The notes under the pieces: model-generated
The model's database searches: none
What the model saw: the letters and a program-made list of their open reading frames with translations, nothing else
What the model was told of the DNA's origin: nothing
Part shown: positions 1-64,000 of the stretch, one piece after another
Layout: every line of letters begins with the position of its first letter
Numbering within the stretch: position 1 is the first letter of the stretch
Translations under genes and position numbers: made by a program
NCBI RefSeq assembly: GCF_000013445.1
Contig: NC_007796.1
Location: 3,074,936-3,138,935, forward strand
Source: Methanospirillum hungatei JF-1
GTDB taxonomy: Archaea > Halobacteriota > Methanomicrobia > Methanomicrobiales > Methanospirillaceae
Direction: 5' to 3'
Length of the DNA: 64,000 nt

Positions 1-278
1 TATCGCCTTGATTTGAAGATCCGTGATACTGAAAACTCAAGACCGATGGTAAATAGCAGAAATATAACCCCGAGTTCTGCAAAAAAACTGATAGACTCTT
101 CATTAGTGATGAGGCCAAGACCGGACGGTCCTGCCAGAAACCCTGCGATTAAAAAGGCAACGACTGATGGGATCTTCACCCGGTACAGGACGATGAGGAG
201 GAGGACGGCGATGAGAAAAACCACCACAATCCCGGTAAACAGAGTTGCTAACTGCCCTTCCATGAACTGACCTATCAT
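1..278 (-). CDS. Cation:proton antiporter (KefB/CPA2-like), N-terminal part
   Basis: Reading the minus strand from the ATG at 278 gives an open frame that runs off the left edge. It starts MIGQFMEG, has a hydrophobic helix (TGIVVVFLIAVLLLIVLY), then RVKIPSVVAFLIAGFLAGPS, GLGLI and a third helix ending LFTIGLEFS. The pattern IPSVVAFLIAGFLAGPSGLGLI followed by LFTIGLEFS is typical of the first helices of monovalent cation:proton antiporters of the CPA2 (KefB-like) family, which exchange K+ or Na+ for H+ across the membrane. Only about 92 residues are present. An in-frame GTG lies 15 bases further upstream and could be the start instead. The gene is divergent from the ROK kinase. Confidence 0.8.
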   Translation of the reverse strand, partial: MIGQFMEGQLATLFTGIVVVFLIAVLLLIVLYRVKIPSVVAFLIAGFLAGPSGLGLITNEESISFFAELGVIFLLFTIGLEFSVSRIFKSRR

Positions 279-331
279 GGCACCTGATACCACTAGGTTC
301 TTTTCATCATACGGCAGATCATCAGAGGAGC

Positions 332-1252
332 ATGCAGCATGGTGAAGGACGGATCGCCGGTGCAGCAGATATCGGGGGAACCAATACCCGTGTCGGCCTG
401 ATTCGTGAGGACGGAAAGATTGTCAGGATTGAAAAATTTCCAACGCCGGTCAGCGGGAACGCAGAGGACATACCCCTGGCTATTGCCCGGGCCCTCATGG
501 ATATTGCAGGAGATATCCCCCTTGCCGGTCTTGGCATTGCTGCTGCAGGGCCGCTCAATATCAGGGAGGGGATCCTTGACCATCCCCCGAACATCCCCTT
601 TGACTTCGTCCCGATTGTTGCCCCCCTCAAAGAAGCAACCAACCTTCCGGTGATATTCCAAAATGACTGCCGGGCAGCCGTTCTGGGTGAGGTCTGTGCC
701 GGAGGGGCCAGAGGATATGAAACCGTTGTCTACATCACCATCTCAACCGGAATCGGGGGCGGAATATGTACCAATGGAAAGGTCATCACCGGCCGGGGAG
801 GAAACGCAGGGGAGATCGGTCATTTCCCGGTTGATACGACGTATAATCTCACCTGCACCTGTGGTCTTTCTGGTCACTGGGAAGGGTATGCTTCAGGGAG
901 AGGAATTCCATTCTTTTTCAGGGAGTGGTGTACCGCACATGATCTTCCCTGTATTTATTCAACGACACCCGAAATTCTCCGGTTCTCAGCTACTGATCCC
1001 CGATATGCTGGATTTCGGGATGCCCTTGCACAAGTGAATGGCCGGGGACTCTCATCGGTGATTGTCGCCTATGATCCTGACTGTATCATCCTTGACGGAA
1101 CGGTCATCCAGAGGAATCCAGACCTGCTTGACCAAGCACTTGTCTATACTGACCGGTACCTTGACCTCCCACCCTGCATATTCAGCCCCCTGAACGGAGA
1201 TGCACCACTTATTGGTGCTGCGATGGCCGTATTTCATCCGAAGATGATTTAA
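332..1252 (+). CDS. ROK family sugar kinase (glucokinase-like)
   Basis: A 306-residue protein with the ROK (repressor, ORF, kinase) fold. The N-terminal phosphate loop is ADIGGTNTRVGLI, the catalytic region includes NDCRAAVLGE, and the adenosine/sugar region reads STGIGGGI...GNAGEIGHFPVD. It probably phosphorylates glucose or another hexose with ATP in the cytoplasm. The usual ROK zinc motif CxCGxxGCxE appears as CTCGLSGHWEG, so the third cysteine is replaced by histidine, which could still bind metal. No DNA-binding domain precedes the kinase, so it is an enzyme and not a repressor. A GAGGAG lies almost directly before the ATG, closer than usual, but no other start fits. The sugar substrate cannot be told from the sequence. 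Confidence 0.85.
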   Translation: MQHGEGRIAGAADIGGTNTRVGLIREDGKIVRIEKFPTPVSGNAEDIPLAIARALMDIAGDIPLAGLGIAAAGPLNIREGILDHPPNIPFDFVPIVAPLKEATNLPVIFQNDCRAAVLGEVCAGGARGYETVVYITISTGIGGGICTNGKVITGRGGNAGEIGHFPVDTTYNLTCTCGLSGHWEGYASGRGIPFFFREWCTAHDLPCIYSTTPEILRFSATDPRYAGFRDALAQVNGRGLSSVIVAYDPDCIILDGTVIQRNPDLLDQALVYTDRYLDLPPCIFSPLNGDAPLIGAAMAVFHPKMI

Positions 1253-1300
1253 ACTGATTTAATAAAGCTGGAAAAGCTATTGAAGATTACGGAAAAACCG

Positions 1301-3223
1301 ATGAGGGCAGCACACATTTTTGTCCTTCTCCTGCTACTTTGGATAACTCCGGCAGGGATGGGGGAAGAAACACAGGATGACATATCACCAGCACAGACAC
1401 ATAACCTCCTTGTCATCTACATGATAGCCGGTGATCTGGAGACAGAAACACAGTCAGCGACCATGAATATCGCGGAAATTCTTGACGGGTATGGCAAGAC
1501 CAGCGAACAAAATCTCCAGATTGTTCTTGGGTATGGGGGATCAAAAACGCCAGGATTTGGTGGGATTACCTATGTCACCGTCAAAGAACTGATGGAGGAT
1601 GCATCAGACGGTGTGATCGGAAATACTGAGGATGTCTTGTATCATGACCCGGATGCAGACATGGGTGATAAGAAAACCCTTGAGCACTTCCTCTCATGGA
1701 TCGGAGAGAATTTTCCATCTGACCGGAAGATCCTTGTATTCTGGGATCATGGCGGGGGGTATGACGGATTTGGTGTTGATGAGGTCACCGACGGGCAGCT
1801 CTCACTCACGGATATTTCGCAGGCACTTGAGGCATCCGGCAGTACATATGACCTTATCGGGTATGACGCCTGCCTTATGGGAGCGCTTGAAGTTGCCAAA
1901 GCCATGGAACCATACGGAATACTCCTGATCGGATCAGAAGAGACGGAACCAGGGACCGGATGGGAGTATGAAACCTGGATTAAAGCTCTTGGGGAAAACC
2001 CTGAAATTGGATTTGAGGAACTGGGGCAGATCATCGTTGATACATACATGAACAGGGATGATACCGGAAAAACCCTCTCGGTCATCGATCTTACAAAGAT
2101 CCCTGCTCTCATTCAGGCATTGGACCGCCTTGGGACCAGTATGATGCCCTACACCGAGTCCATTGAAGGATACCGGGTTGTTGGAAAGGCATACCAGGTA
2201 CCTGCCAGATATGGGTCAGACAACCGGGAAGGGGGAGAGACATCAGTAGACCTCAAATCATTCCTGAAAGCTATCGGGAACCAGACCCCTGACCTTGCTG
2301 ATGAGATAGCAGTCGTTACCACGCGTATTGATGAAACGGTCCTGTACCACCGGAATGATGAGTATGTGCCCGAATCTGGCGGACTGTCTATTATGTCCCC
2401 GAGCCGTATCACCCCTGACCTGTATGAGGAACTGGGTGATGATGCACGGATTACTCCGGGGTGGGACTCGTTCTTTGTAAATCTCCTCGAGATTTCAGGC
2501 CAGGACACTGAAAAACCGGAGATCATGAGATCTGATTCGGGGTTTCTTATTGAAGATCCGACAAACACCGCATCCGTTTATGCTGAGTATTACTATGCTG
2601 ACGGGGACGAACTCATTCTACTGGGTAATGAGCCACTTGACCCTGATGAGAACGGCGAGTACACCCTGCCTGAGTGGGATGGTCGGTGGTACTACCTGCA
2701 GGATATGAATAACGAAGACAACTATGCACTCCTCGGAATGAACTTTGAGTCCATTGGGCCATCAGGATCGGTGTTGTATACGTCAGAAATTGATCTGATC
2801 AGGGAATCACTCAATACTACCGCGGTGCTGAACGTATATATCAATCCACAGACCGGCGAGACACGGCTTGTTGCCTGCCCGTATACAATCCGGCCAAATG
2901 GCATTATTCAGTTCTCACGGCAAAACCTTGACTTGGAACCGAATGATACGGTGTATTCATATGCATGGAAAGTGGACGAAGATACCGAAACCGGTGGAGA
3001 GTGGGTTGAGATAGGTGCTCTCGTTATATCCGGGAATACAAAACTTATTTATGACATCCTCCCTGACGGCACCTATGCCCAGGCACTCTATGCAGAATAT
3101 GGGAACAAACCTGGTGACTATGCAGGGATGCAGGTGTTCCAGATAGAGAATGGCGAGATAACACTCGTGGAGAGTGAGACAAATATCACCGCACTGCAGG
3201 AACCTGAAGAGAATAACCAGTAA
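1301..3223 (+). CDS. Secreted clostripain-family (C11) cysteine peptidase
   Basis: A large exported protein of about 640 residues. The ATG at 1301 gives a clean signal peptide (MRAAHIFVLLLLLWITPAG); an in-frame TTG at 1280 would add seven residues. The catalytic core has the C11 pattern: a hydrophobic strand with the histidine in FWDHGGGYDGFG, then IGYDACLMGALEVA with the nucleophilic cysteine. SEETEPGTGWEYE also matches this family. The C-terminal 250 residues are a less conserved beta-rich region. C11 enzymes cleave after basic residues in clostripain itself; the substrate here is unknown. It overlaps a second C11 gene by up to 50 bp, so the two are probably cotranscribed. Confidence 0.85.
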   Translation: MRAAHIFVLLLLLWITPAGMGEETQDDISPAQTHNLLVIYMIAGDLETETQSATMNIAEILDGYGKTSEQNLQIVLGYGGSKTPGFGGITYVTVKELMEDASDGVIGNTEDVLYHDPDADMGDKKTLEHFLSWIGENFPSDRKILVFWDHGGGYDGFGVDEVTDGQLSLTDISQALEASGSTYDLIGYDACLMGALEVAKAMEPYGILLIGSEETEPGTGWEYETWIKALGENPEIGFEELGQIIVDTYMNRDDTGKTLSVIDLTKIPALIQALDRLGTSMMPYTESIEGYRVVGKAYQVPARYGSDNREGGETSVDLKSFLKAIGNQTPDLADEIAVVTTRIDETVLYHRNDEYVPESGGLSIMSPSRITPDLYEELGDDARITPGWDSFFVNLLEISGQDTEKPEIMRSDSGFLIEDPTNTASVYAEYYYADGDELILLGNEPLDPDENGEYTLPEWDGRWYYLQDMNNEDNYALLGMNFESIGPSGSVLYTSEIDLIRESLNTTAVLNVYINPQTGETRLVACPYTIRPNGIIQFSRQNLDLEPNDTVYSYAWKVDEDTETGGEWVEIGALVISGNTKLIYDILPDGTYAQALYAEYGNKPGDYAGMQVFQIENGEITLVESETNITALQEPEENNQ

Positions 3224-4457
3224 TTTAATCCATTACACAGGTAATACAGGGAAGAACATCTCCCTGATATGCCTCATTTTTTTTATCATATCGGCAATTT
3301 CCATCCCCGCAGCAGCTGATGAAAACAGCACCCTGCTTATCGCTCTCTATGCATCTGGTGGAACCCTTGAGCAGCATATGGGGCTTATAACCGATGATTT
3401 TACACAGGTGGTAAAAGGTGCTGAAAATCTATCAGAGCGGATAACAATTCTTGCAGCATATGGTGGTGCAGACAAACCCGGATGGAGGGGGATGACCATC
3501 GCCGGGCTTGACGACCTGAAAGCAGACCTTGCAGACGGGGAACTTGGCAACAGCAACCTGTCAATTCAAAAGGTCCGCAATGCCAGTATGGGTGATCCTG
3601 AATCACTCGCATTTTTCCTCTCATACATCAACAAAAAGTATCAGTATGACCGGCTCTTCCTCATCTTCATTGGCCACGGGCAGGCATATACCGGGATGCT
3701 CTTTGACCAGAACCATGGCGACGACGGGCTGACCATCGACGATCTGACCAAGGGCCTTGGGTCATGGGATATCGACCTTATCGGGTTTGACTCATGTATG
3801 ATGGGATGCCTTGAGGTTCTCTCCGCTCTCTCCCCGTCTGCATCATACCTGATCGCCAGTGAAGAGGCAGAACCGGCAGATGGCTGGCCATATAAGCCTT
3901 GGATCTCGTATATCAGTGCACATCCGGATGAATCGGTGGAGCAGTATGCAAAAAATCTCACCGACGAGTATATGAAGACCCCCGGTCAGGGAAAGACAAT
4001 CGCACTCCTTAATCCAAAAGAGGCTGATTATCTCACCGAGCGGCTGGATCGGTTTGCAAAAGACCTTCATGCCCTTGCCGGAGATGAGGAGGGATGCAGG
4101 ACTATAGCCCGCATTCTATCACAGACACAGCAATTTGGCCGCACCGGAACCGGAGAACTCCAGGAGACGACCATGGATCTGTATTCCTTTGCAGATGAGG
4201 CACGGCTTACTGTTCCCTATCTCTCAAAATCTGCAGAAGAAGTACGTGAAGGGATAAACCGGACGGTTATTTTTGCCCGCCATGATGCCATGGTCCCTGG
4301 TGCACACGGAGTAGCCATCCTCTCACCAGTCCTCATCAATCCTGTATTTTACGAATATTACCGGGAAAGTGCATTCATTACTCCGTCATGGGACAGATTT
4401 CTTATCAGGTACCTGGGAGAATGTGGAGAAGACGGGAATATCACCGCTCTCTTCTGA
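3174..4457 (+). CDS. Second secreted clostripain-family (C11) cysteine peptidase
   Basis: A 427-residue paralogue of the preceding gene without its long C-terminal extension. The catalytic histidine lies in FIGHGQAYTG and the cysteine in IGFDSCMMGCLEVL, followed by SEEAEPADGWPY. A hydrophobic export segment (ISLICLIFFIISAISIPAAA) begins about 29 residues from the annotated start. The only in-frame start before that segment is the GTG at 3174, inside the upstream gene, so the true start is uncertain. The overlap supports an operon with the first peptidase. It is likely extracellular or in the pseudoperiplasm. The 3' end overlaps the convergent TPR gene by 17 bp. Confidence 0.82.
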   Translation: MRQISPHCRNLKRITSNLIHYTGNTGKNISLICLIFFIISAISIPAAADENSTLLIALYASGGTLEQHMGLITDDFTQVVKGAENLSERITILAAYGGADKPGWRGMTIAGLDDLKADLADGELGNSNLSIQKVRNASMGDPESLAFFLSYINKKYQYDRLFLIFIGHGQAYTGMLFDQNHGDDGLTIDDLTKGLGSWDIDLIGFDSCMMGCLEVLSALSPSASYLIASEEAEPADGWPYKPWISYISAHPDESVEQYAKNLTDEYMKTPGQGKTIALLNPKEADYLTERLDRFAKDLHALAGDEEGCRTIARILSQTQQFGRTGTGELQETTMDLYSFADEARLTVPYLSKSAEEVREGINRTVIFARHDAMVPGAHGVAILSPVLINPVFYEYYRESAFITPSWDRFLIRYLGECGEDGNITALF

Positions 4458-6171
4458 CCAGGAGCAGACATCCGGTGATAAGTCCGAGTAGTATTGGGAA
4501 GATTGTGAGCGGAGTCTCTTTATGAGTGGATTCAAGTGCATTAATCTTCAGAAGGATCCCGGTCAGGTTTGGCTGTATCTCCATCGCTTTTCGGTAGGCA
4601 TGCTCCGCTCCAGGGGTATCTCCGGCAAGTGCCAGCACATCCCCATACTGCTCATACACAAACCCTGACTGCTGATCGGATCCAAGAACGTCCCGATATA
4701 AAGCCAGCGCTTCAGCCTCCCTGCCTGCCCGGACCAGAGTCATCGCTTTTCCTTTTCTGACAAGGTTAGGATCAGATTCATTCAGGGAGACTGAATTCCA
4801 GACATCAAGAGCATCCTGATACCGCCCCATTTTTTCATATATCTCGGCAAGCCGGCCAAGCAGGGCCATATTTGTCGGATCAGCGGCAATGGCTAGCTGC
4901 AGGGATTGGAGTGCAGTCTCCGGATCGCCGGTTGTCACCAGATTCTTACTCTTTCCGGCAAGTGCCTGACTGTTCCTCGGGTCAAGCTGAAGCGCTGCTT
5001 CATACGCACCATCAGCCTCCTGTATCTGCCCAAGTCCGGAAAGACTGTTCCCTTTTCCTACCCATCCTGAAGCAAACAGGGGAGACATGGAGCAGGCTAT
5101 CTCGAATACGCCCAGAGCTTCTTTGTATCTGGCAAGGTTATTCAGAGCAGTTCCCTTCCCAATCCAGGCTGATGAATCCATCCGGTTTAATGCGATGGCC
5201 TGTTCATATGCAGCAAGTGCCTCATCGTACCGCTTTTCCAGCATGAGGACATCGCCGATATTCTTCCAGACCGATGAGTCAGTCTTGTTGAGCTTTAGAG
5301 CCATCTGAAATGCCCGGACAGCATTATCATACTCTCGCAGTTTCGTATACACCTGTCCAAGAGAGGTCCAGGCTTTCAGGTCGGTTGCGTCAAGGCTGAG
5401 AGCAGCCTCATAGGCATCAATTGCATCGTCGTACCGCTCAAGATCTGCAAGAGCCATTCCTTTGTTCGTATATGCAATGGCATCTTTCGGGTTATAGGCA
5501 AGGGCCATCTCATAACTTTTCAGGGCATCCTCAAGGTTTCCAAGATTATACTGGGCATTTCCCTTGTTGTACCAGGCCTTACTGTCCTTACTGTCCTTTT
5601 GTAAAGCGATCTCATAGGCGGACACCGCTTCTTTAAAATTTTCCTGGTTGTAATGAGCATTCCCCTTTGCAAACCAGGTCTCCTCATTATCCGGGTCTAT
5701 CTGGATAGCAGCATCATATGCCCTGATGGCATCTTCGTACTGCTTCTGGTCAGACAGAACATTTCCCTTTGCCATCCAGGCCTGTACATCATAGGGGTCA
5801 AGCTGAATTGCCACATCATATGCCGCATATGCCTCATTGAGCAGGTTCTTACTTAAGAGGGCATTTCCCTTATTGTACCAGTAATCAGAGTTCCGGGGAT
5901 CAAGCCCGATGGCGACCTCATATGAGGCGATTGCTTCATCCACCTGACCTAGTTTATAAAGTGAAACCCCTTTATTGTACCATGCCGCTGCATTCGAAGG
6001 ATCCTGTTCAATAGCACGCTCAAAATAGGAGATAGCTTCCTGGTACATTCCCTGGCTGTATAAGACATTCCCGTCTGATATCAGGTCATCAGACTGTGTG
6101 GCAAGAGCTGGCACGGTAAAAAGCAATACCACCAGTATGATGAAACCATGAACCTGACGTGGAATGGTCAT
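4441..6171 (-). CDS. Membrane-anchored tetratricopeptide repeat (TPR) protein
   Basis: A 576-residue protein with a signal peptide (MTIPRQVHGFIILVVLLFTV...) and about 14 consecutive 34-residue TPRs. Repeat signatures such as AWYNKGVSLYKLGQVDEAI and AWMAKGNVLSDQKQYEDAI recur from about residue 28 to 530. The C-terminus has one hydrophobic helix (IFPILLGLITGCLLLV) followed by RRER, so the repeat solenoid probably lies outside the cell, anchored by its tail. TPR arrays bind other proteins and have no catalytic role. It converges on the two C11 peptidases. A scaffold role for secreted proteins is possible but is only inferred from the neighbourhood. Confidence 0.85.
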   Translation of the reverse strand: MTIPRQVHGFIILVVLLFTVPALATQSDDLISDGNVLYSQGMYQEAISYFERAIEQDPSNAAAWYNKGVSLYKLGQVDEAIASYEVAIGLDPRNSDYWYNKGNALLSKNLLNEAYAAYDVAIQLDPYDVQAWMAKGNVLSDQKQYEDAIRAYDAAIQIDPDNEETWFAKGNAHYNQENFKEAVSAYEIALQKDSKDSKAWYNKGNAQYNLGNLEDALKSYEMALAYNPKDAIAYTNKGMALADLERYDDAIDAYEAALSLDATDLKAWTSLGQVYTKLREYDNAVRAFQMALKLNKTDSSVWKNIGDVLMLEKRYDEALAAYEQAIALNRMDSSAWIGKGTALNNLARYKEALGVFEIACSMSPLFASGWVGKGNSLSGLGQIQEADGAYEAALQLDPRNSQALAGKSKNLVTTGDPETALQSLQLAIAADPTNMALLGRLAEIYEKMGRYQDALDVWNSVSLNESDPNLVRKGKAMTLVRAGREAEALALYRDVLGSDQQSGFVYEQYGDVLALAGDTPGAEHAYRKAMEIQPNLTGILLKINALESTHKETPLTIFPILLGLITGCLLLVRRER

Positions 6172-6216
6172 ATGCGAAGTTACTCCTGTTGTTCCTAAAT
6201 AGTTTCGAGCAGGGCC

Positions 6217-7599
6217 TTATGAGGTTCGTGCTTCAGCCCGCCGTATCCGCACAAGCGGGCTGCTTTTCTGGAGGAACTCACTGATAAATGGTTCAAACCC
6301 GGGTTGCCAGCACTCAAGCCCTGAATGGACAACAAACTCCTCTTTCATGGAATGCTTGACATGCTTGCCAAGAGCAGTTCCAAATACTTCATTTGAGGAG
6401 AGGAGATCGGAGGCCTGCCGGTAGCGCCGGGGAAGTTCCACCCCGTACCGGCCGTCACGAATGAATGGCCCGGCAAAGATGATATCTGAATGAATATACT
6501 TGTCAATGAACTTTGCCGCATTGACATGGGCGGTGACCGGTGGACCTGCATGGAACCTGACCGCCGGAAGAGTGTCAACAAGGAGCTCAAAGAGGAGCAT
6601 ACTTCGATCCTCAAGCATCCACGTATCTGCCCGTATAACCACAAACTCATGCCTTTTTAAAAGATCAACCAACGTATGCAGACTTTTCCGAAGTTGTGGG
6701 ACGACAATATCTTCAATATAGGGCGGGGTTTTCAGGGTGATCGCAAGAAATGCAGACTCACGACCTTTCAAGAGGGCGCTGACCTCTTCCTCGGTCAGGA
6801 TACAGATCGGTGGGCGGTAAAAAAACCACTTTGACGGTGATTTCAGATACCCCTGGCAGAGCTCAATAAACTCAAGAAGTTTTGTATCTGACACGGAGGC
6901 CGATACATTCCGGCAGGGATCAACCGGATCGATGACAACCAGTGGTTCATCAAACCATTTGGCTGCATGCTGCTCAATATCGATGAACATTCCGGGTTTC
7001 CAGCCTGCTGCGGCCTTGAGCAGGTTATGAAACCCGCCATGATGTAGGACCAGGAGTTCACACAGGTATCCGGCAAACCCCTCCGTCATCTGATCAGACC
7101 CATAGACTCCGCCTGCCTTGACAAACTGCTTTAAAAGGAGAACGTCATCGGTAAAATCACCGATACGTGAAGAGATATACCGGTTATGAAATGGTGTCCG
7201 ATCAACTGCACTCTGGATATCGGTCGCCTCCTTTACCTGATAACAGGGGACAAGATCGACATCAAAACCATCTATCGTCGCATTCAGGTACGGGTGTTCG
7301 GCGTACTTCTCCCTGATTATATCGGTATATTGGTGTGCAATGCTCCATGCAAGGGCAAGGCCCTCCCGTTCCAGGTCTTCACGTGGCAGGGCAGGATCAA
7401 AGAGCATAAATACATCAAGGTCCCGGTCACCATGCACACAGGTCTTTCTGGCAACCGATCCGACCATCATACCGTCAGCCTTGCCGGATCCACGGATATC
7501 TGCAATAAGCCGGTCTGCAAGGGCGTACATCCGATCAAGTTCTTCTTTGGTGGGACGTATCTCTGCGAGAACTGACTGTTCAAGTGGTGAAAATGTCAT
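6217..7599 (-). CDS. cca: CCA-adding enzyme (archaeal class I tRNA nucleotidyltransferase)
   Basis: A 460-residue protein, the normal length for archaeal CCA-adding enzymes. The nucleotidyltransferase active site is at the N-terminus: GSVARKTCVHGDRDLDVF supplies the GS motif and the catalytic DLD carboxylates, and VDLVPCY supplies the third. The rest matches the archaeal central and tail domains. It adds CCA to tRNA 3' ends, which is needed here because none of the three tRNA genes in the window encodes CCA. The start codon overlaps the stop of the upstream thpR gene in an ATGA, so the two are translationally coupled. Confidence 0.93.
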   Translation of the reverse strand: MTFSPLEQSVLAEIRPTKEELDRMYALADRLIADIRGSGKADGMMVGSVARKTCVHGDRDLDVFMLFDPALPREDLEREGLALAWSIAHQYTDIIREKYAEHPYLNATIDGFDVDLVPCYQVKEATDIQSAVDRTPFHNRYISSRIGDFTDDVLLLKQFVKAGGVYGSDQMTEGFAGYLCELLVLHHGGFHNLLKAAAGWKPGMFIDIEQHAAKWFDEPLVVIDPVDPCRNVSASVSDTKLLEFIELCQGYLKSPSKWFFYRPPICILTEEEVSALLKGRESAFLAITLKTPPYIEDIVVPQLRKSLHTLVDLLKRHEFVVIRADTWMLEDRSMLLFELLVDTLPAVRFHAGPPVTAHVNAAKFIDKYIHSDIIFAGPFIRDGRYGVELPRRYRQASDLLSSNEVFGTALGKHVKHSMKEEFVVHSGLECWQPGFEPFISEFLQKSSPLVRIRRAEARTS

Positions 7600-8147
7600 G
7601 AACGCTCCCGGAGAGAGACATGGAGAATATCAGTATATATGGGTCCGTCAGGGGTGAGTTCACTCTTTTTCAATATAAACTCCCTGACCGGAATGGTTCC
7701 CGAGCATGAGGATGCTACGCCTGCCAGGGCTTCAAAGAGTGACTGATGAAATTGCCTTACCCGTGCGATGGTGATATGGGGTCTGAACTTCCGCTTCTCC
7801 GGTTCAAATCCGAGTGAGGCCAGGGAAGAGTCTATTGATTCTGCAAGTGCCCGGCATTGTCCAGGGTCATCCACTTCTGCCCAGACCACCCGGGGAGCCC
7901 GCTGACTATTCGTCCCGATAAGCCCCACCTCCATGGAGAAAGGTGAAGCCTCTATGGTTTGTAATATTTCAGTAATCTGCGAGAGGGCTGACCCGCTCAC
8001 TTCACCGATAAACTTTAACGTGATATGCATCGACTCCTGATCCACCAGAGTCAGACGTGCACGGCTTGACCGCAGGCCATCCTGAACATCCCTGAACTGT
8101 TCCCTGATTTCATCAGGAAGGTCGATTGCAACGAATAAACGGACCAT
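7596..8147 (-). CDS. thpR: RNA 2',3'-cyclic phosphodiesterase (2'-5' RNA ligase family)
   Basis: A 183-residue 2H phosphoesterase with both signature tetrapeptides: HITLKFIGE near residue 42 and HITIARVR near residue 128. The start MVRLFVAIDLPDEIR is typical of the family. It hydrolyses 2',3'-cyclic phosphate ends of RNA to 2'-phosphates and in vitro can ligate tRNA halves through a 2'-5' bond. It lies just upstream of, and overlaps, the CCA-adding enzyme gene, which suggests joint work on RNA 3' ends. The motif match makes the family assignment firm; the physiological substrate is not certain. Confidence 0.92.
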   Translation of the reverse strand: MVRLFVAIDLPDEIREQFRDVQDGLRSSRARLTLVDQESMHITLKFIGEVSGSALSQITEILQTIEASPFSMEVGLIGTNSQRAPRVVWAEVDDPGQCRALAESIDSSLASLGFEPEKRKFRPHITIARVRQFHQSLFEALAGVASSCSGTIPVREFILKKSELTPDGPIYTDILHVSLRERS

Positions 8148-8198
8148 TCTGCCCTGTTATGTCTTTACCTTATAAGATAAGGGATTTTGGATCATTCA

Positions 8199-8208
8199 TG
8201 TATATAAA
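8199..8208 (+). promoter_or_regulatory. Possible TATA box for the glutaredoxin-nrdD operon
   Basis: The AT-rich stretch GTATATAAAG lies about 70-80 bases before the glutaredoxin-like gene in the short gap between thpR and that gene. It resembles the archaeal TATA element (TTTATATA type). Transcription would start about 25 bases downstream and leave a leader of roughly 45 bases. No clear BRE is claimed. Confidence 0.35.
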
Positions 8209-8278
8209 GAGATATATGGAAATGGTTTCTGCCCGGATCTTTATTTCTATGAAGTAATCCAAATGATTATTGATCATT

Positions 8279-8533
8279 ATGGGGGCGGTCTTTATCGTAT
8301 ATACACTTGAGTTTTGTCCACGTTGTGAAATTCTCAAGGATTTTCTTACATCTCACCAGATACCTTTCACCGTTGCCGACATGTCATCTGCGAAGGCACT
8401 GACTGAGCTCCGCGTGAACGGCATCTTTGTACAGGAGGCCCCGGTCCTTCAGGTTGATAAGACGTTCCTGACCTCTCAGGAACTCTTCAGTGGTGACGCC
8501 ATCAATGAACAGCGGATATTGCAACTCTGTTAG
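8279..8533 (+). CDS. Glutaredoxin-like / NrdH-type redoxin
   Basis: A small thioredoxin-fold protein of about 84 residues. It starts with a beta strand followed directly by the redox motif: VYTLEFCPRCEIL, with active site CPRC. The later QEAPVLQVD contains the conserved cis-proline region. The ATG at 8279 places CPRC near residue 13, as expected; an in-frame TTG at 8270 would add three residues. It ends nine bases before nrdD and the two are certainly one operon. It probably supplies electrons or thiol chemistry to the anaerobic ribonucleotide reductase, by analogy with NrdH, but that partnership is inferred from position. Confidence 0.8.
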   Translation: MGAVFIVYTLEFCPRCEILKDFLTSHQIPFTVADMSSAKALTELRVNGIFVQEAPVLQVDKTFLTSQELFSGDAINEQRILQLC

Positions 8534-8541
8534 GTGATGGA

Positions 8542-10740
8542 GTGGCAGGGAGAACACGTCAGACTACATTAGACGGTATTGCCATCCCGTCGATGCCGCC
8601 TGTCAGAACCAGTGACGGGCATATCCTGGAATGGGACCGGGACCGTATTGTCAGACAGATTCTGAAAGAGACCAGGCTTGTCGAGATTTTTTACGGATTT
8701 GACGGGGCAGATGAGGAGACGGCACAGGAGATAGCACGGGAGGTGGAGGACCGGATCAGAAAACTTAACCTGCGCACGCTTTCAGGTCCTTTAATCCGGG
8801 AGATTATGAATATCATCCTTATCGAACGAGGAAGGATCCAGTGGAGAAATGTCTGCACCAGGGTTGGAACTCCGGTCTTTGATGCTCACCAGATAGATGT
8901 CGGCAGGGGATTTGAGGCAAAGGATAATGCAAACCTGCAGGAGAATGCTGAAACGTCTCATAAAAAAAAGGCAGACAAGATCAGCAAGGAGCAATACCTC
9001 CTCCAGCTTCCTCCCCATCTCGCAGACCGTCACCTCTGCGGGGACATTCATATCCATGATCTCGAGTACTTCGGGACACGGCCGTTCTGCCAGGACTGGG
9101 ATCTCCGGTACTTCTTCTACTATGGTCTCATGCCTGACGGGAACGGGACAAAGGCATCGGTGGCTGGACCTGCAAACCGGGCAGAGGTTGCAGTACTCCA
9201 TGCAGTAAAGGCTCTTGGAAGTGCCCAGACCAATTTTGCCGGCGGGCAGGGGTACTATAATTTCCTCACATTCCTGGCGCCGTATTTCACGGGCATGGAA
9301 TATATTGAGATGAAGCAGCTGATGCAGATGTTTGTCTACGAGATGACCCAGATGATGGTTGCCCGAGGCGGCCAGCTGGTCTTCTCATCAGTCCAGCTCT
9401 CACCGGGAGTCCCAAAGCTCTGGAAAGACAAGCCCTGTGTTTATAAAGGAAAGATCTGGAATGGAACCGATGCACCCTTGCAGACCTATGGCTCCTGTGA
9501 ACGGGAGGTCAGACTGCTCTTTAAGGCTCTTATGGAGGTCATGCTTGAAGGTGATTACTGGGGCAAGCCATTTAATTTTCCAAAACCGGAGATCAGTATA
9601 GAGCCTGACTTCATGCATGAGGACGAGGAATTCAATGCAAAAAACCCTGATCTTCCGAGTTATGAAGATCTCTACCTTATGACCTTTGAACTGGCATCAA
9701 AGTTTGGAACACCATACTATGACAACCAGCTCCCGGCATACCGGGGGGCAGGGGAAGGAATCTCCTGTTACCAGTGTTGTGCATACCAGTTCTCCACCAT
9801 GGCCGATAAGGATGCAGACTTTGATAAAAAGCTCTATTTTGAAGATGGCATGCACTTCTCCATGGGATCGTGGGGTGTTGTCTCACTCAACTGTCCCCGG
9901 GCATCCTACAAGGCACATGGTGATGAGGAACGACTCTTTGCCGAGCTCCGGTCGATGATGGACACCGCTGTTGAGGTCTTTAAGATAAAACTCCGGTGGA
10001 TGGAGCATATCAAGAAGAGTAACCGGATGCCTTTTGCCATGCAGCGACCCCGTGACCCAAAGACCGGTGAACGTGGTGCAATGGCCGTTGACTTTGACGG
10101 ACTTGTCTATACCATAGGGATTGTCGGTCTGAATGAAATGGTCCAGCACTTTACGGGCCATCAGCTCCATGAATCAGATGAGGCTTTCCGTCTCGGAGTC
10201 CTTGCAATGACCGAGATGGAACTCTACAGCCAGGAGCTGACCAGAAAGCACGGGATGACCATCGCCCTTGCACGTACCCCGGCAGAGACAACCGGTCAGC
10301 GATTTGCCGTTGCCGATCTTCTCCGCAGGGAGTTTCACGAGGAGGCAAAAAAGGTCATCAAGGGTAATCTGGAAGTTGCCTTATCCCGTCTTGGCGATAC
10401 CCGCGATCTTCCGATATACTATACTAATGGAACCCATGTCGCTCCTGGTGCAGACATCACCCTTGCACGCCGTGCCGAGATCGAACATGTCTTCTTCCCG
10501 ATTGTGGACGGTGGAAATATCTTTCATATCTGGCTTGGTGAAGCCCGGCCTGATCCCCGTGGCCTGATGGACATGGCTATGAAACTCTGTCGAAGCACCC
10601 AGATAGGATACTTTGCATTCACCCGTGACCTGACCGTATGCCTGCACCAGTTCTCGGAGTGGGACGGCAAACGGGCTCATATCCCGGTAAAAGATCCTGG
10701 AGAGACTCAAACAGGAATCCAGTCGCCAATTCACGTATAA
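8542..10740 (+). CDS. nrdD: Anaerobic (class III) ribonucleoside-triphosphate reductase, C-terminus damaged
   Basis: A 732-residue protein with an N-terminal ATP-cone domain (about residues 20-110) followed by the class III catalytic barrel, including HIHDLEYFGTRPFCQDW, GGQGYYNF and SCYQCCAYQF. The GTG start has an excellent Shine-Dalgarno (GGTGAT, five bases upstream). The enzyme reduces ribonucleotides to deoxyribonucleotides by radical chemistry. The oddity is the C-terminus. After FTRDLTVC the family normally has a four-cysteine zinc site and a glycyl-radical motif of the RVTGY type. Here the frame ends about 37 residues later with neither. Pieces resembling the lost tail lie in other frames around 10665-10743. 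The gene may be inactivated or the sequence may contain errors. No activase gene (nrdG) is visible. Confidence 0.88.
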   Translation: MAGRTRQTTLDGIAIPSMPPVRTSDGHILEWDRDRIVRQILKETRLVEIFYGFDGADEETAQEIAREVEDRIRKLNLRTLSGPLIREIMNIILIERGRIQWRNVCTRVGTPVFDAHQIDVGRGFEAKDNANLQENAETSHKKKADKISKEQYLLQLPPHLADRHLCGDIHIHDLEYFGTRPFCQDWDLRYFFYYGLMPDGNGTKASVAGPANRAEVAVLHAVKALGSAQTNFAGGQGYYNFLTFLAPYFTGMEYIEMKQLMQMFVYEMTQMMVARGGQLVFSSVQLSPGVPKLWKDKPCVYKGKIWNGTDAPLQTYGSCEREVRLLFKALMEVMLEGDYWGKPFNFPKPEISIEPDFMHEDEEFNAKNPDLPSYEDLYLMTFELASKFGTPYYDNQLPAYRGAGEGISCYQCCAYQFSTMADKDADFDKKLYFEDGMHFSMGSWGVVSLNCPRASYKAHGDEERLFAELRSMMDTAVEVFKIKLRWMEHIKKSNRMPFAMQRPRDPKTGERGAMAVDFDGLVYTIGIVGLNEMVQHFTGHQLHESDEAFRLGVLAMTEMELYSQELTRKHGMTIALARTPAETTGQRFAVADLLRREFHEEAKKVIKGNLEVALSRLGDTRDLPIYYTNGTHVAPGADITLARRAEIEHVFFPIVDGGNIFHIWLGEARPDPRGLMDMAMKLCRSTQIGYFAFTRDLTVCLHQFSEWDGKRAHIPVKDPGETQTGIQSPIHV

Positions 10741-10840
10741 ATAACTCTTTTCAATTTTTCCCCATAATCCCCCCTCATAATTTTATCAACTTGCAAAACC
10801 CGCATACAGAAATGGATGAACAAAGTGACGATACCAAACG

Positions 10841-11376
10841 CTAGGTCAGCATATGGGTCTGGTCCAGTCTGAAGATCAGTTCAAAGAATTTATCGAAGAT
10901 CTTGATACTTGACAGGCTGAAGCCAAACATCTTCCCGAGCGGGCTGATTGTAAAACTATTGATGTTCCGGTCATATACCCGGTAAGGATAGGTTTCGAGA
11001 AGAAATCGGATACAAACCCAAGCCTGAACCGGCCGGCCACCAGATAGATGAAACTGATAAAGAGTGCATGAGCACCGGCAAGTGCTGCATATCGTGCAGA
11101 ATCTAACATGGCAAGAGGGGCGACGGTTGTTGCAAGCAGGATAGCCGTGGTCGATTCAGTTCCATTGATGATCTGATGAGAACTGCTGAAGAGGGTATAT
11201 GCAAGCATGGCAACAAATCCGGCTAACTCCCCCCAACGCAAGGTTTGAAGGAAGAAGAACGGCAAATACCACTGCCCCTGCGATACGATCACTTCTGAAT
11301 CATTCACGCCGGTAAGCAGAGAGATATGCCAGCCAGGGAGTATAATGCAACAGCCGGTCAATATGAGAAGACCCAT
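10841..11376 (-). pseudogene. SulP-family anion transporter remnant, truncated and frameshifted
   Basis: The minus strand encodes a fragment of a SulP permease: AYTLFSSSHQIINGTESTTA, ILLATTVAPLA and GFVSDFFSKPILTGYMTG are recognisable membrane segments. Near 10950 the frame shifts; the continuation in another frame reads SPLGKMFGFSLSSIKIF and stops at 10841. An intact SulP protein is about 550 residues with 10-14 helices and usually a STAS domain, and only about 175 residues remain. The piece before the first conserved helix also looks rearranged. This is a decayed gene with no expected function. Confidence 0.75.
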
Positions 11377-11503
11377 CCTTCTTTCCTTCGAATTCGCTGC
11401 CAGACATGCTGTGTATATCTCCTGATGTATACCCGATCGATAGCCCCGATACTATTTGAAGAGAAGGCATCTGTTATTTTATATTTCAGAGTAAGGATCA
11501 GGT

Positions 11504-13003
11504 ATGACAGTACTATCCGTGCGTTCTTTTTTCTGTGCAGGTCTCATCCTTCTTCTGCTTTTCACCTGTGGAATCAGTGCAAAAACCATACCGCCGACTG
11601 ACACTTTGGATGGCTTTGATGAATTTATCACCCAGAAGATGGCTGATTTTGATGTGCCTGGTGTCGTGGTGGGCATTGTTGAAAATGACACTGTCGTATA
11701 CCTGAAAGGATTCGGGGTCCGTGAACTTGGAAACCCAGAAAAGGTTGATCCTGATACCCGGTTTCAGATAGCATCAGTCACGAAATATTTCACCGGTGGA
11801 GCCATCGGAACTCTGGTAGATGAAGGAAAACTGGATTGGGATACACCGGTTGCAGAGTATCTTCCCGGTTTCACCTTAAAGGATCCGTATGTCGGCAATC
11901 ATTCAAACCTTCGTGATCTCCTGGCCCACCGGACCGGACTTCGCCGCGATGGTGAACTACTCGGAAGAATCGGAATTTCCAATGATGAGATATTGTACCG
12001 GATGCGGTTCCTTGAGTCAGATGCAGGGTTCAGGGAGCGGTACATCTACTCAAATGCCGGGTATTTCATCGCCGGGGAGGTAGCAGCACAGGCATATGGA
12101 AAGAGCTGGGAGAACCTTACCGATGAACGACTGATAGTGCCACTCGGGATGACCCGTTCAGGGGCCAGACATGAAACCCTGTACCTTGATGATAATCATA
12201 TTACCGGCCATGCCAGTACTCCTGATGGAACATTGGATATAATTCCCTTCGAAGAGGCGTCGCTTCCCGCTGCCGGCCAGATTGTTTCTACCGGCCGTGA
12301 TATGACTCAGTGGATCAGGTTGATGCTGAATAATGGCACGATTGAGGGAACGATGGTACTCAGTCCGAAAACGGTAGAGGATATTCATGCAGCAAGCTTC
12401 GTCGCCGGTCCTTCAGGTCCCCTTCATGATCCAAACGGGGCAGTGGGTCTTGGCTGTGACTCCTATTACTTCCTTGATGAACGGGTCATTGAGAAGAACG
12501 GAGCACTTGATGGTGTCCGCTCAATTGTTGTTCTCATTCCGGGGAAGAAGAGCGGGATTGTGGTTATCGCAAACAAGCAGCTGACGGCATTTCCTGAAGC
12601 AGTCAGGGATGAGTTTCTTGAACGGTATATCGGCAGGAGTGGAATAGACCTCCAAGCTCTTGAACTACAGAATCAAAAGGGGTGGAACTCTTTAATTAAA
12701 AATCCTGATAGACCTGAAAACCCGGGTCCTGCGACTATCAGCCCTGGTGCAATCGAAGGGGTGTATGCGAGTCCCCTGTATGGTTCCATTCAGATTGACC
12801 TGGGCCCAGATGCGGAACATATGATAATCGGGCTCGGGCAAAACCGATACCAGGGGAACCTGGTCCACTGGACAGATAACACCTGGTATCTCTCATTCCC
12901 GAACCCGGATGATCTGGTCGGATATCTGACGTTCATTGCAGATGAATCAGGAACAGTGACAGGTATTGAATCCAATGAGTTCGGACCGTTCACTCGTGCC
13001 TGA
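11504..13003 (+). CDS. Secreted serine hydrolase, beta-lactamase/class C PBP family
   Basis: A 499-residue exported protein. The signal peptide is SVRSFFCAGLILLLLFTCGISA. The serine hydrolase core has the nucleophile motif SVTK in QIASVTKYFTGG, the YxN motif as YSNAGY, and the family signature LLAHRTGL. The C-terminal 150 residues form a beta-rich extension often seen in this family. These enzymes act as peptidases, esterases or D-aminopeptidases. Since pseudomurein or murein is not expected in this group, the substrate cannot be named. It stands alone, with a decayed transporter upstream and a methyltransferase downstream. Confidence 0.85.
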   Translation: MTVLSVRSFFCAGLILLLLFTCGISAKTIPPTDTLDGFDEFITQKMADFDVPGVVVGIVENDTVVYLKGFGVRELGNPEKVDPDTRFQIASVTKYFTGGAIGTLVDEGKLDWDTPVAEYLPGFTLKDPYVGNHSNLRDLLAHRTGLRRDGELLGRIGISNDEILYRMRFLESDAGFRERYIYSNAGYFIAGEVAAQAYGKSWENLTDERLIVPLGMTRSGARHETLYLDDNHITGHASTPDGTLDIIPFEEASLPAAGQIVSTGRDMTQWIRLMLNNGTIEGTMVLSPKTVEDIHAASFVAGPSGPLHDPNGAVGLGCDSYYFLDERVIEKNGALDGVRSIVVLIPGKKSGIVVIANKQLTAFPEAVRDEFLERYIGRSGIDLQALELQNQKGWNSLIKNPDRPENPGPATISPGAIEGVYASPLYGSIQIDLGPDAEHMIIGLGQNRYQGNLVHWTDNTWYLSFPNPDDLVGYLTFIADESGTVTGIESNEFGPFTRA

Positions 13004-13099
13004 ATCAGGAATTCAAATATTCCTTTTTCAGGTTCCGGATGAACAGCCCGATGACTTTTAGATGAATTTATTGCTATCCGATAATGTATAATTCAGATA

Positions 13100-13729
13100 A
13101 TGGGCATTCTCATTATCATAGGCATTCTTATTCTGGTGATCATTATCCTTTTCGTTGGATGGCGGTATGCTTCACAGCGACGATCACTTCCCTGTCCGGT
13201 ATGGATGAAATGGATGCTGGATCCGCCGTTTGCGTGGATGAGCGGCCGGACAAGAAAGACGATTGAATACCTTGATGTCAACCCGGGTATGCAGGTTCTT
13301 GATGCAGGGTGCGGTCCTGGGAGAGTATCAATTCCGGTTGCGAAGATCGTCGGACAGACAGGGAATGTTACCGCAATGGATATTCAGGAAGGGATGCTTG
13401 CAGAGGTAAGAAAGCGGGCAGAAAAAGAGGGTCTTTCGAATATCAGATATCTGCAGGGTGGTATCGGAGAAGGAAAACTCGGAAAGGAGCAGTACGACCG
13501 GATCGTGATGATTACCGTTCTTGGTGAGATTCCGGATCATGAAAGAGCGATGCAGGAGATCTATGGAGCATTGAAACCCGGTGGAATGCTGCTCATCGAA
13601 GAGACGATCCGGGATCCACATTTCCAGAGAGTGCAGACAGTAAGAGACCTCGCCGGTGGGATCGGGTTTGTTGAGAAGGGATGGCACGGGAGCAGGTTTA
13701 ATTATTGTATTCTGCTTGGGAAAGAGTAA
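13100..13729 (+). CDS. Membrane-anchored class I SAM-dependent methyltransferase
   Basis: A 209-residue protein that begins with one transmembrane helix (MGILIIIGILILVIIILFVG). The soluble methyltransferase domain carries the SAM-binding glycine motif VLDAGCGPGRVSIP near residue 74 and the acidic ribose-binding end of strand 2 in TAMDIQEGML. PGGMLLIEETIRDP matches a later motif of the family. It probably methylates a lipid or other membrane-associated small molecule at the inner face of the membrane. The substrate is not shown by the sequence or by its neighbours. Confidence 0.82.
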   Translation: MGILIIIGILILVIIILFVGWRYASQRRSLPCPVWMKWMLDPPFAWMSGRTRKTIEYLDVNPGMQVLDAGCGPGRVSIPVAKIVGQTGNVTAMDIQEGMLAEVRKRAEKEGLSNIRYLQGGIGEGKLGKEQYDRIVMITVLGEIPDHERAMQEIYGALKPGGMLLIEETIRDPHFQRVQTVRDLAGGIGFVEKGWHGSRFNYCILLGKE

Positions 13730-14118
13730 AAAATTGAAATTTCCATCTGGGATTCAGAGTATTCAATATTCATTTCCCTGTATGCGGTGATGTGGATAGT
13801 AACCGCGTAAATTTTAATTCTTATCGATTGTAGGAATATTCATTTTCCAGTATTTCTGGTTGGGGTACTTCTACATATCATTTCCCGGACAAGAACGAAA
13901 TAATGGTGTGTCGAAATTAAATCGCACACATCGATCCTGAGTGGACCTGTGCCTGTTTGGGACTGGTTCAAAAGAATCTTGCAAAAAATCTTGTTGATCG
14001 ATACGTTGATTGTTGGAAATAGGATTTGTACTGTTCACGGAGAGATCCCCGTGATCTTGACAACATTTGATTCATATTCTCTGCTGACTTATAGTATACG
14101 AAACCGGGTGAATACAAT
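13730..14118. other. Intergenic stretch without a supported gene
   Basis: This 389-bp AT-rich gap separates the methyltransferase from the broken AAA-ATPase gene. The only structure noticed is a short hairpin (CACGG...CCGTG) near 14036-14053. A 65-codon open frame from 13949 has no coding character and was not accepted. Confidence 0.5.
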
Positions 14119-15869
14119 ATGGATCGGCGTATCCCCTACGGGATAATAAATTATGCAGAGATCATAGAGAAGAAGGGATACTTTGTCGATAAAACCCATT
14201 TTATCAATAAACTTGAGAACATTCAGAATCCTGTATTTCTCCGCCCCAGAAGGTTTGGAAAATCTCTCTTCTGTTCAATGCTACAGCACTACTATGACCT
14301 TCGGAATAAGGAAAATTTTGAGGAACTCTTTGGCCATACATGGATAGGACAGCACCCTACCGGAGATCAGAATAAATATATCGTTCTTCTCTTTGACTTT
14401 TCTGAAGTACAGGTTGAAGATGGTCTTACGGGAACAGAACGTAATTTTACTGAGTATTGTAACAACCTTCTCAACAACATGCGACTCTTATACCCTGAAT
14501 ATCTCGGAGGTTTTCCCCCATTACATGTTCACACCCCGGTTGCAACGAATCTTAACAATTGGCTCACGTATCTCTGGATGTCAGGTGCCCCCCCTGTATA
14601 CATCATCATTGACGAATATGATAACTTTGTCAACCAACTTATCACAACTTATCAGGATCGCCTGTATCAGGAAATAACGACCGGAGACAGTTTTCTCAGA
14701 TCTGTGTATAAGGTTTTGAAAGCAGGAAGGCGATCCGGGTCAGTGAAAAATATTTTCATCACCGGTGTGCTTCCGATTACCATCGATGACCTCAGTTCTG
14801 CGTACAACATCTCAACATTCCTCACGCTTGATCCCACCTTTGAGTCTATGCTCGGGTTTACCCAGAGTGAAGTTGATACGCTGATGGATACACTCTACCA
14901 TGATTATAACCTTGATCCCTCAGTTCGTCTCCAGGTGGATGAAGTAGTAAAAAATATGTATAATGGGTATCATTTTGTAAGTCCCCATACTGCAGCAGTA
15001 TATAACCTACTATGCTCATGTTCTTCCTCAGGCAGTTTTGTGAACAAAAGACAATCCCGGATGATCTCTTTGATCTGAATCTGCGAACCGATCTCTCGTG
15101 GATTAGAAGACTCACTGGCGGGAGTAATGAGAATACCAAAGAACTGGTCAGCCAGCTGACTACCCGTGAAACCATCTCAATTAACCGAAAATCCCTTGTT
15201 TCACAATTTAATGTAAGTGAATTTTTTGAACCTGTTTTTTATCCGGTATCTCTGTTTTACTTAGGCATCCTGACGAGGAAGGATGAATTTGAACTCAGCT
15301 TCCCCAACCTTTCGATGAAAGAGATAGCAGTTGAGTACTTTAATGAAATATTTCGTATTGACCTCGGTCAGGAAAAATACAAAGAGATGATGCAGGGATT
15401 TGTGGAAAACCCTGATCTATTTAAACTTTTTTCAGATTACTGGCAGTTATATGTCAGCCAGCTCCCTGAATCAGTCTTTGCCCAGATGAATGAGAACTTT
15501 TACCGCACTACCTTCTACGAACTTTGCAGCAGGTATCTTTCTCCCTGGTTCACCTGGAATGTGGAACGATCGTACCCTTCAGGTAAGAGTGACCTTGAGT
15601 TTGTCGGAAAGTATCATGAAAGGTTTTCTTCTTTGCGATGGGTTATCGAGTTTAAGTATTTTTCAAACATCGAATTGGCCAGGCTAAAAACGCCGATCGA
15701 AGAATTTGAGGTACAAGAAGAGGATACCAGGCAGATAAGAGGGTACGCAGAGGGGCTGATTCAGGAGTATCCGGAGGCAAAGATACGCCTGTTTGTTATA
15801 TATTGTTTTGGGAATCAAGGATTCCGAGTGTTTGAATTAACAAGGAATAGTCCTGGGAAATTTTCGTGA
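14119..15869 (+). pseudogene. AAA-ATPase-like / PD-(D/E)XK nuclease family protein, interrupted by a frameshift
   Basis: Two open frames together make one protein of about 580 residues. The N-terminal frame has the family start RRIPYGIINYAEIIEKKGYF, the P-loop-like VFLRPRRFGKSLF and the Walker B-like VYIIIDEYDNF. The C-terminal frame resumes with FFLRQFCEQKTIPDD and ends in a PD-(D/E)XK nuclease-like domain (GKSDLEFVGKYHE, RWVIEFKYF). Near 15006 the expected YNPTM is broken: frame 1 gives YN and frame 2 gives PTM, consistent with loss of one C from a CCC run. The family is common in archaea and gut bacteria and is suspected of mobile or defence roles. Without the lesion it would be complete. 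Confidence 0.85.
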
Positions 15870-16319
15870 ACTTCTCTTTTATATGAATCGTGGACTCCTT
15901 ATATCAAAATAATAACTAGATAGATCTAACAGAAAATTTTCGACGGATTTGCGATAATGGTTCTGATATGTAGCTTTAGGAGAAGAAGGAGAATAATACG
16001 TGCCGAACCTGTGGGGATGAGAATAATCCATATTCGCGGAATTACTATGGGTGTAGAGGAAAAACCAACATAGAATCGGACTCTAATTATTGGTTTTCAA
16101 GACTTTCTCTAAACCATAAAAACAATACTCCTTATTAACTGAATTTCTTGAATTTTATCGAATATCCAACTCATTAGTTCTGTAATATTTTTCAATACAT
16201 CCGGTTAATCAATGACCATCTCATGAGTTATATCGCTTCACTGAAGTATCCACATGTAAACCCATGATAACCAACGAACCCTATGAAAAATTCTATTCTC
16301 GTGAAAAGGACAGATACCA
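15870..16319. other. Intergenic stretch before the VTC-domain gene
   Basis: A 450-bp AT-rich gap. A 38-codon frame at about 15957-16073 (MVLICSFRRRR...) and an overlapping frame with CRTCG near its start are the only open stretches, and neither has a ribosome-binding site or clear support. Just before the VTC gene there is an AAGGA Shine-Dalgarno about nine bases from its ATG. Confidence 0.4.
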
Positions 16320-17162
16320 ATGAAAAATAATATTCAATCTCATACCCCTGAACCAATATCCGGAACGGAATCATCAACTCAAGATAAGTTAAATCCCTCC
16401 CTGGATGTCATTCTCTCAAAGTTCAGGCCTATAGATATTTCTGATATCTCTCATGCAACCCTGCAGAACCGGAAAGAATCAAAATATCTGCTCACCACAC
16501 ATCAGGCTCTCGATCTTCTCAAACACCTTCCGGAAACATATCACATCTTCGAAGTGGATGGAAAACAAGTTCAGACCTACAAAACGACCTACTTTGACTC
16601 TCCGGAGTTTCAACTATACCTTGCCCATCATAACGGGCGAAAACCTCGATACAAAGTAAGAACCCGGTCCTATATAGATTCTGACCTCACGTATCTGGAG
16701 GTAAAGGAGAAGAAAAATACCGGACGTACTATCAAACACCGGCTTCAGATCGAGGAGCTGGTCACCAGGCTTGGATCAGATATCCGTGAATTTCTCTCGT
16801 CATGTTTCCCCTTTGACTATGCAGAGTATAAACCAGTGTTGATAAACGAATACAGAAGAATTACCCTCGTATCTACAATTCATCCTGAACGGATCACTCT
16901 TGATATCGATCTGACCTTTCATTCAGGTTCCATCGATATTCTGCTCCCAAACATTGTCATCGCAGAGATAAAGCGAAGTTCAGATCATATTAGGTCACCT
17001 GCCCTTGACTATCTGAATACGATAAGATTACGACCACGAGGGTTTTCGAAATACTGCATTGGAATATCACTTTTATATGGTGATTTTGTGAAACATAACA
17101 ACTTCCGGATAATTCTGCGGATACTGAATAAACTTTCCAATGGAGGACCGGTACTATGTTAA
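16320..17162 (+). CDS. VTC-domain protein (polyphosphate polymerase-like)
   Basis: A 280-residue protein with the VTC fold of the CYTH/triphosphate tunnel superfamily. Tunnel residues expected in the family are visible in order: RKESKYLLT, TTYFDSPEF, RPRYKVRTRSY (written here as KPRYKVRTRSY), YLEVKEKKNTGRTIKHR, INEYRRITL, RITLDIDLTF and IVIAEIKRS. In yeast Vtc4 such residues bind ATP and the growing polyphosphate chain. No membrane helix is present, so membrane association would come from the DUF4956 protein, whose gene overlaps this one by seven bases. This pair is commonly found next to CotH-type genes; one lies at 22542-24245. A polyphosphate role is inferred from the fold. Confidence 0.85.
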   Translation: MKNNIQSHTPEPISGTESSTQDKLNPSLDVILSKFRPIDISDISHATLQNRKESKYLLTTHQALDLLKHLPETYHIFEVDGKQVQTYKTTYFDSPEFQLYLAHHNGRKPRYKVRTRSYIDSDLTYLEVKEKKNTGRTIKHRLQIEELVTRLGSDIREFLSSCFPFDYAEYKPVLINEYRRITLVSTIHPERITLDIDLTFHSGSIDILLPNIVIAEIKRSSDHIRSPALDYLNTIRLRPRGFSKYCIGISLLYGDFVKHNNFRIILRILNKLSNGGPVLC

Positions 17163-17824
17163 CCGATCCCTATGGTTCATTCCTTGCGGGAATTCTCATA
17201 AATCTTCTTGCAGCGGTAATCATCGCACGAGGAATCTATTATCCGAGAAAAAGAGCCCAGGATTATATATTTACATTCCTAGCATTCTCGACCGTCATAT
17301 ACCTGGTGATGGGTCTTTTTACATCAGTCGAACTCACAATCGGAGTGGGATTTGGCCTCTTTGCCTTGTTTTCTGTTCTCAGGTACCGGACCGATACCGT
17401 GCCCATCCGGGAGATGACCTATCTCTTTGTCATGGTTGCTCTGCCGATCATGAACTCAATCCTGTATAATAGCGGGGATATTGTGAAATTATGCCTCTCT
17501 GACTTCGTGATCATTGCGGTGCTCTTCATTCTTGAACAGAAATGGGGATTCAGATATGAACAGAAGAAACTGATCAAGTATGAGAAGATAGACCTGATTC
17601 GTGCCGATGAACATGATCGGTTAATCGAAGATCTGATAAATCGAACCGGACTTGCAATTACGCAGGTTGAAATTGTTGAAATCGATTTCATCCGGGATTC
17701 AGCGGACATCATAATTACCTATGAAGAAGAGGCTCCGGTCATTCATAAAAAAAATCCGAATTCTGATAACAGACCGGTTGAGGAATCCCTTCCTCTTCAT
17801 CTCTCTCCCGGAACCATAGAATAA
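17156..17824 (+). CDS. DUF4956 membrane protein
   Basis: A 222-residue protein with about four N-terminal transmembrane helices (LLAAVIIARGIYYPRKRAQD precedes the second). The DUF4956 core is GFGLFALFSVLRYRTDTVPI followed by REMTYLFVMVALPIMNSI. The C-terminal 100 residues are cytoplasmic and charged. Function is unknown; the family is usually encoded beside VTC-domain proteins, and the seven-base overlap with the VTC gene shows cotranslation. A membrane partner or channel for a polyphosphate polymerase is a reasonable guess and no more. Confidence 0.85.
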   Translation: MLTDPYGSFLAGILINLLAAVIIARGIYYPRKRAQDYIFTFLAFSTVIYLVMGLFTSVELTIGVGFGLFALFSVLRYRTDTVPIREMTYLFVMVALPIMNSILYNSGDIVKLCLSDFVIIAVLFILEQKWGFRYEQKKLIKYEKIDLIRADEHDRLIEDLINRTGLAITQVEIVEIDFIRDSADIIITYEEEAPVIHKKNPNSDNRPVEESLPLHLSPGTIE

Positions 17825-17892
17825 ATTTCGGATAGGGAATGTTGAATTTGCTTTATTCCCGCGATATTACTGATAGAACATTGAATTATTCA

Positions 17893-18337
17893 TTAGCTAT
17901 TCAACTCTTTTTCATGTTGCAGGAGTATTCTCTTCTTTAATTCCAAAAACTCCTCTTCTGAAATGACCCCATCGGTTTTCAATTCATGTATTTTTATCAG
18001 TTCATCTGTAACCGAAGGGATTCTTTTACTTTCCTCATGTTCACTCCGTATCCTCATCTCATCAAGAAAACCGGATGCAATAATACCCGTTGGAAGGGCA
18101 ATAATTCCAATTCCAAGTAACATCATCACGATAGTAAACATTTTTCCGATATGAGTGACGGGGTACACATCTCCATATCCGACCGTTGTCATGGTGACGA
18201 CCGCCCACCAGAGAGCATTATCAAAATCCTCAAACTTTTCTGGTTGTGCTTCAGATTCAACGGTGTACATGACAAAGGTGGAGGAGATGAGAAAGGTGAA
18301 GAGAATAAGGATGATAGAGAAGATATAATCCTTTTTT
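17893..18337 (-). pseudogene. Voltage-gated K+ channel, C-terminal half (gene split by IS66 element)
   Basis: This part encodes helix S5 (DYIFSIILILFTFLISSTF), the pore with selectivity filter TVGYGD in TMTTVGYGDVYPV, helix S6, and a cytoplasmic tail ending in a SHOCT-like motif (TDGVISEEEFLELKKRILL). It continues the N-terminal half at 21975-22449. An IS66-family element sits exactly at 18338-21974 with an 8-bp target duplication. Removing the element and one duplication copy restores an uninterrupted 303-residue frame. An internal ATG at 18270 could in theory give a pore-only peptide. Confidence 0.9.
18330..18337 (+). repeat. 8-bp target-site duplication, left copy
   Basis: CCTTTTTT flanks the left end of the IS66-family element; the matching copy is at 21975-21982. 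Eight-base duplications are characteristic of the IS66 family. Confidence 0.85.
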
Positions 18338-18351
18338 GTAACTACTCAACT

Positions 18352-19872
18352 TTAGGAAGTTGAACAATTGCCATTCTCGACAGGTGCTTCAAATCCTAAC
18401 TTTCTTCCCACCAATTGCATGAAATTCTCCTTTTGTTTCTTCGAAGTTTCGTAAATACTAAGCAAGACTCCAAAACCTTCAGCTCCGAGCCATGTTCTTC
18501 TCCCCCCACTAATTTTTCGATGAAGTACCCCCTGACGTATGGCACGTTCCGCATCATTATTATGCCATGGAACATCCTCATGGACCATGAAAGTAAGTAA
18601 CATATCTTGCCGTTTTCGAAGTTCTTTGGAAATACGAATAACATCTGGATCTACCCATTTTCGTTCAAGCAAGCCCGTAAGCTCAGCCTGAAATTTATCA
18701 CGTGCATTTTTCCGTTCATCCAAAGATGGTGGAGGATCATTTTCAGTATATTCTACCGCTTTTTTTAGAATCGAACGAACTCCATCAACAAACTCAAGAA
18801 ATTTTTCTGGAGGTCTGCCTTTTCTTAGTATTTTGACTGGTTGAGAGGTCAATAAACTTCGCGGTTCAATTTTGTGCTTTATTTCTGCTCTTTCCAACCA
18901 TCGATTCACATGAAGAAGATCTAACTGATGCCCTGAACACATTATGACATCATATGGTTTCCATGCATCTCTTCCTAAAACGCCATTAAAACCTTTTAAA
19001 ACTTCTTCGGGAACCGAATGTCCTCGAGTTGATGCCACTTTGTAATATGAGCCAATTGTCGAAGTGAATACCCACAACCATCCATTTTCTCCATTCACTC
19101 TGAAACTGGTTTCATCTGCATTGATATTGTTCTCCTGAATTATCTTTTCTTTGAGTTTTTCGTAATCTTCTTTGAGAGTATCTGCAACCCACCTTTCCAG
19201 TTTCAGAATGGTAGCTTCACTCATTTGAATATCGTATGTTTCTAAGAGGCTGGATTGGATTTTCCTTATAGTCAATCCTAACATTCTATGATAAGCAATC
19301 CAAGAGGCTACAGCAGGTCCGAATTGCTGGTTTGGCGGTAAGGGCAACTCTCCACGTACTAATTTCTTGCAAGTTGAACACCAATACCTCGGATAATGGA
19401 TTTCGTAAACGATGTGCCTTGGAAATGGAATATCCGTAATGGTGCGTGTTTGTTCCGCCCCGTTGACTGGTTCATTCAAATGCGTTCCACATTCAGGACA
19501 TGAATCCAAGGGGATATTCATCGATGGTGAATTGGAAGCGGGTCTTTTCCTTCCATTTCCTTCATGCCCTGGTTGACCTCCACTTTTCCTATTTTCTTCA
19601 CACTGCCTCTTCCGGCGATAAAAGGTCTTTGAACTCGGAACTCCTCCTGCTTCAGCTGTTTTACTTGATGCTGAGAGAAAAGGTGCAGAACTCAATATTT
19701 TTGCAATTTCTTTTTTGAGTTTTTTATTTTCCTTTTTCAGTTCATTTTTTTGGTTTTCTGCTAAAATTCTGCGTTTACGTTCAATTTTAAGTTCTTTCTT
19801 TAATTGATGGATATTACGCCGTAAATCGTCTATAGATTCATCACTGATTTCGGAAGTCCTATTATTCGTCAT
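18352..19872 (-). CDS. IS66-family transposase
   Basis: A 506-residue DDE transposase. It has an N-terminal coiled coil (about residues 12-60), a GGQPGHEG motif (about 97), a zinc-finger region (CPECG...CSTCKK), then the catalytic core: NADETSF (first D), GRDAWKPYD (second D) and NNDAERAIR (E). The C-terminal QKENFMQLVGRKLG lies close to the element's left end. Length and motifs match intact IS66 TnpC proteins, so it may still be active. Its start overlaps the upstream small gene by 11 bases, so translation is probably coupled. Confidence 0.92.
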   Translation of the reverse strand: MTNNRTSEISDESIDDLRRNIHQLKKELKIERKRRILAENQKNELKKENKKLKKEIAKILSSAPFLSASSKTAEAGGVPSSKTFYRRKRQCEENRKSGGQPGHEGNGRKRPASNSPSMNIPLDSCPECGTHLNEPVNGAEQTRTITDIPFPRHIVYEIHYPRYWCSTCKKLVRGELPLPPNQQFGPAVASWIAYHRMLGLTIRKIQSSLLETYDIQMSEATILKLERWVADTLKEDYEKLKEKIIQENNINADETSFRVNGENGWLWVFTSTIGSYYKVASTRGHSVPEEVLKGFNGVLGRDAWKPYDVIMCSGHQLDLLHVNRWLERAEIKHKIEPRSLLTSQPVKILRKGRPPEKFLEFVDGVRSILKKAVEYTENDPPPSLDERKNARDKFQAELTGLLERKWVDPDVIRISKELRKRQDMLLTFMVHEDVPWHNNDAERAIRQGVLHRKISGGRRTWLGAEGFGVLLSIYETSKKQKENFMQLVGRKLGFEAPVENGNCSTS

Positions 19873-20026
19873 TATCCAGAATAACCAAATAAACCGTTTT
19901 ACCCAAATGTTCCTTGGGACAATCTACTTTCGCACTTGTTCCAAAGGGTTTGACTTCTCGTTTATAAAAACCACAAATGTTGTTTACCTTCAGTTCTGTA
20001 GCAACATTGAATGGAACAGTTCTCAT
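19862..20026 (-). CDS. DUF2080-like small transposon-associated protein
   Basis: A 54-residue protein (MRTVPFNVATELKV...) with the segment KPFGTSAKVDCPKEHLGKTV, followed by YLVILDNDE. This matches the pattern of DUF2080 proteins (G-N/T-S-x...P-K-x-x-x-G-K-x-v), small putative transposon-encoded proteins common in methanogen IS elements, probably with a swapped-hairpin DNA-binding fold. Its stop overlaps the transposase start by 11 bases. It takes the position that tnpA/tnpB hold in bacterial IS66 elements. Function is unknown; a regulatory or accessory role in transposition is inferred. Confidence 0.7.
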   Translation of the reverse strand: MRTVPFNVATELKVNNICGFYKREVKPFGTSAKVDCPKEHLGKTVYLVILDNDE

Positions 20027-20055
20027 TAGATATCTATTAGATATCTATAGTATTT

Positions 20056-20065
20056 AATACTTACT
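20056..20065 (+). repeat. 10-bp target-site duplication of the nested IS4-family element, left copy
   Basis: AATACTTACT directly precedes the inverted repeat at 20066; the second copy is at 21849-21858. Confidence 0.85.
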
Positions 20066-21848
20066 CATGTAAGACAGCTTTGGAGATAGATCCAGATCCG
20101 GCGACATAATTTTTCAACTTTCCGTAATATCAAATATGTCTCATACATAAACCTCGAGATACCTCTCCCACTTTATTCTACTACTCGTACGCGCTAATGT
20201 GTCACTATAGCGGTCTAAACTAAAAACATTGAAGCTTCGTATAGGCACTAGAGAAAAAAGGAAGAATTACGAGTTTTTCCTGATTTTTTACCGATAGCCA
20301 GTAGTACCTAACCCTCCATCGGGTCATTTATCCGAAGATAAGACCCTATTGAATTTCTGAAAATTTCAAGGTGAGAGTTTCGTTATTGTTGCGGCTTTTG
20401 CCAAGGTGCCGCAGTGATCTTTCTAATTTATCCCATCGTTTCTTAACATTGCCTGTGCCAAATAAATTTTGATTCAATATGCTCAAAAACTCCAATCCTT
20501 TCTCTGAAAATACTTTTGACCATAGCATCTGAGTATATTTTCCTTTATCATTTTTTCGAGTCGTAGATACAATCCAGGTAAACAGATCTCTGCTAATAAT
20601 AAACCGTAGCAACATGGAATAAATGTGAATAAACGCCATTGGTTCATTATTGAGTAACATTTTTCCAAGGTCGTAATCCCCTTTCAATTCCTTGAAAATA
20701 AGTTCAATCACCCAGCGAAATCGGTATAACTCATAAATATCATCAGCAGAAAAAACCTCTTTTCCGAGATTTGTGATGTAGAGATGCCATTTTTCAGTGA
20801 GAGGATTCCAAGAACAAATTACCCTGAATTCTTGAAATATTGGAGTTTTAATTTTGTTAATATGCTTGTCTCCAATATGAAATGAACAGATGAGATCATA
20901 AACACCTTTCTTTGGCATTCTATCTAAAAAATCATCACCATTTATGCTTTTAAAGCAATTATGATCTACAATTGATGTTATTTCTGGAGGGCCTGAATTG
21001 ATTGAAACAACCTTAAAAACGGCATTGCTTTTTACTCTACTAGCAAAAAAACCTCCATATTCTTGAATTTTAGAGAATGTTTTCAGAGAATAGTATCCCA
21101 GATCGTTAATCAGGAGAATATTTTCAACATCAGGTCCAATTTTTAGCATCTTATAGTCATGAACTCTTTCTGTTGTAATTATTGCATTTTTTACAGAATG
21201 GTAAACAACACTGTAAACTGCATGGATCTTTAATCCTGCAGAATCGTCACGGGAACGTGCTGCGGGATGCAAATCGTAGAGCTTTTTACTAATTCGAATA
21301 ATGCTGCTGTCTTGAACTAAAATATCTTTGAAATCCTCAACAATTCCCTTTAAATGAGCAGGGGACTGATGAACTATTTGATCGATATAATGATCCATCA
21401 GGGATTTCAAAAAATCTACTAATTTATAATTAAACCGTTTCCTGAAACTTTGGTTAAGAATTGAGGTTTCAATCTTTGGATTATCATCAAGATCAACATA
21501 ATGACGATGAATCTCCTCTAATGTGGGTTTTAGATGACTGCTGACTCCAAAAATGAGGGAAAATATCAAAAGGACAGGATCGAGTTTCCGTTTTCTCTGC
21601 ATAAATCCTGTTTCCCGAGCTTTTTTTTCTATAAAATCAAAGGTAAATTTCTGAAATACCCAAGATTTTAGGTTTTTTTGACCCTTAGAAGAAGGCTTCT
21701 TCATATTCTTTAGGTCGCCCGACGGTGCTCACCGTAGGGCGGCGCCGAAAATATATAAATGTATCGATTTAAGGTTGGAATTGTATTCTTGCTCAGTAAC
21801 ACTGATTTTTGCTTAGTTAGGTATCAGGCCATAAAGCTGTCTTACATG
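20066..21848 (-). mobile_element. IS4-family insertion sequence nested in the IS66 element
   Basis: A 1783-bp element with perfect 16-bp terminal inverted repeats CATGTAAGACAGCTTT (20066-20081 and, inverted, 21833-21848), flanked by a 10-bp direct duplication AATACTTACT (20056-20065 and 21849-21858). It has one transposase gene on the minus strand. It landed just upstream of the DUF2080-like gene of the host IS66 element, so it may have separated those genes from their promoter. Intact ends and an intact transposase suggest a recent insertion. Confidence 0.92.
20346..21704 (-). CDS. IS4-family transposase
   Basis: A 452-residue DDE transposase. The family signature Y(2)R(3)E(6)K is exact in YRFRWVIELIFKELKGDYDL (near residue 335). 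The first catalytic aspartate is in ILVQDSSIIR, and the second in LLINDLGYYS. The length is normal and the frame is uninterrupted. It fills most of the nested element and ends about 280 bp from its left inverted repeat. Confidence 0.92.
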   Translation of the reverse strand: MKKPSSKGQKNLKSWVFQKFTFDFIEKKARETGFMQRKRKLDPVLLIFSLIFGVSSHLKPTLEEIHRHYVDLDDNPKIETSILNQSFRKRFNYKLVDFLKSLMDHYIDQIVHQSPAHLKGIVEDFKDILVQDSSIIRISKKLYDLHPAARSRDDSAGLKIHAVYSVVYHSVKNAIITTERVHDYKMLKIGPDVENILLINDLGYYSLKTFSKIQEYGGFFASRVKSNAVFKVVSINSGPPEITSIVDHNCFKSINGDDFLDRMPKKGVYDLICSFHIGDKHINKIKTPIFQEFRVICSWNPLTEKWHLYITNLGKEVFSADDIYELYRFRWVIELIFKELKGDYDLGKMLLNNEPMAFIHIYSMLLRFIISRDLFTWIVSTTRKNDKGKYTQMLWSKVFSEKGLEFLSILNQNLFGTGNVKKRWDKLERSLRHLGKSRNNNETLTLKFSEIQ

Positions 21849-21974
21849 AATACTTACTAAATTCCCTTGATTTTTTATCAGAAAAAAGATGACAAACAAA
21901 TATATTATGGGGGAATAATCCTATAGAAGTAGATTTCTCTATTTTTGATTACTTTCTAAAACCTGAATTGTTAC

Positions 21975-22449
21975 CCTTTTTTTTCACGAGGACGGAGAAA
22001 ATGACATCAACAGTACTGTAATAACGCAGGAGTTTAAATATCCTGAAGATTCTGCATAGTCTACAGAACTGAACGACCCTTGGATGAAATGGGAAAAAGA
22101 GTGCTACGTAAAAGGGAAGAATTGCGATAAGGTCGATAATCATGTAAATAGTACATGCATATTTGAGCCTTCCCTTCACCGGATCACGATAGTCCTTGAA
22201 ACAGGTACATGTCCAGATTCTCAAAATATATTCAATGGTAAAGACCAGAACCGTAATAATCTCAATGAAAGTAGCGATTTCCCGGAATTCTTCATAGATA
22301 GATTTGTATGATTCCAGGAAGATGAGGGCTACATTAACTAAAACAAGTATAATTATGAAGAAATCAAAAAACCGGTCAGGTTTGGATTCATGATCAGTAT
22401 CATCGATAATATTGAAGATTTTCCACTTCAGTGAAGATTCAGAATCCAA
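21975..22449 (-). pseudogene. Voltage-gated K+ channel, N-terminal half (gene split by IS66 element)
   Basis: It encodes the voltage-sensor half of a six-helix channel: S1 (RFFDFFIIILVLVNVALIFL), S2 (ITVLVFTIEYILRIW), S3 (MIIDLIAILPFYVAL) and the arginine-bearing S4 (RVVQFCRLCRIFRIFKLLRY). The frame reaches VLVKKK, where the IS66 element begins; read-through into the element adds nine residues before a stop at 21949. The pore half is at 17893-18337. The intact gene would have been 303 codons from the ATG at 22449. Confidence 0.9.
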
Positions 22450-22541
22450 TCTTATCAGAATTAATGTCTTTTTTTAAGAAGAAAATGGTGTCGATGATTA
22501 TCTTCTTTGAAAGAGTGAGTATAAGCAAAAAAAGAAGAGGA

Positions 22542-24245
22542 TTATGTATCAGATTGGGATTCTACATACTCTATTGCTTTTTCGTATTGGGATCTGATAT
22601 GGGCTTTCATCTCTTCAAAAGCAGCATCAAAATCTGATTCATTCGTAAGATAAGTATATCCTTCACGCTCACCATCCGGTCCGATGACAGATGATGCAAT
22701 GATATCATGATACTGATCACAGATCTCTTCCATCTTTTCTGGATCAAAACTCGTTTCTGCAACTCTTTTCAGAATTTGAACATACAGTGCATGGTACTCT
22801 TGATCATCCATGAGATACCTGATGAGCGGCCATCTTTCAGTTACATTCTCCATTGAAAACGATACACTGCTACCCATTCCCATACCCGGGCCGAATTGAC
22901 CGTCCATTCCGGACATGGTCATATTCATACCACCCGGTGGCATGAAACCAGGCTGGTTCGGATTATTCATTCCATCCGGTCCCCACTCATGTCCGGGTCC
23001 TTTCATTTCAGGAAAGGTCATGTTCATCCCTTCAGGTGGTGCAAACCCAAAACCCGGTGTTTTATTCATCTCGGCAGAACCACCATCTCCAAAATTTTTC
23101 CCCATTCCTTCCATGAATGCATAATTGTTATCCCAGGGGATCCAGCTGAATGTCCCGGTATCCGGATTATTATACAGGTAATAATTCCGTGCATTTCCTC
23201 CATACGTGTCCCAATTTTTGATGAGCGTATTGGTTGCCAGCCAGGTGAGAAACTCAGTGACGTTAAGGATTGATTCAAGGTCTGATCGCCAATTTTCGGG
23301 ATTTTCGGTTCGTGTCTCTGAATGAAGAATAGTGTAGAGTTGTTCGATGTCAGAATAGTCTCCTTCATCTTCATTGGTTTTCTTCTCGAAGTGAGAGAGA
23401 TTGAGTTTTCCGAAAGCAAAGGTTGCACCTTCTTCCTCCGGTTTATAGAGATTTCCCGTTCCGTTTGAGAACTGAGTTTTAATAACCGTATCATCGATGC
23501 TTTCAACGAGGGTATAGAGGCCGAAATATTCAAATCCGTCTCCTTTATCGATGAATACCTTATAAAAAGCAGTCTCCGGAGCGATCACCCCTGCATCCTG
23601 AAAGATTTCAGGGGCTAATTTTTCCCGTATGACAGACACATCAGACATTCCGGATTGTAGATTGAGTTCTTTAAACCCGAAAAAATTCTGATTCTTTGTC
23701 TCAGGGAACTCATCCTCGTAGTGATCCATATCAACTTTTAAGGAGATCTTCCCGATTCCCTCGCTCCATGCAGTCATCAGGGAGTTTACTCCTTTATACC
23801 TGATACCGACATGATCCCAGGTTTCGTTCTGAAATGAGATGGTGGCGGGAACATATACCGGATCTTCCTGATTCAGAAAACCAGGGCCGTTTTCACCAGG
23901 TGGTTTTGGCATATTCATTCCTGCTGATCTGTTAACATCAGGCATGTTTTCACCCGGACCACCCCTTTTTCCGGGTCCGGGCATACTCCCACCTCCAAAC
24001 TCCCCGTACTTGGCCGTCATGTCTTCCTGCATTTCGGTCCAGGATTCAGGACTGATGGTGATATTAATTTCACGGATTTCATCATCCGGAAAGACCGTAT
24101 CATAGTCGGGAGCCGAATCTGATGCAAGGAGGTGTAAACTCTCATTTACATCAGCACTTCCTGGCTGAAGGAGAAGGAGACAGATTGCAACCAGGATAAG
24201 TGCAAAAATCTTTGTCGAAAAGCTAATTTGTGTCATGATAGTCAT
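22542..24245 (-). CDS. Secreted CotH-type (CotH kinase family) protein
   Basis: A 567-residue exported protein (signal peptide around TKIFALILVAICLLLLQPGS). The CotH pattern is seen in YDTVFPDDEIREINITIS, VGIRYKGVNSLM, NLYKPEEEGATFAFG, YGGNARNYYLYNNPDTGTF and SWIPWDNNYAFME. CotH of Bacillus is an atypical protein kinase of spore coats; in archaea this family recurs with VTC and DUF4956 genes, which lie at 16320-17824. Two low-complexity inserts rich in Gly, Pro, Met and Asn (about residues 80-125 and 375-455) are unusual. The target is unknown. The gene is 92 bp upstream of, and transcribed toward, the broken channel gene. Confidence 0.82.
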   Translation of the reverse strand: MTIMTQISFSTKIFALILVAICLLLLQPGSADVNESLHLLASDSAPDYDTVFPDDEIREINITISPESWTEMQEDMTAKYGEFGGGSMPGPGKRGGPGENMPDVNRSAGMNMPKPPGENGPGFLNQEDPVYVPATISFQNETWDHVGIRYKGVNSLMTAWSEGIGKISLKVDMDHYEDEFPETKNQNFFGFKELNLQSGMSDVSVIREKLAPEIFQDAGVIAPETAFYKVFIDKGDGFEYFGLYTLVESIDDTVIKTQFSNGTGNLYKPEEEGATFAFGKLNLSHFEKKTNEDEGDYSDIEQLYTILHSETRTENPENWRSDLESILNVTEFLTWLATNTLIKNWDTYGGNARNYYLYNNPDTGTFSWIPWDNNYAFMEGMGKNFGDGGSAEMNKTPGFGFAPPEGMNMTFPEMKGPGHEWGPDGMNNPNQPGFMPPGGMNMTMSGMDGQFGPGMGMGSSVSFSMENVTERWPLIRYLMDDQEYHALYVQILKRVAETSFDPEKMEEICDQYHDIIASSVIGPDGEREGYTYLTNESDFDAAFEEMKAHIRSQYEKAIEYVESQSDT

Positions 24246-25259
24246 ATGAAATTGTGTATTCCGTCCGGAATGGGATGGGGCTTGAGAGTATTATCTGACA
24301 GCCATGGCTGCCTGAAGACAGATATCTCGTACTGAGTGAAATATTAAAAAAGCGGATTCAGATGGTTGAAAGATACAACAGATCAGTATGACATTACTAA
24401 AACCAGGTACGTATCCAGGTGAAGAATAGGAGGCAGATGTAATTTTCAATGAAATGTTATTCTTTCACAGAACTGAATCGCCTGGTGAACAATAGTATTT
24501 GATCCTAACAGCCCATTTTTTTAAAATCCCATTCAGAAATTGACAAAATAATAAATGAAGGGAATAAAAAGAGATGATAGTAAAGATACATTGTCACTAT
24601 GTGGACCGTGACATCGACATTAATTCTCTTTAATTTGCTTTTAAGGGAAGAATGGTATTCTTCTCTCATGTTTCCTCTTGCCTGGCTCCACTGGGATGGA
24701 TGCACAGGCAATAAATATTTATCCAGAATACGTATTGTTAGATTGTCAAATCCGGAAGCCCGGAAGAGACTTAGGGGATAGTATTTATTTCGAATCCGTT
24801 TCCTTATTGCATGTGGAGCACTGGGATATTTGCTCCATATGTATGTTACTTTTCATCGAAATTCACTGTTACAATGCACGTGTTTGAATTCACGACTCAC
24901 AAAGAATAAGGCATCTCTTAAAAAACAACGAATACTATGATGATCCGTTGTTTCCAAGGAAGAAGATTCCAACAATGAATAAGGTAATGGTACCCAAGGA
25001 AGTATCATTAGAGCAATTTTTAGAAATAATTGCAAAGGCGGATATCCTTATTAAAGCACCAGATCCTGATATTTATAATTTATCAAAGGCTGTTTCATGA
25101 ATGTTTTTTATTAGCACTATGAGACAAATTCAGGATGGGTATTTTTAATTTCACAACGTTAATTTCCTTTATTGTACTATCAAGATTGATTTATGCAACA
25201 GCTACTATTGTTCAAAAAAAGTAATACCTAATAACTTAGGCATTTGACTTTGGTATCTA
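24246..25259. other. Long intergenic stretch between CotH and tRNA-Phe
   Basis: About 1 kb with no intact gene. Short open frames near 24599-24887 lack start signals and coding character. The right part (24888-25100) holds what appears to be the tail of a lost gene, listed separately. This fits an area of repeated insertion and decay next to the nested IS elements. Confidence 0.5.
24888..25100 (+). pseudogene. Possible 3' remnant of an unidentified gene
   Basis: An open frame of 70 codons with protein-like composition: it includes HLLKNNEYYDDPLFPRKKIP and then VSLEQFLEIIAKADILIKAP, ending DPDIYNLSKAVS. It has no start codon before the internal ATG at 24975 (41 residues) and no ribosome-binding site. 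It may be the C-terminal end of a decayed protein, or chance. No family is recognised. Confidence 0.3.
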
Positions 25260-25333
25260 TGCCTCAGCCCGGATTTGAACCGGGGACAACCAGATCTTCA
25301 GTCTGGCGCTCTCCCAGTCTGAGCTACTGAGGC
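25260..25333 (-). tRNA. tRNA-Phe (anticodon GAA)
   Basis: On the minus strand the cloverleaf starts GCCTCAGTAGCTCAG. The anticodon stem CAGAC/GTCTG-type helix closes a CTGAAGA loop with anticodon GAA. The T-arm contains GGTTCAAATCC and the acceptor ends CTGAGGC with discriminator A at 25260. All four stems pair. CCA is not encoded. Confidence 0.93.
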
Positions 25334-25463
25334 GCGACTATACAGATTACACTCATGCATAATTAATACTTTTCATTTGAACCTCATATTCACACACAAT
25401 TACCGGGAACCAGTACGGTATATACCACGTCCATTAAGGCATCTGAATACCGACATTATCCTG

Positions 25464-26441
25464 ATGTTTTTCAAGAGACGGAGTGCGAAACCGGATACTA
25501 CAAAAATTCAGGCAGATATCGCTCTCCGGACAGTTAAAGTAGTTCATCTTACCCATAACGATTTTGACGCTGTTGGCGCTGATGCAGTTCATCGAATTAG
25601 ATTCAGGAAAGAAGGAGTGTACACGGTATTCAGCTCCGTTGGAAAATTCCCGATGTACCTGGATATCATCTCCCAAATAGCAGGCAAAGGAGACACCCTC
25701 TCTATCAGCGACCTTTCATACCGGAAAGGGATCGAGCAACATCTTCGAAGACTAAAACAGAAAGGATGGCGAATAGAATGGCGGGATCATCACCGGTGGC
25801 ACGAAGATGAGATCGGCTTGGTGAAGAGCATCGTTGATCACCTCCATATTGATACCGGCCGATGTGCCTGTGGTATATGTGCCAGCGACCTGACACCGGA
25901 TGATGTGATCGCCCAGGAGATCGCTCTTGTGGTCTGTGATTATGACCTCTGGAAGCACCAGGATCCCCGTTCCGGTGTTCTGGGCCTTGTACTTCAGCGG
26001 CATGAGAACAGGGAGCATGTCCGTGATATGATCATGCTTGGGGTCTTTGATGACAAGAAGATCAGGAGCGAATATGAGGATATCATGCGGGAGATGAACC
26101 GGGTCATGGAACGGACCAAGCGTGCAGCAAGTATTCTTGGAACCAAATACCGCACCGTTGTCGCCCCCATGTACGGTTACCCAAGTGAAACCGCTGCCTA
26201 CCTTCGAAAAGAACTTGGATCTGATATCGAGGTTCTGGTCTCCCAGTCAGGAAAATTTTCTATCAGGTCAGTTCCCAATATTTCCCATAAAATTGCCAGG
26301 GAGTTTGGCGGCGGTGGTCATCCCAATGCAGCAGGGGGATTCTTCAATTTTACCCTGACAGATAAAATACTCCTCCGTCTCTTTAAAAAAAACCAATGGT
26401 TTGAAAAAATTGCCAGGTACGCAGACACTATTCAAAAATAA
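25464..26441 (+). CDS. DHH-family phosphoesterase
   Basis: About 325 residues from the ATG at 25464; an in-frame TTG at 25377 would add 29 residues without family resemblance. The DHH catalytic region begins HLTHNDFDAVGADAVHRI, continues with ISDLSYRKG and EWRDHHRWHEDE, and the C-terminal DHHA1 substrate-binding motif is FGGGGHPNAAGGF. A cysteine cluster (GRCACGICASDL) is an extra. Such proteins hydrolyse nanoRNA, cyclic dinucleotides or pAp, or act as RecJ-like nucleases. The short two-domain form favours a small-nucleotide substrate. It overlaps the convergent hypothetical gene by 14 bp. Confidence 0.85.
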   Translation: MFFKRRSAKPDTTKIQADIALRTVKVVHLTHNDFDAVGADAVHRIRFRKEGVYTVFSSVGKFPMYLDIISQIAGKGDTLSISDLSYRKGIEQHLRRLKQKGWRIEWRDHHRWHEDEIGLVKSIVDHLHIDTGRCACGICASDLTPDDVIAQEIALVVCDYDLWKHQDPRSGVLGLVLQRHENREHVRDMIMLGVFDDKKIRSEYEDIMREMNRVMERTKRAASILGTKYRTVVAPMYGYPSETAAYLRKELGSDIEVLVSQSGKFSIRSVPNISHKIAREFGGGGHPNAAGGFFNFTLTDKILLRLFKKNQWFEKIARYADTIQK

Positions 26442-27201
26442 CTGCAGACTCCTTAACTTTTTCCCAGTACTCTTCTTCTGATCCTGCTCCATATCCTGCC
26501 ACCTTCAGATGATCATGGTCCACGTATTGCAGGGCATCAAGAAGGGCGGGTTCTGAAGCATCACACACGATGAGATTTCTCACCTGGTACCGATCCATAA
26601 GATCACCAACATGGGAGATCATCTCTGCCCGGATGATAAGGTCTGATGTGTGCTCTAAGAGTTCCTCAAGAGTATGAAGGGCAGGGTGCTCCATGAAAAG
26701 GAGATTTTTTGGACCGGACAGGAGTTCCAGATCAAACGGGCCGGAATTCTCCAGATGTATGATATGACCGGAGACACGGTTATCCCGCAGAGTTCTCAGG
26801 AGCTGACGAAATCCATGGAACATCTCAGCATAGGCATCCTCGTCATCAGGGGAGGGGCAGGTAGACAAAACCGCAGGACTCTCGTGCACCGAACGTATTT
26901 GCCTGCCTGAACTGGTTATGAGTTCATAATCGGCGACCATGGCGTCAGGAATGACATGCGGTCCGGACTCTTCATCCCAGGACAGGGCCTCTTCCAGCCG
27001 TGACCTGCAAAACTTTCCACCGACTGCTATCTCATCTATCTTCGCATCTTTTTGCGCAGAAAAGGATCGGAGTAATTGAAAGGTGATGAGATCAGCTTCT
27101 ATGCCACGGTATGCGGAGATGAACTCCTGCAGGAGAGAAACCTGGGGAATGTCCGGATCTGAACCGAGTGACAATGTTTTAAACGCTCTTTTTTTCTTCA
27201 T
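26428..27201 (-). CDS. Conserved-looking hypothetical protein
   Basis: A 257-residue soluble protein beginning MKKKRAFKTLSLGSDPDIPQ. It has no signal peptide or membrane helix. The composition is acidic and helical, and the C-terminal third has a Rossmann-like alternation (NLIVCDASEPALLDALQY). I do not recognise a family. It lies between the DHH phosphoesterase (convergent, 14-bp overlap) and metG (divergent). Codon use matches the neighbouring core genes, so it is likely a real methanogen gene. Confidence 0.7.
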   Translation of the reverse strand: MKKKRAFKTLSLGSDPDIPQVSLLQEFISAYRGIEADLITFQLLRSFSAQKDAKIDEIAVGGKFCRSRLEEALSWDEESGPHVIPDAMVADYELITSSGRQIRSVHESPAVLSTCPSPDDEDAYAEMFHGFRQLLRTLRDNRVSGHIIHLENSGPFDLELLSGPKNLLFMEHPALHTLEELLEHTSDLIIRAEMISHVGDLMDRYQVRNLIVCDASEPALLDALQYVDHDHLKVAGYGAGSEEEYWEKVKESAVIFE

Positions 27202-27324
27202 AAAATTACCATTTACCCCAGAGGAGCTTCCTGCGCAACTGTCAGTCAGTCTGACATGCCGGTTCAGGATCAGGGAGAACAGAGGTCCTCATCCTCTGTA
27301 TATTTTATAGAATTATCTTCAAAA

Positions 27325-29328
27325 ATGTACCTGATGAATAGCCGCCCACTTCTTGTTACCTGTGGCCTTCCCTATACCAACGGCCCCTGCCATCTCGGCC
27401 ATCTCCGGACATATGTACCTGCGGATTTTTACGTGCGGTTCATGCGGCGAAAAGGAGAAGAGGTGGTCTTTATCTGCGGCTCGGATAATCATGGAACGCC
27501 AATCGTCGTGAGTGCCGAAAAGGAAGGTACAACTCCCCGCCAGATATCTGAACGGTATCATACCCATTTCTCTGACACCTTCACCAAGATGCAGGTGCAC
27601 TTTGATCACTTCGGGATGACCGATGATCCAACCACCCATGCACGGACAAAACATCTTGTCAGCCGGCTGATAGACAGGGGTTATGTATACCCGAAGGTCA
27701 TCCAGCAGGCATACTGCATACACTGTCAGAAGTTCCTGCCCGACCGATACCTTGAGGGAATCTGTCCCCACTGCAAAAAACCGGCACGGGGAGATGAATG
27801 TGATCAGGGATGTGGGAAACACCTTGAACCGGGAGAAATCCTGGAACCGACGTGTAAAATCTGTGGCAACCGGGCAGAATACCGGGAGCAGGAACATTTC
27901 TTCTTTAAACTCAGCGGATTCCAGGACTGGCTCAGGGAATATCTGGGCGAATTAAAAGGGACCGATAACGCCATCAATTACGCCCTGGGCTGGGTGAATG
28001 AGGATCTGCATGACTGGTGCATTACCCGGACACTTGAATGGGGAGTGAAATTCCCAGGTCATGATGATCTGGTCGTCTATGTATGGGTTGATGCCCCCAT
28101 TGGATATATCGGATTTACCGAGGAGTGGGCAGAGAAGACCGGGAGAGACTGGAAGACGTACTGGTGTGGTGAAAACACACGGGTGACCCATTTTATCGGA
28201 CAGGACATTACCTATCACCATTGTGTCTTCTGGCCGGCCATGCTCCATGGTGCAGGGTATGGAACACCCTATGCAGTAGTTGCCTCAGGAATGCTCAAGA
28301 TTGATGACCATAAGTTCTCTAAGTCACGAGGATATGTGGTCTGGACCAATGAGGATTATCTTGACCAGGGGCTGCCTGCCGACTACCTTCGGTACTATCT
28401 TCTCTCCTACACCAGCCATACAAAGGAGATGAACTTCTCCTGGCAGCTCTTCCAGGAACGGATTAATAATGAGGTTGTCAACAATCTGGGTAACTTCATA
28501 TACCGCTCGCTTCATCTCTCCCAGAAACAGTTCGGCGGAGTGCCTGAAGGTGTGGTAGAGCAGGAGATCTTTGACCGGATAACCGAGGCCATCGGACAGG
28601 TAACCGGGCTTGTTGAGGCCTATGACTTTAAAGGAGCGGTTGATGCAATCCTCGCACTCTCCGCCTGGGGGAACACATATATTCAGAGTAAAGAACCCTG
28701 GAAACTGGCAAAGACTGATCAGGCAGCCATGGCACAGGTCATGAGGAACTGTCTTCAGCTGGCAAAAGCCCTGACGCTCCTCATTGAACCGGTTATGCCG
28801 GAACGGGCCGGACTCATCTGGAGCCAGCTCGGCCAGGACAGCCTAATAGCCAATAATGGATTTTCAGCCGGGCTTGAACCTCTCAGCCCCGGACCACTTC
28901 CTGCACCTTCCATTGTATTCTCAAAAATTGATGATAAGATGACTCAAGAACTCGATAAACGACTCCGTGACCGGATAGATGCTCTGGATGCGGAAAAAAA
29001 GCCCAAGACCCCGGAGATCTCTATTGAAGAGTTTGCGAAAGTTGAGATGAAGACAGGAAAAATCCTCTCTGCTGAACAGGTTCCAAAATCGACAAAACTT
29101 CTGAAACTACAGGTCAGCATCGGCGATGAAGTACGGCAGATTGTGAGTGGGATAGCCCAGTTTCACAATCCTGAAGAACTAGTCGGAAAAGACGTGGTCG
29201 TCTGCACCAATCTGAAGCCGGCGAAGATATTCGGAATTGAAAGTAATGGAATGATCCTGGCCGCCGGAGATAATGCATCCCTTTTAAGGCCTGAAACCCC
29301 GGTTCCATCCGGAACAAAAATCAGATAA
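27325..29328 (+). CDS. metG: Methionyl-tRNA synthetase
   Basis: A 667-residue class I synthetase. The HIGH motif appears as PCHLGHL in LPYTNGPCHLGHLRTY and the KMSKS motif as KFSKS in DDHKFSKSRGYV. The connective domain carries zinc knuckles (CIHCQKF, CPHCKK, CDQGCG, CKICGN). The C-terminal 110 residues are a fused OB-fold tRNA-binding domain (FAKVEMKTGKIL, VVVCTNLKPAKIFG, GMILAA). It charges initiator and elongator tRNA-Met. The ATG at 27325 was chosen over an upstream in-frame ATG because the family begins just before RPLLVTCGLPYTNG. Confidence 0.95.
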   Translation: MYLMNSRPLLVTCGLPYTNGPCHLGHLRTYVPADFYVRFMRRKGEEVVFICGSDNHGTPIVVSAEKEGTTPRQISERYHTHFSDTFTKMQVHFDHFGMTDDPTTHARTKHLVSRLIDRGYVYPKVIQQAYCIHCQKFLPDRYLEGICPHCKKPARGDECDQGCGKHLEPGEILEPTCKICGNRAEYREQEHFFFKLSGFQDWLREYLGELKGTDNAINYALGWVNEDLHDWCITRTLEWGVKFPGHDDLVVYVWVDAPIGYIGFTEEWAEKTGRDWKTYWCGENTRVTHFIGQDITYHHCVFWPAMLHGAGYGTPYAVVASGMLKIDDHKFSKSRGYVVWTNEDYLDQGLPADYLRYYLLSYTSHTKEMNFSWQLFQERINNEVVNNLGNFIYRSLHLSQKQFGGVPEGVVEQEIFDRITEAIGQVTGLVEAYDFKGAVDAILALSAWGNTYIQSKEPWKLAKTDQAAMAQVMRNCLQLAKALTLLIEPVMPERAGLIWSQLGQDSLIANNGFSAGLEPLSPGPLPAPSIVFSKIDDKMTQELDKRLRDRIDALDAEKKPKTPEISIEEFAKVEMKTGKILSAEQVPKSTKLLKLQVSIGDEVRQIVSGIAQFHNPEELVGKDVVVCTNLKPAKIFGIESNGMILAAGDNASLLRPETPVPSGTKIR

Positions 29329-29350
29329 TTAAAAAAATCTCTTTTTTCTG

Positions 29351-29824
29351 TCACGACATTATCTGCGATAGTGCAGTCCGTATTGCATTCTTCACATCAG
29401 GATCAGGTTCTTGTTCCAGTGCCTGCATAAGAGGAGTCTTTGCTAAATCAGAACCAGACCTGGCAAGCCCCTCTGCTGCAATCCTCCGGGTATACGGATG
29501 ATCATCGGTCAGGAGCCCGATGAGGATCGGAGGAATTCGTGGATCCTGCATCTTTCCAAGAGATTTTGCGGCCATGTACCGGACATGATCCTTTTCATCG
29601 GTGGTAAGAGCGATAAGGGACTCAACAACCTGGACATCACCAATCGCTCCCAGTGCTTCAGCGGCCCTGTACCTGATTACCCAGTTAGTATCATTGAGTA
29701 ATGTAAGTAAGGGTGGGACTGCGGTTTTTCCCATTCCGGAGAGGGATGCTGAAGCATGTGCACGAACTTCCTTATTTGTACTGCGAAGATCTGCCAAGGC
29801 AGACTCCAGTTCAAGTGAAGACAT
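29351..29824 (-). CDS. HEAT-repeat protein (PBS lyase HEAT-like)
   Basis: About 157 residues made almost entirely of HEAT-like helical repeats of about 31 residues: VRAHASASLSGMG, VIRYRAAEALGAIGD, HVRYMAAKSLGKMQD and YTRRIAAEGLARSG. It lacks a signal peptide. Such repeats scaffold protein interactions or assist bilin-type lyases in other organisms; in methanogens the role is usually unknown. The ATG at 29824 begins MSSLELESAL; another in-frame ATG at 29848 would add eight residues. Confidence 0.8.
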   Translation of the reverse strand: MSSLELESALADLRSTNKEVRAHASASLSGMGKTAVPPLLTLLNDTNWVIRYRAAEALGAIGDVQVVESLIALTTDEKDHVRYMAAKSLGKMQDPRIPPILIGLLTDDHPYTRRIAAEGLARSGSDLAKTPLMQALEQEPDPDVKNAIRTALSQIMS

Positions 29825-29923
29825 GAAAAAAGAATTGGATGTTATCAAAGAAAAGAATGAAGGATTAGGTATTTCCTCCCATCCAAGGCTGCCCCACCTA
29901 CCTAATCGTTCTCTCTTCTATTG

Positions 29924-30793
29924 TTATGTGACCGGTGCTACGGTCGGCTGTGCCATTGCAGTTGATGAGTATTCATGTGTCTGAGCCAGATCAAACAGTC
30001 CGCGAGCCACAGTTCTCTGCCGGTCTGTAATCTTTGTCGTAACATTTCCATCGCCACTTGCCTGGTAAATGTTATCATAGGTCTCAAAGTTGGTATTCAT
30101 ATAGACCTCTGCTGCCCCGACCGCCAGGGTATTATTCGCATTGGTACCCAGACCCTGGGCATCAAATCCATACCGCAGATTCACCGGGACGGTAGAACTC
30201 TCTGAAATCGCACGGCCACCAACCGTCGTCACTGCAGCAACCTCCTGCACATTCATTGCGCTTCCTGCTTCAACAGTTCCTTTGAACGCTGCCCCGTTTC
30301 CTCCGGTTCCACCTGCGAACACACAACGACCTACTTCATTTCCATTCGTTGCTGCCCCGAGTGATGTGATGGTTGCTCCCTCATCCCACAGCATCGTACC
30401 GCTCTGGCTCTGATCAGCCTGGTAATTCACCGTATGTCTGGCGTAGAGGTTGTCTCTGCCATCAGATACATTGGAACCATCCATATTGTACTCTTTCGTG
30501 TACCTCGTAGTTCCACTGGCTGCAAGGGTATTTTCACGATAGGTGAAGATTGCCCTTGTTTCATCTGGTGAAAGTGTATTATTCGCGAGATCCCCATTGG
30601 GAAGATTCGTCTGCTGCCACTCCATATCATGATTTACCAGAAGTGTACCGATACAGGTTGCATCGATAGTAGTCGTAATTCCGGTCTGATCATATGTTGC
30701 AGAAGTAGGTCTGACAGCAGATGCCCACCCGGTTGTAAGAACCAGGATTATAATAAGCACTGTGCTTAGTTGCCTCATTGTACAGGCATTCAT
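29924..30793 (-). CDS. Secreted hypothetical protein
   Basis: About 289 residues with a signal peptide (MRQLSTVLIIILVLTTGWAS, from MNACTMRQL). The mature part is rich in Thr, Asn, Gly and Ala with beta-strand character (for example TGITTTIDATCIGTLLVN and NNTLAVGAAEVYMNTNFETY). No catalytic motif or known domain is visible. The composition suggests a cell-surface or sheath-associated protein. An ATG at 30880 would add 29 residues ahead of the signal peptide and is less likely. It lies downstream of fusA on the same strand, separated by about 180 bp. Confidence 0.7.
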   Translation of the reverse strand: MNACTMRQLSTVLIIILVLTTGWASAVRPTSATYDQTGITTTIDATCIGTLLVNHDMEWQQTNLPNGDLANNTLSPDETRAIFTYRENTLAASGTTRYTKEYNMDGSNVSDGRDNLYARHTVNYQADQSQSGTMLWDEGATITSLGAATNGNEVGRCVFAGGTGGNGAAFKGTVEAGSAMNVQEVAAVTTVGGRAISESSTVPVNLRYGFDAQGLGTNANNTLAVGAAEVYMNTNFETYDNIYQASGDGNVTTKITDRQRTVARGLFDLAQTHEYSSTAMAQPTVAPVT

Positions 30794-30974
30794 ATTAATC
30801 AACCCCATCAATTTTCTGACCACATCCGTAGTCAGACTGGTCACGAAAATTTCGTCGGTTATACATATATACCTTGTCAATTTTCAGTGACAGAAAAATT
30901 GGAATTTAGACGATATCCAGAAAAATAAATATAAAGAAAATGATTTAATCGAGTGATGAAAATTGGGGGGAGAT

Positions 30975-33170
30975 TTAGGCAAGGTAATCCGCGGGCTTAG
31001 GCAGCTCTTCCTTGAGTCCCTTGCGCTTTCTGATCTGCAGGACAATATCCTTGGCAGAACCTGCCGGTACAATCTCAAAACCTGCAAATTCGCTGTTCCA
31101 CATTGCACGACCTTCAGTTGCTGAACGCACATCTCCGGCAAATCCGAAGAGTTCCGCGACCGGTGCCTTTCCGATGACGGTGATGGTGTCTCCTTCACTG
31201 GTCATATCAAAGACCTGACCACGCCGGCTCTGAATCTGTGAGGTTGCACTTCCCATGTGATCCTGGGGGACAGTGATATGCAGCTTCTGCATCGGCTCAA
31301 GAAGTGAGTCTCCAGCAAGGAGCATTCCACCCTTGATTGCACTCCGGACGGCAGGGATGACCTGAGCCGGACCACGGTGGATTGCATCCTCGTGAAGTTT
31401 GACATCAACAAGCTTGATAAGCATGTTCTGAACCGGCTCGTCAGCAAGCGGACCGCCATCAAGGGCTTCGTGAATACCTTCGATGATAAGCTCCATCGTT
31501 TCGTTCAGGTACTGAATACCCTTGGTCATGTCAAGGAAGAGATTTGTAGCATAGATATCCTTGACGTTTTTTGCCTCTTCCTTGTCAAAACCGGCCTTGA
31601 TCATCGTATCACGGCGTTCAAGAGACTCCTGGTTCATGGATATCTCATGGTTCTTGATCATCTCAACAACATGCTCAGGGAGCGGATGAAGTGTGAAGTA
31701 GAACCGGTTGTGACGGTTTGGAGACTTACCTTCGACTGGTTCGGTAAGTTCCTGGGTGATGGTTTCACGGTACACCACAATCGGTTCGGAAGTGATGATC
31801 TCAACACCCTTATCACGCTTGATACGTCCGGTGATGATCTCAAGGTGCAGTTCCCCCATACCTGAAATGAGGTGTTCTCCCGTCTCTTCATTAATATTGA
31901 CACGAAGGGTCGGATCTTCCTTTGCGACCTGACGCAGAACATCGACCAGTTTTGGCAGATCCTTCATGTTCTTTGCTTCGACGGCAACGGTAACGACCGG
32001 CTCAGAGTAATGCTCAAGGGATTCGAACGGTGTCATTTCCATGAGGCTTGAAACGGTAGAACCGACGATGGCATCCTTCAGACCGGTAACTGCAGCAATG
32101 TTCCCTGCATAGAGCTCGGGAACTTCAACACGGGTCGGACCCATGAAAATACCGACCTGCTGCAGACGGTTAACCTTCTTTGCAGTTCCCATGACATACA
32201 TTTCATTGCCCCGGCTGAGCTTTCCTGAAAAAAGACGACCGGTTGCAACTTCTCCTGCATGAGGATCAAAGGAGATATCAGTGACCATCAGACAGCTGGG
32301 TGCATTCGGATCACAGGTGATCATACCCTTTCCTTCAGGACTGTTGACATCACCGTGCCAGATAACACCAATACGGCGTGGCTGAGCCTCTTTTGGATTG
32401 GGAAGGAATGATACGACCATATCAAGGACGACTTCACAGAGCGGACTCTTTTTCCCAAGCTCCTTCATCTCACCCTTCTTACAGTGCTCATATACTTCCT
32501 TAAAGGAGATACCGGACTTTTTCATGTACGGGACAGAAATAGCCCAGTTGTACAGTGCTGACCCAAATGCAACCGTTCCATTGGCGGCATCAAGTTTCCA
32601 GCCATTGTTGTACATCTCCTCATTCATACCCTTGATCAACTTGTTGACCTTGTCAATGACCTTACCAAGCCGGATCTGCATTTCCATCTCATCGACCTGA
32701 AGTTCATTGATCAGCCGATCGACCTTGTTGATGAATAATACCGGCTTGACACGTTCTTTGAGTGCCTGACGCAGAACGGTCTCAGTCTGGGGCATGGTTC
32801 CTTCGACTGCATCGACAAGTACAACTGCTCCGTCTACCGCACGCATTGCACGGGTAACATCACCACCAAAATCAACGTGACCGGGGGTGTCAATCATGTT
32901 GATGAGGTACTCTTTACCGTTGTACTCGTGGACCATTGATACGTTGGATGCATCAATAGTGATACCACGTGCCTGTTCTTCCTCATCCGAGTCCATCCAG
33001 CAGGCTTTTCCTGCCAAATCTTCACTGATGATACCTGCTCCGGCTAGGAGGTTGTCAGAAAGAGTAGTCTTCCCGTGATCGATATGGGCGACAATACCGA
33101 TGTTTCTGATACACTCCGGCTGGTTCATGAGCTGCATAACGCGCTCTACCGTTTTCTTCCCTCGGCTCAT
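30975..33170 (-). CDS. fusA: Translation elongation factor aEF-2
   Basis: A 731-residue GTPase of normal archaeal length. G motifs are AHIDHGKTT (G1), RGITI (G2), DTPGHVDF (G3) and INKVDR (G4). The C-terminal domain has the diphthamide site, with the modified histidine in [15 protein letters not shown]. It drives ribosomal translocation. It follows rps12 and rps7 on the same strand, the archaeal str-type order, but the EF-1A gene (tuf) that often follows is not here. Confidence 0.96.
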
Positions 33171-33212
33171 ATTTCACCTGCAATTTTTAAAAAACAGAAA
33201 TGGGATTGTTAT

Positions 33213-33806
33213 TTACCGTGCAGACTTAGCAACACGTTCCCGTTCTTCACGCTTTGCGACAGAGTAACACTTGACATCCCCATTTGCAGCAGCAATGAGT
33301 TCCTCTGCGAGGGCATTTGCAACGGGTTTCTTCTTCTTGTGAGATGCTGAATAGACACCGGCTGCGATTAAACCGACTGCGGTATTAACCCGGCGCATCG
33401 GTGCGGTATCAACAGACTTCGGCACATTGATACCACCATACTTCAGACGGACGGTCTCTTCACGGGGTCCGGCATTTGCGACTGCATCACAGAGTACTTC
33501 GATTGGGTTCTTTTTGGTCTTCTGGTGAACAATCTCAAAAGCATCTCTGACAATCCGGATGGCAAGCTGCTTTTTTCCCGTGTTTACTTCAGTACGCATC
33601 AGCTGATTGATCAGCCGCTCGACAATGAGCATATTTGCTTTATGAAACTCCTGGCGGGTAAGACGCCCACAGGAATGGGGCACCATCATCGAGTTCAGGT
33701 TCACGTACCGTGCGATACCTGGGTCACGGATGGTGACCTCACTTGTGTCCCAGCGGTTAAAGAGGAGACGAGCCGGGGCAGATACTTCTTCACTCATCAC
33801 GATCAC
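33213..33806 (-). CDS. rps7: Small ribosomal subunit protein uS7
   Basis: A 197-residue protein of the uS7 family: [20 protein letters not shown] is the 16S-binding helical region, and [20 protein letters not shown] and [14 protein letters not shown] are diagnostic. It nucleates assembly of the 30S head. The start overlaps the rps12 stop by four bases (ATGA) and fusA follows after about 40 bp, so rps12-rps7-fusA form one operon. Confidence 0.96.
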
Positions 33807-34231
33807 CTGCGTGGCTTCTCCTTCCTGCCTATCACCAGTTCATGGAGACAGACATTGTTCACCTTCGTGACAACAAACCGGACCCCGGGGATATCGCCCA
33901 TGGAACGTCCGAGACGACCGCCGATACCTTCAATTTCGACTTCATCGTGTTCATCAATGAAGTTGATGGCACCATCACCGACTGCAAATGCAGATACCTG
34001 ACGTCCGTTCTTGATCAGCTGAACACGAACACACTTCCGGATCGCGGAGTTTGGCTGTTTTGCTTCAACACCGATCTTCTCAAGGACGATACCTCTTCCC
34101 TGGGGCGCGCCCTCAAGGGGATCGGACTTCAGTTTCAGACCACCTGCTGTTCTCGCAAAATGCGGGTCACTCCAGCGAAATCTCGCAGAGTCACGCTTTA
34201 ATTTACGTGCTGCAAATTTACCCTGTCCCAT
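33803..34231 (-). CDS. rps12: Small ribosomal subunit protein uS12
   Basis: About 142 residues from the ATG at 34231, which gives the standard archaeal start [14 protein letters not shown] and is preceded by a GTGAT Shine-Dalgarno. An upstream in-frame ATG at 34288 would add 19 residues foreign to the family. The decoding-centre segments [19 protein letters not shown] and [20 protein letters not shown] are conserved. It monitors codon-anticodon pairing in the 30S A site and heads the rps12-rps7-fusA operon. Confidence 0.95.
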
Positions 34232-34303
34232 TACATCACTCTGATAATCTTCGATAATTCCGCCAATAAGTGGCGAATTAGAATCCAAATGCGCGACGAT
34301 TCC

Positions 34304-34361
34304 GATATAAAATGTCGGCTTTGAAACCTGTCTGTATACGTTGACACTTATGCAATATAAT
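34304..34361. promoter_or_regulatory. Divergent promoter region between rps12 and queD
   Basis: Two AT-rich archaeal TATA-like boxes face outward in the 157-bp gap. On the minus strand, TTTTATAT (34304-34312) lies about 75 bases before rps12. On the plus strand, CAATATAATAG (34353-34363) lies about 30 bases before queD, which would make the que transcript nearly leaderless. No BRE or operator was recognised. Confidence 0.35.
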
Positions 34362-34388
34362 AGTTGTATTCACGCCCAACCTAATCTC

Positions 34389-34802
34389 ATGCAGATCAGA
34401 CTCTACAAAGAGGTCTCATTTGACGCAAGTCACCGGTTGTTACATTACCGGGGGAAGTGTCACAATCTTCACGGCCACCGTTGGAAAGTGGAGGTGTGGC
34501 TTTCAGGTTACACCGATGAAGAGACAAATATTCTGGTTGACTATAATGAGATCCGTGAGGTCGTGGACTATTATGACCATGAGATCATCCTCAATGAAGC
34601 AGATCCGATGGTCCCGCGTATTCAGGAGTTTCATGAGGTCATTACGACTCCTGGTGATCCGACAAGTGAACTTCTGGCACGCCTGATCAGGGATGCCATT
34701 GAATTGCGATACAAAGACAGCGGGAGAGATATCATCGTCGATACCATCAGGGTCTGGGAGTCACCAACCGGCTGCGCAGAGCTCAGGCATGAAGATCGCT
34801 GA
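34389..34802 (+). CDS. queD: 6-carboxytetrahydropterin synthase (QueD/PTPS family)
   Basis: About 137 residues from the ATG at 34389 (MQIRLYKEVSFDASHRL). The zinc-binding histidines are visible in DASHRLLHYRGKCHNLHGHRW, where the cysteine of GKCHNLHGH is the catalytic residue. VDYNEIREVV and WESPTGCAEL match QueD. It converts dihydroneopterin triphosphate to 6-carboxytetrahydropterin, the second step towards preQ0 and archaeosine in tRNA. It overlaps queE by 14 bp; the set is queD-queE-queC. Confidence 0.92.
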   Translation: MQIRLYKEVSFDASHRLLHYRGKCHNLHGHRWKVEVWLSGYTDEETNILVDYNEIREVVDYYDHEIILNEADPMVPRIQEFHEVITTPGDPTSELLARLIRDAIELRYKDSGRDIIVDTIRVWESPTGCAELRHEDR

Positions 34803-35397
34803 AATATTTACCTCACTCCAGGGAGAAGGACTGACCTCCGGCTATCCTACTATCTTTATCCGACTGGCCGGGTGCAATCTTTCATGTTCCTATTGCGATA
34901 CACCGGCAAGCAGGCAGGGTGGAATGGATATGAATGTGAGCGAAGTTGTTGCAGGAGCCCTTTTACAAAAACCACACTATGTCTGTATTACCGGAGGTGA
35001 ACCACTCCTTCAGAAAGATGAGGTTGCAGAACTAGCCCGCCAGCTTATCAAAGCCGGAAAAATGGTGAGCATCGAAACGAACGGGACAGTTCCTTTTGAT
35101 GATCTTCCAAGTGACATTTCGATCTGTATGGACGTGAAATGCCCGTCTTCAGGTGAGTTCAGTAACATCAACCTCTTATCTGATTTGAAATCCACCGACT
35201 CAGTCAAGTTTGTGGTCGGAACAGATGACGATCTGCAATACGCTGAAAAAGTCATTATGTCCCACCCGACAAAGGCAGAGATATTCATCTCACCCATTTA
35301 TGGGACCGATTATCAACGAATTGCATCATATATTCTTTCAAGAAATCTACCGGCACGAATGCAGCTTCAGTTACACAAATTCATAGGATTACCCTGA
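34789..35397 (+). CDS. queE: 7-carboxy-7-deazaguanine synthase (radical SAM)
   Basis: About 202 residues from the ATG at 34789. It has the radical-SAM cysteines in CNLSCSYCDTPASRQGG after the family start KIAEIFTSLQGEGLTSGYP, and the SAM-binding glycine motif VCITGGEPLLQ. It contracts 6-carboxytetrahydropterin to 7-carboxy-7-deazaguanine. It starts inside the end of queD and ends two bases before queC, so the three genes form an operon for the deazaguanine of archaeosine. Confidence 0.93.
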   Translation: MKIAEIFTSLQGEGLTSGYPTIFIRLAGCNLSCSYCDTPASRQGGMDMNVSEVVAGALLQKPHYVCITGGEPLLQKDEVAELARQLIKAGKMVSIETNGTVPFDDLPSDISICMDVKCPSSGEFSNINLLSDLKSTDSVKFVVGTDDDLQYAEKVIMSHPTKAEIFISPIYGTDYQRIASYILSRNLPARMQLQLHKFIGLP

Positions 35398-35398
35398 A

Positions 35399-36061
35399 AT
35401 GAAAGCAGTATGTCTTCTGTCAGGCGGAATGGACTCATCCACACTCGCCTGTCTTGCAAAGCATGATGGATATGATATCCTTGCCCTGCACTTTTCTTAT
35501 GGGCAGCGGACCGAAGAGAAGGAACGGGAATGTGCAAAACGGATTGCCCGTCACCTCAATGCTCTTGAATTCCTCGAGGTGGATCTTACCTATCTAAAGG
35601 CAGTTGGAGCCTCAAGTCTGACGGATTATGCAATGCAGGTCAAGGCTCATGAAGATGCAGGAGACGGAATACCAGATACCTATGTACCCTTCAGAAATGC
35701 AAACCTCCTCTCGGTTGCCACCAGTTTTGCAGAGGCGCGGGGGGCCGATGCCATCTATATCGGAGTCCAGGCATCAGACTATTCTGGATATCCGGACTGC
35801 AGACCAGAGTTCATTGATGCATTCCAGAAGGTTATCACCCTTGGGACTCGCCCGGATGCAGGCATTATCCTGAAGACGCCCTTTGTAAAACTCAACAAAG
35901 CAGAGATCCTGAAGATAGGGATGGACCTGAACGTTCCGTACGAGGATACCTGGTCCTGTTATGCAGAGAACGAGGTTGCGTGCGGGATATGTGGATCATG
36001 CCATTATAGACTGGAAGCATTCAGACAGATTGGGATACAGGATCCCATCCCCTACCGGTAA
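35399..36061 (+). CDS. queC: 7-cyano-7-deazaguanine (preQ0) synthase
   Basis: A 220-residue adenine-nucleotide alpha-hydrolase-like enzyme. The PP-loop is LLSGGMDSST, followed by LHFSYGQRTEEKE. The C-terminal zinc site is C...CGICGSCHYRLEAF with the first cysteine in TWSCYAENE. It uses ATP and ammonia to convert 7-carboxy-7-deazaguanine to preQ0, the base inserted in archaeal tRNA at position 15. It is the third gene of the que operon, and a NUDIX gene follows four bases later. Confidence 0.95.
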   Translation: MKAVCLLSGGMDSSTLACLAKHDGYDILALHFSYGQRTEEKERECAKRIARHLNALEFLEVDLTYLKAVGASSLTDYAMQVKAHEDAGDGIPDTYVPFRNANLLSVATSFAEARGADAIYIGVQASDYSGYPDCRPEFIDAFQKVITLGTRPDAGIILKTPFVKLNKAEILKIGMDLNVPYEDTWSCYAENEVACGICGSCHYRLEAFRQIGIQDPIPYR

Positions 36062-36064
36062 ATT

Positions 36065-36574
36065 ATGGAGATATATCGCGGACGCAGGCTCTGGGTTGAA
36101 AAGCGGGGCTTTCATCTCCCGGATGGGCGGGAGAAGGAGGCGATTGTCGTCCATCCCGGTGATGCAGTCGTCATACTCCCCCATGAAGGAGATGATATTT
36201 TACTTATCAGGCAATGGAGATCTCCCATTGGCACCTATATTTTTGAAGCGCCTGCCGGAACCATGGAAGAAGGTGAAGATCCGATGGAGACTGCAAAACG
36301 GGAACTCATCGAAGAGACCGGTATGGCTGCAGGGTCCATGCATGCCTTAGGATATATCTATACAACACCAGGCTTTACCGATGAGCGGCTCTGGCTCTTT
36401 GAGGCAACAGATCTGGTCCCTTCAAGGGAACATTCCCCTGATGATGATGAAGTCATTGAGCCGGTACGGGTTACTGTACCGCAGATAAGGGAGATGATCC
36501 GAACCGGCGAAATCGTGGATGCAAAGACCATTTGCATCTTTTACCGGTGGATATGCGAGCGTTCTGATGAATAA
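36065..36574 (+). CDS. NUDIX hydrolase (ADP-ribose pyrophosphatase-like)
   Basis: A 169-residue protein with a complete NUDIX box: GTMEEGEDPMETAKRELIEE continuing TGM, matching Gx5Ex7REUxEExGU. Upstream VILPHEGDDILLIRQWRSPI and downstream YIYTTPGFTDERLWLF match the ADP-ribose pyrophosphatase subgroup. It probably hydrolyses ADP-ribose or a similar nucleoside diphosphate linked to another moiety. It closely follows queC and overlaps the lipoprotein gene by eight bases, so it belongs to that transcript, although no direct link to deazaguanine synthesis is known to me. Confidence 0.88.
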   Translation: MEIYRGRRLWVEKRGFHLPDGREKEAIVVHPGDAVVILPHEGDDILLIRQWRSPIGTYIFEAPAGTMEEGEDPMETAKRELIEETGMAAGSMHALGYIYTTPGFTDERLWLFEATDLVPSREHSPDDDEVIEPVRVTVPQIREMIRTGEIVDAKTICIFYRWICERSDE

Positions 36575-37445
36575 CTCATACCTTTTTCTGGTCCTGATTC
36601 TTGCCCTATCCCTCCTGACTGCAGGCTGCATGGATGCGAGCAATGAAGAGAAAGTGATTGCATCATGGAATCTCTCTCCTGATGGCAGCATCGGATTCTC
36701 AGTTCCGGAGACTGTTATTGAAGAACGGGTCCTTGAAGAAGGAAGGAACCTGATCAGTACCGACCTGATATTCAAGGGGTTTGCCGGGGATGTACATGCC
36801 ATCCTTGTCAGTCCAAAAAATCCGGCTGCATTTCTGGTCTGGGCTCCGGGTGCCAACAATCCCGCTGCCGGCTATGCTGAATACATGCATTATTACCCTG
36901 AGCATGGAATTGGGGTGCTCATTATGGATGTCAGGGGAAATGGTGGTGCAACCCCCGGATACCCGATGAATATTGAAAAAGATGCCGGACTCTTTATGCA
37001 GGGGGCCTGGCCGGAGTTTTACCTGATTGCGGCTGATATGATCTCCGCCAAAGAGTATCTCAAAAAAATATATCCGGATATTCCGATCTATGCAGTGGGA
37101 GATTCTAATGGGGGGCGGTATGCCGCACTCGCAGCAGGTTCTGATCCAGATTTTGCCGGATATATCGGGATCTCCACATCAGGTTTTCACCACATTGGAG
37201 AGGAGTATACATCTCCCATCAGGGAATTTCTCCTGAGCATTGATCCCGATGTCCAGGTTGCCAGGATAGCACCCCGACCGGTCATTCTGTTTCATGCCCC
37301 TGATGACCCGGTGATTGCTTTTACAGAGGGGGAAACTCTGGCAGTATCGGCCGGAAAAGAAGCAATCTTCATCCCCTTCAACGGGACTCATGGAGTAAAC
37401 AGGGAGGTTGATGAGAGGATCATCGCCCTCGTTTCGCCTTCATGA
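36567..37445 (+). CDS. Alpha/beta hydrolase-fold lipoprotein
   Basis: About 292 residues. From the ATG at 36567 it has a lipoprotein-type signal peptide ending in LSLLTAGC, so it is probably lipid-anchored outside the membrane. The hydrolase fold shows DVRGNGGATPGYP, the nucleophile elbow GDSNGGRYAALAAG, the acid region FHAPDDPVIAFTEG and a terminal histidine in NGTHGVNREVDE. This is a serine esterase or peptidase-like enzyme of unknown substrate. The start overlaps the end of the NUDIX gene. Confidence 0.8.
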   Translation: MNNSYLFLVLILALSLLTAGCMDASNEEKVIASWNLSPDGSIGFSVPETVIEERVLEEGRNLISTDLIFKGFAGDVHAILVSPKNPAAFLVWAPGANNPAAGYAEYMHYYPEHGIGVLIMDVRGNGGATPGYPMNIEKDAGLFMQGAWPEFYLIAADMISAKEYLKKIYPDIPIYAVGDSNGGRYAALAAGSDPDFAGYIGISTSGFHHIGEEYTSPIREFLLSIDPDVQVARIAPRPVILFHAPDDPVIAFTEGETLAVSAGKEAIFIPFNGTHGVNREVDERIIALVSPS

Positions 37446-37488
37446 AGTTGAGCAGGGGCAACGGTGAACCTTAAGTCAGCCTCAGATC

Positions 37489-37496
37489 AATATATA
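37489..37496 (+). promoter_or_regulatory. Possible TATA box upstream of prf1
   Basis: The sequence CAATATATACC lies about 30 bases before the prf1 ATG in a 76-bp gap. It resembles an archaeal TATA box and could drive prf1-argS-taw1-sepS with a very short leader. Confidence 0.35.
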
Positions 37497-37521
37497 CCAG
37501 CTTATACTGTAGGATAGTCTC

Positions 37522-38793
37522 ATGAGCGAAGCGGTTGAACTGGACGAAGCAAGACGGAAATATGAATTTAAAAAGATGCTTGAGCGTCTGGAGGCAAAGG
37601 AAGGGAGTGGAACCGAACTTATTTCTCTGTATATTCCTCCTGACAAACAGATCTTTGATGTAACCGCCCAGCTCAGGGATGAGTTTGGCCAGTGTGCGAA
37701 CATCAAGTCCAAGCAGACACGGACCAATGTCCAGAGTGCTATCTCAAGTATTCTTTCCAGGCTCAAATATTATTCAAAGCCTCCGGAGAATGGAATAGCA
37801 GTCTTTTGTGGTACCGTTAATAAACACGGGGACCGGCAGGATCTTGAGTGTGATATTGTAAATCCACCTGAACCGCTCAACCTCTACCTGTACAGATGCA
37901 GTTCCCGTTTTGAACTGGAACCACTCCGGGAAATGCTTGAGGAGAAGTATGTGTATGGCCTGTTGGTACTGGACAGGCGTGAGGCATACTGGGGATTTTT
38001 ACGGGGAAACCGGATTGACCCCGTTGGTGGGACAACATCCACCGTCCCAGGAAAACAGCGGAAAGGTGGTCAGTCAAGTATCCGTTTTGAACGTCTCCGT
38101 CTTATCGCGATAAATGAATTTTATAAGAAGGTCGGTGAGCGTGCCAGCGAGATATTCCTCAATGAGAAGGACTTTTTTAACCGGTTCAAAGGGCTACTGA
38201 TTGGCGGGCCCTCTCCGACAAAGGAAGAGTTTGAAGAAGGGAATTTTCTGCATCATGAAGTCCAGAAGCGGATCATTGGACTATTTGATGTAGCGTATAC
38301 CAATGAGAGCGGTCTTCCGGAACTTGTCGAAGCGGCAGAAGATGCGCTGAAAGGTCAGGAAGTCATTGAAGAGAAACACCTCATGGACCGGTTCTTTAAG
38401 GAACTTGTCAAGGATAATGGTCTTGCTGCGTATGGAGAACAGTCAATCAGGGCAAATCTTGAGATCGGTGCGGTAGACACATTGCTGCTATCGGATAAAC
38501 TGAGGAAAAGCCGGCTCTCCATAAAATGCGACGCTTGTGGATATACAGAAGAGAAGACCGTCCTTATTACTCCTGGCGAAAATCCGGAGGATATCGAACT
38601 TGGCTCCTGTCCAAAGTGTACGTCTCCGTTGGTGCTTGCTGACTCTTCAGATATTGTTGATGAACTGACCTATCTTGCCGACCAGTCCAACAGCAAGGTC
38701 GCAATTATCTCTGACGACTTCGAAGAGGGATCACAGTTATTTACGGCATTTGGTGGTATTGCCGCAATTCTCAGATACAGGACAGGATACTGA
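37522..38793 (+). CDS. prf1: Peptide chain release factor aRF1
   Basis: A 423-residue class I release factor. The stop-codon recognition motif NIKS is in ANIKSKQTRTNVQSAI, and the peptidyl-hydrolysis motif GGQ is in RKGGQSSIRFERLR. The C-terminal domain has a small zinc site (CDACGYTEE and CPKCTSPL). It terminates translation at all three stop codons. Its stop codon overlaps the argS start in TGATG, which couples their translation. The neighbours argS, taw1 and sepS also serve translation. Confidence 0.96.
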   Translation: MSEAVELDEARRKYEFKKMLERLEAKEGSGTELISLYIPPDKQIFDVTAQLRDEFGQCANIKSKQTRTNVQSAISSILSRLKYYSKPPENGIAVFCGTVNKHGDRQDLECDIVNPPEPLNLYLYRCSSRFELEPLREMLEEKYVYGLLVLDRREAYWGFLRGNRIDPVGGTTSTVPGKQRKGGQSSIRFERLRLIAINEFYKKVGERASEIFLNEKDFFNRFKGLLIGGPSPTKEEFEEGNFLHHEVQKRIIGLFDVAYTNESGLPELVEAAEDALKGQEVIEEKHLMDRFFKELVKDNGLAAYGEQSIRANLEIGAVDTLLLSDKLRKSRLSIKCDACGYTEEKTVLITPGENPEDIELGSCPKCTSPLVLADSSDIVDELTYLADQSNSKVAIISDDFEEGSQLFTAFGGIAAILRYRTGY

Positions 38794-40460
38794 TGTACCG
38801 CACAACGTGTGATGCAATTGCTGCAATACTCAGGCAGCATACAGGAAAAGAAGATGTCATGCTGACAGACGGCGGAGATCATGCCGATGTCGCCTCAACC
38901 ATTGCATTTTCCCTGGCAAAAGAACTTAGAAAAGCTCCAGCCATAATCGCCCAGGAGATAGCCGGAGCAATCAGTGATCAGGTAATGGCTGAGACCGGTG
39001 CAGAGACCCGGGCTGTCGGCCCTTATGTCAATTTCATCTTCGGAGCAGAATACTGCATGAACGTGCTGGAGCAGGCTGTCCGTGAGGGATACGGAAAAGG
39101 GCAGGAAAAATCCGAGCGGGTGGTTCTGGAGCACACATCTGCAAACCCGAACGGCCCCCTTCATGTCGGGCATATCAGAAACACTATAATCGGCGATACG
39201 CTGGCCAGATGCTTCCGAAAGGCCGGTTATCCACTTGAAGTCCAATACTATGTCAATGACATGGGCAGACAGATAGCAATAGTTGCCTGGGGAATTGCAA
39301 CCCAGGGGGCAGATATCCATGCCGAAGGAAAAGGCGACCATCTGATAGCCGATGTATACATCGAAGCAAACCGCCATCTTGAAAAAGAACCTGCTCTCAA
39401 TGCAGAGATCGACCGGCTCATGCAACTGGTTGAATCAGGCGATCCTGATACTATCAGCCAGTTCAAGATCCCGGTGAAACGCTGTCTGGACGGATTTAAA
39501 GATACCCTTGCCGCCATGCACGTGAAGCATGACCGGTTTATCTATGAGAGTGACTTTATCCGGAATGGCGATACAGCAAAGGTTCTTTCCCGGATCTCCC
39601 ACCTCCCAGAAGCACGGATTGAGGAGACCCTCTCTCTTGACCTCTCCGCATTTGGGTTTGAAAAGAATTACATCCTGAGACGCTCTGACGGGACAAGTGT
39701 ATATGCCGCGCGTGACATTGCCTTCCACATCTGGAAGGGCCATAACTTTGACCGGGTCATCGATGTCCTGGGTGCTGATCACAAACTTATCGGGACTCAG
39801 CTGCAGGCAACCCTTGAGATTCTGGGTGAACGGGTGCCGGAGATAGTCTTCTTCGAGTTTGTCTCTCTTCCTGAAGGATCGATGAGTACCCGGAAAGGAA
39901 AATTCATCTCTGCCGATGAACTGATTGCAGAGACTGAACGGCGGGCAATGGAAGAGGTTACCGCACGAAGGTCAGAACTCTCCGAAGAGGAACGCAAAAA
40001 GATCGCTCACTCTGTTGCGATATCAGCCATCCGATATGATATCATCCGGACCATACCAGAAAAGAGCACGGTGTTTGACTGGAAAGAGGCCCTTGACTTC
40101 GAAAAACAGAGCGGGCCATATATCCAGTATGCCCATGCACGTGCCTGTAGCATTCTTGAAAAGGCCGAATCATATACACCCTGTTTTGAGGCAGAAGGAG
40201 AAGGAGAGATTGCACTCACCAAGCAGATAGCTCTGTTCCCGAAAGTTATTACCGAGGTTGTCACTGAGCTGAAACCTCATCTTCTTGCGATATATGCCCG
40301 TGAACTTGCCGATATATTCAACTCATTTTATCATGCTGAGCCGGTGCTCAGGGCAGAAGGAAAGATCAGGGACCGGCGGCTGACTCTGGTTGATGCAACG
40401 AGAAATACGCTCAAGGAAGCATTGGAAACGTTGGGGATTGATGCACTCCGTGCAATGTGA
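38793..40460 (+). CDS. argS: Arginyl-tRNA synthetase
   Basis: A 555-residue class I synthetase. It has the N-terminal additional domain, the signature HTSANPNGPLHVGHIRNTII (HIGH as HVGH) and the KMSKS-like STRKGKFISADEL. The all-alpha anticodon-binding domain ends with [19 protein letters not shown], the usual terminus, although the frame is intact to 40460. It overlaps prf1 by one base and taw1 by about 20 bp. Confidence 0.95.
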   Translation: MYRTTCDAIAAILRQHTGKEDVMLTDGGDHADVASTIAFSLAKELRKAPAIIAQEIAGAISDQVMAETGAETRAVGPYVNFIFGAEYCMNVLEQAVREGYGKGQEKSERVVLEHTSANPNGPLHVGHIRNTIIGDTLARCFRKAGYPLEVQYYVNDMGRQIAIVAWGIATQGADIHAEGKGDHLIADVYIEANRHLEKEPALNAEIDRLMQLVESGDPDTISQFKIPVKRCLDGFKDTLAAMHVKHDRFIYESDFIRNGDTAKVLSRISHLPEARIEETLSLDLSAFGFEKNYILRRSDGTSVYAARDIAFHIWKGHNFDRVIDVLGADHKLIGTQLQATLEILGERVPEIVFFEFVSLPEGSMSTRKGKFISADELIAETERRAMEEVTARRSELSEEERKKIAHSVAISAIRYDIIRTIPEKSTVFDWKEALDFEKQSGPYIQYAHARACSILEKAESYTPCFEAEGEGEIALTKQIALFPKVITEVVTELKPHLLAIYARELADIFNSFYHAEPVLRAEGKIRDRRLTLVDATRNTLKEALETLGIDALRAM

Positions 40461-41361
40461 CCAGTCAAAGAAGGCACTCCGGAGGATGGGATACCAGTTC
40501 TTCCATCCTGATTCTTCTGCTGCCCTCAAACCCTGCCTCTGGTGTAAACGATCCCTCTCCGGCGGGGATCAGTGTTATAAGAACCAGTTTTACGGCATAA
40601 CCAGTCACCGGTGTGTGCAGTTTACCCCGACCCTTCGGTGTAATCATACTTGTCTTTTCTGCTGGCGCTCATTTGAGCATGAGTATACCGGTGAAAAAGA
40701 TCTCCTGCCACAGGAGATCGTATCCCGCATTCCATTTCTCCAGAAAAAAGCCCTGGGGGGATATAAAGTCTCACCAAAGGTTACTAAAGAGAAATGGGAG
40801 GAGGCATTACAGCCTGACCAGTATGCCATCTCTCTTGCAGGAGAGCCAACCCTCTATCCGCACCTGCCTGAACTGATTGATCTACTTAATCAGACAGGAG
40901 GCACAACATTTCTCGTATCAAACGGCACGATGCCGGATGTATTGAAACGGTGCCATCCGTACCAGAAGTACATCTCCCTCACCGCCCCTGACCGCGAGAC
41001 TTATCTTCGGATTGCACGGCCTCGGGAGGACTATTGGGACCAGGTCCTTGAGAGTATCTCGTGTCTGGGACATGAAACCGATGCGGGAGACCGGACTGCT
41101 ATCCGTGTCACCCTTGTCAGGGGGATCAATGACCAGGATCCGGAGGGGTATGCACGGATTATTCAGGAGAGCGGTGCACAATTTGTTGAAGTGAAGGCGT
41201 ACATGCATGTCGGATACAGCCAGCGGCGGCTTACTATCAAGCATATGCCCCTTCATGACGAGATTGAACATTTTACGAAGAGAATGCTTCCACATCTTTC
41301 ATACAGAGTCCTGGGTGAAAACACGTTGTCGCGGGTTATCTGTCTGGAGCGAGTTTCATGA
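40441..41361 (+). CDS. taw1: 4-demethylwyosine synthase (TYW1-like radical SAM)
   Basis: About 306 residues from the ATG at 40441. The radical-SAM cluster motif is [19 protein letters not shown]. An N-terminal set of cysteines ([20 protein letters not shown]) matches the second Fe-S cluster that binds pyruvate. [14 protein letters not shown] and [15 protein letters not shown] are diagnostic. The enzyme joins pyruvate carbons to N1-methylguanosine-37 of tRNA-Phe to make imG-14, the start of wyosine synthesis. The gene lies inside a translation operon, overlapping argS and sepS. Confidence 0.93.
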
Positions 41362-42953
41362 TATTTGACACAGAAGAGTTTAAAAAACGAGGGAAGGAGG
41401 ATTTTGAATCAGCATGGCATGCAGGGCCATCTGTTCTTACCCCCCCGACGACTGATCTGATGTATCCCCGTCTAACGTATTTACGGGCACAGGCCCACCC
41501 GGTTTTTGAGACCATTCATCGGCTGAGGGAGGCATACCTCGCCATCGGGTTTCAGGAGGCAGAAAATCCAATCATCGTTGATGAACAGGAAGTCTACCGG
41601 CAGTTCGGCCCTGAGGCAATGGCAGTTCTGGACCGGGTATTTTATCTGGGCGGGCTCCCCCGTCCGAATGTCGGAATAGGGAAGGAACAGATTCAGAAGA
41701 TAAACTCAATTCTTGGGCGTGATCTTTCAGAGGACGAGGAGGAATCACTCCGAAAGACCCTTCATGCATATAAAAAATCAGAGATCGACGGGGATGAGCT
41801 GGCCTATGAACTCTCCGGAGTGCTCCATACCGATGATGCCCGGATCGTTGAAATTCTGGACCGGGTGTTTCCGGAATTTCGTGCATTAAAGCCAGAGTCA
41901 TCCAGACAGACGCTCCGATCCCATATGACGAGTGGATGGTTTCAGACCCTTGGGGCTATCTGGGAGAAAGTTCCCCACCCGATACGACTCTTTTCAATTG
42001 ACCGGTGTTTCAGGCGGGAACAGGCAGAAGACTCTCACCGTCTCATGAGTTATCATTCCGCATCATGTGTGGTTGCCGGTGAGTATGTGACCATTGAGGA
42101 TGGAAAAGCGGTTGCACGGGCACTTTTGTCAGCATTCGGGTATACTGACTTTGAATTCAGGCCCGATGACAAGCGGTCGAAGTACTACATGCCAGATACT
42201 CAGACCGAAGTATATGCCGCACATCCTGATCATGGATGGGTTGAGGTAGCAACCTTTGGGATCTATTCTCCGGTGGCCCTGGCAGAGTACGGGGTAGGGA
42301 TTCCAGTTATGAATCTGGGACTTGGGGTAGAGCGGATGGCAATGATCATGAACAAGGCAAAGGATGTTCGTGAACTCTGCTTTCCCCAGTTCTTCCCCAT
42401 CCGGTATACCGATACTGAACTTGCAGCAGGTGTCTCATTACTCGCAGAACCCGCTACAACCCCTGGTAAGAATCTTGTCAGATCCTTGATTAATACCGCA
42501 GTTACTCATAGCACTGCAATCGGTCCCTGTTCATTTGTCGCATTTGAAGGGGAGATTGCCGGAAAACAGATCAGAGTATATGTCGAGGAACCGGAGGAGA
42601 ACGCAAAACTCCTCGGACCAGCCTGCATGAATGAGATCTTCGTCCATAAGGGCGCAATCCTTGGTGTCCCGGACACGGAAAAGTTTGCAGAGGTTAGAAA
42701 GAACGGGATTTCAACAGGAATTTCATACCTCTTCGCTGCCGCATCACAGGCTGCTGCAGAGATAGAGCAGGCAGCACATTTCGGTATCCCGACAACGGTT
42801 CAGATAAAGATGGCACGGCTTCCAGGTGATATCAACCTGAAGATTGAGCCCTGGGTCATGCGATATATTACCGATAATAATCTCAAGACTGATGTGAGAG
42901 GTCCGGTATTTCTCACAATCAGATCTGAAGTGCTTCCCACTTCTGAAGTATAG
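41358..42953 (+). CDS. sepS: O-phosphoseryl-tRNA(Cys) synthetase (SepRS)
   Basis: A 531-residue class II synthetase matching SepRS in length. Motif 2 is [18 protein letters not shown] and motif 3 is [13 protein letters not shown]. The N-terminal segment [20 protein letters not shown] and [12 protein letters not shown] are typical. It loads phosphoserine on tRNA-Cys; SepCysS then converts it to cysteine. This indirect route is found mainly in methanogens and is strong taxonomic evidence. SepCysS is not in the window. The start overlaps taw1 by four bases (ATGA). Confidence 0.96.
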
Positions 42954-43164
42954 AAAAGCCCGATAACCATATTTTTTTAAAAATATCCAGATAATTATAC
43001 CAATTTAAAGATATTTTTTCATTTGATTTTATTATCCGTATCTGACTCGGAGCGAGGAGTTCTTCCACAATACTTATCTCTCCTGTGCACAATATTCAAA
43101 CACTCAGGACACTTACGTACTCCTGATCGAAACATCGGGAAAATATGCTTCTTTAGGGGATGAA

Positions 43165-46056
43165 ATGATGGATGGGATTCGAATAATCAGGCCGGCGGCT
43201 ATGCTGGCTGTTCTGCTCTGTCTGCTGATGATGACGGCAGGGGCAGTACCACCGCTGCCTGCCGAATTTTATGGTAAAGTAACCGTTGACGGAACACCTG
43301 CTTCAATTGGTACTGCGCTGATCGCAAAGATCAATGATCAGGTACGAGGAAAAATTGCTCTTTCCACTGCCGGAACATATGGTGGGACCGGCATCTTTGA
43401 TGATAAACTCGTTGTTGCTGCAACCGAAGATGATGTGAAATCCGGATCGGCAACCATATCCTTTTATATTGGGGATAAGAAGGCAGACCAGACCGTTCCA
43501 TTTGAACCTGGTGTTGCCAAAGAACTGGATCTGACGGTTGGCAATTTCGGAGCTGACTTTACGGCAAACCCGACTTCAGGAGCGGCACCACTTACGGTTC
43601 AGTTTACTGATACATCCACGACCGAGTGGTCAGTATGGACCTGGGACTTTGGCGACGGAGGTAGCTCGGTCATTAAAAACCCAAGCCATGTATACGAGAC
43701 TCCGGGAACCTATACCGTTAAGATGACCGTGGGCTCCATGAGCGGTACCTACACCGTCACCAAGGATAATTACATTACCGTAACCCAGTCCGGGGGCATT
43801 GTTGCTGACTTTACTGCGACACCGACATCAGGAACCGCTCCGCTCACCGTCCAGTTCACTGACACATCAACCGGAAGCCCGACCATGTGGGCATGGGACT
43901 TTGGGGACGGAACCACAGAAGGAATGATTGCAAATCCCTCGCACACATACCAGAATGCCGGTACATACACCGTAAAACTGACCGCAAGTTCAGCAACCGG
44001 TGGTTCCAGTACCAAAACAAAAGAGGGATACATTACCGTAACCCAGTCCGGTGGCATTGTTGCAAACTTTACCGCAGCACCGACATCAGGTACTGCTCCA
44101 CTGACAGTTCAGTTCACCGACACCTCAACCGGAGGTCCGACCATGTGGTCGTGGGACTTTGGTGACGGTACAACGGAAGGAATGCTCGCAAATCCCTCAC
44201 ACACATATCAGAATGCCGGAACATACACCGTAAAACTAACGGCAAGTTCAGCAACCGGTGGCTCCAGTACCAAAATTCGGGAAGGATATATCACCGTCAG
44301 CCCCTCGGGCTCCGGACCCACTGCAGCCTTTACCGTTGACAAGCGGAGTGGGCCAAAACCCCTGACTGTTCAGTTCACTGATCAGTCCACCGGAGGGCCG
44401 ACCATGTGGGCATGGGACTTTGGAGATGGTGGAACCTCAATGGTCGCATCACCATCATACACCTACCAGGAAGCAGGAGTGTATACCGTCAGTCTGACCG
44501 CCTCCAACACGGCAGGATCTGATACCAAGACAGAAAAGGACTATATCTCTGTGACCGGAGACATACCGCCTCCGGTAGCAATGTTTGAAGCAACACCACT
44601 CTCCGGCTCTGCTCCACTGACGGTCCAGTTCACTGACCTGTCAATCGGACCGCCAACTTCCTATGCATGGGACTTTGGGGATGGCGGAACTTCAACCGAG
44701 GCAAATCCAAGCCACGTATATTCCGCTGGTGGCACATATACCGTCAAGCTCACGGTGAAGAATAGTGGCGGATCTCACACCATGACCCGTGAGAATTACA
44801 TATCTGTTGGTGGATCAGGAATCATTGCAGACTTCTCTGGAACACCGACCTCAGGAACCGTGCCACTCACCGTCCAGTTCACTGACCTCTCGACCGGCGG
44901 GCCGACCATGTGGGCATGGGACTTTGGGGATGGCGGAACCTCGACGGTTGCATCACCTTCATACACCTACCAGACCCCAGGAACCTACACGGTCAAACTT
45001 ACCGCATCATCTCAGACTGGTGGCACGAGCACCAAGGTCAGAGAAGGATATATCACGGTCTCCCCATCGGGCGGTATTATTGCAGACTTTGTTGGAACCC
45101 CAACGAGTGGAAATGCACCTCTGACAGTCCAGTTCAGTGACCGTTCCCAGGGTGGGCCGACCATGTGGTCATGGGTCTTTGGAGACGGTGGAACCGCACT
45201 GGTTGCAAATCCGGTACATGTATATCAGCAGCCTGGCAAGTACACCGTCAGTCTTACGGCGAGCAATCAGGCATCATCCAATACTGCAGTAAAGACAGAT
45301 TATGTCACGGTCTCTTCAGGACCGGTTGGTTCAGGATCAATCAGGATAATTTACGCACCTGATCGGTCGTCTGTTTATCTTGATAATGCCCTGAAGGGTG
45401 AGACAAAATTCCTGCAGACGTTCAGAATAGAGAATCTCCCGGCAGGAAGCTACCAGCTGAAAGTTACCAAGCCAGGATTTTCAGATTACTATGTGAACGT
45501 TCCGGTTACTTCAGGCAGGGCAACTGAGGTCGTTGCAGATATGAGACTGCAGCCAAGCCAGAATGGTATCCTGAGCGTGTATACCTATCCGGCCGGATCA
45601 ACGGTGTATGTTGATGGCGTGGAGGCAGGAACTGGTCCGCTCTGGCTTGCCGACGTAACTCCAGGTATGCATCAGGTACGGGTCTCCTCTGCAGGGTATC
45701 TTGACTGGAACCAGGCTATTGATGTGAAAGGTGGCGGAAGTGTGAACTATGTGACCGCCGCTCTCTATCCGTCATGGTGGACACCCATTTACGGATATGT
45801 GATGATCTCATCCATGCCAGGGAACGGAGTGGCCTACCTTGATGGAGTGGCTCAGGGTAAAACTCCGGTTACCCTGTCACAGGTTTCTCCAGGGCAGCAT
45901 ACCATCAGAATCGAACTGCCCGGCTATCAGCCTTGGGAACAGGTCGTGAATGTTATGGAAGGAAGAACGTCCTACGTCCTTGCCCAGATGACCACCGGTG
46001 GCAGCAGTGGAACGACCCCGGTGATTGTTGCATCCGCAGGGAATACGACCAATTAA
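43165..46056 (+). CDS. Large secreted protein with seven PKD and three PEGA domains
   Basis: A 963-residue exported protein. After the signal peptide (AAMLAVLLCLLMMTAGAV) comes a beta domain (about residues 30-130) and then seven PKD domains of 80-85 residues, each with APLTVQFTD and WDFGDG-type signatures. One of them reads WVFGDGG, losing the first aspartate. Three PEGA domains follow at about 730-950 (YLDNALKGE, YVDGVEAGTGPLWLADV, YLDGVAQGKTPVTLSQV). There is no C-terminal anchor. PKD and PEGA domains are adhesive or structural, so a cell-surface or sheath role is likely. Several PKD repeats are nearly identical at the DNA level. Confidence 0.9.
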   Translation: MMDGIRIIRPAAMLAVLLCLLMMTAGAVPPLPAEFYGKVTVDGTPASIGTALIAKINDQVRGKIALSTAGTYGGTGIFDDKLVVAATEDDVKSGSATISFYIGDKKADQTVPFEPGVAKELDLTVGNFGADFTANPTSGAAPLTVQFTDTSTTEWSVWTWDFGDGGSSVIKNPSHVYETPGTYTVKMTVGSMSGTYTVTKDNYITVTQSGGIVADFTATPTSGTAPLTVQFTDTSTGSPTMWAWDFGDGTTEGMIANPSHTYQNAGTYTVKLTASSATGGSSTKTKEGYITVTQSGGIVANFTAAPTSGTAPLTVQFTDTSTGGPTMWSWDFGDGTTEGMLANPSHTYQNAGTYTVKLTASSATGGSSTKIREGYITVSPSGSGPTAAFTVDKRSGPKPLTVQFTDQSTGGPTMWAWDFGDGGTSMVASPSYTYQEAGVYTVSLTASNTAGSDTKTEKDYISVTGDIPPPVAMFEATPLSGSAPLTVQFTDLSIGPPTSYAWDFGDGGTSTEANPSHVYSAGGTYTVKLTVKNSGGSHTMTRENYISVGGSGIIADFSGTPTSGTVPLTVQFTDLSTGGPTMWAWDFGDGGTSTVASPSYTYQTPGTYTVKLTASSQTGGTSTKVREGYITVSPSGGIIADFVGTPTSGNAPLTVQFSDRSQGGPTMWSWVFGDGGTALVANPVHVYQQPGKYTVSLTASNQASSNTAVKTDYVTVSSGPVGSGSIRIIYAPDRSSVYLDNALKGETKFLQTFRIENLPAGSYQLKVTKPGFSDYYVNVPVTSGRATEVVADMRLQPSQNGILSVYTYPAGSTVYVDGVEAGTGPLWLADVTPGMHQVRVSSAGYLDWNQAIDVKGGGSVNYVTAALYPSWWTPIYGYVMISSMPGNGVAYLDGVAQGKTPVTLSQVSPGQHTIRIELPGYQPWEQVVNVMEGRTSYVLAQMTTGGSSGTTPVIVASAGNTTN

Positions 46057-46058
46057 TC

Positions 46059-46075
46059 TTTTTTTTATCTTTTTG
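46059..46075 (+). terminator. Oligo-T terminator after the PKD/PEGA gene
   Basis: Two T-runs (CTTTTTTTTATCTTTTTG) begin a few bases after the stop codon. Archaeal termination typically uses such U-rich ends without a hairpin. Confidence 0.6.
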
Positions 46076-46134
46076 TCCTTTATTGAGGACAGATAATTGT
46101 AAAAATTCAAAAAACGAAGACTATTTCTAATGCA

Positions 46135-46208
46135 TGGGCCCGCTGAGATTCGAACTCAGGATCTCCGCCGTGTGAAGGCGACGTCATAACCAGCTAGACC
46201 ACGAGCCC
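46135..46208 (-). tRNA. tRNA-Val (anticodon CAC)
   Basis: The minus strand folds as GGGCTCG (acceptor), D-arm with GGTCTAGCTGGTTATGAC, anticodon stem TCGCC/GGCGG closing the loop TTCACAC (anticodon CAC), a T-arm with GAGTTCGAATCTC, acceptor CGGGCCC and discriminator A. CCA is not encoded. Its 3' 37 bases recur inverted at 46602-46638. It ends ten bases from the attL site of the inserted element, so it was probably the downstream partner of tRNA-Gly before insertion. Confidence 0.93.
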
Positions 46209-46218
46209 CATGAACTGA

Positions 46219-46234
46219 TATGCACCGATCGGGA
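46219..46234 (-). repeat. Putative attL: 16-bp copy of the tRNA-Gly 3' end
   Basis: TATGCACCGATCGGGA is identical to 55946-55961, which covers the 3' T-arm strand, acceptor strand and discriminator of tRNA-Gly (read on the minus strand), and lies in the same orientation. This is the arrangement left when an element integrates at the 3' end of a tRNA gene. Confidence 0.82.
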
Positions 46235-46600
46235 GAAATTGCGGTTTTAGAAGCTAAACTAGTGCTTTCAAACATTTGTTCTTGATGTATATAAACCGGA
46301 TCACAGTTTTCTACTGAATTGCCGGTTTGGATTGCCGATTGATGCCATAATGGAAGGGTCCCGGACTGTAACGCGAGTAGAAAACCGGTTTTTGATTCTG
46401 CCTCCACATCGACCAAAATATATGATTCAGATATTTTATATATTGCGAAGGATCTTCCTATAAATTTGTTTTTAATTGAATCGACAGGGAAACGTATATA
46501 GGGATAGACATAACCAGATTTTGGTTCAGTTTTCCTACCTTGGGTCCAACCAAGAAAATGGGGCTCCATGAATACTGAGAGGCAGTAATAGAATAAAATG
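46235..46600. other. Left arm of the integrated element, no accepted gene
   Basis: This 366-bp stretch lies between attL and the inverted tRNA-Val fragment. The minus strand is open from 46569 (MEPHFLGWTQGRK...) through attL into tRNA-Val and stops at 46156. It has no ribosome-binding site and ends inside a tRNA gene, so I do not accept it as a gene. In the excised circular form it would read a different tail. A decayed integrase was looked for but no recombinase motif was found. Confidence 0.4.
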
Positions 46601-46601
46601 G

Positions 46602-46638
46602 CGGCGGAGATCCTGAGTTCGAATCTCAGCGGGCCCAT
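46602..46638 (+). repeat. Inverted 37-bp fragment of the tRNA-Val 3' half
   Basis: The plus strand repeats the last 37 bases of tRNA-Val (46134-46170 on the minus strand) exactly: from CGGCGGAGATCC through the T-loop GTTCGAATC to GGGCCCAT. It covers the 3' anticodon stem, variable loop, T-arm and acceptor strand, but the 5' half is missing. It is inverted relative to the intact gene. It may be an att sequence carried by the element. Confidence 0.88.
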
Positions 46639-46699
46639 TAATTGAAATATTGATATATCCAGAATCTAGTGAATATCATAATCAATATAGACAAGATAA

Positions 46700-47488
46700 T
46701 TATCTAAAATCAACTATTTCAGGCTTTAAAACATCTTTCAGAACATCTATTTGTATTTGATATTCATATAGAATTGAATTAAATTTCTCTTCAAGTTGAG
46801 GCCAATCTCTGTCCAATTTTAGTTTGGGGAACAACACCTCAATTATCATTTCTCTTGTATAAAGGTGGGAACATTGATCAAGAGCGCAAATAATGAGATA
46901 ATACCAAAAGGTGGCTAATTGATTACCTTCAAAGTAATATTTTCGATATACTATCGATTCTTTTTTAAATTCATAGTGGATAAACCAACGGTACCAAAAT
47001 GCACATGCGATGTTCAGCACCCATACAAGTTCATTAATATATGATTTTCGCCCAGACTGATTTTCCATTCTCATTTCATCAATAACTAGGGAAAAGGCAG
47101 GATGTAAATGCTGATTATGGGAAAAATATGTAATATATTTTTTATAGGATTCTGGGACCGTTGAGCTAATAAAAATATCAGGCTCCCCCCATTTTAGTAA
47201 TATTAAGTAACAAAAACCCAACAGTGACAAAGAGCATTGATGCTTTTCACGTAATTTTTCACTATTGGTAATTTTAACAGTAATAAATTGTTTTTCAATT
47301 AGAGAATTGATATGGGGGCTTAAAGTTGAACCCGATTGGTTCAATTTTTTGGTTAAATCGCTTTTACTTATTGGAATAGGGTTTTTGTCAGAGTCTAAAC
47401 TAAGTATAACTAATCCTTCCAAAATCTGCTTATCATACTTTCCTGCTCTTTCAAGAACAAAATCAACAAGATCTAATCTATTTAACAT
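46700..47488 (-). CDS. Winged-helix-containing hypothetical protein of the element
   Basis: A 262-residue protein. The N-terminal 85 residues look like a winged helix: ISKSDLTKKLNQSGSTLSPH supplies the recognition helix, then INSLIEKQFITVKI the wing. The remainder is helical and aromatic-rich (WVLNIACAFWYRWFIHYEF) and not recognised. It is transcribed away from the primase gene. The 147-bp gap contains an inverted repeat (47520-47553) that could be its operator, so a regulator of element replication is plausible. AT-rich codon use matches the rest of the island. Confidence 0.6.
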   Translation of the reverse strand: MLNRLDLVDFVLERAGKYDKQILEGLVILSLDSDKNPIPISKSDLTKKLNQSGSTLSPHINSLIEKQFITVKITNSEKLREKHQCSLSLLGFCYLILLKWGEPDIFISSTVPESYKKYITYFSHNQHLHPAFSLVIDEMRMENQSGRKSYINELVWVLNIACAFWYRWFIHYEFKKESIVYRKYYFEGNQLATFWYYLIICALDQCSHLYTREMIIEVLFPKLKLDRDWPQLEEKFNSILYEYQIQIDVLKDVLKPEIVDFR

Positions 47489-47519
47489 AGGTTCGTTTTT
47501 CTAAATAAAATCCGAATGT

Positions 47520-47553
47520 TTCGAAAATGATTAAAATTTCTGAAATTTTCGAA
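47520..47553. promoter_or_regulatory. Inverted repeat, possible operator
   Basis: TTCGAAAAT (47520-47528) and its reverse complement ATTTTCGAA (47545-47553) are separated by 16 bases in the divergent gap between the winged-helix gene and the primase gene. This would suit a dimeric regulator controlling both directions. Confidence 0.5.
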
Positions 47554-47635
47554 TATATGCCTTAATTCACTCATTTATGACTAAATATGCTTGGGTTCAA
47601 TGTTTGTATGCCCATAGATAGGGCAGGAGAAATTA

Positions 47636-48232
47636 ATGACAAAGTTAGAATTCAACACGGAAAAAGAAGCCATCAGATCTACTGTTGTCGATGAAAAATT
47701 AAAAGAATGCCGGTTTATCCTCGTTGCGTCTGGATCAAAAAATCCTATAGAAAAGGAGTGGTCCAGTAAGAATAATTATTCCATTGATGACCCAGTACTC
47801 CAAAAACACATATCATCGGGGGGAAATTATGGTGTGATACCATCTAGCACAATTGCAGTTCTTGATGTTGATGAAAAAGACATTTTTGATCGTTTGGAAA
47901 TCCTTGATTATTTAAAGGAAACCTTTATTGTCAAGACAGGTTCTGATGATGGCTATCACATTTATCTTAAAATTAAGGACGAATGCCCTGCCAAAAAAAT
48001 TCCACTCTATGATCCCAAAGATAATAGCAAACACATCGGAGAGATTTTTTTTTCAGATTGTCCAGCCTTTGTAGTTGGACCCGGATGCACACATCCTTCT
48101 GGTAATAAGTATCTCATCACAAATGATGCCCCTATTATGGAAATAACCTATAATCAAATTCAGGAGATGATACTTTCAAAGGTTCATTACAAGACTTTGT
48201 TCAGGATGATTCTTCCAATCAAACCACAGTGA
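47636..48232 (+). CDS. PrimPol-like primase/polymerase domain protein
   Basis: A 198-residue protein matching the AEP-type bifunctional primase-polymerase domain found in plasmids and viruses. The first metal-binding motif is IAVLDVDEKD, the second is KTGSDDGYHIYL (the sGxHxYl pattern), and FVVGPGCTHPSGNKYLI is the typical third segment. A strong AGGAG precedes the ATG. It would synthesise primers or copy DNA of the element. It overlaps the helicase gene by four bases (GTGA). Related proteins are usually fused to their helicase in one chain, so this is a split, coupled version. Confidence 0.82.
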   Translation: MTKLEFNTEKEAIRSTVVDEKLKECRFILVASGSKNPIEKEWSSKNNYSIDDPVLQKHISSGGNYGVIPSSTIAVLDVDEKDIFDRLEILDYLKETFIVKTGSDDGYHIYLKIKDECPAKKIPLYDPKDNSKHIGEIFFSDCPAFVVGPGCTHPSGNKYLITNDAPIMEITYNQIQEMILSKVHYKTLFRMILPIKPQ

Positions 48233-50046
48233 TATTCCCGGATGCAAAGGTCACCAAGGAGGGTAAAACTCTATCAGATACCCTAAATCTTGAGGTAGTG
48301 AAGATTTTGCATCCAGATATGACTAGACCCCTCCATAAATTGGGAGATGAAATTTGTGGGACACATCCAATACATGGCAGTACTACAGGGAAAAATTACT
48401 GCATCAATACCAGCAAGAATCTTTGGTACTGTCATCGTTGTGGAAGTGGTGGGGGGCCATTAGAAGCTGTTGCAGTCAAGTACGGTCTAATTAATTGTGA
48501 GAAAGCTGGCAGAATCAAGATCAGGGGTGATTTATTTAAGGATGTAAAAAACGCTCTCATTGAACATGAGGGTTACAGAGATCAGATTAAAGAGCTGGAT
48601 GCAGATTGGAAAAAGCAGAATCGTTCTCGAAAAGGAGGGAATGAGGAGGAACAATTCTATGTTCTCACGTACTTTGAAAAAGGGGGAAACTTATACCTCA
48701 CGACTGTCAGTGATGATCAGGTCTACCAATTTGTACACTTAGATGAAAATAGGAATTACATTTTTGACAAATGTATCACCTCACCTTATGGGTACACGAT
48801 ATACCCGCGTGAATTGCCCATACATCAGGACAGTAGGATGGTAATTCCTATTGTAGGTATACCTAACGGTAATATTCTCGAAATGAATCCAGTATTGGAT
48901 GCGATTAGTCTCTTTAATCTAATAATGGGGCATATGTCCAAATATCTCGATTCTGCTAAGCATGATCTGGAAATGTTTGCATATTATGCAATGTTCACAT
49001 GGTTTTATGTGAAATGCGTAACAACCCCATATCTTCGGTTTTTAGGAGATACAGGAAAAGGAAAAAGTCGGTTCTTAAGAGTGGTGTCAGATCTTTGCTT
49101 TTATCCTCTCTCTGCTTCAGGAGCATCCAGTTTTGCAGGCCTCATGAGAACCCATGAGAAATGGAGAGGTACACTTCGAATCGATGAAGCTGATCTTCGT
49201 GGTGGGGCTGAAAACCCGATAATTAAATATCTAAACTTAGGTTTTGAAAAGGGGCAGCCGTATATCCTGTGTGACAAGAATGATCTCTCTCAAGGAGAAT
49301 ACTTCGATCCCTTCGGACCGAAAATCATCGCTATGAGACAACCATTCATCGATGTTGCTACTGAAGGCAGATGTATTTCTTATTCCCCTTATGAAACAGA
49401 GAGGAAGGACATTCCTTCAGAACTCTCTAGGGAGTATTTTGAACAGGTTGAGATTATCAGAGCCCATTTAGCAGCATTCACTTTACATCATTGGAATCAG
49501 GTGGATGGAGAAAAGATGATTGATCTATCCACTTTCAATGTTGAGCCACGATTGAAGCAGATGATTAGACCGCTCTCAATAATGCTCCAAGTCTTTCCGG
49601 ATGGGGAAAAGAGGATAACAGAGTATCTCATGAAGAGGCAAACCGAAGTAAAGAAGACTCGTTCTGAATCATGGGAAGGAGGTATCTTTAATTATGCTTT
49701 GTCTTTAGCGTTAGGGGATGAATTTGCAGAGAATGCACAATTTGCTGACTACTACGAGGATAACGAAATTTTGGTAGTAACTGCATCAATGATCTCGAAA
49801 CCATTTAACTCATCACCAAAAAGTATAACCCGTACTCTTCATTCTATTGGGTTTGAGATTGAAAGGGACCGGATTTACACGAAGTATGATACACTAAAAG
49901 GTAAGCAGGTCAGGAAGTTAGTGGTCCCCAATGAAGCAAAGTGGAGAGAAATTGTTCAACGGTACTATTTCGATGAGGGAGAACCACTTCCACCATCTTG
50001 TCCTAAAGTCCTCAGAGGAAAACGCTATGTGGAGTCTCCGGCTTAA
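48229..50046 (+). CDS. Zinc-finger and P-loop replication protein (helicase-like)
   Basis: A 605-residue protein starting with GTG inside the primase stop. The N-terminal part has a CHC2-like primase zinc finger: CGTHPIHGSTTGKNYCI, then LWYCHRCGSGGGPLEAVAVK. The middle has Walker A GDTGKGKS in LRFLGDTGKGKSRFLRVVSD and Walker B TLRIDEADLRGG, followed by KIIAMRQPF. The C-terminal part looks like a winged helix. It is likely the replicative helicase of the element, working with the PrimPol. The next open frame (50083) is in the same frame after a single TAA, so the protein may once have been longer. Confidence 0.82.
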   Translation: MIFPDAKVTKEGKTLSDTLNLEVVKILHPDMTRPLHKLGDEICGTHPIHGSTTGKNYCINTSKNLWYCHRCGSGGGPLEAVAVKYGLINCEKAGRIKIRGDLFKDVKNALIEHEGYRDQIKELDADWKKQNRSRKGGNEEEQFYVLTYFEKGGNLYLTTVSDDQVYQFVHLDENRNYIFDKCITSPYGYTIYPRELPIHQDSRMVIPIVGIPNGNILEMNPVLDAISLFNLIMGHMSKYLDSAKHDLEMFAYYAMFTWFYVKCVTTPYLRFLGDTGKGKSRFLRVVSDLCFYPLSASGASSFAGLMRTHEKWRGTLRIDEADLRGGAENPIIKYLNLGFEKGQPYILCDKNDLSQGEYFDPFGPKIIAMRQPFIDVATEGRCISYSPYETERKDIPSELSREYFEQVEIIRAHLAAFTLHHWNQVDGEKMIDLSTFNVEPRLKQMIRPLSIMLQVFPDGEKRITEYLMKRQTEVKKTRSESWEGGIFNYALSLALGDEFAENAQFADYYEDNEILVVTASMISKPFNSSPKSITRTLHSIGFEIERDRIYTKYDTLKGKQVRKLVVPNEAKWREIVQRYYFDEGEPLPPSCPKVLRGKRYVESPA

Positions 50047-50082
50047 AGGACACTCTCTGTAGATATCAATGATGAGACTGGA

Positions 50083-50529
50083 TTGAAGAGATGGGATTCA
50101 ACACCCTCTCCAAAATTTGAAGATTCAAATCTGTCCCTTCCTACCAGTGTCGTTATTACATCTGGAACATTGAGCACAAATAGCACGGAGAACTTTGAAA
50201 GTGAACCACTAGAGTATGTAGGACAAACCGGGAAAAATTCTCTAATTCCTTATGAACAATGTACCTCAATTGTGCCATATAAGACAGTTGTTCCGGATCA
50301 TAACGAGATCAGGACTTTTCAATCAAGCTATGATTGGAAGGAATTTTACGCGGTTCCGATTCTTGTAAGTGCTCATTCATACACGCGGTTAGTTAAATCT
50401 GATGGAAAATGGTGCATGGTAAAGGGGTGTACGAAGACACCAGAATATGGAAACCAGCATGGCATGTATCCTCTGTGTTCTGAACATTATAGAGAATTAA
50501 AAAACCTTGAGATGGGGGAATTACTATGA
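50083..50529 (+). CDS. Hypothetical protein with C-terminal zinc-binding motif
   Basis: A 148-residue frame with the only available start a TTG at 50083. The first 100 residues are Ser/Thr-rich and appear disordered. The C-terminal part has a likely zinc site: WCMVKGCTKTPEYGNQHGMY followed by PLCSEHY, giving four Cys/His ligands in the order CxxxxC...CxxH. The frame is continuous with the helicase across one TAA codon and 12 codons. Its stop overlaps the next gene's start by four bases, so it is translated. Function is unknown; it may be a separate DNA-binding protein or the former tail of the helicase. Confidence 0.6.
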   Translation: MKRWDSTPSPKFEDSNLSLPTSVVITSGTLSTNSTENFESEPLEYVGQTGKNSLIPYEQCTSIVPYKTVVPDHNEIRTFQSSYDWKEFYAVPILVSAHSYTRLVKSDGKWCMVKGCTKTPEYGNQHGMYPLCSEHYRELKNLEMGELL

Positions 50530-51224
50530 GGGAGATTATCAAGAAGGTATGTTTAGGGGCGGTAGCGTTATTCTGTGCGATTGTTGCAGGGTGTGCATTC
50601 CTTCTCTCATATACAAATTTGCGGGAGCTAGCAGAAAAAGCAGGCATTTCTTCTTCTCTCTCCCCCTTATGGCCAATATGCTTGGATTCATTATTAGTAG
50701 TATCAAGTATTGCCATACTCTACAATAATCTTTCGAGAAAGGGTTCTCTTCGGCTTTGGGCGATTTTTATTGCCTTTTCATTGGGAAGTTTATGGTTTAA
50801 CGTTTCAAATAGTCCTGATAATCTTCAGGTTCAGTTGGTACATGCCTTGCCGCCGTGTGCCTTATGTGTTGCTATTGAAATCTTGACCTATATGTTGCGA
50901 TCAAAGTTAGATGAGGGGGACAGTCTCTCTCAAAATATTAATGATGGTTTATTTATTTCAGAATCTGTGTGTATTGATAAGAATTCGAAAGCGTTACCTC
51001 ATTCAACACAATTGATAGGGGAAAAAGAAAAGGTACTTGAATATTTCATTCAGAATCCGCGTGTAACCTATAGACAAGCGGGTGAAGACCTAAATCTTAG
51101 CCCATCAATCGTCTCTATGAGGGCGAAACAACTTGTAGAGGAAGGTTTTCTGGCAAAAGAAGTCGTTTTCACTAAAAGGGGAAGAAAACCTAATAATTAT
51201 CAAGTAGAAGAATTTTTCACATGA
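50526..51224 (+). CDS. DUF2637-like membrane protein fused to a winged helix
   Basis: A 232-residue protein. The N-terminal 125 residues have four hydrophobic helices with the DUF2637 pattern: LSYTNLRELAEKAGISSSLS, PLWPICLDSLLVVSSIAIL and ALPPCALCVAIEIL. The C-terminal 70 residues are a winged helix (NPRVTYRQAGEDLNLSPSIV, MRAKQLVEEGFLAKEVVF). DUF2637 proteins are best known from actinobacterial plasmids and integrative elements, where they are linked to transfer. In the archaeal version the membrane part may anchor a DNA-binding domain. The function is not established. It overlaps the preceding gene by four bases. Confidence 0.68.
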   Translation: MREIIKKVCLGAVALFCAIVAGCAFLLSYTNLRELAEKAGISSSLSPLWPICLDSLLVVSSIAILYNNLSRKGSLRLWAIFIAFSLGSLWFNVSNSPDNLQVQLVHALPPCALCVAIEILTYMLRSKLDEGDSLSQNINDGLFISESVCIDKNSKALPHSTQLIGEKEKVLEYFIQNPRVTYRQAGEDLNLSPSIVSMRAKQLVEEGFLAKEVVFTKRGRKPNNYQVEEFFT

Positions 51225-51268
51225 GAAGTAGGTCCAATTTCTGGGCCTTCTCGGATAATGGATACTAA

Positions 51269-51288
51269 AAAATGGTATTAACCATTTT
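51269..51288. promoter_or_regulatory. Perfect inverted repeat, operator or terminator
   Basis: AAAATGGT and ACCATTTT flank the spacer ATTA. The 20-bp structure lies 45 bases after the DUF2637-like gene and about 55 bases before the next small gene. The lack of a T-run after it favours an operator over a terminator. Confidence 0.45.
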
Positions 51289-51342
51289 AATATTGAAATC
51301 CCGACCCACCTTTTTATCTCAATAAGTGGACGTTAATGGCAT

Positions 51343-51603
51343 ATGATATTTAAAAGAGATGTATTAGTGGACTCACCGCTCACCTATGATCAAGCTCATA
51401 CGGTTTTATCAGAAGCGATATTTGACCTGAAGAATTTGATCAAATCAGGAAGGATTCGTGATCCAGAAAGGGATAGAGTAAGAGTAGAGAGTTATCGAAC
51501 CTTGATTGATCTTTGTATGGATTACTGTTACATGCAAATATATAGTGAAATATTAGAACTAAGAACCGAATTAAATGAAATCGTGAGAAAGGAGGCAGCA
51601 TGA
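51343..51603 (+). CDS. Small hypothetical protein
   Basis: An 86-residue acidic helical protein (MIFKRDVLVDSPLTYDQAHT...) with a likely coiled-coil C-terminus (YMQIYSEILELRTELNEIV). No family is recognised. The stop overlaps the start of the next small gene in ATGA, so it is part of a translated chain of three small genes in the element. Confidence 0.55.
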   Translation: MIFKRDVLVDSPLTYDQAHTVLSEAIFDLKNLIKSGRIRDPERDRVRVESYRTLIDLCMDYCYMQIYSEILELRTELNEIVRKEAA

Positions 51604-51722
51604 AAGCCCTTGCACCCTTGGTTAAGCCTCTCAAGCAGGTCCCTTTTATGAATATTAAACCCCAAGAAATGGGAAAGAAAAAAAGAAAATCACTGAAGGA
51701 GATAGAAGGTGTCCGATCATGA
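51600..51722 (+). CDS. Very small basic protein (40 residues)
   Basis: A 40-residue peptide (MKALAPLVKPLKQVPFMNIK...) that is strongly basic (GKKKRKSLKEIEG). Three observations support it: an AAAGGAGG Shine-Dalgarno five bases before the ATG, a four-base ATGA overlap with the preceding gene, and another ATGA overlap with the following gene. It could bind nucleic acid. No family is recognised. Confidence 0.6.
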   Translation: MKALAPLVKPLKQVPFMNIKPQEMGKKKRKSLKEIEGVRS

Positions 51723-52081
51723 ATGTCAAATTAGAGGGGAACTTAAATAAGTCCTATAATGGAAATATCTGCGGTAACTATCAGTTTACTGATGAACAGG
51801 AATTAAAGATTGAAATAACGCCATATCTAATAAATGTAACCTTCCCTGAAGGATTAGCTTTCAAGAATTTTGTTGATTATCAAAAAGAATTATATTATTG
51901 GGTTGGACTCAAACCCACCCAATATCGTTTGAAGACCGAGGAAAATACTACCATTATTGAGATAGACTTACCTCCTCCAGATTGTAAATTCCGGTTGGAA
52001 ATGGGAAAAGAAAACCTTTGTTGGGCTGGTTTTGAAACAAGAACCACAAGATACCTTAAAAGATATTCACTCATCCAATAA
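51719..52081 (+). CDS. Small hypothetical protein
   Basis: A 120-residue soluble protein (MNVKLEGNLNKSYNGNICGN...) with beta-strand character. It is preceded by GAAGGTG about eight bases before the ATG and overlaps the 40-residue gene by four bases. It is the last gene of the rightward run that begins with the primase. No domain is recognised. Confidence 0.55.
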   Translation: MNVKLEGNLNKSYNGNICGNYQFTDEQELKIEITPYLINVTFPEGLAFKNFVDYQKELYYWVGLKPTQYRLKTEENTTIIEIDLPPPDCKFRLEMGKENLCWAGFETRTTRYLKRYSLIQ

Positions 52082-52346
52082 CGTTAGTTTTTGCTGTTGT
52101 GGTATCATTACCTCATTAATAATTTTAATATTTTTCCAACCAATCAAGTTAAAAGAATCACAAAAATATTGGCAAATAGAACCCTTTTCGACATAGGTAT
52201 AAATAAAACCTAAAAACGAAGATATTCACACGATTTGAGGTTTATCATTCATTTTTAGTATATATTTACTAGCGTCGACAAAAATTTTACCGACAGATTT
52301 TTGGCGAACTGGAAAAGCAGAATAATTTATAACACTTTGTATATAA
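52082..52346. other. Short gap before the first repeat copy
   Basis: This 265-bp AT-rich stretch lies between the end of the small-gene run and the first 1592-bp repeat. No gene or clear structure was found. Confidence 0.4.
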
Positions 52347-52350
52347 TCCC

Positions 52351-52659
52351 ATGAAAATTATCACAAACAATTCCTTTTTGAAAAGAGATAACGGGATTAA
52401 ATTCTTTATGATCTTTGAATTAAAATATGCAAGAACATAATAAATGAAATAGAACAAATACGATTTTTGGACAATCCAAGATCGGGATAAAGTTCATTTT
52501 CACTTCAAGAAATGAAAAATTAGTGATACCATGCAAGGCTTTACCTATGATCTCTCTGGGAAAAATCGAAACAAATGGGACGATATGTTGAATTGTTATG
52601 AAGGTAGGTATATTAATACAATGAGAGAAGAACAAACTTCAAGATATTTTGATATTTAG
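52351..52659 (+). pseudogene. Multi-frameshift gene remnant, copy 1
   Basis: Protein-like segments follow one another in shifting frames: NGIKFFMIFELKYAR, then NIINEIEQIRFLDNPRSG, then IKFIFTSRNEKLVIPCKALP and MISLGKIETNGTIC, then NCYEGRYINTMREEQTSRYF and DI before a stop. Joined, they would make about 100 residues. No single frame carries them, so the gene appears broken by about three indels. No family is recognised. The same lesions are in copy 2. Confidence 0.45.
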
Positions 52660-52862
52660 GTAATTATCAAAATTTTACCAATTTTTAAGAATATTCAAGA
52701 TTTTTTGCCCAATTCTCTAAATCTATTTATTCAATAATAGTTGGAATTAAGAAATTAGACATAATTAACAAATTTTCTATTGATTGTTAAAAAAATTCTG
52801 AATCCTAGAATTTTTTCTCTGCGAGTATATTAGTTGGGATAGAAAATGATGAAGTAAAAAAA

Positions 52863-53120
52863 TTAGAATGGAATAAACGGAGGTTCATCACCTTCATTAA
52901 TTATTTGGGCTGTCTTATAAGCATCATATGCACACAAAAGAATCCAAATTGGATATAAAAGAATCCCAATTAATAGGAAAATTAAAATAAATAAAATTAC
53001 CGTTAACACAATGCATAAAAATCCTTTCCCAACTTGACCATTATAAATTTGTCCTAAACCCGGAATAAACAAACTTAAAATTCCTGCTACTATGGGGCTT
53101 TTTTCTTCCATGTTACTCAC
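52863..53120 (-). CDS. TM2-domain-like small membrane protein, copy 1
   Basis: An 85-residue protein. After MSNMEEKSP comes the TM2-type segment IVAGILSLFIPGLGQIYNGQ and VGKGF, a long hydrophobic region (two helices), and a short charged tail with YDAYKTAQIINEGDE. TM2 proteins have two helices joined by a short loop and unknown roles. It is divergent from the coiled-coil gene across a 145-bp gap and identical to the copy at 54831-55088. Confidence 0.75.
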   Translation of the reverse strand: MSNMEEKSPIVAGILSLFIPGLGQIYNGQVGKGFLCIVLTVILFILIFLLIGILLYPIWILLCAYDAYKTAQIINEGDEPPFIPF

Positions 53121-53265
53121 ATAAAATCCTAATAGTCATTCAAGTATCCACATAATAGATATATTATAGATACAAATAATTGGTACGACAATAAACAATT
53201 TATAGTCATCGCTTTATGATTCGATTATAAGGATTTGACTAAATTTAATTATTTGAGGTATCAAA

Positions 53266-53784
53266 ATGGGGTTTTTAGATAATATTGGTAAAGAGTTAGA
53301 CAAAGCTTTAGGTCAAACTAATACATCAAATGGAAACATTTCTTTGGTAAATAAAACTCTGAAAATACAAAAAGAATTTGATGAAACCGAACATTACTTG
53401 AATCAATTAAATGCTCGTTATACCGATGGAGAAATTGAACAAGAAACATACGAATCATTAAAAGATGATTATGAAAAAAAACGGTTGTATTTACTTGATC
53501 AAGTACGCAAGTATAAAGAAGAGTTTGAGAAATTACATTTTGAATCCGAATCGATAGTAAAACGGGTTGGATTTGAAAAAAGTGAAATATCCAGAAATAT
53601 TGTCAAATTATCTGATGATTTTGCAAAATCTATAATTTCTGAAAAAGAATTTAAAAATTCTAAACAAGAATTGGAGAATAAATCGAAAAAATTAGATCAA
53701 AATTTACTAAAATCAAAAAAGACATTGACAGAATTAGAAAAAGTAAAACCAATATTTAATGCATTATCCAATCCTGAAGAATAA
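53266..53784 (+). CDS. SHOCT-like coiled-coil protein, copy 1
   Basis: A 172-residue, highly charged, mostly helical protein (MGFLDNIGKELDKALGQ...). Two segments resemble SHOCT motifs: LNARYTDGEIEQETYESLKD (about residue 46) and SIISEKEFKNSKQELENK (about 125), linked by long coiled coils. A GAGGT Shine-Dalgarno lies seven bases before the ATG. It pairs with the divergent TM2-type gene; SHOCT and small membrane domains often occur together, so the two may form one membrane-linked assembly. Function is unknown. Confidence 0.65.
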   Translation: MGFLDNIGKELDKALGQTNTSNGNISLVNKTLKIQKEFDETEHYLNQLNARYTDGEIEQETYESLKDDYEKKRLYLLDQVRKYKEEFEKLHFESESIVKRVGFEKSEISRNIVKLSDDFAKSIISEKEFKNSKQELENKSKKLDQNLLKSKKTLTELEKVKPIFNALSNPEE

Positions 53785-53806
53785 ACTCTTTATTTTTTTC
53801 TATTTA

Positions 53807-53937
53807 GAGGCAGTTGCATAATAAAATTGCGGTTTGCTCAAGAACACAATTCCCACTCGATTGAAAGCACGATTCTTGAGAAGTATTTTTGATTTTTACC
53901 TCAACGTATTCGTGGTATGGAATTATGCAACAGCCTC
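53807..53937. mobile_element. 131-bp MITE-like element, copy 1
   Basis: The ends are near-perfect 16-bp inverted repeats: GAGGCAGTTGCATAAT on the left and, read inward from the right, GAGGCTGTTGCATAAT (15 of 16). There is no coding sequence. An inner inverted repeat CTCAAGAA...TTCTTGAG suggests a hairpin. The ends resemble those of DDE insertion sequences, so this may be a non-autonomous derivative. Its right end coincides with the right end of the duplicated unit. Confidence 0.7.
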
Positions 53938-54128
53938 ATAATCACCATGATAAATATCTGGTTTTTTTGTATACTTTATTGATACCACTGAACTCATAAT
54001 ATCATCGACTCCTAAATTTCATATGCGTTATTTTGTTATCGGTGGAGCTTTAATATCTACAAAAAGGAGATAATCTCTTTTTTTTTACATATTAGACTAT
54101 TAATTGCAAGATAATAGTTCAATATTAA

Positions 54129-54290
54129 ATGGCTATCAAAAAGTATGAGATTTCTGGATATAATTATATAGAGAAATCTGTCAAGAAAGGAGCTAATTCA
54201 GGACGTATTTATGTGCCGACAAAGTGGATTGGCAAAAAAACCGCTGTAATATTACTCGAGCCAGAAAATATTTCTATTGATAGCGAATAA
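54129..54290 (+). CDS. DUF2080-like transposon-associated protein, orphan
   Basis: A 53-residue protein (MAIKKYEISGYNYIEKSVKK...) with GANSGRIYVPTKWIGKKTAV followed by ILLEPENI. This closely fits the DUF2080 pattern of small transposon-encoded proteins in methanogens, and is related to the one in the IS66 element at 19862-20026. It lies in the 376-bp spacer between the two repeat copies with no transposase beside it, so it is probably the relic of another insertion sequence. Confidence 0.72.
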   Translation: MAIKKYEISGYNYIEKSVKKGANSGRIYVPTKWIGKKTAVILLEPENISIDSE

Positions 54291-54318
54291 ATTGATTTTC
54301 GTTGAATTTTATTTTCCC

Positions 54319-54627
54319 ATGAAAATTATCACAAACAATTCCTTTTTGAAAAGAGATAACGGGATTAAATTCTTTATGATCTTTGAATTAAAATATGCAA
54401 GAACATAATAAATGAAATAGAACAAATACGATTTTTGGACAATCCAAGATCGGGATAAAGTTCATTTTCACTTCAAGAAATGAAAAATTAGTGATACCAT
54501 GCAAGGCTTTACCTATGATCTCTCTGGGAAAAATCGAAACAAATGGGACGATATGTTGAATTGTTATGAAGGTAGGTATATTAATACAATGAGAGAAGAA
54601 CAAACTTCAAGATATTTTGATATTTAG
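54319..54627 (+). pseudogene. Multi-frameshift gene remnant, copy 2
   Basis: Identical to the remnant at 52351-52659, including its frameshifts. Because both copies share the lesions, decay happened before the duplication. Confidence 0.45.
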
Positions 54628-54830
54628 GTAATTATCAAAATTTTACCAATTTTTAAGAATATTCAAGATTTTTTGCCCAATTCTCTAAATCTATTTATTC
54701 AATAATAGTTGGAATTAAGAAATTAGACATAATTAACAAATTTTCTATTGATTGTTAAAAAAATTCTGAATCCTAGAATTTTTTCTCTGCGAGTATATTA
54801 GTTGGGATAGAAAATGATGAAGTAAAAAAA

Positions 54831-55088
54831 TTAGAATGGAATAAACGGAGGTTCATCACCTTCATTAATTATTTGGGCTGTCTTATAAGCATCATATGCA
54901 CACAAAAGAATCCAAATTGGATATAAAAGAATCCCAATTAATAGGAAAATTAAAATAAATAAAATTACCGTTAACACAATGCATAAAAATCCTTTCCCAA
55001 CTTGACCATTATAAATTTGTCCTAAACCCGGAATAAACAAACTTAAAATTCCTGCTACTATGGGGCTTTTTTCTTCCATGTTACTCAC
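54831..55088 (-). CDS. TM2-domain-like small membrane protein, copy 2
   Basis: The encoded 85 residues are identical to copy 1 at 52863-53120, with the same divergent partner and promoter gap. Confidence 0.75.
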   Translation of the reverse strand: MSNMEEKSPIVAGILSLFIPGLGQIYNGQVGKGFLCIVLTVILFILIFLLIGILLYPIWILLCAYDAYKTAQIINEGDEPPFIPF

Positions 55089-55233
55089 ATAAAATCCTAA
55101 TAGTCATTCAAGTATCCACATAATAGATATATTATAGATACAAATAATTGGTACGACAATAAACAATTTATAGTCATCGCTTTATGATTCGATTATAAGG
55201 ATTTGACTAAATTTAATTATTTGAGGTATCAAA

Positions 55234-55752
55234 ATGGGGTTTTTAGATAATATTGGTAAAGAGTTAGACAAAGCTTTAGGTCAAACTAATACATCAAATG
55301 GAAACATTTCTTTGGTAAATAAAACTCTGAAAATACAAAAAGAATTTGATGAAACCGAACATTACTTGAATCAATTAAATGCTCGTTATACCGATGGAGA
55401 AATTGAACAAGAAACATACGAATCATTAAAAGATGATTATGAAAAAAAACGGTTGTATTTACTTGATCAAGTACGCAAGTATAAAGAAGAGTTTGAGAAA
55501 TTACATTTTGAATCCGAATCGATAGTAAAACGGGTTGGATTTGAAAAAAGTGAAATATCCAGAAATATTGTCAAATTATCTGATGATTTTGCAAAATCTA
55601 TAATTTCTGAAAAAGAATTTAAAAATTCTAAACAAGAATTGGAGAATAAATCGAAAAAATTAGATCAAAATTTACTAAAATCAAAAAAGACATTGACAGA
55701 ATTAGAAAAAGTAAAACCAATATTTAATGCATTATCCAATCCTGAAGAATAA
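55234..55752 (+). CDS. SHOCT-like coiled-coil protein, copy 2
   Basis: The encoded 172 residues are identical to copy 1 at 53266-53784, including start region and Shine-Dalgarno. Confidence 0.65.
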   Translation: MGFLDNIGKELDKALGQTNTSNGNISLVNKTLKIQKEFDETEHYLNQLNARYTDGEIEQETYESLKDDYEKKRLYLLDQVRKYKEEFEKLHFESESIVKRVGFEKSEISRNIVKLSDDFAKSIISEKEFKNSKQELENKSKKLDQNLLKSKKTLTELEKVKPIFNALSNPEE

Positions 55753-55774
55753 ACTCTTTATTTTTTTCTATTTA

Positions 55775-55905
55775 GAGGCAGTTGCATAATAAAATTGCGG
55801 TTTGCTCAAGAACACAATTCCCACTCGATTGAAAGCACGATTCTTGAGAAGTATTTTTGATTTTTACCTCAACGTATTCGTGGTATGGAATTATGCAACA
55901 GCCTC
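55775..55905. mobile_element. 131-bp MITE-like element, copy 2
   Basis: Identical to 53807-53937, with the same 16-bp imperfect terminal inverted repeats. It sits at the right end of the second repeat copy. Confidence 0.7.
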
Positions 55906-55947
55906 AATAAAAAACTAATTTCCGGCAAAACACAAGAGAAAAGATTA

Positions 55948-56018
55948 TGCACCGATCGGGATTCGAACCCGAGCTATTGGCTTGGAAGGCCAAAGTCATA
56001 CCTCTAGACCATCGATGC
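55948..56018 (-). tRNA. tRNA-Gly (anticodon TCC)
   Basis: The minus strand folds with acceptor GCATCGA/TCGGTGC (one G-T pair), D-arm GGTCTAGAGGTATGAC, anticodon stem around the loop CTTCCAA (anticodon TCC), T-arm GGGTTCGAATCCC and discriminator A. It is 71 nt and CCA is not encoded. Its 3' end is the integration site of the 9.7-kb element: 55946-55961 recurs at 46219-46234. Confidence 0.93.
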
Positions 56019-56110
56019 AGATGCTCTATAACGTTGAGCATAGTTGTATTTAATATTTGTCAAATCACCCTGACACAACACTTCTCACCATCAGATCCAA
56101 ATATTCACCT

Positions 56111-56884
56111 ATGCAGATACACGGAGTTCTGCTGGATATCGACGGCACTTTGATGACAGGCAATGAGCCCATACCCGGAGCAGAGACCGCAATCAGATTT
56201 CTTCAGGAGAACAATATTCCCTACCGATACATCTCAAACGGAACCAGGAAGTCCAGAAAAAATGTTCTGAAAAAACTTGAGCGCCTGGGAGTAAGGGTAT
56301 CCATTGATGAAATTTATACTCCGGCCATTGCTGCTATCCAGTACCTCCATGATCGCAACATCAGGATCTGCAATCTCCTGGTTACTGATGATCTGGGGGA
56401 AGATTTTCAGGAAGCAGGGATTGTCCACAATGGAGACGCATCAACTGTTGTGGTAGGGGATGCCGGTGACCGGTTCACCTATGCATCGATGAACGCAGCA
56501 TTCCGATCGCTCATGCAGGGAGGTGAACTCATTGCTCTGGAAAAAGACCGGTACTGGAAGGATGTTGACGGGCTTTCCTTGAGTGCCGGGCCGTTTGTCA
56601 CCGCTCTTGAGTTTAGTACCAGATGCACCGCAGTTGTCATGGGAAAACCCTCCCCGCACTTTTTTCTCGCGGCCATGAAGGACTGGAACGTGCAGAAAAA
56701 GCAAGTTCTCATGATAGGGGACGATATCATGACCGATGTGAAGGGGGCGCAGGATGCCGGACTCCTTGGGGCAATAACCCTCACCGGCAAGTGCCGTCAT
56801 GATGAGATCAGGAATTCATGTGTAACACCAGATATGGAGATGAAATCAATAGAGATGCTCCCATCACTTCTTGAGTCCTTGTAA
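56111..56884 (+). CDS. HAD-superfamily hydrolase (HDHD2/NagD-like subfamily IIA)
   Basis: About 257 residues from the ATG at 56111. HAD motif I is LLDIDGTLMTG, motif II lies in RYISNGTRKSRKN, and motifs III-IV are in MGKPSPHFF and MIGDDIMTDVKGAQDAG. The cap is of the C2a type between motifs II and III. It is probably a phosphatase of sugar phosphates or nucleotides; the substrate is unknown. It is the first gene beyond tRNA-Gly and is at core-genome base composition, marking the end of the island. Confidence 0.88.
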   Translation: MQIHGVLLDIDGTLMTGNEPIPGAETAIRFLQENNIPYRYISNGTRKSRKNVLKKLERLGVRVSIDEIYTPAIAAIQYLHDRNIRICNLLVTDDLGEDFQEAGIVHNGDASTVVVGDAGDRFTYASMNAAFRSLMQGGELIALEKDRYWKDVDGLSLSAGPFVTALEFSTRCTAVVMGKPSPHFFLAAMKDWNVQKKQVLMIGDDIMTDVKGAQDAGLLGAITLTGKCRHDEIRNSCVTPDMEMKSIEMLPSLLESL

Positions 56885-56962
56885 AAGATCAGGCTGGTAT
56901 GGAACAAAAATAAGAGTGATAATGAGGATCTACGTATAACGTATGAGAAGAAGGGCAGAATC

Positions 56963-58072
56963 ATGCACAATATTCAGATGACGGATCTCTCTCTTGAGGA
57001 TCAGAAACGACTTGCTCTTACCGGTCTTGAAGTCGAGATGAAGAACAGGTCAGGAAGTTTTTTCCAGAAAGACCAGGATGTCTGTCATGTCACATCGGAC
57101 TGTGAAGGAATTGAGTTCCTGACATTCACCATGGCCCTGGAAAAATACCCATGGGTGTCTGATTATATCTGGAAGGCAGTATCAAAAGACAAGGATAAAT
57201 ACACGAGGTATGTCGCATCACGACCTGATCCGAAAGGATTTGTAATAATTGCAAAAAAGGGGACAAAAAGTATCTATCCCTTGCAGGCCTGCCTGTTCCT
57301 GTCAGATTCCGCCATCCAGCATGTTCATAATATCGTCATCGCAGAGGAAGATTCAGAGCTTCACATCATCTCCGGATGTACCAGTTCATCAGGGCGAAAA
57401 AGCGGAGCGCACCTTGGGGTTACTGAGATCTATGTCGGGAAGGGTGCCAAGGTCACATCCACCATGATTCATAATTGGGGGAAAAATATTGCAGTATATC
57501 CACGGTCAGCAGCTATTGTTGAGGAGAACGGCGTATTTCTATCAAATTATGTGTGTATGGAACCGGTCAGAAAGATCCAGATGGCTCCCCTCTGTACCCT
57601 GAAAGGAGAAGGAGCAATCGGAAGGTTTTCCAGTGTTGTTGTCTGCACGCCCGGATCCTTTATGGACCTGGGATCAACCGCCGTGCTTGGGGCAAAAGGG
57701 ACAAGTGCAGAACTTATCACCCGGGCTATCACCACCGGAGGCACCATACTGTCACGGGGCAGAATTGACGGGAAAGTGAAAGGAACGAAAGGCCATATCG
57801 AATGTAAGGGGCTTATATTACGAGACGGAACCATCCACGCAATACCGGAAATAAAGGGAGATGTCGTGGATACCGAACTCTCGCACGAAGCAGCGGTCGG
57901 AAAGATCGCCCGGGACGAGATCGAATATCTAATGGCCAGAGGTCTTGATGAGGAGACTGCAACCGCAACCATCATTCGGGGGTTCCTGGATGTCAAAGTA
58001 GAAGGTCTGCCTGACGTGCTTCAGGATCAGATAGATGCCGCCATAGACGCTGCAGAGAAATCAGGATTTTAG
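56963..58072 (+). CDS. SufB/SufD-family Fe-S cluster assembly protein
   Basis: A 369-residue protein with the right-handed beta-helix typical of SufB/SufD. Segments such as ITIVE-like turns are represented by SGCTSSSGRKSGAHLGVTEI, TSTMIHNWGKNIAVYPRSAA and KGTKGHIECKGLILRDGTIH. The C-terminal HEAAVGKIARDEIEYLMARG followed by LDEETATATIIRGF is diagnostic. It scaffolds Fe-S clusters with the ATPase SufC, which is usually encoded next to it but is not here. It ends directly before pcm, whose ATG follows its stop. Confidence 0.88.
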   Translation: MHNIQMTDLSLEDQKRLALTGLEVEMKNRSGSFFQKDQDVCHVTSDCEGIEFLTFTMALEKYPWVSDYIWKAVSKDKDKYTRYVASRPDPKGFVIIAKKGTKSIYPLQACLFLSDSAIQHVHNIVIAEEDSELHIISGCTSSSGRKSGAHLGVTEIYVGKGAKVTSTMIHNWGKNIAVYPRSAAIVEENGVFLSNYVCMEPVRKIQMAPLCTLKGEGAIGRFSSVVVCTPGSFMDLGSTAVLGAKGTSAELITRAITTGGTILSRGRIDGKVKGTKGHIECKGLILRDGTIHAIPEIKGDVVDTELSHEAAVGKIARDEIEYLMARGLDEETATATIIRGFLDVKVEGLPDVLQDQIDAAIDAAEKSGF

Positions 58073-58723
58073 ATGGAAAGCAGGCTAACAGAACGGGAGG
58101 AGATGGTACGATGGCAGATAGAAGCGCGGGGTGTGAAAAACCCCCGGGTACTACAAGCCATGCGTTCCGTCCCCCGGCATCTGTTTGTCCCCGAACCATA
58201 TGCCCGTGAGGCATATCAGGATTATCCCCTGCCAATCGGAAATGACCAGACAATATCACAACCATATATCGTTGCGGTCATGACCGAGCTATTGTCACCG
58301 GAGAAAGGTGACCTTATTCTCGAGATCGGAACCGGTTCTGGGTATCAGGCTGCGATCCTGGTTGCCTGTGGAGCATCGGTCATCTCAATTGAGAGAATCC
58401 CGGCAGTTGCCGACCTTGCTAAGAGAAATCTTACACGAGCAGGTATCAGGAATGTTCTGGTGCTCTGCCAGGATGGAACTCAGGGATATGCGGAGAAGGC
58501 CCCCTACAACGGCATTCTTATCACCGCAGCCACACCCGCTCTCCCAGAGCCTCTGCTTGAAGAACTGGCAGATGGCGGGAGACTTGTAGCCCCGGTCGGG
58601 GATCGGGATATTCAGGAGCTGACCAGAGTGACCAGAAACAAAGATGAATACCATACAGAGCGGTTCGGAGCGGTGCGATTTGTACCCCTCATCGGTATGT
58701 ATGGATGGAAAAAAGAATGGTAA
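58073..58723 (+). CDS. pcm: Protein-L-isoaspartate O-methyltransferase
   Basis: A 216-residue protein with the family signatures: VPRHLFVPEPYAREAYQDYP near residue 32, the PCMT loop GNDQTISQPYIVAVM, and SAM-binding motif I LEIGTGSGYQAAILVACG. It methylates L-isoaspartyl residues of aged proteins and starts their repair. The ATG directly follows the sufB/D-like stop codon. The end overlaps the next gene by 19 bp. Confidence 0.94.
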   Translation: MESRLTEREEMVRWQIEARGVKNPRVLQAMRSVPRHLFVPEPYAREAYQDYPLPIGNDQTISQPYIVAVMTELLSPEKGDLILEIGTGSGYQAAILVACGASVISIERIPAVADLAKRNLTRAGIRNVLVLCQDGTQGYAEKAPYNGILITAATPALPEPLLEELADGGRLVAPVGDRDIQELTRVTRNKDEYHTERFGAVRFVPLIGMYGWKKEW

Positions 58724-59352
58724 CACCAATGCATCCAATAAACAGTGCAGTTCAGGCATTAGTGCCTATGATGGAAGAGTGTGGTATTGCAGAAAGTCCG
58801 GTCCTACTGACACCGGATTACGATCTCCCCAAATGCGCCTATGAAAAAGGAGTACCGATTCAGGTGATATTTGGAGGGCGATCAGCAGTTTTTGTTGCTA
58901 ACGAGATAATTAAAGCAACTACAAAGGCTTCCTTTATGAGTAATGCACCTCTGAAAAAGGCATCGCAGCGTGCCGCAGCTGCGGGTATCCTGAATGCAGT
59001 GACCGGATTTTTGTGCACCACCAGGAAACTGCACGCCTGCAGGCAGGAAGAGCATTCCGAATGCAGAGCAGAACTCGCCACAAAAATCCTGAATAAACGA
59101 ATCTATTGTTATGGAAATATGCCGGATGCACGAAAACTTGCAGGAAATCTCCTCGTAAACCGTCCTGAAGATGCAGACGTGGTTCTGGTAACCGGCGACG
59201 GGTTGATCGGGGATGACGCGGGTATCCTCTCAGAACTTTCCAAAGAAAAAGTGCTCTACCTCGGACCATCAACGGTTGGAACTGCACAACTTCTTCATTG
59301 TGAACATTTCTGCCCGTTCGGAAGAGGGAACCTTCAAACATCTGAAGATTGA
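58705..59352 (+). CDS. Conserved-looking hypothetical protein
   Basis: A 215-residue soluble protein. It has a Rossmann-like alternation (DADVVLVTGDGLIGDDAGIL, KVLYLGPSTVGTAQLL) and a cluster of cysteines and histidines (CTTRKLHACRQEEHSECRAE, and HCEHFCPFG at the C-terminus) that could bind metal. I do not recognise the family. It lies between pcm and the glm genes, overlapping pcm by 19 bp. Alternative in-frame ATGs at 58717 and 58729 would shorten it slightly. Confidence 0.68.
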   Translation: MEKRMVTPMHPINSAVQALVPMMEECGIAESPVLLTPDYDLPKCAYEKGVPIQVIFGGRSAVFVANEIIKATTKASFMSNAPLKKASQRAAAAGILNAVTGFLCTTRKLHACRQEEHSECRAELATKILNKRIYCYGNMPDARKLAGNLLVNRPEDADVVLVTGDGLIGDDAGILSELSKEKVLYLGPSTVGTAQLLHCEHFCPFGRGNLQTSED

Positions 59353-59363
59353 ACCAATCTGGT

Positions 59364-60623
59364 ATGCTGTTCGGTTCTTCCGGGATCCGCCGGAGATATG
59401 ATGATACCCTCATCGGTCTTGCATTGCAGGTAGGAAAGGCGGTTGGGGCAAAAGCCAGCCGGGTAGTAATCGGGCGGGACACACGGACAACCGGGCCGCT
59501 CATATCTGCAGCATTCCGTGCAGGCGCTCTTGCAGCAGGGGCCAGGATATATGATGGAGGTATCGCTCCGACACCATCTGTAGCGTATGGTGGCAGAAAC
59601 ACCGATGCGGCCTGCATGGTTACGGCATCCCATAACCCGGAACCCTACAACGGCTTGAAGTTGTTCAATCCGGACGGCTCTTCATTCTCGGCCATCCAGC
59701 AAAAGGAGATAGAAGAGACTCTTGTGGATATTCCCTGGGGCGACTGGAAACATCAGGGAATCTCCATTCCCTCCTATCCGGCAGAAGAGCATAGTACTGC
59801 TATTGCCAGTAAAATTCAGATCAAGGAGGGACTCAAAGTCCTAGTGGATTGTGGGAACGGAGCAGGATCGGTCATCACTCCCCGCATGCTGAGCAGGATG
59901 GGGGCCCGTACCCTCGCGGTGAATGCGAATGTTGCAGGGAATTTTTCACGCCCTTCAGAGCCTCTGCCTGAACATCTGCCCTATATCCCGTCACTCATAA
60001 AAAAATCCGGTTCTGCATGTGCAGTCATTCATGACGGGGATGCTGACCGGATGATGGCTTTTGATAATAATGGGAATTTTATTCCCGGAGACACCTTACT
60101 CATTCTTTTTGCAAAATACCTCGGAGCAAAGCAAGTCGTTACTACCTATGATGCATCCATGGCAATCGAAGAGGTAGCAGAGGTCAGACGGACTCCGGTG
60201 GGAGATGCATTCGTATCCGAACAACTGGTCCGATGGGGTGACTTTGGTGGTGAGCCTTCAGGAGCATGGATATTCCCACAGATCTCCCGGTGTCCCGACG
60301 GACCGTATGCGGCGGCACTCTTCTGTGAGATGGCAGGGGAATGGGATCTCCCTTCTGAGATTGCATCAATACCAACGTATCCGATACTTCGGACTTCCCT
60401 TGAACTAGAGAATGCTCATGACCTACTCTATGCTCTCGGTGCAGTAAATCCAACCGATGGCATACGTATCGAGGAAGAGGACGGATGGTGTCTTATCAGG
60501 GCGAGCGGAACTGAACCGAAGATCCGGTTTACTGCTGAAGGAAAAAGTTTGGATATCGCGAAAGGACTCCTCGTGAAAGGTGAGGATATGGTCAGGATCA
60601 TACGAAAAGAGGTCAAGCAGTGA
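59364..60623 (+). CDS. glmM: Phosphoglucosamine mutase-like (alpha-D-phosphohexomutase)
   Basis: About 419 residues from the ATG at 59364 (MLFGSSGIRRRYDD); an upstream in-frame TTG adds five residues. The catalytic phosphoserine is in CMVTASHNPEPYNGLKLF, the metal-binding loop is IHDGDADRMM, and the phosphate-binding loop is RASGTEPKIRF. In this operon with two nucleotidylyltransferases and glmS the natural reaction is glucosamine-6-P to glucosamine-1-P; phosphomannomutase activity is also possible. It overlaps the next gene by four bases (GTGA). Confidence 0.88.
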   Translation: MLFGSSGIRRRYDDTLIGLALQVGKAVGAKASRVVIGRDTRTTGPLISAAFRAGALAAGARIYDGGIAPTPSVAYGGRNTDAACMVTASHNPEPYNGLKLFNPDGSSFSAIQQKEIEETLVDIPWGDWKHQGISIPSYPAEEHSTAIASKIQIKEGLKVLVDCGNGAGSVITPRMLSRMGARTLAVNANVAGNFSRPSEPLPEHLPYIPSLIKKSGSACAVIHDGDADRMMAFDNNGNFIPGDTLLILFAKYLGAKQVVTTYDASMAIEEVAEVRRTPVGDAFVSEQLVRWGDFGGEPSGAWIFPQISRCPDGPYAAALFCEMAGEWDLPSEIASIPTYPILRTSLELENAHDLLYALGAVNPTDGIRIEEEDGWCLIRASGTEPKIRFTAEGKSLDIAKGLLVKGEDMVRIIRKEVKQ

Positions 60624-61825
60624 CCGTCTGTGTTATCCTCGCAGCCGGTGAAGGCAAACGGATGAGGCCGCTCACCGGTTCCAGGCCAAAGGTTATGCTC
60701 CCGCTTGCCGGCAGACCAATGCTTGAACACCTGCTGAATGCAGTGATGGATGCTGGGATTACCGATTTTATCTTTGTCGTCGGGTATGGTGAAGCATCAG
60801 TCAGGAATTTTTTTGGTGATGGAACATCCAAAGGAATCTCAATCAGGTACGTGACCCAGAAACGGCAACAGGGAACCGGCGATGCCCTGATGACCGTCAG
60901 GCCCCATGTCCATTCGCAATTTCTCCTGTTAAATGGCGATATGGTCCTGCACTCAGATGATATCAAAGCCATGTTGAAAACCCCGGCCCCGGCTATGGGG
61001 GTGTTCACCTCCAATCATCCACAGGATTATGGAGTGGTTACTATGGACGGGGATATCATCACCGGTCTCGAGGAGAAGTCCCTTCACCCGAAAAGCGACC
61101 TTATTAATGCCGGTATGTATCTGTTCGAACCTGGGATTTTTGAAGAACTTGAAACCATCAGGCCCTCACCCAGGGGAGAACTGGAACTGACCGATGCTCT
61201 TATGACGTATATCCAGAATAAAACTCTCCGTGGGGTTCGCCTTAGCTTCTGGGCAGATATGGGATCACCCTGGGATCTCCTGGGGGTTCATGAAGAGATG
61301 ATGAGAGAGATCATTCCGGAACATCAGGGAGTTATTGAAGAAGGTGTCATCATCAAGGGAGATGTTCAGATAGGATCGGGAACCGTGATCATGTCAGGCT
61401 CATACCTTGAAGGCCCATGTATCATCGGTGCTGACTGTAAGATCGGCCCGCATGCCTATATCAGGCCTGGAACAGCAATCGGGAACGCCTGTCATATCGG
61501 GCATAGTTCAGAAATAAAAAACTCAATCATCATGGACAAAACAAATGTCCCCCATTTCTCCTATGTCGGAGACAGTGTTATCGGAAGCGGCTGTAACCTT
61601 GGAGCAGGGACAAAAATTGCAAATCTCCGCCATGATAAAGGGACTATCATCATCGGGGGGACAGATACCAGAAGACGAAAATTCGGTGCGGTTATCGGCG
61701 ATGATGTCCTGTTTGGCATAAACTGTTCGGTTAATGTCGGTTCGATCATCGGTAACCACTGTAGAATAGGCCCGCATTCCCTGGTTGAAGGGAAACTTGA
61801 AGATCATACGGTGATTCGCCGATGA
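60620..61825 (+). CDS. Bifunctional sugar-1-phosphate nucleotidylyltransferase/acetyltransferase (GlmU-like), copy A
   Basis: A 401-residue protein with GTG start. The nucleotidyltransferase domain begins VILAAGEGKRMRPLTGSRPK and has NGDMVLHSDD and NAGMYLFEPG. From about residue 240 it has a left-handed beta-helix of hexapeptide repeats (IKGDVQIGSGTVIMSGSYLE, KIGPHAYIRPGTAIGNACHI). This is the archaeal GlmU-like arrangement: acetylation of glucosamine-1-P and uridylylation to UDP-GlcNAc. It overlaps its paralogue by four bases. Confidence 0.86.
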   Translation: MTVCVILAAGEGKRMRPLTGSRPKVMLPLAGRPMLEHLLNAVMDAGITDFIFVVGYGEASVRNFFGDGTSKGISIRYVTQKRQQGTGDALMTVRPHVHSQFLLLNGDMVLHSDDIKAMLKTPAPAMGVFTSNHPQDYGVVTMDGDIITGLEEKSLHPKSDLINAGMYLFEPGIFEELETIRPSPRGELELTDALMTYIQNKTLRGVRLSFWADMGSPWDLLGVHEEMMREIIPEHQGVIEEGVIIKGDVQIGSGTVIMSGSYLEGPCIIGADCKIGPHAYIRPGTAIGNACHIGHSSEIKNSIIMDKTNVPHFSYVGDSVIGSGCNLGAGTKIANLRHDKGTIIIGGTDTRRRKFGAVIGDDVLFGINCSVNVGSIIGNHCRIGPHSLVEGKLEDHTVIRR

Positions 61826-62988
61826 GCCTGCAGGCAGTCATCCTGGCAGCCGGGGAAGGGGTGCGACTCCGCCCGCTCACGCAGAACAAACCAAAAGCTC
61901 TTATCCCGGTCGCCAATAAGCCAATTATTGAGCATACAATCCTGTCACTTCTGGAAGCAGGGATACGGGATATTATCGTCGTAGTCGGATATCGGAAAGA
62001 GCAGGTAATGCGGCATCTGGCACATCTGAGTGTGCCGATCATGATCGTACGGCAGACCGAGCAACTTGGCACAGCCCATGCACTCCTCTGTGCACGTGAC
62101 CGGATCGCTGGAGACGTTCTTGTTCTCCCCGGAGACAATTACATCGATCCTGACTCCATCAGGGATATCGCCAGGATAAAAAACTCCCTGTTATACACTA
62201 CACACCGTCAGCCATCAAACTTCGGGGTTGTCACCATTGAGGATGATGCGGTTTCCAGTATCACAGAAAAACCGGTTCTTGCAAGTAGGATGACGGTCAG
62301 TTGCGGAGTATACCATCTGGGATCTGAGCTCCTCGCCAGAATAACCACTCAAAGTCTCAGTGAGGCAATCGATGAAGAAATCAGACGGGATACCAGGATT
62401 GCTGCAGTAAAAGCTCATTCCTGGCAGGATGCCATCTACCCCTGGGACCTCCTTGTCATGAATGATCGTCTCCTACCTTTTATATATCAGGAAAAATCGG
62501 GAATTATCAGCTCATCAGTCAACATGCAGGGAAAGGTCTCCATTGGATCCGGAACCAAAATTGGTCCTGGAACCGTGATAACCGGACCGGTAATCATCGG
62601 AGAGGACTGCACCATCGGACCGCATGTTGTCATTGAACCGGGGACCAGTATCGGATCCCGGGTGAAGATCGAACCATTCACTGTCATTCGGAGATCTATC
62701 CTCATGGATGATGTGGTTATCGCATCTCATAGCAGCATTTCAGGATCGGTCATCGGAGAGGGATGCACTCTTGGAGAGTATACATCTGCCATATATGCCA
62801 GGGGGTTTATTCCATCAGAAGACTCTGCGATCCGTGCTGGATGCGGAGTCATCATGGGGAATGGTGTCTTTTGCAAACCCTCAGTCATGTTTGAGAATAC
62901 TATCGTCGGCAATGAGGTGACCATTGAGGGACGAACAGATCTCAGATTCTCCTGTACCCGGATTCCGGATAAAACCCGGGTGATATAG
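61822..62988 (+). CDS. Bifunctional sugar-1-phosphate nucleotidylyltransferase (GlmU/RmlA-like), copy B
   Basis: A 388-residue paralogue of the preceding gene. The start is LQAVILAAGEGVRLRPLTQN (pyrophosphorylase motif), followed by VLPGDNYIDPD and SITEKPVL. The C-terminal 170 residues are hexapeptide beta-helix (KVSIGSGTKIGPGTVITGPV, TIGPHVVIEPGTSIGSRVKI). It may act on another sugar (glucose-1-P with dTTP or UTP) or divide labour with copy A. The ATG overlaps copy A's stop and glmS begins one base after its stop. Confidence 0.84.
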   Translation: MSLQAVILAAGEGVRLRPLTQNKPKALIPVANKPIIEHTILSLLEAGIRDIIVVVGYRKEQVMRHLAHLSVPIMIVRQTEQLGTAHALLCARDRIAGDVLVLPGDNYIDPDSIRDIARIKNSLLYTTHRQPSNFGVVTIEDDAVSSITEKPVLASRMTVSCGVYHLGSELLARITTQSLSEAIDEEIRRDTRIAAVKAHSWQDAIYPWDLLVMNDRLLPFIYQEKSGIISSSVNMQGKVSIGSGTKIGPGTVITGPVIIGEDCTIGPHVVIEPGTSIGSRVKIEPFTVIRRSILMDDVVIASHSSISGSVIGEGCTLGEYTSAIYARGFIPSEDSAIRAGCGVIMGNGVFCKPSVMFENTIVGNEVTIEGRTDLRFSCTRIPDKTRVI

Positions 62989-62989
62989 G

Positions 62990-64000
62990 ATGTGTGGCAT
63001 TGTCGGATATGCCGGTTATCGGCGTGCTGCCCCAATCCTGCTCCAGGGTCTTCGAAGGCTGGAGTATCGGGGATATGACTCTTATGGGATAGCAACCCTT
63101 GCATCTGAGGTATGTGTCCACAAAAAGGCCGGAAAAGTCTCTGACCTTCCTGATTCACAGGGCATGTTGCAGGGAACTATCGGAATTGGTCATACCAGAT
63201 GGGCAACTCATGGTATTCCTTCAGATGTCAATGCACATCCACACCAGGACTGTACCGATAAGATTGCGGTTGTTCATAACGGAATAATTGAGAATTATGC
63301 ACATTTGAAACGTGAGCTTATTGGAAGAGGGCATACCTTCCGCTCAGAGACCGATACCGAAGTGATTGCACACCTGATTGAGGAGGCATATGCAGGTGAT
63401 CTGCTTGAAGCGGTCAGAATAACCCTCCCACTCCTGACCGGATCCTATGCATTACTGATTATATCAGCAGGTGAAGACCGGCTTATAGCTGCACGAAACC
63501 AGAGCCCCCTGGTTCTTGGTATTGGGGATGGTGAGATATTTGCTGCATCGGATATCACACCGCTTCTTGAGTATACCTCAAGGATCATTTACCTTGATGA
63601 TGGTGATATTGCAGAACTCAAACCAGATTCATATTCGGTTTACTTTGGGGATAGTCCTGCAGAACGTGAGATCAAAGAGATCACCTGGACTCCAGACACG
63701 GTGCAGAAAGGCGGGTTTGCCCACTACATGCTCAAGGAGATCTTTGAACAGCCGGATGCCATCCACCGGGCGGTTCACGCCGTTTCTGAAGAGACACTGC
63801 CATCTTCCCTACGTCAGGCATCCTCTATTACTGTTGTGGCATGCGGGAGCTCGTATCATGCCGGGATGATATTCCGGTACCTCATTGAACCGGTATGCGG
63901 CATCCCGGTCAGGCTGGAGCTGGGTTCTGAATATAAGTATACCCCGGTCCCGTTCAGTGATGTGATCATCGGTATATCACAGAGTGGTGAAACCGCAGAT
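62990..64000 (+). CDS. glmS: Glutamine-fructose-6-phosphate aminotransferase, N-terminal part
   Basis: The frame is open from the ATG at 62990 to the right edge (337 codons). Cys2 is the glutaminase nucleophile (MCGIVGYAGYRRAAP), followed by RLEYRGYDSYGIATL, GIGHTRWATHGIPSD and VVHNGIIENY. The first isomerase domain begins around residue 240 (HYMLKEIFEQPDAIH, VACGSSYHAGMIF, ISQSGETAD). It makes glucosamine-6-P from fructose-6-P and glutamine, the first step toward UDP-GlcNAc. With glmM and the two nucleotidylyltransferases it completes the pathway in one operon. Confidence 0.95.
   Translation, partial: MCGIVGYAGYRRAAPILLQGLRRLEYRGYDSYGIATLASEVCVHKKAGKVSDLPDSQGMLQGTIGIGHTRWATHGIPSDVNAHPHQDCTDKIAVVHNGIIENYAHLKRELIGRGHTFRSETDTEVIAHLIEEAYAGDLLEAVRITLPLLTGSYALLIISAGEDRLIAARNQSPLVLGIGDGEIFAASDITPLLEYTSRIIYLDDGDIAELKPDSYSVYFGDSPAEREIKEITWTPDTVQKGGFAHYMLKEIFEQPDAIHRAVHAVSEETLPSSLRQASSITVVACGSSYHAGMIFRYLIEPVCGIPVRLELGSEYKYTPVPFSDVIIGISQSGETAD

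Follow-up and report, generated by a model that had tools for sequence, protein, structure and literature searches.

The question raised by this locus is how 9.7 kb of AT-rich DNA came to lie between two tRNA genes of Methanospirillum hungatei JF-1, what kind of element it represents and whether it can still move. We analysed a stretch of 64,000 nucleotides of this genome, which we refer to as the window. The GC content is ~0.48-0.52 in the flanks, 0.33-0.41 between 46 and 52 kb and 0.27-0.29 in an AT-rich block from ~52.1 to 56 kb. This drop and the tRNA genes called by ARAGORN confirm what the first-pass annotation of the window had proposed, namely an AT-rich element of 9.7 kb at tRNA-Gly(TCC).

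Insertion site

The element is bordered by the following features:

46135..46208, minus strand: tRNA-Val(CAC) (ARAGORN), which adjoins tRNA-Gly in five congeners
46219..46234, plus strand: left copy of a 16-bp repeat (tRNA-Gly 3' end), exact, putative attL, 10 bp from the tRNA-Val 5' end
55911..55945, plus strand: right end adjoining tRNA-Gly; by alignment it resembles the right end of the remnant in genome G004
55946..55961, plus strand: right copy of the 16-bp repeat, an exact match inside the intact tRNA-Gly, forming its 3' end
55947..56019, minus strand: tRNA-Gly(TCC), intact (ARAGORN)

The repeat TATGCACCGATCGGGA is exact over its 16 bp and occurs in the same orientation at both places, as had been annotated. 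These two copies are its only matches in the genome (a single contig of 3,544,738 bp), even when one mismatch was allowed. The reverse strand of the genome did not contain any match and a reversed control pattern gave zero matches. A direct repeat that includes the end of a tRNA, with the tRNA itself left intact, marks a tRNA-integrated mobile element, and this is the arrangement found here.

The first-pass annotation had predicted an empty site in related genomes, with tRNA-Gly adjoining tRNA-Val. Such a site is present in five Methanospirillum genomes (L012, L014, L015, L016 and L017), where tRNA-Val(CAC) and tRNA-Gly(TCC) lie a few bases apart. For three of them we compared the larger loci (L105, L106 and L107) and in all three the flanking genes on both sides were those of the window. 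Because the site is empty in five congeners, positions 46235-55945 are an insertion; it is near-certain that this DNA was inserted and that it splits the neighbouring tRNA-Val and tRNA-Gly.

In genome G004 (L010) just 335 bp separate tRNA-Val from tRNA-Gly and both ends of an insertion are kept at the same site. The remnant resembles the left end of the window element (46219 onward) and its last ~35 bp, and its left 16-bp repeat has drifted to a degenerate copy. As these ends are common to the window and G004, the comparison suggests that the insertion is older than the divergence from G004, the alternative being independent entry of related elements at this site.

Gene content of the element

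Between the left border and tRNA-Gly we annotated the following features:

46700..47488, minus strand: winged-helix protein (weak MarR/HTH matches; synteny)
47636..48232, plus strand: PrimPol domain (PF09250, 2.1e-9); the frame changes ahead of the zinc-ribbon part
48229..50046, plus strand: zinc ribbon and P-loop helicase, with one in-frame stop before the C-terminal zinc motif
50083..50529, plus strand: C-terminal Cys motif that follows the single stop and keeps the helicase frame
50526..51224, plus strand: DUF2637 membrane protein with a C-terminal winged helix (DUF2637-HTH; PF10935, 1.8e-43)
51343..51603, plus strand: 86-aa protein with no matches in profile and domain searches
51719..52081, plus strand: 120-aa protein with no matches, the last gene ahead of the AT-rich block
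52347..53941, plus strand: first copy of a 1.6-kb direct duplication (99.94% identity to the second)
54129..54290, plus strand: DUF2080 transposase-associated protein (NF033496, 2.9e-10; PF09853), between the two duplication copies
54315..55910, plus strand: second copy of the duplication (99.94% identity to the first)

The profile matches agree with the earlier identification of PrimPol and of the DUF2637 protein. The P-loop helicase held in part: the protein has a Walker-A motif (GDTGKGKS), but its Pfam search returned no helicase family match. Its AlphaFold model (pLDDT 60) was too poor for use, and when the helicase profile and PrimPol were compared with PDB sequences, only weak primase matches or none were obtained. 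The winged-helix gene is likened to the wHTH gene of related elements by its position and orientation (synteny) and not by homology. We also considered the 86-aa protein as a remnant or homologue of TerS and rejected this assignment (probability 0.5%).

PrimPol and the zinc ribbon lie in different reading frames in the window copy, and the Cys motif after the stop corresponds to the end of the helicase protein in relatives (compare the C-terminal ends of L072 and L080). That the replication gene is in pieces is probably a sign of decay; we call this only probable because split as well as fused forms of the gene exist among the relatives.

The right half of the element consists of the 3.6-kb AT-rich block with the duplication, which we read as recent. 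The repeat unit codes for a TM2-like protein and a coiled-coil protein, and the first copy carries a terminal MITE-like unit (~53807-53938) with about 11 other copies elsewhere in the genome. There is no transposase beside the DUF2080 frame. Terminase or other packaging genes were not recognised anywhere in the window element.

Integrase relic at the left border

Three further features lie between the left repeat and the winged-helix gene:

46288..46295, minus strand: TTTATATA, an archaeal TATA-like box directed out of the element to tRNA-Val (read from sequence and alignment)
46360..46569, minus strand: Int(N), the N-terminal relic of a tyrosine integrase of the suicidal (att-inside-gene) type (relatives and frame continuity)
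46602..46643, plus strand: inverted copy of the tRNA-Val 3' half (tRNA positions 39-74), found by repeat search

No integrase had been seen in the first-pass annotation. This is correct for an intact one, as neither PF00589 nor PF16795 matches the window element, but half of an integrase remains. Our own first reading of 46360-46569 as an accessory gene was overturned by the frame test. The frame is 75% identical to the Int(N) of an element in G004 and its relatives adjoin tRNA genes. The longer open frame that contains it (46156-46638) crosses the 16-bp repeat and extends into tRNA-Val; in G004 the frame is the same. In five of five relatives (L088, L102, L108, L110 and L131) Int(N), att and Int(C) read as one frame: the att is 42-44 bp long and its other copy continues stop-free into the C-terminal protein. 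This protein is a PF16795 integrase in L088, it matches PF00589 weakly in L108 and L110, and in L102 and L131 it is a homologue of these; the two profiles recognise the Int(C) of this Methanospirillum family weakly or not at all. The Int(N)-att-Int(C) anatomy is that of suicidal integrases (PMC8371274). Judged by its frame and its relatives, 46360-46569 is the Int(N) of such an integrase. A fold search with it gave no significant PDB match.

All five complete relatives have Int(N) next to the tRNA, and the relatives of the window Int(N) sit 5' of tRNA-Val genes. L131, the G004 element, uses the 5' half of tRNA-Val(TAC) as its att, whose 42-bp copies are 14.7 kb apart. In G003 the distance between tRNA-Val(CAC) and tRNA-Gly is ~0.9 kb and a degenerate Int(N) lies beside tRNA-Val(CAC). 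The alignment places the leader that matches the element's left end directly against tRNA-Val, both in G003 and in the tRNA-Val(TAC) element of G004. As the relatives of the relic are found 5' of tRNA-Val, the left border is a composite one. It is unlike a simple tRNA-Gly junction, because the relatives have Int(N) on the tRNA side and the leader abuts tRNA-Val. The earlier view of the 16-bp repeat as a standard att scar thus needs to be amended: the repeat and the empty site stand, but the adjoining 370 bp, between the repeat and the element core, carry the Int(N) relic. The inverted tRNA-Val fragment, which begins at the anticodon-loop edge, is a second recombination footprint. Neither this fragment nor the 1.6-kb duplication had been noted in the first-pass annotation.

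We looked for Int(C) and for a second long att at the other end of the element and found neither. A decayed copy of the tRNA-Val 5' half at the right end was not above chance (p 0.25 and 0.06).

Related elements in Methanomicrobiales

Relatives of the helicase were found in 29 of the 232 genomes of the order Methanomicrobiales, many of them a few kb from a PF00589 integrase. The PrimPol and helicase of the window are homologous to those of Methanomicrobiales elements with a short att. In five of these (L072, L074, L078, L084 and L087) the final 11-13 nt of the tRNA are repeated where the gene for an intact tyrosine integrase starts, and the tRNA lies at the opposite end. An 11-nt att match is weak when taken alone, and the weight rests on its position at the integrase and on its orientation. 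The window has the layout of this family, with a repeat of 15-16 nt of the tRNA 3' end at the wHTH/integrase end and the tRNA at the other end. The tyrosine integrase beside the att copy is missing from the window and its place is occupied by the Int(N) relic and the tRNA-Val fragment. This short-repeat geometry and the empty site support the first-pass proposal of a plasmid- or virus-like element integrated at a tRNA locus.

The closest gene sharing was observed with L080 and L082, which have the DUF2637 gene in common with the window. The contig of L082 (11,562 bp) is a circle, because its ends overlap by 141 bp. By BLAST its attP gave no clear tRNA match, as expected for an att of 11-16 nt. 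The relatives combine integration by a tyrosine integrase, encoded beside a short att, with replication that is probably carried out by PrimPol and helicase, and at least one of them is found as a circle.

Several relatives carry genes for packaging. A TerS-like gene is present in L072, L078, L080 and L082. It is accompanied in L072 and L078 by a TerL (phrog_7579, 1.8e-49 and 6.1e-68, respectively), in L082 by the nuclease part of TerL and a shorter homologue of the TerL ATPase, and in L080 by a head maturation protease (3.3e-27) and a decoration protein (1.1e-4). Among the frames tested in the relatives we recognised no family of capsid, portal or tail proteins. Terminase genes in the company of no recognised capsid, portal or tail gene suggest satellites or mini-proviruses, a reading which on this gene content we raise and do not claim. 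PICI and P4 phage satellites resemble the relatives in having an integrase, a regulator, a primase/helicase and a TerS-like gene within ~7-12 kb and no recognised capsid genes. The differences are that the window copy has no terminase and that the hosts are archaeal. We can only tentatively, and at clearly less than even odds, regard the window element as a decayed member of an undescribed archaeal satellite family, consisting of methanogen PrimPol/helicase elements of 7-12 kb that are packaged by helpers. At the same low odds such elements would integrate into the last 11-16 nt of tRNAs and carry a terminase (in one case a protease and a decoration protein), with no capsid or tail. They would need helper particles because they have a terminase without capsid or tail, and helper viruses would perhaps package them. 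If these relatives are indeed helper-dependent, they would be archaeal counterparts of the bacterial capsid-stealing satellites. The evidence for satellites comes from the relatives throughout, and it is the relatives that merit more attention than the window copy.

Plasmid and virus collections had been named earlier as the place to look for the element's proteins. With the helicase, phage and plasmid records gave one weak match each. In IMG/VR a single helicase sequence found two short matches and the helicase profile found 30 distant relatives (25-39%), most of them in larger viral contigs; a search with DUF2637 gave no match there.

Route of entry

We favour a short-att PrimPol/helicase element that entered at the 3' end of tRNA-Gly and later decayed, its integrase end being supplanted by remnants of a tRNA-Val element, and we give this reading about two chances in three. 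Site-specific recombination at the 3'-terminal 15-16 nt of tRNA-Gly(TCC) is the most likely way in which the element came to lie between this gene and tRNA-Val(CAC); it would have rebuilt tRNA-Gly and left a 16-bp copy at the far end. The integrase end would then have given way to the inverted tRNA-Val fragment and to an Int(N) relic that stems from a second element, one with a suicidal integrase. The replication gene would have broken up and the right half would have become the AT-rich block with its recent duplication. This order of events is tentative. Entry via tRNA-Gly is likely rather than proven, with moderate support. Three observations speak for it: the perfect repeat at native-like spacing, the short-att geometry of the family and the lack of a second tRNA-Val half at the right end. 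On the other side, no integrase of the short-att type is left to reveal the site that was used.

The strongest competitor has the element enter at tRNA-Val. On this view a pTN3-like element with a suicidal integrase used the 5' half of tRNA-Val(CAC) as its target, and the insertion is what is left of it; the 16-bp piece of tRNA-Gly at 46219 would be element-borne or come from gene conversion, and the far end would have lost both its tRNA-Val half and Int(C). The Int(N) relic is what makes this attractive, given its 75% identity to that of the G004 element with the tRNA-Val(TAC) 5' half as its 42-bp att, its frame that is open into tRNA-Val, the degenerate Int(N) adjoining tRNA-Val(CAC) in G003 and the tRNA-side position of Int(N) in every complete relative. 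However, Int(C) is absent, the right end has no copy of the tRNA-Val 5' half above chance, and both the short-att geometry of the PrimPol core and the native-like spacing of the tRNA-Gly 3' end are left unexplained. We consider this route unlikely, and prefer entry of a short-att element at tRNA-Gly.

It is very improbable that the element is fully active and excised in trans by another integrase of the cell acting on the perfect 16-bp repeats. The repeats are identical and the genome does have other PF00589 integrases, but the element has no integrase, its replication gene is in pieces, the site has just two genomic copies, and the drifted left repeat in G004 together with the shared ends suggests long residence. 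Finally, chromosomal backbone with a chance 16-bp match, the case that the first-pass annotation had set against its own proposal, has nothing in its favour beyond the shortness of the repeat and is refuted by the five congeners in which the site is empty (three of them with the same flanking genes), the foreign gene content, the GC drop and the uniqueness of the repeat.

What the window preserves is an integrated element that is old, composite and decayed, and its present mobility is unlikely. Old and broken as it is, it yet leads to a coherent family of methanogen elements. Two integration systems overlap at one pair of tRNAs, one with a short att at the tRNA 3' end and a suicidal one with its att in the 5' half.

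Comparison with known systems

The cryptic integrated elements (CIE) of Thaumarchaeota are small, tRNA-integrated and carry PrimPol/helicase, and an integrase is their commonest gene (PMC6563490). The window element is likewise small and tRNA-integrated, with replication genes including PrimPol/helicase and no recognised capsid or conjugation genes. It differs from CIE in its host and genes and in the absence of an integrase from the window copy; in addition the relatives studied here carry terminases. The earlier statement that the element matches no described family is therefore not upheld, as it has relatives across Methanomicrobiales and can be placed among the cryptic integrated elements, a known class. 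The window copy fits as a member of this class of tRNA-integrated elements, and its family is apparently undescribed: in the literature searched we found no paper describing this Methanomicrobiales PrimPol/helicase family.

SNJ2-type integration uses a very short att of ~14 nt that is confined to the tRNA 3' end (PMC8371274). The same confinement is seen here and the relatives have a classical, non-suicidal integrase, whereas the window lacks such an integrase and no pleolipovirus genes were identified. Att sites in the 5' half of a tRNA have been described for pTN3 (PMC8371274). The Int(N) relic beside a tRNA and the tRNA 5'-half att of the G004 relative are features of pTN3-like/SSV-type suicidal elements, but the window has neither Int(C) nor a long att at both ends.

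A possible outward promoter

The tRNAs are so close at the empty site that tRNA-Val and tRNA-Gly are likely co-transcribed there, and an insertion would therefore sever tRNA-Val from its promoter. The outward TATA box at the left end of the element may now drive tRNA-Val, a promoter function that we infer from the sequence. In pTN3-like elements the integrase promoter expresses the tRNA (PMC8371274). The locus thus suggests a simple way in which the promoter of an element can rescue a tRNA that was cut from its operon. Genome G004 retains the TTTATATA box twice, once in its remnant at this site and once in its tRNA-Val(TAC) element.

The tRNA-Phe site

The window contains a second AT-rich stretch (13500-25260, GC 0.34-0.44), which extends up to tRNA-Phe and holds two transposase-like ORFs:

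18352-19872, transposase-like ORF
20346-21704, transposase-like ORF
25260-25333, tRNA-Phe, end of the stretch

The tRNA is followed by a DHH-type gene at 25377. We observed the same order of tRNA-Phe and DHH-type gene in genome G010, where a short-att PrimPol element (L072) occupies the tRNA-Phe site, and in a further locus, L096, a similar gene adjoins tRNA-Phe, with Int(N). The tRNA-Phe site is a hotspot common to the window, G010 and L096.

Elements in other genomes

At G004 locus L131 the 5' half of a Methanospirillum tRNA-Val(TAC) holds a 14.7-kb suicidal-integrase element (645-15345), whose Int(N)-att-Int(C) forms a single reading frame; a review (PMC8371274) describes 5'-half att sites only for pTN3-like integrases. 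Two other suicidal-integrase elements carry a small serine recombinase gene of the resolvase type, which in L102 lies directly upstream of Int(N):

L102 5416-5991, serine recombinase (PF00239 tested)
L108 8200-8784, serine recombinase

The circular sister of the window element (L082 1-11703, 11.56 kb) encodes terminase genes and a 1015-aa NosD/PKD/PEGA surface-type protein, which is probably cargo.

Related sequences in the same genome

The MITE-like unit ending each copy of the 1.6-kb duplication has the ends GAGGCAGTTGCATAAT, and about eleven more, diverged copies occur in the genome:

53807-53938, MITE-like unit
55775-55906, MITE-like unit

The same genome also has a second PrimPol/helicase locus (L071, G000:C1:1870500-1890400; helicase identity 51%), near which neither a tRNA nor an integrase was found. 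Similar loci are present in G002, G004 and G011.
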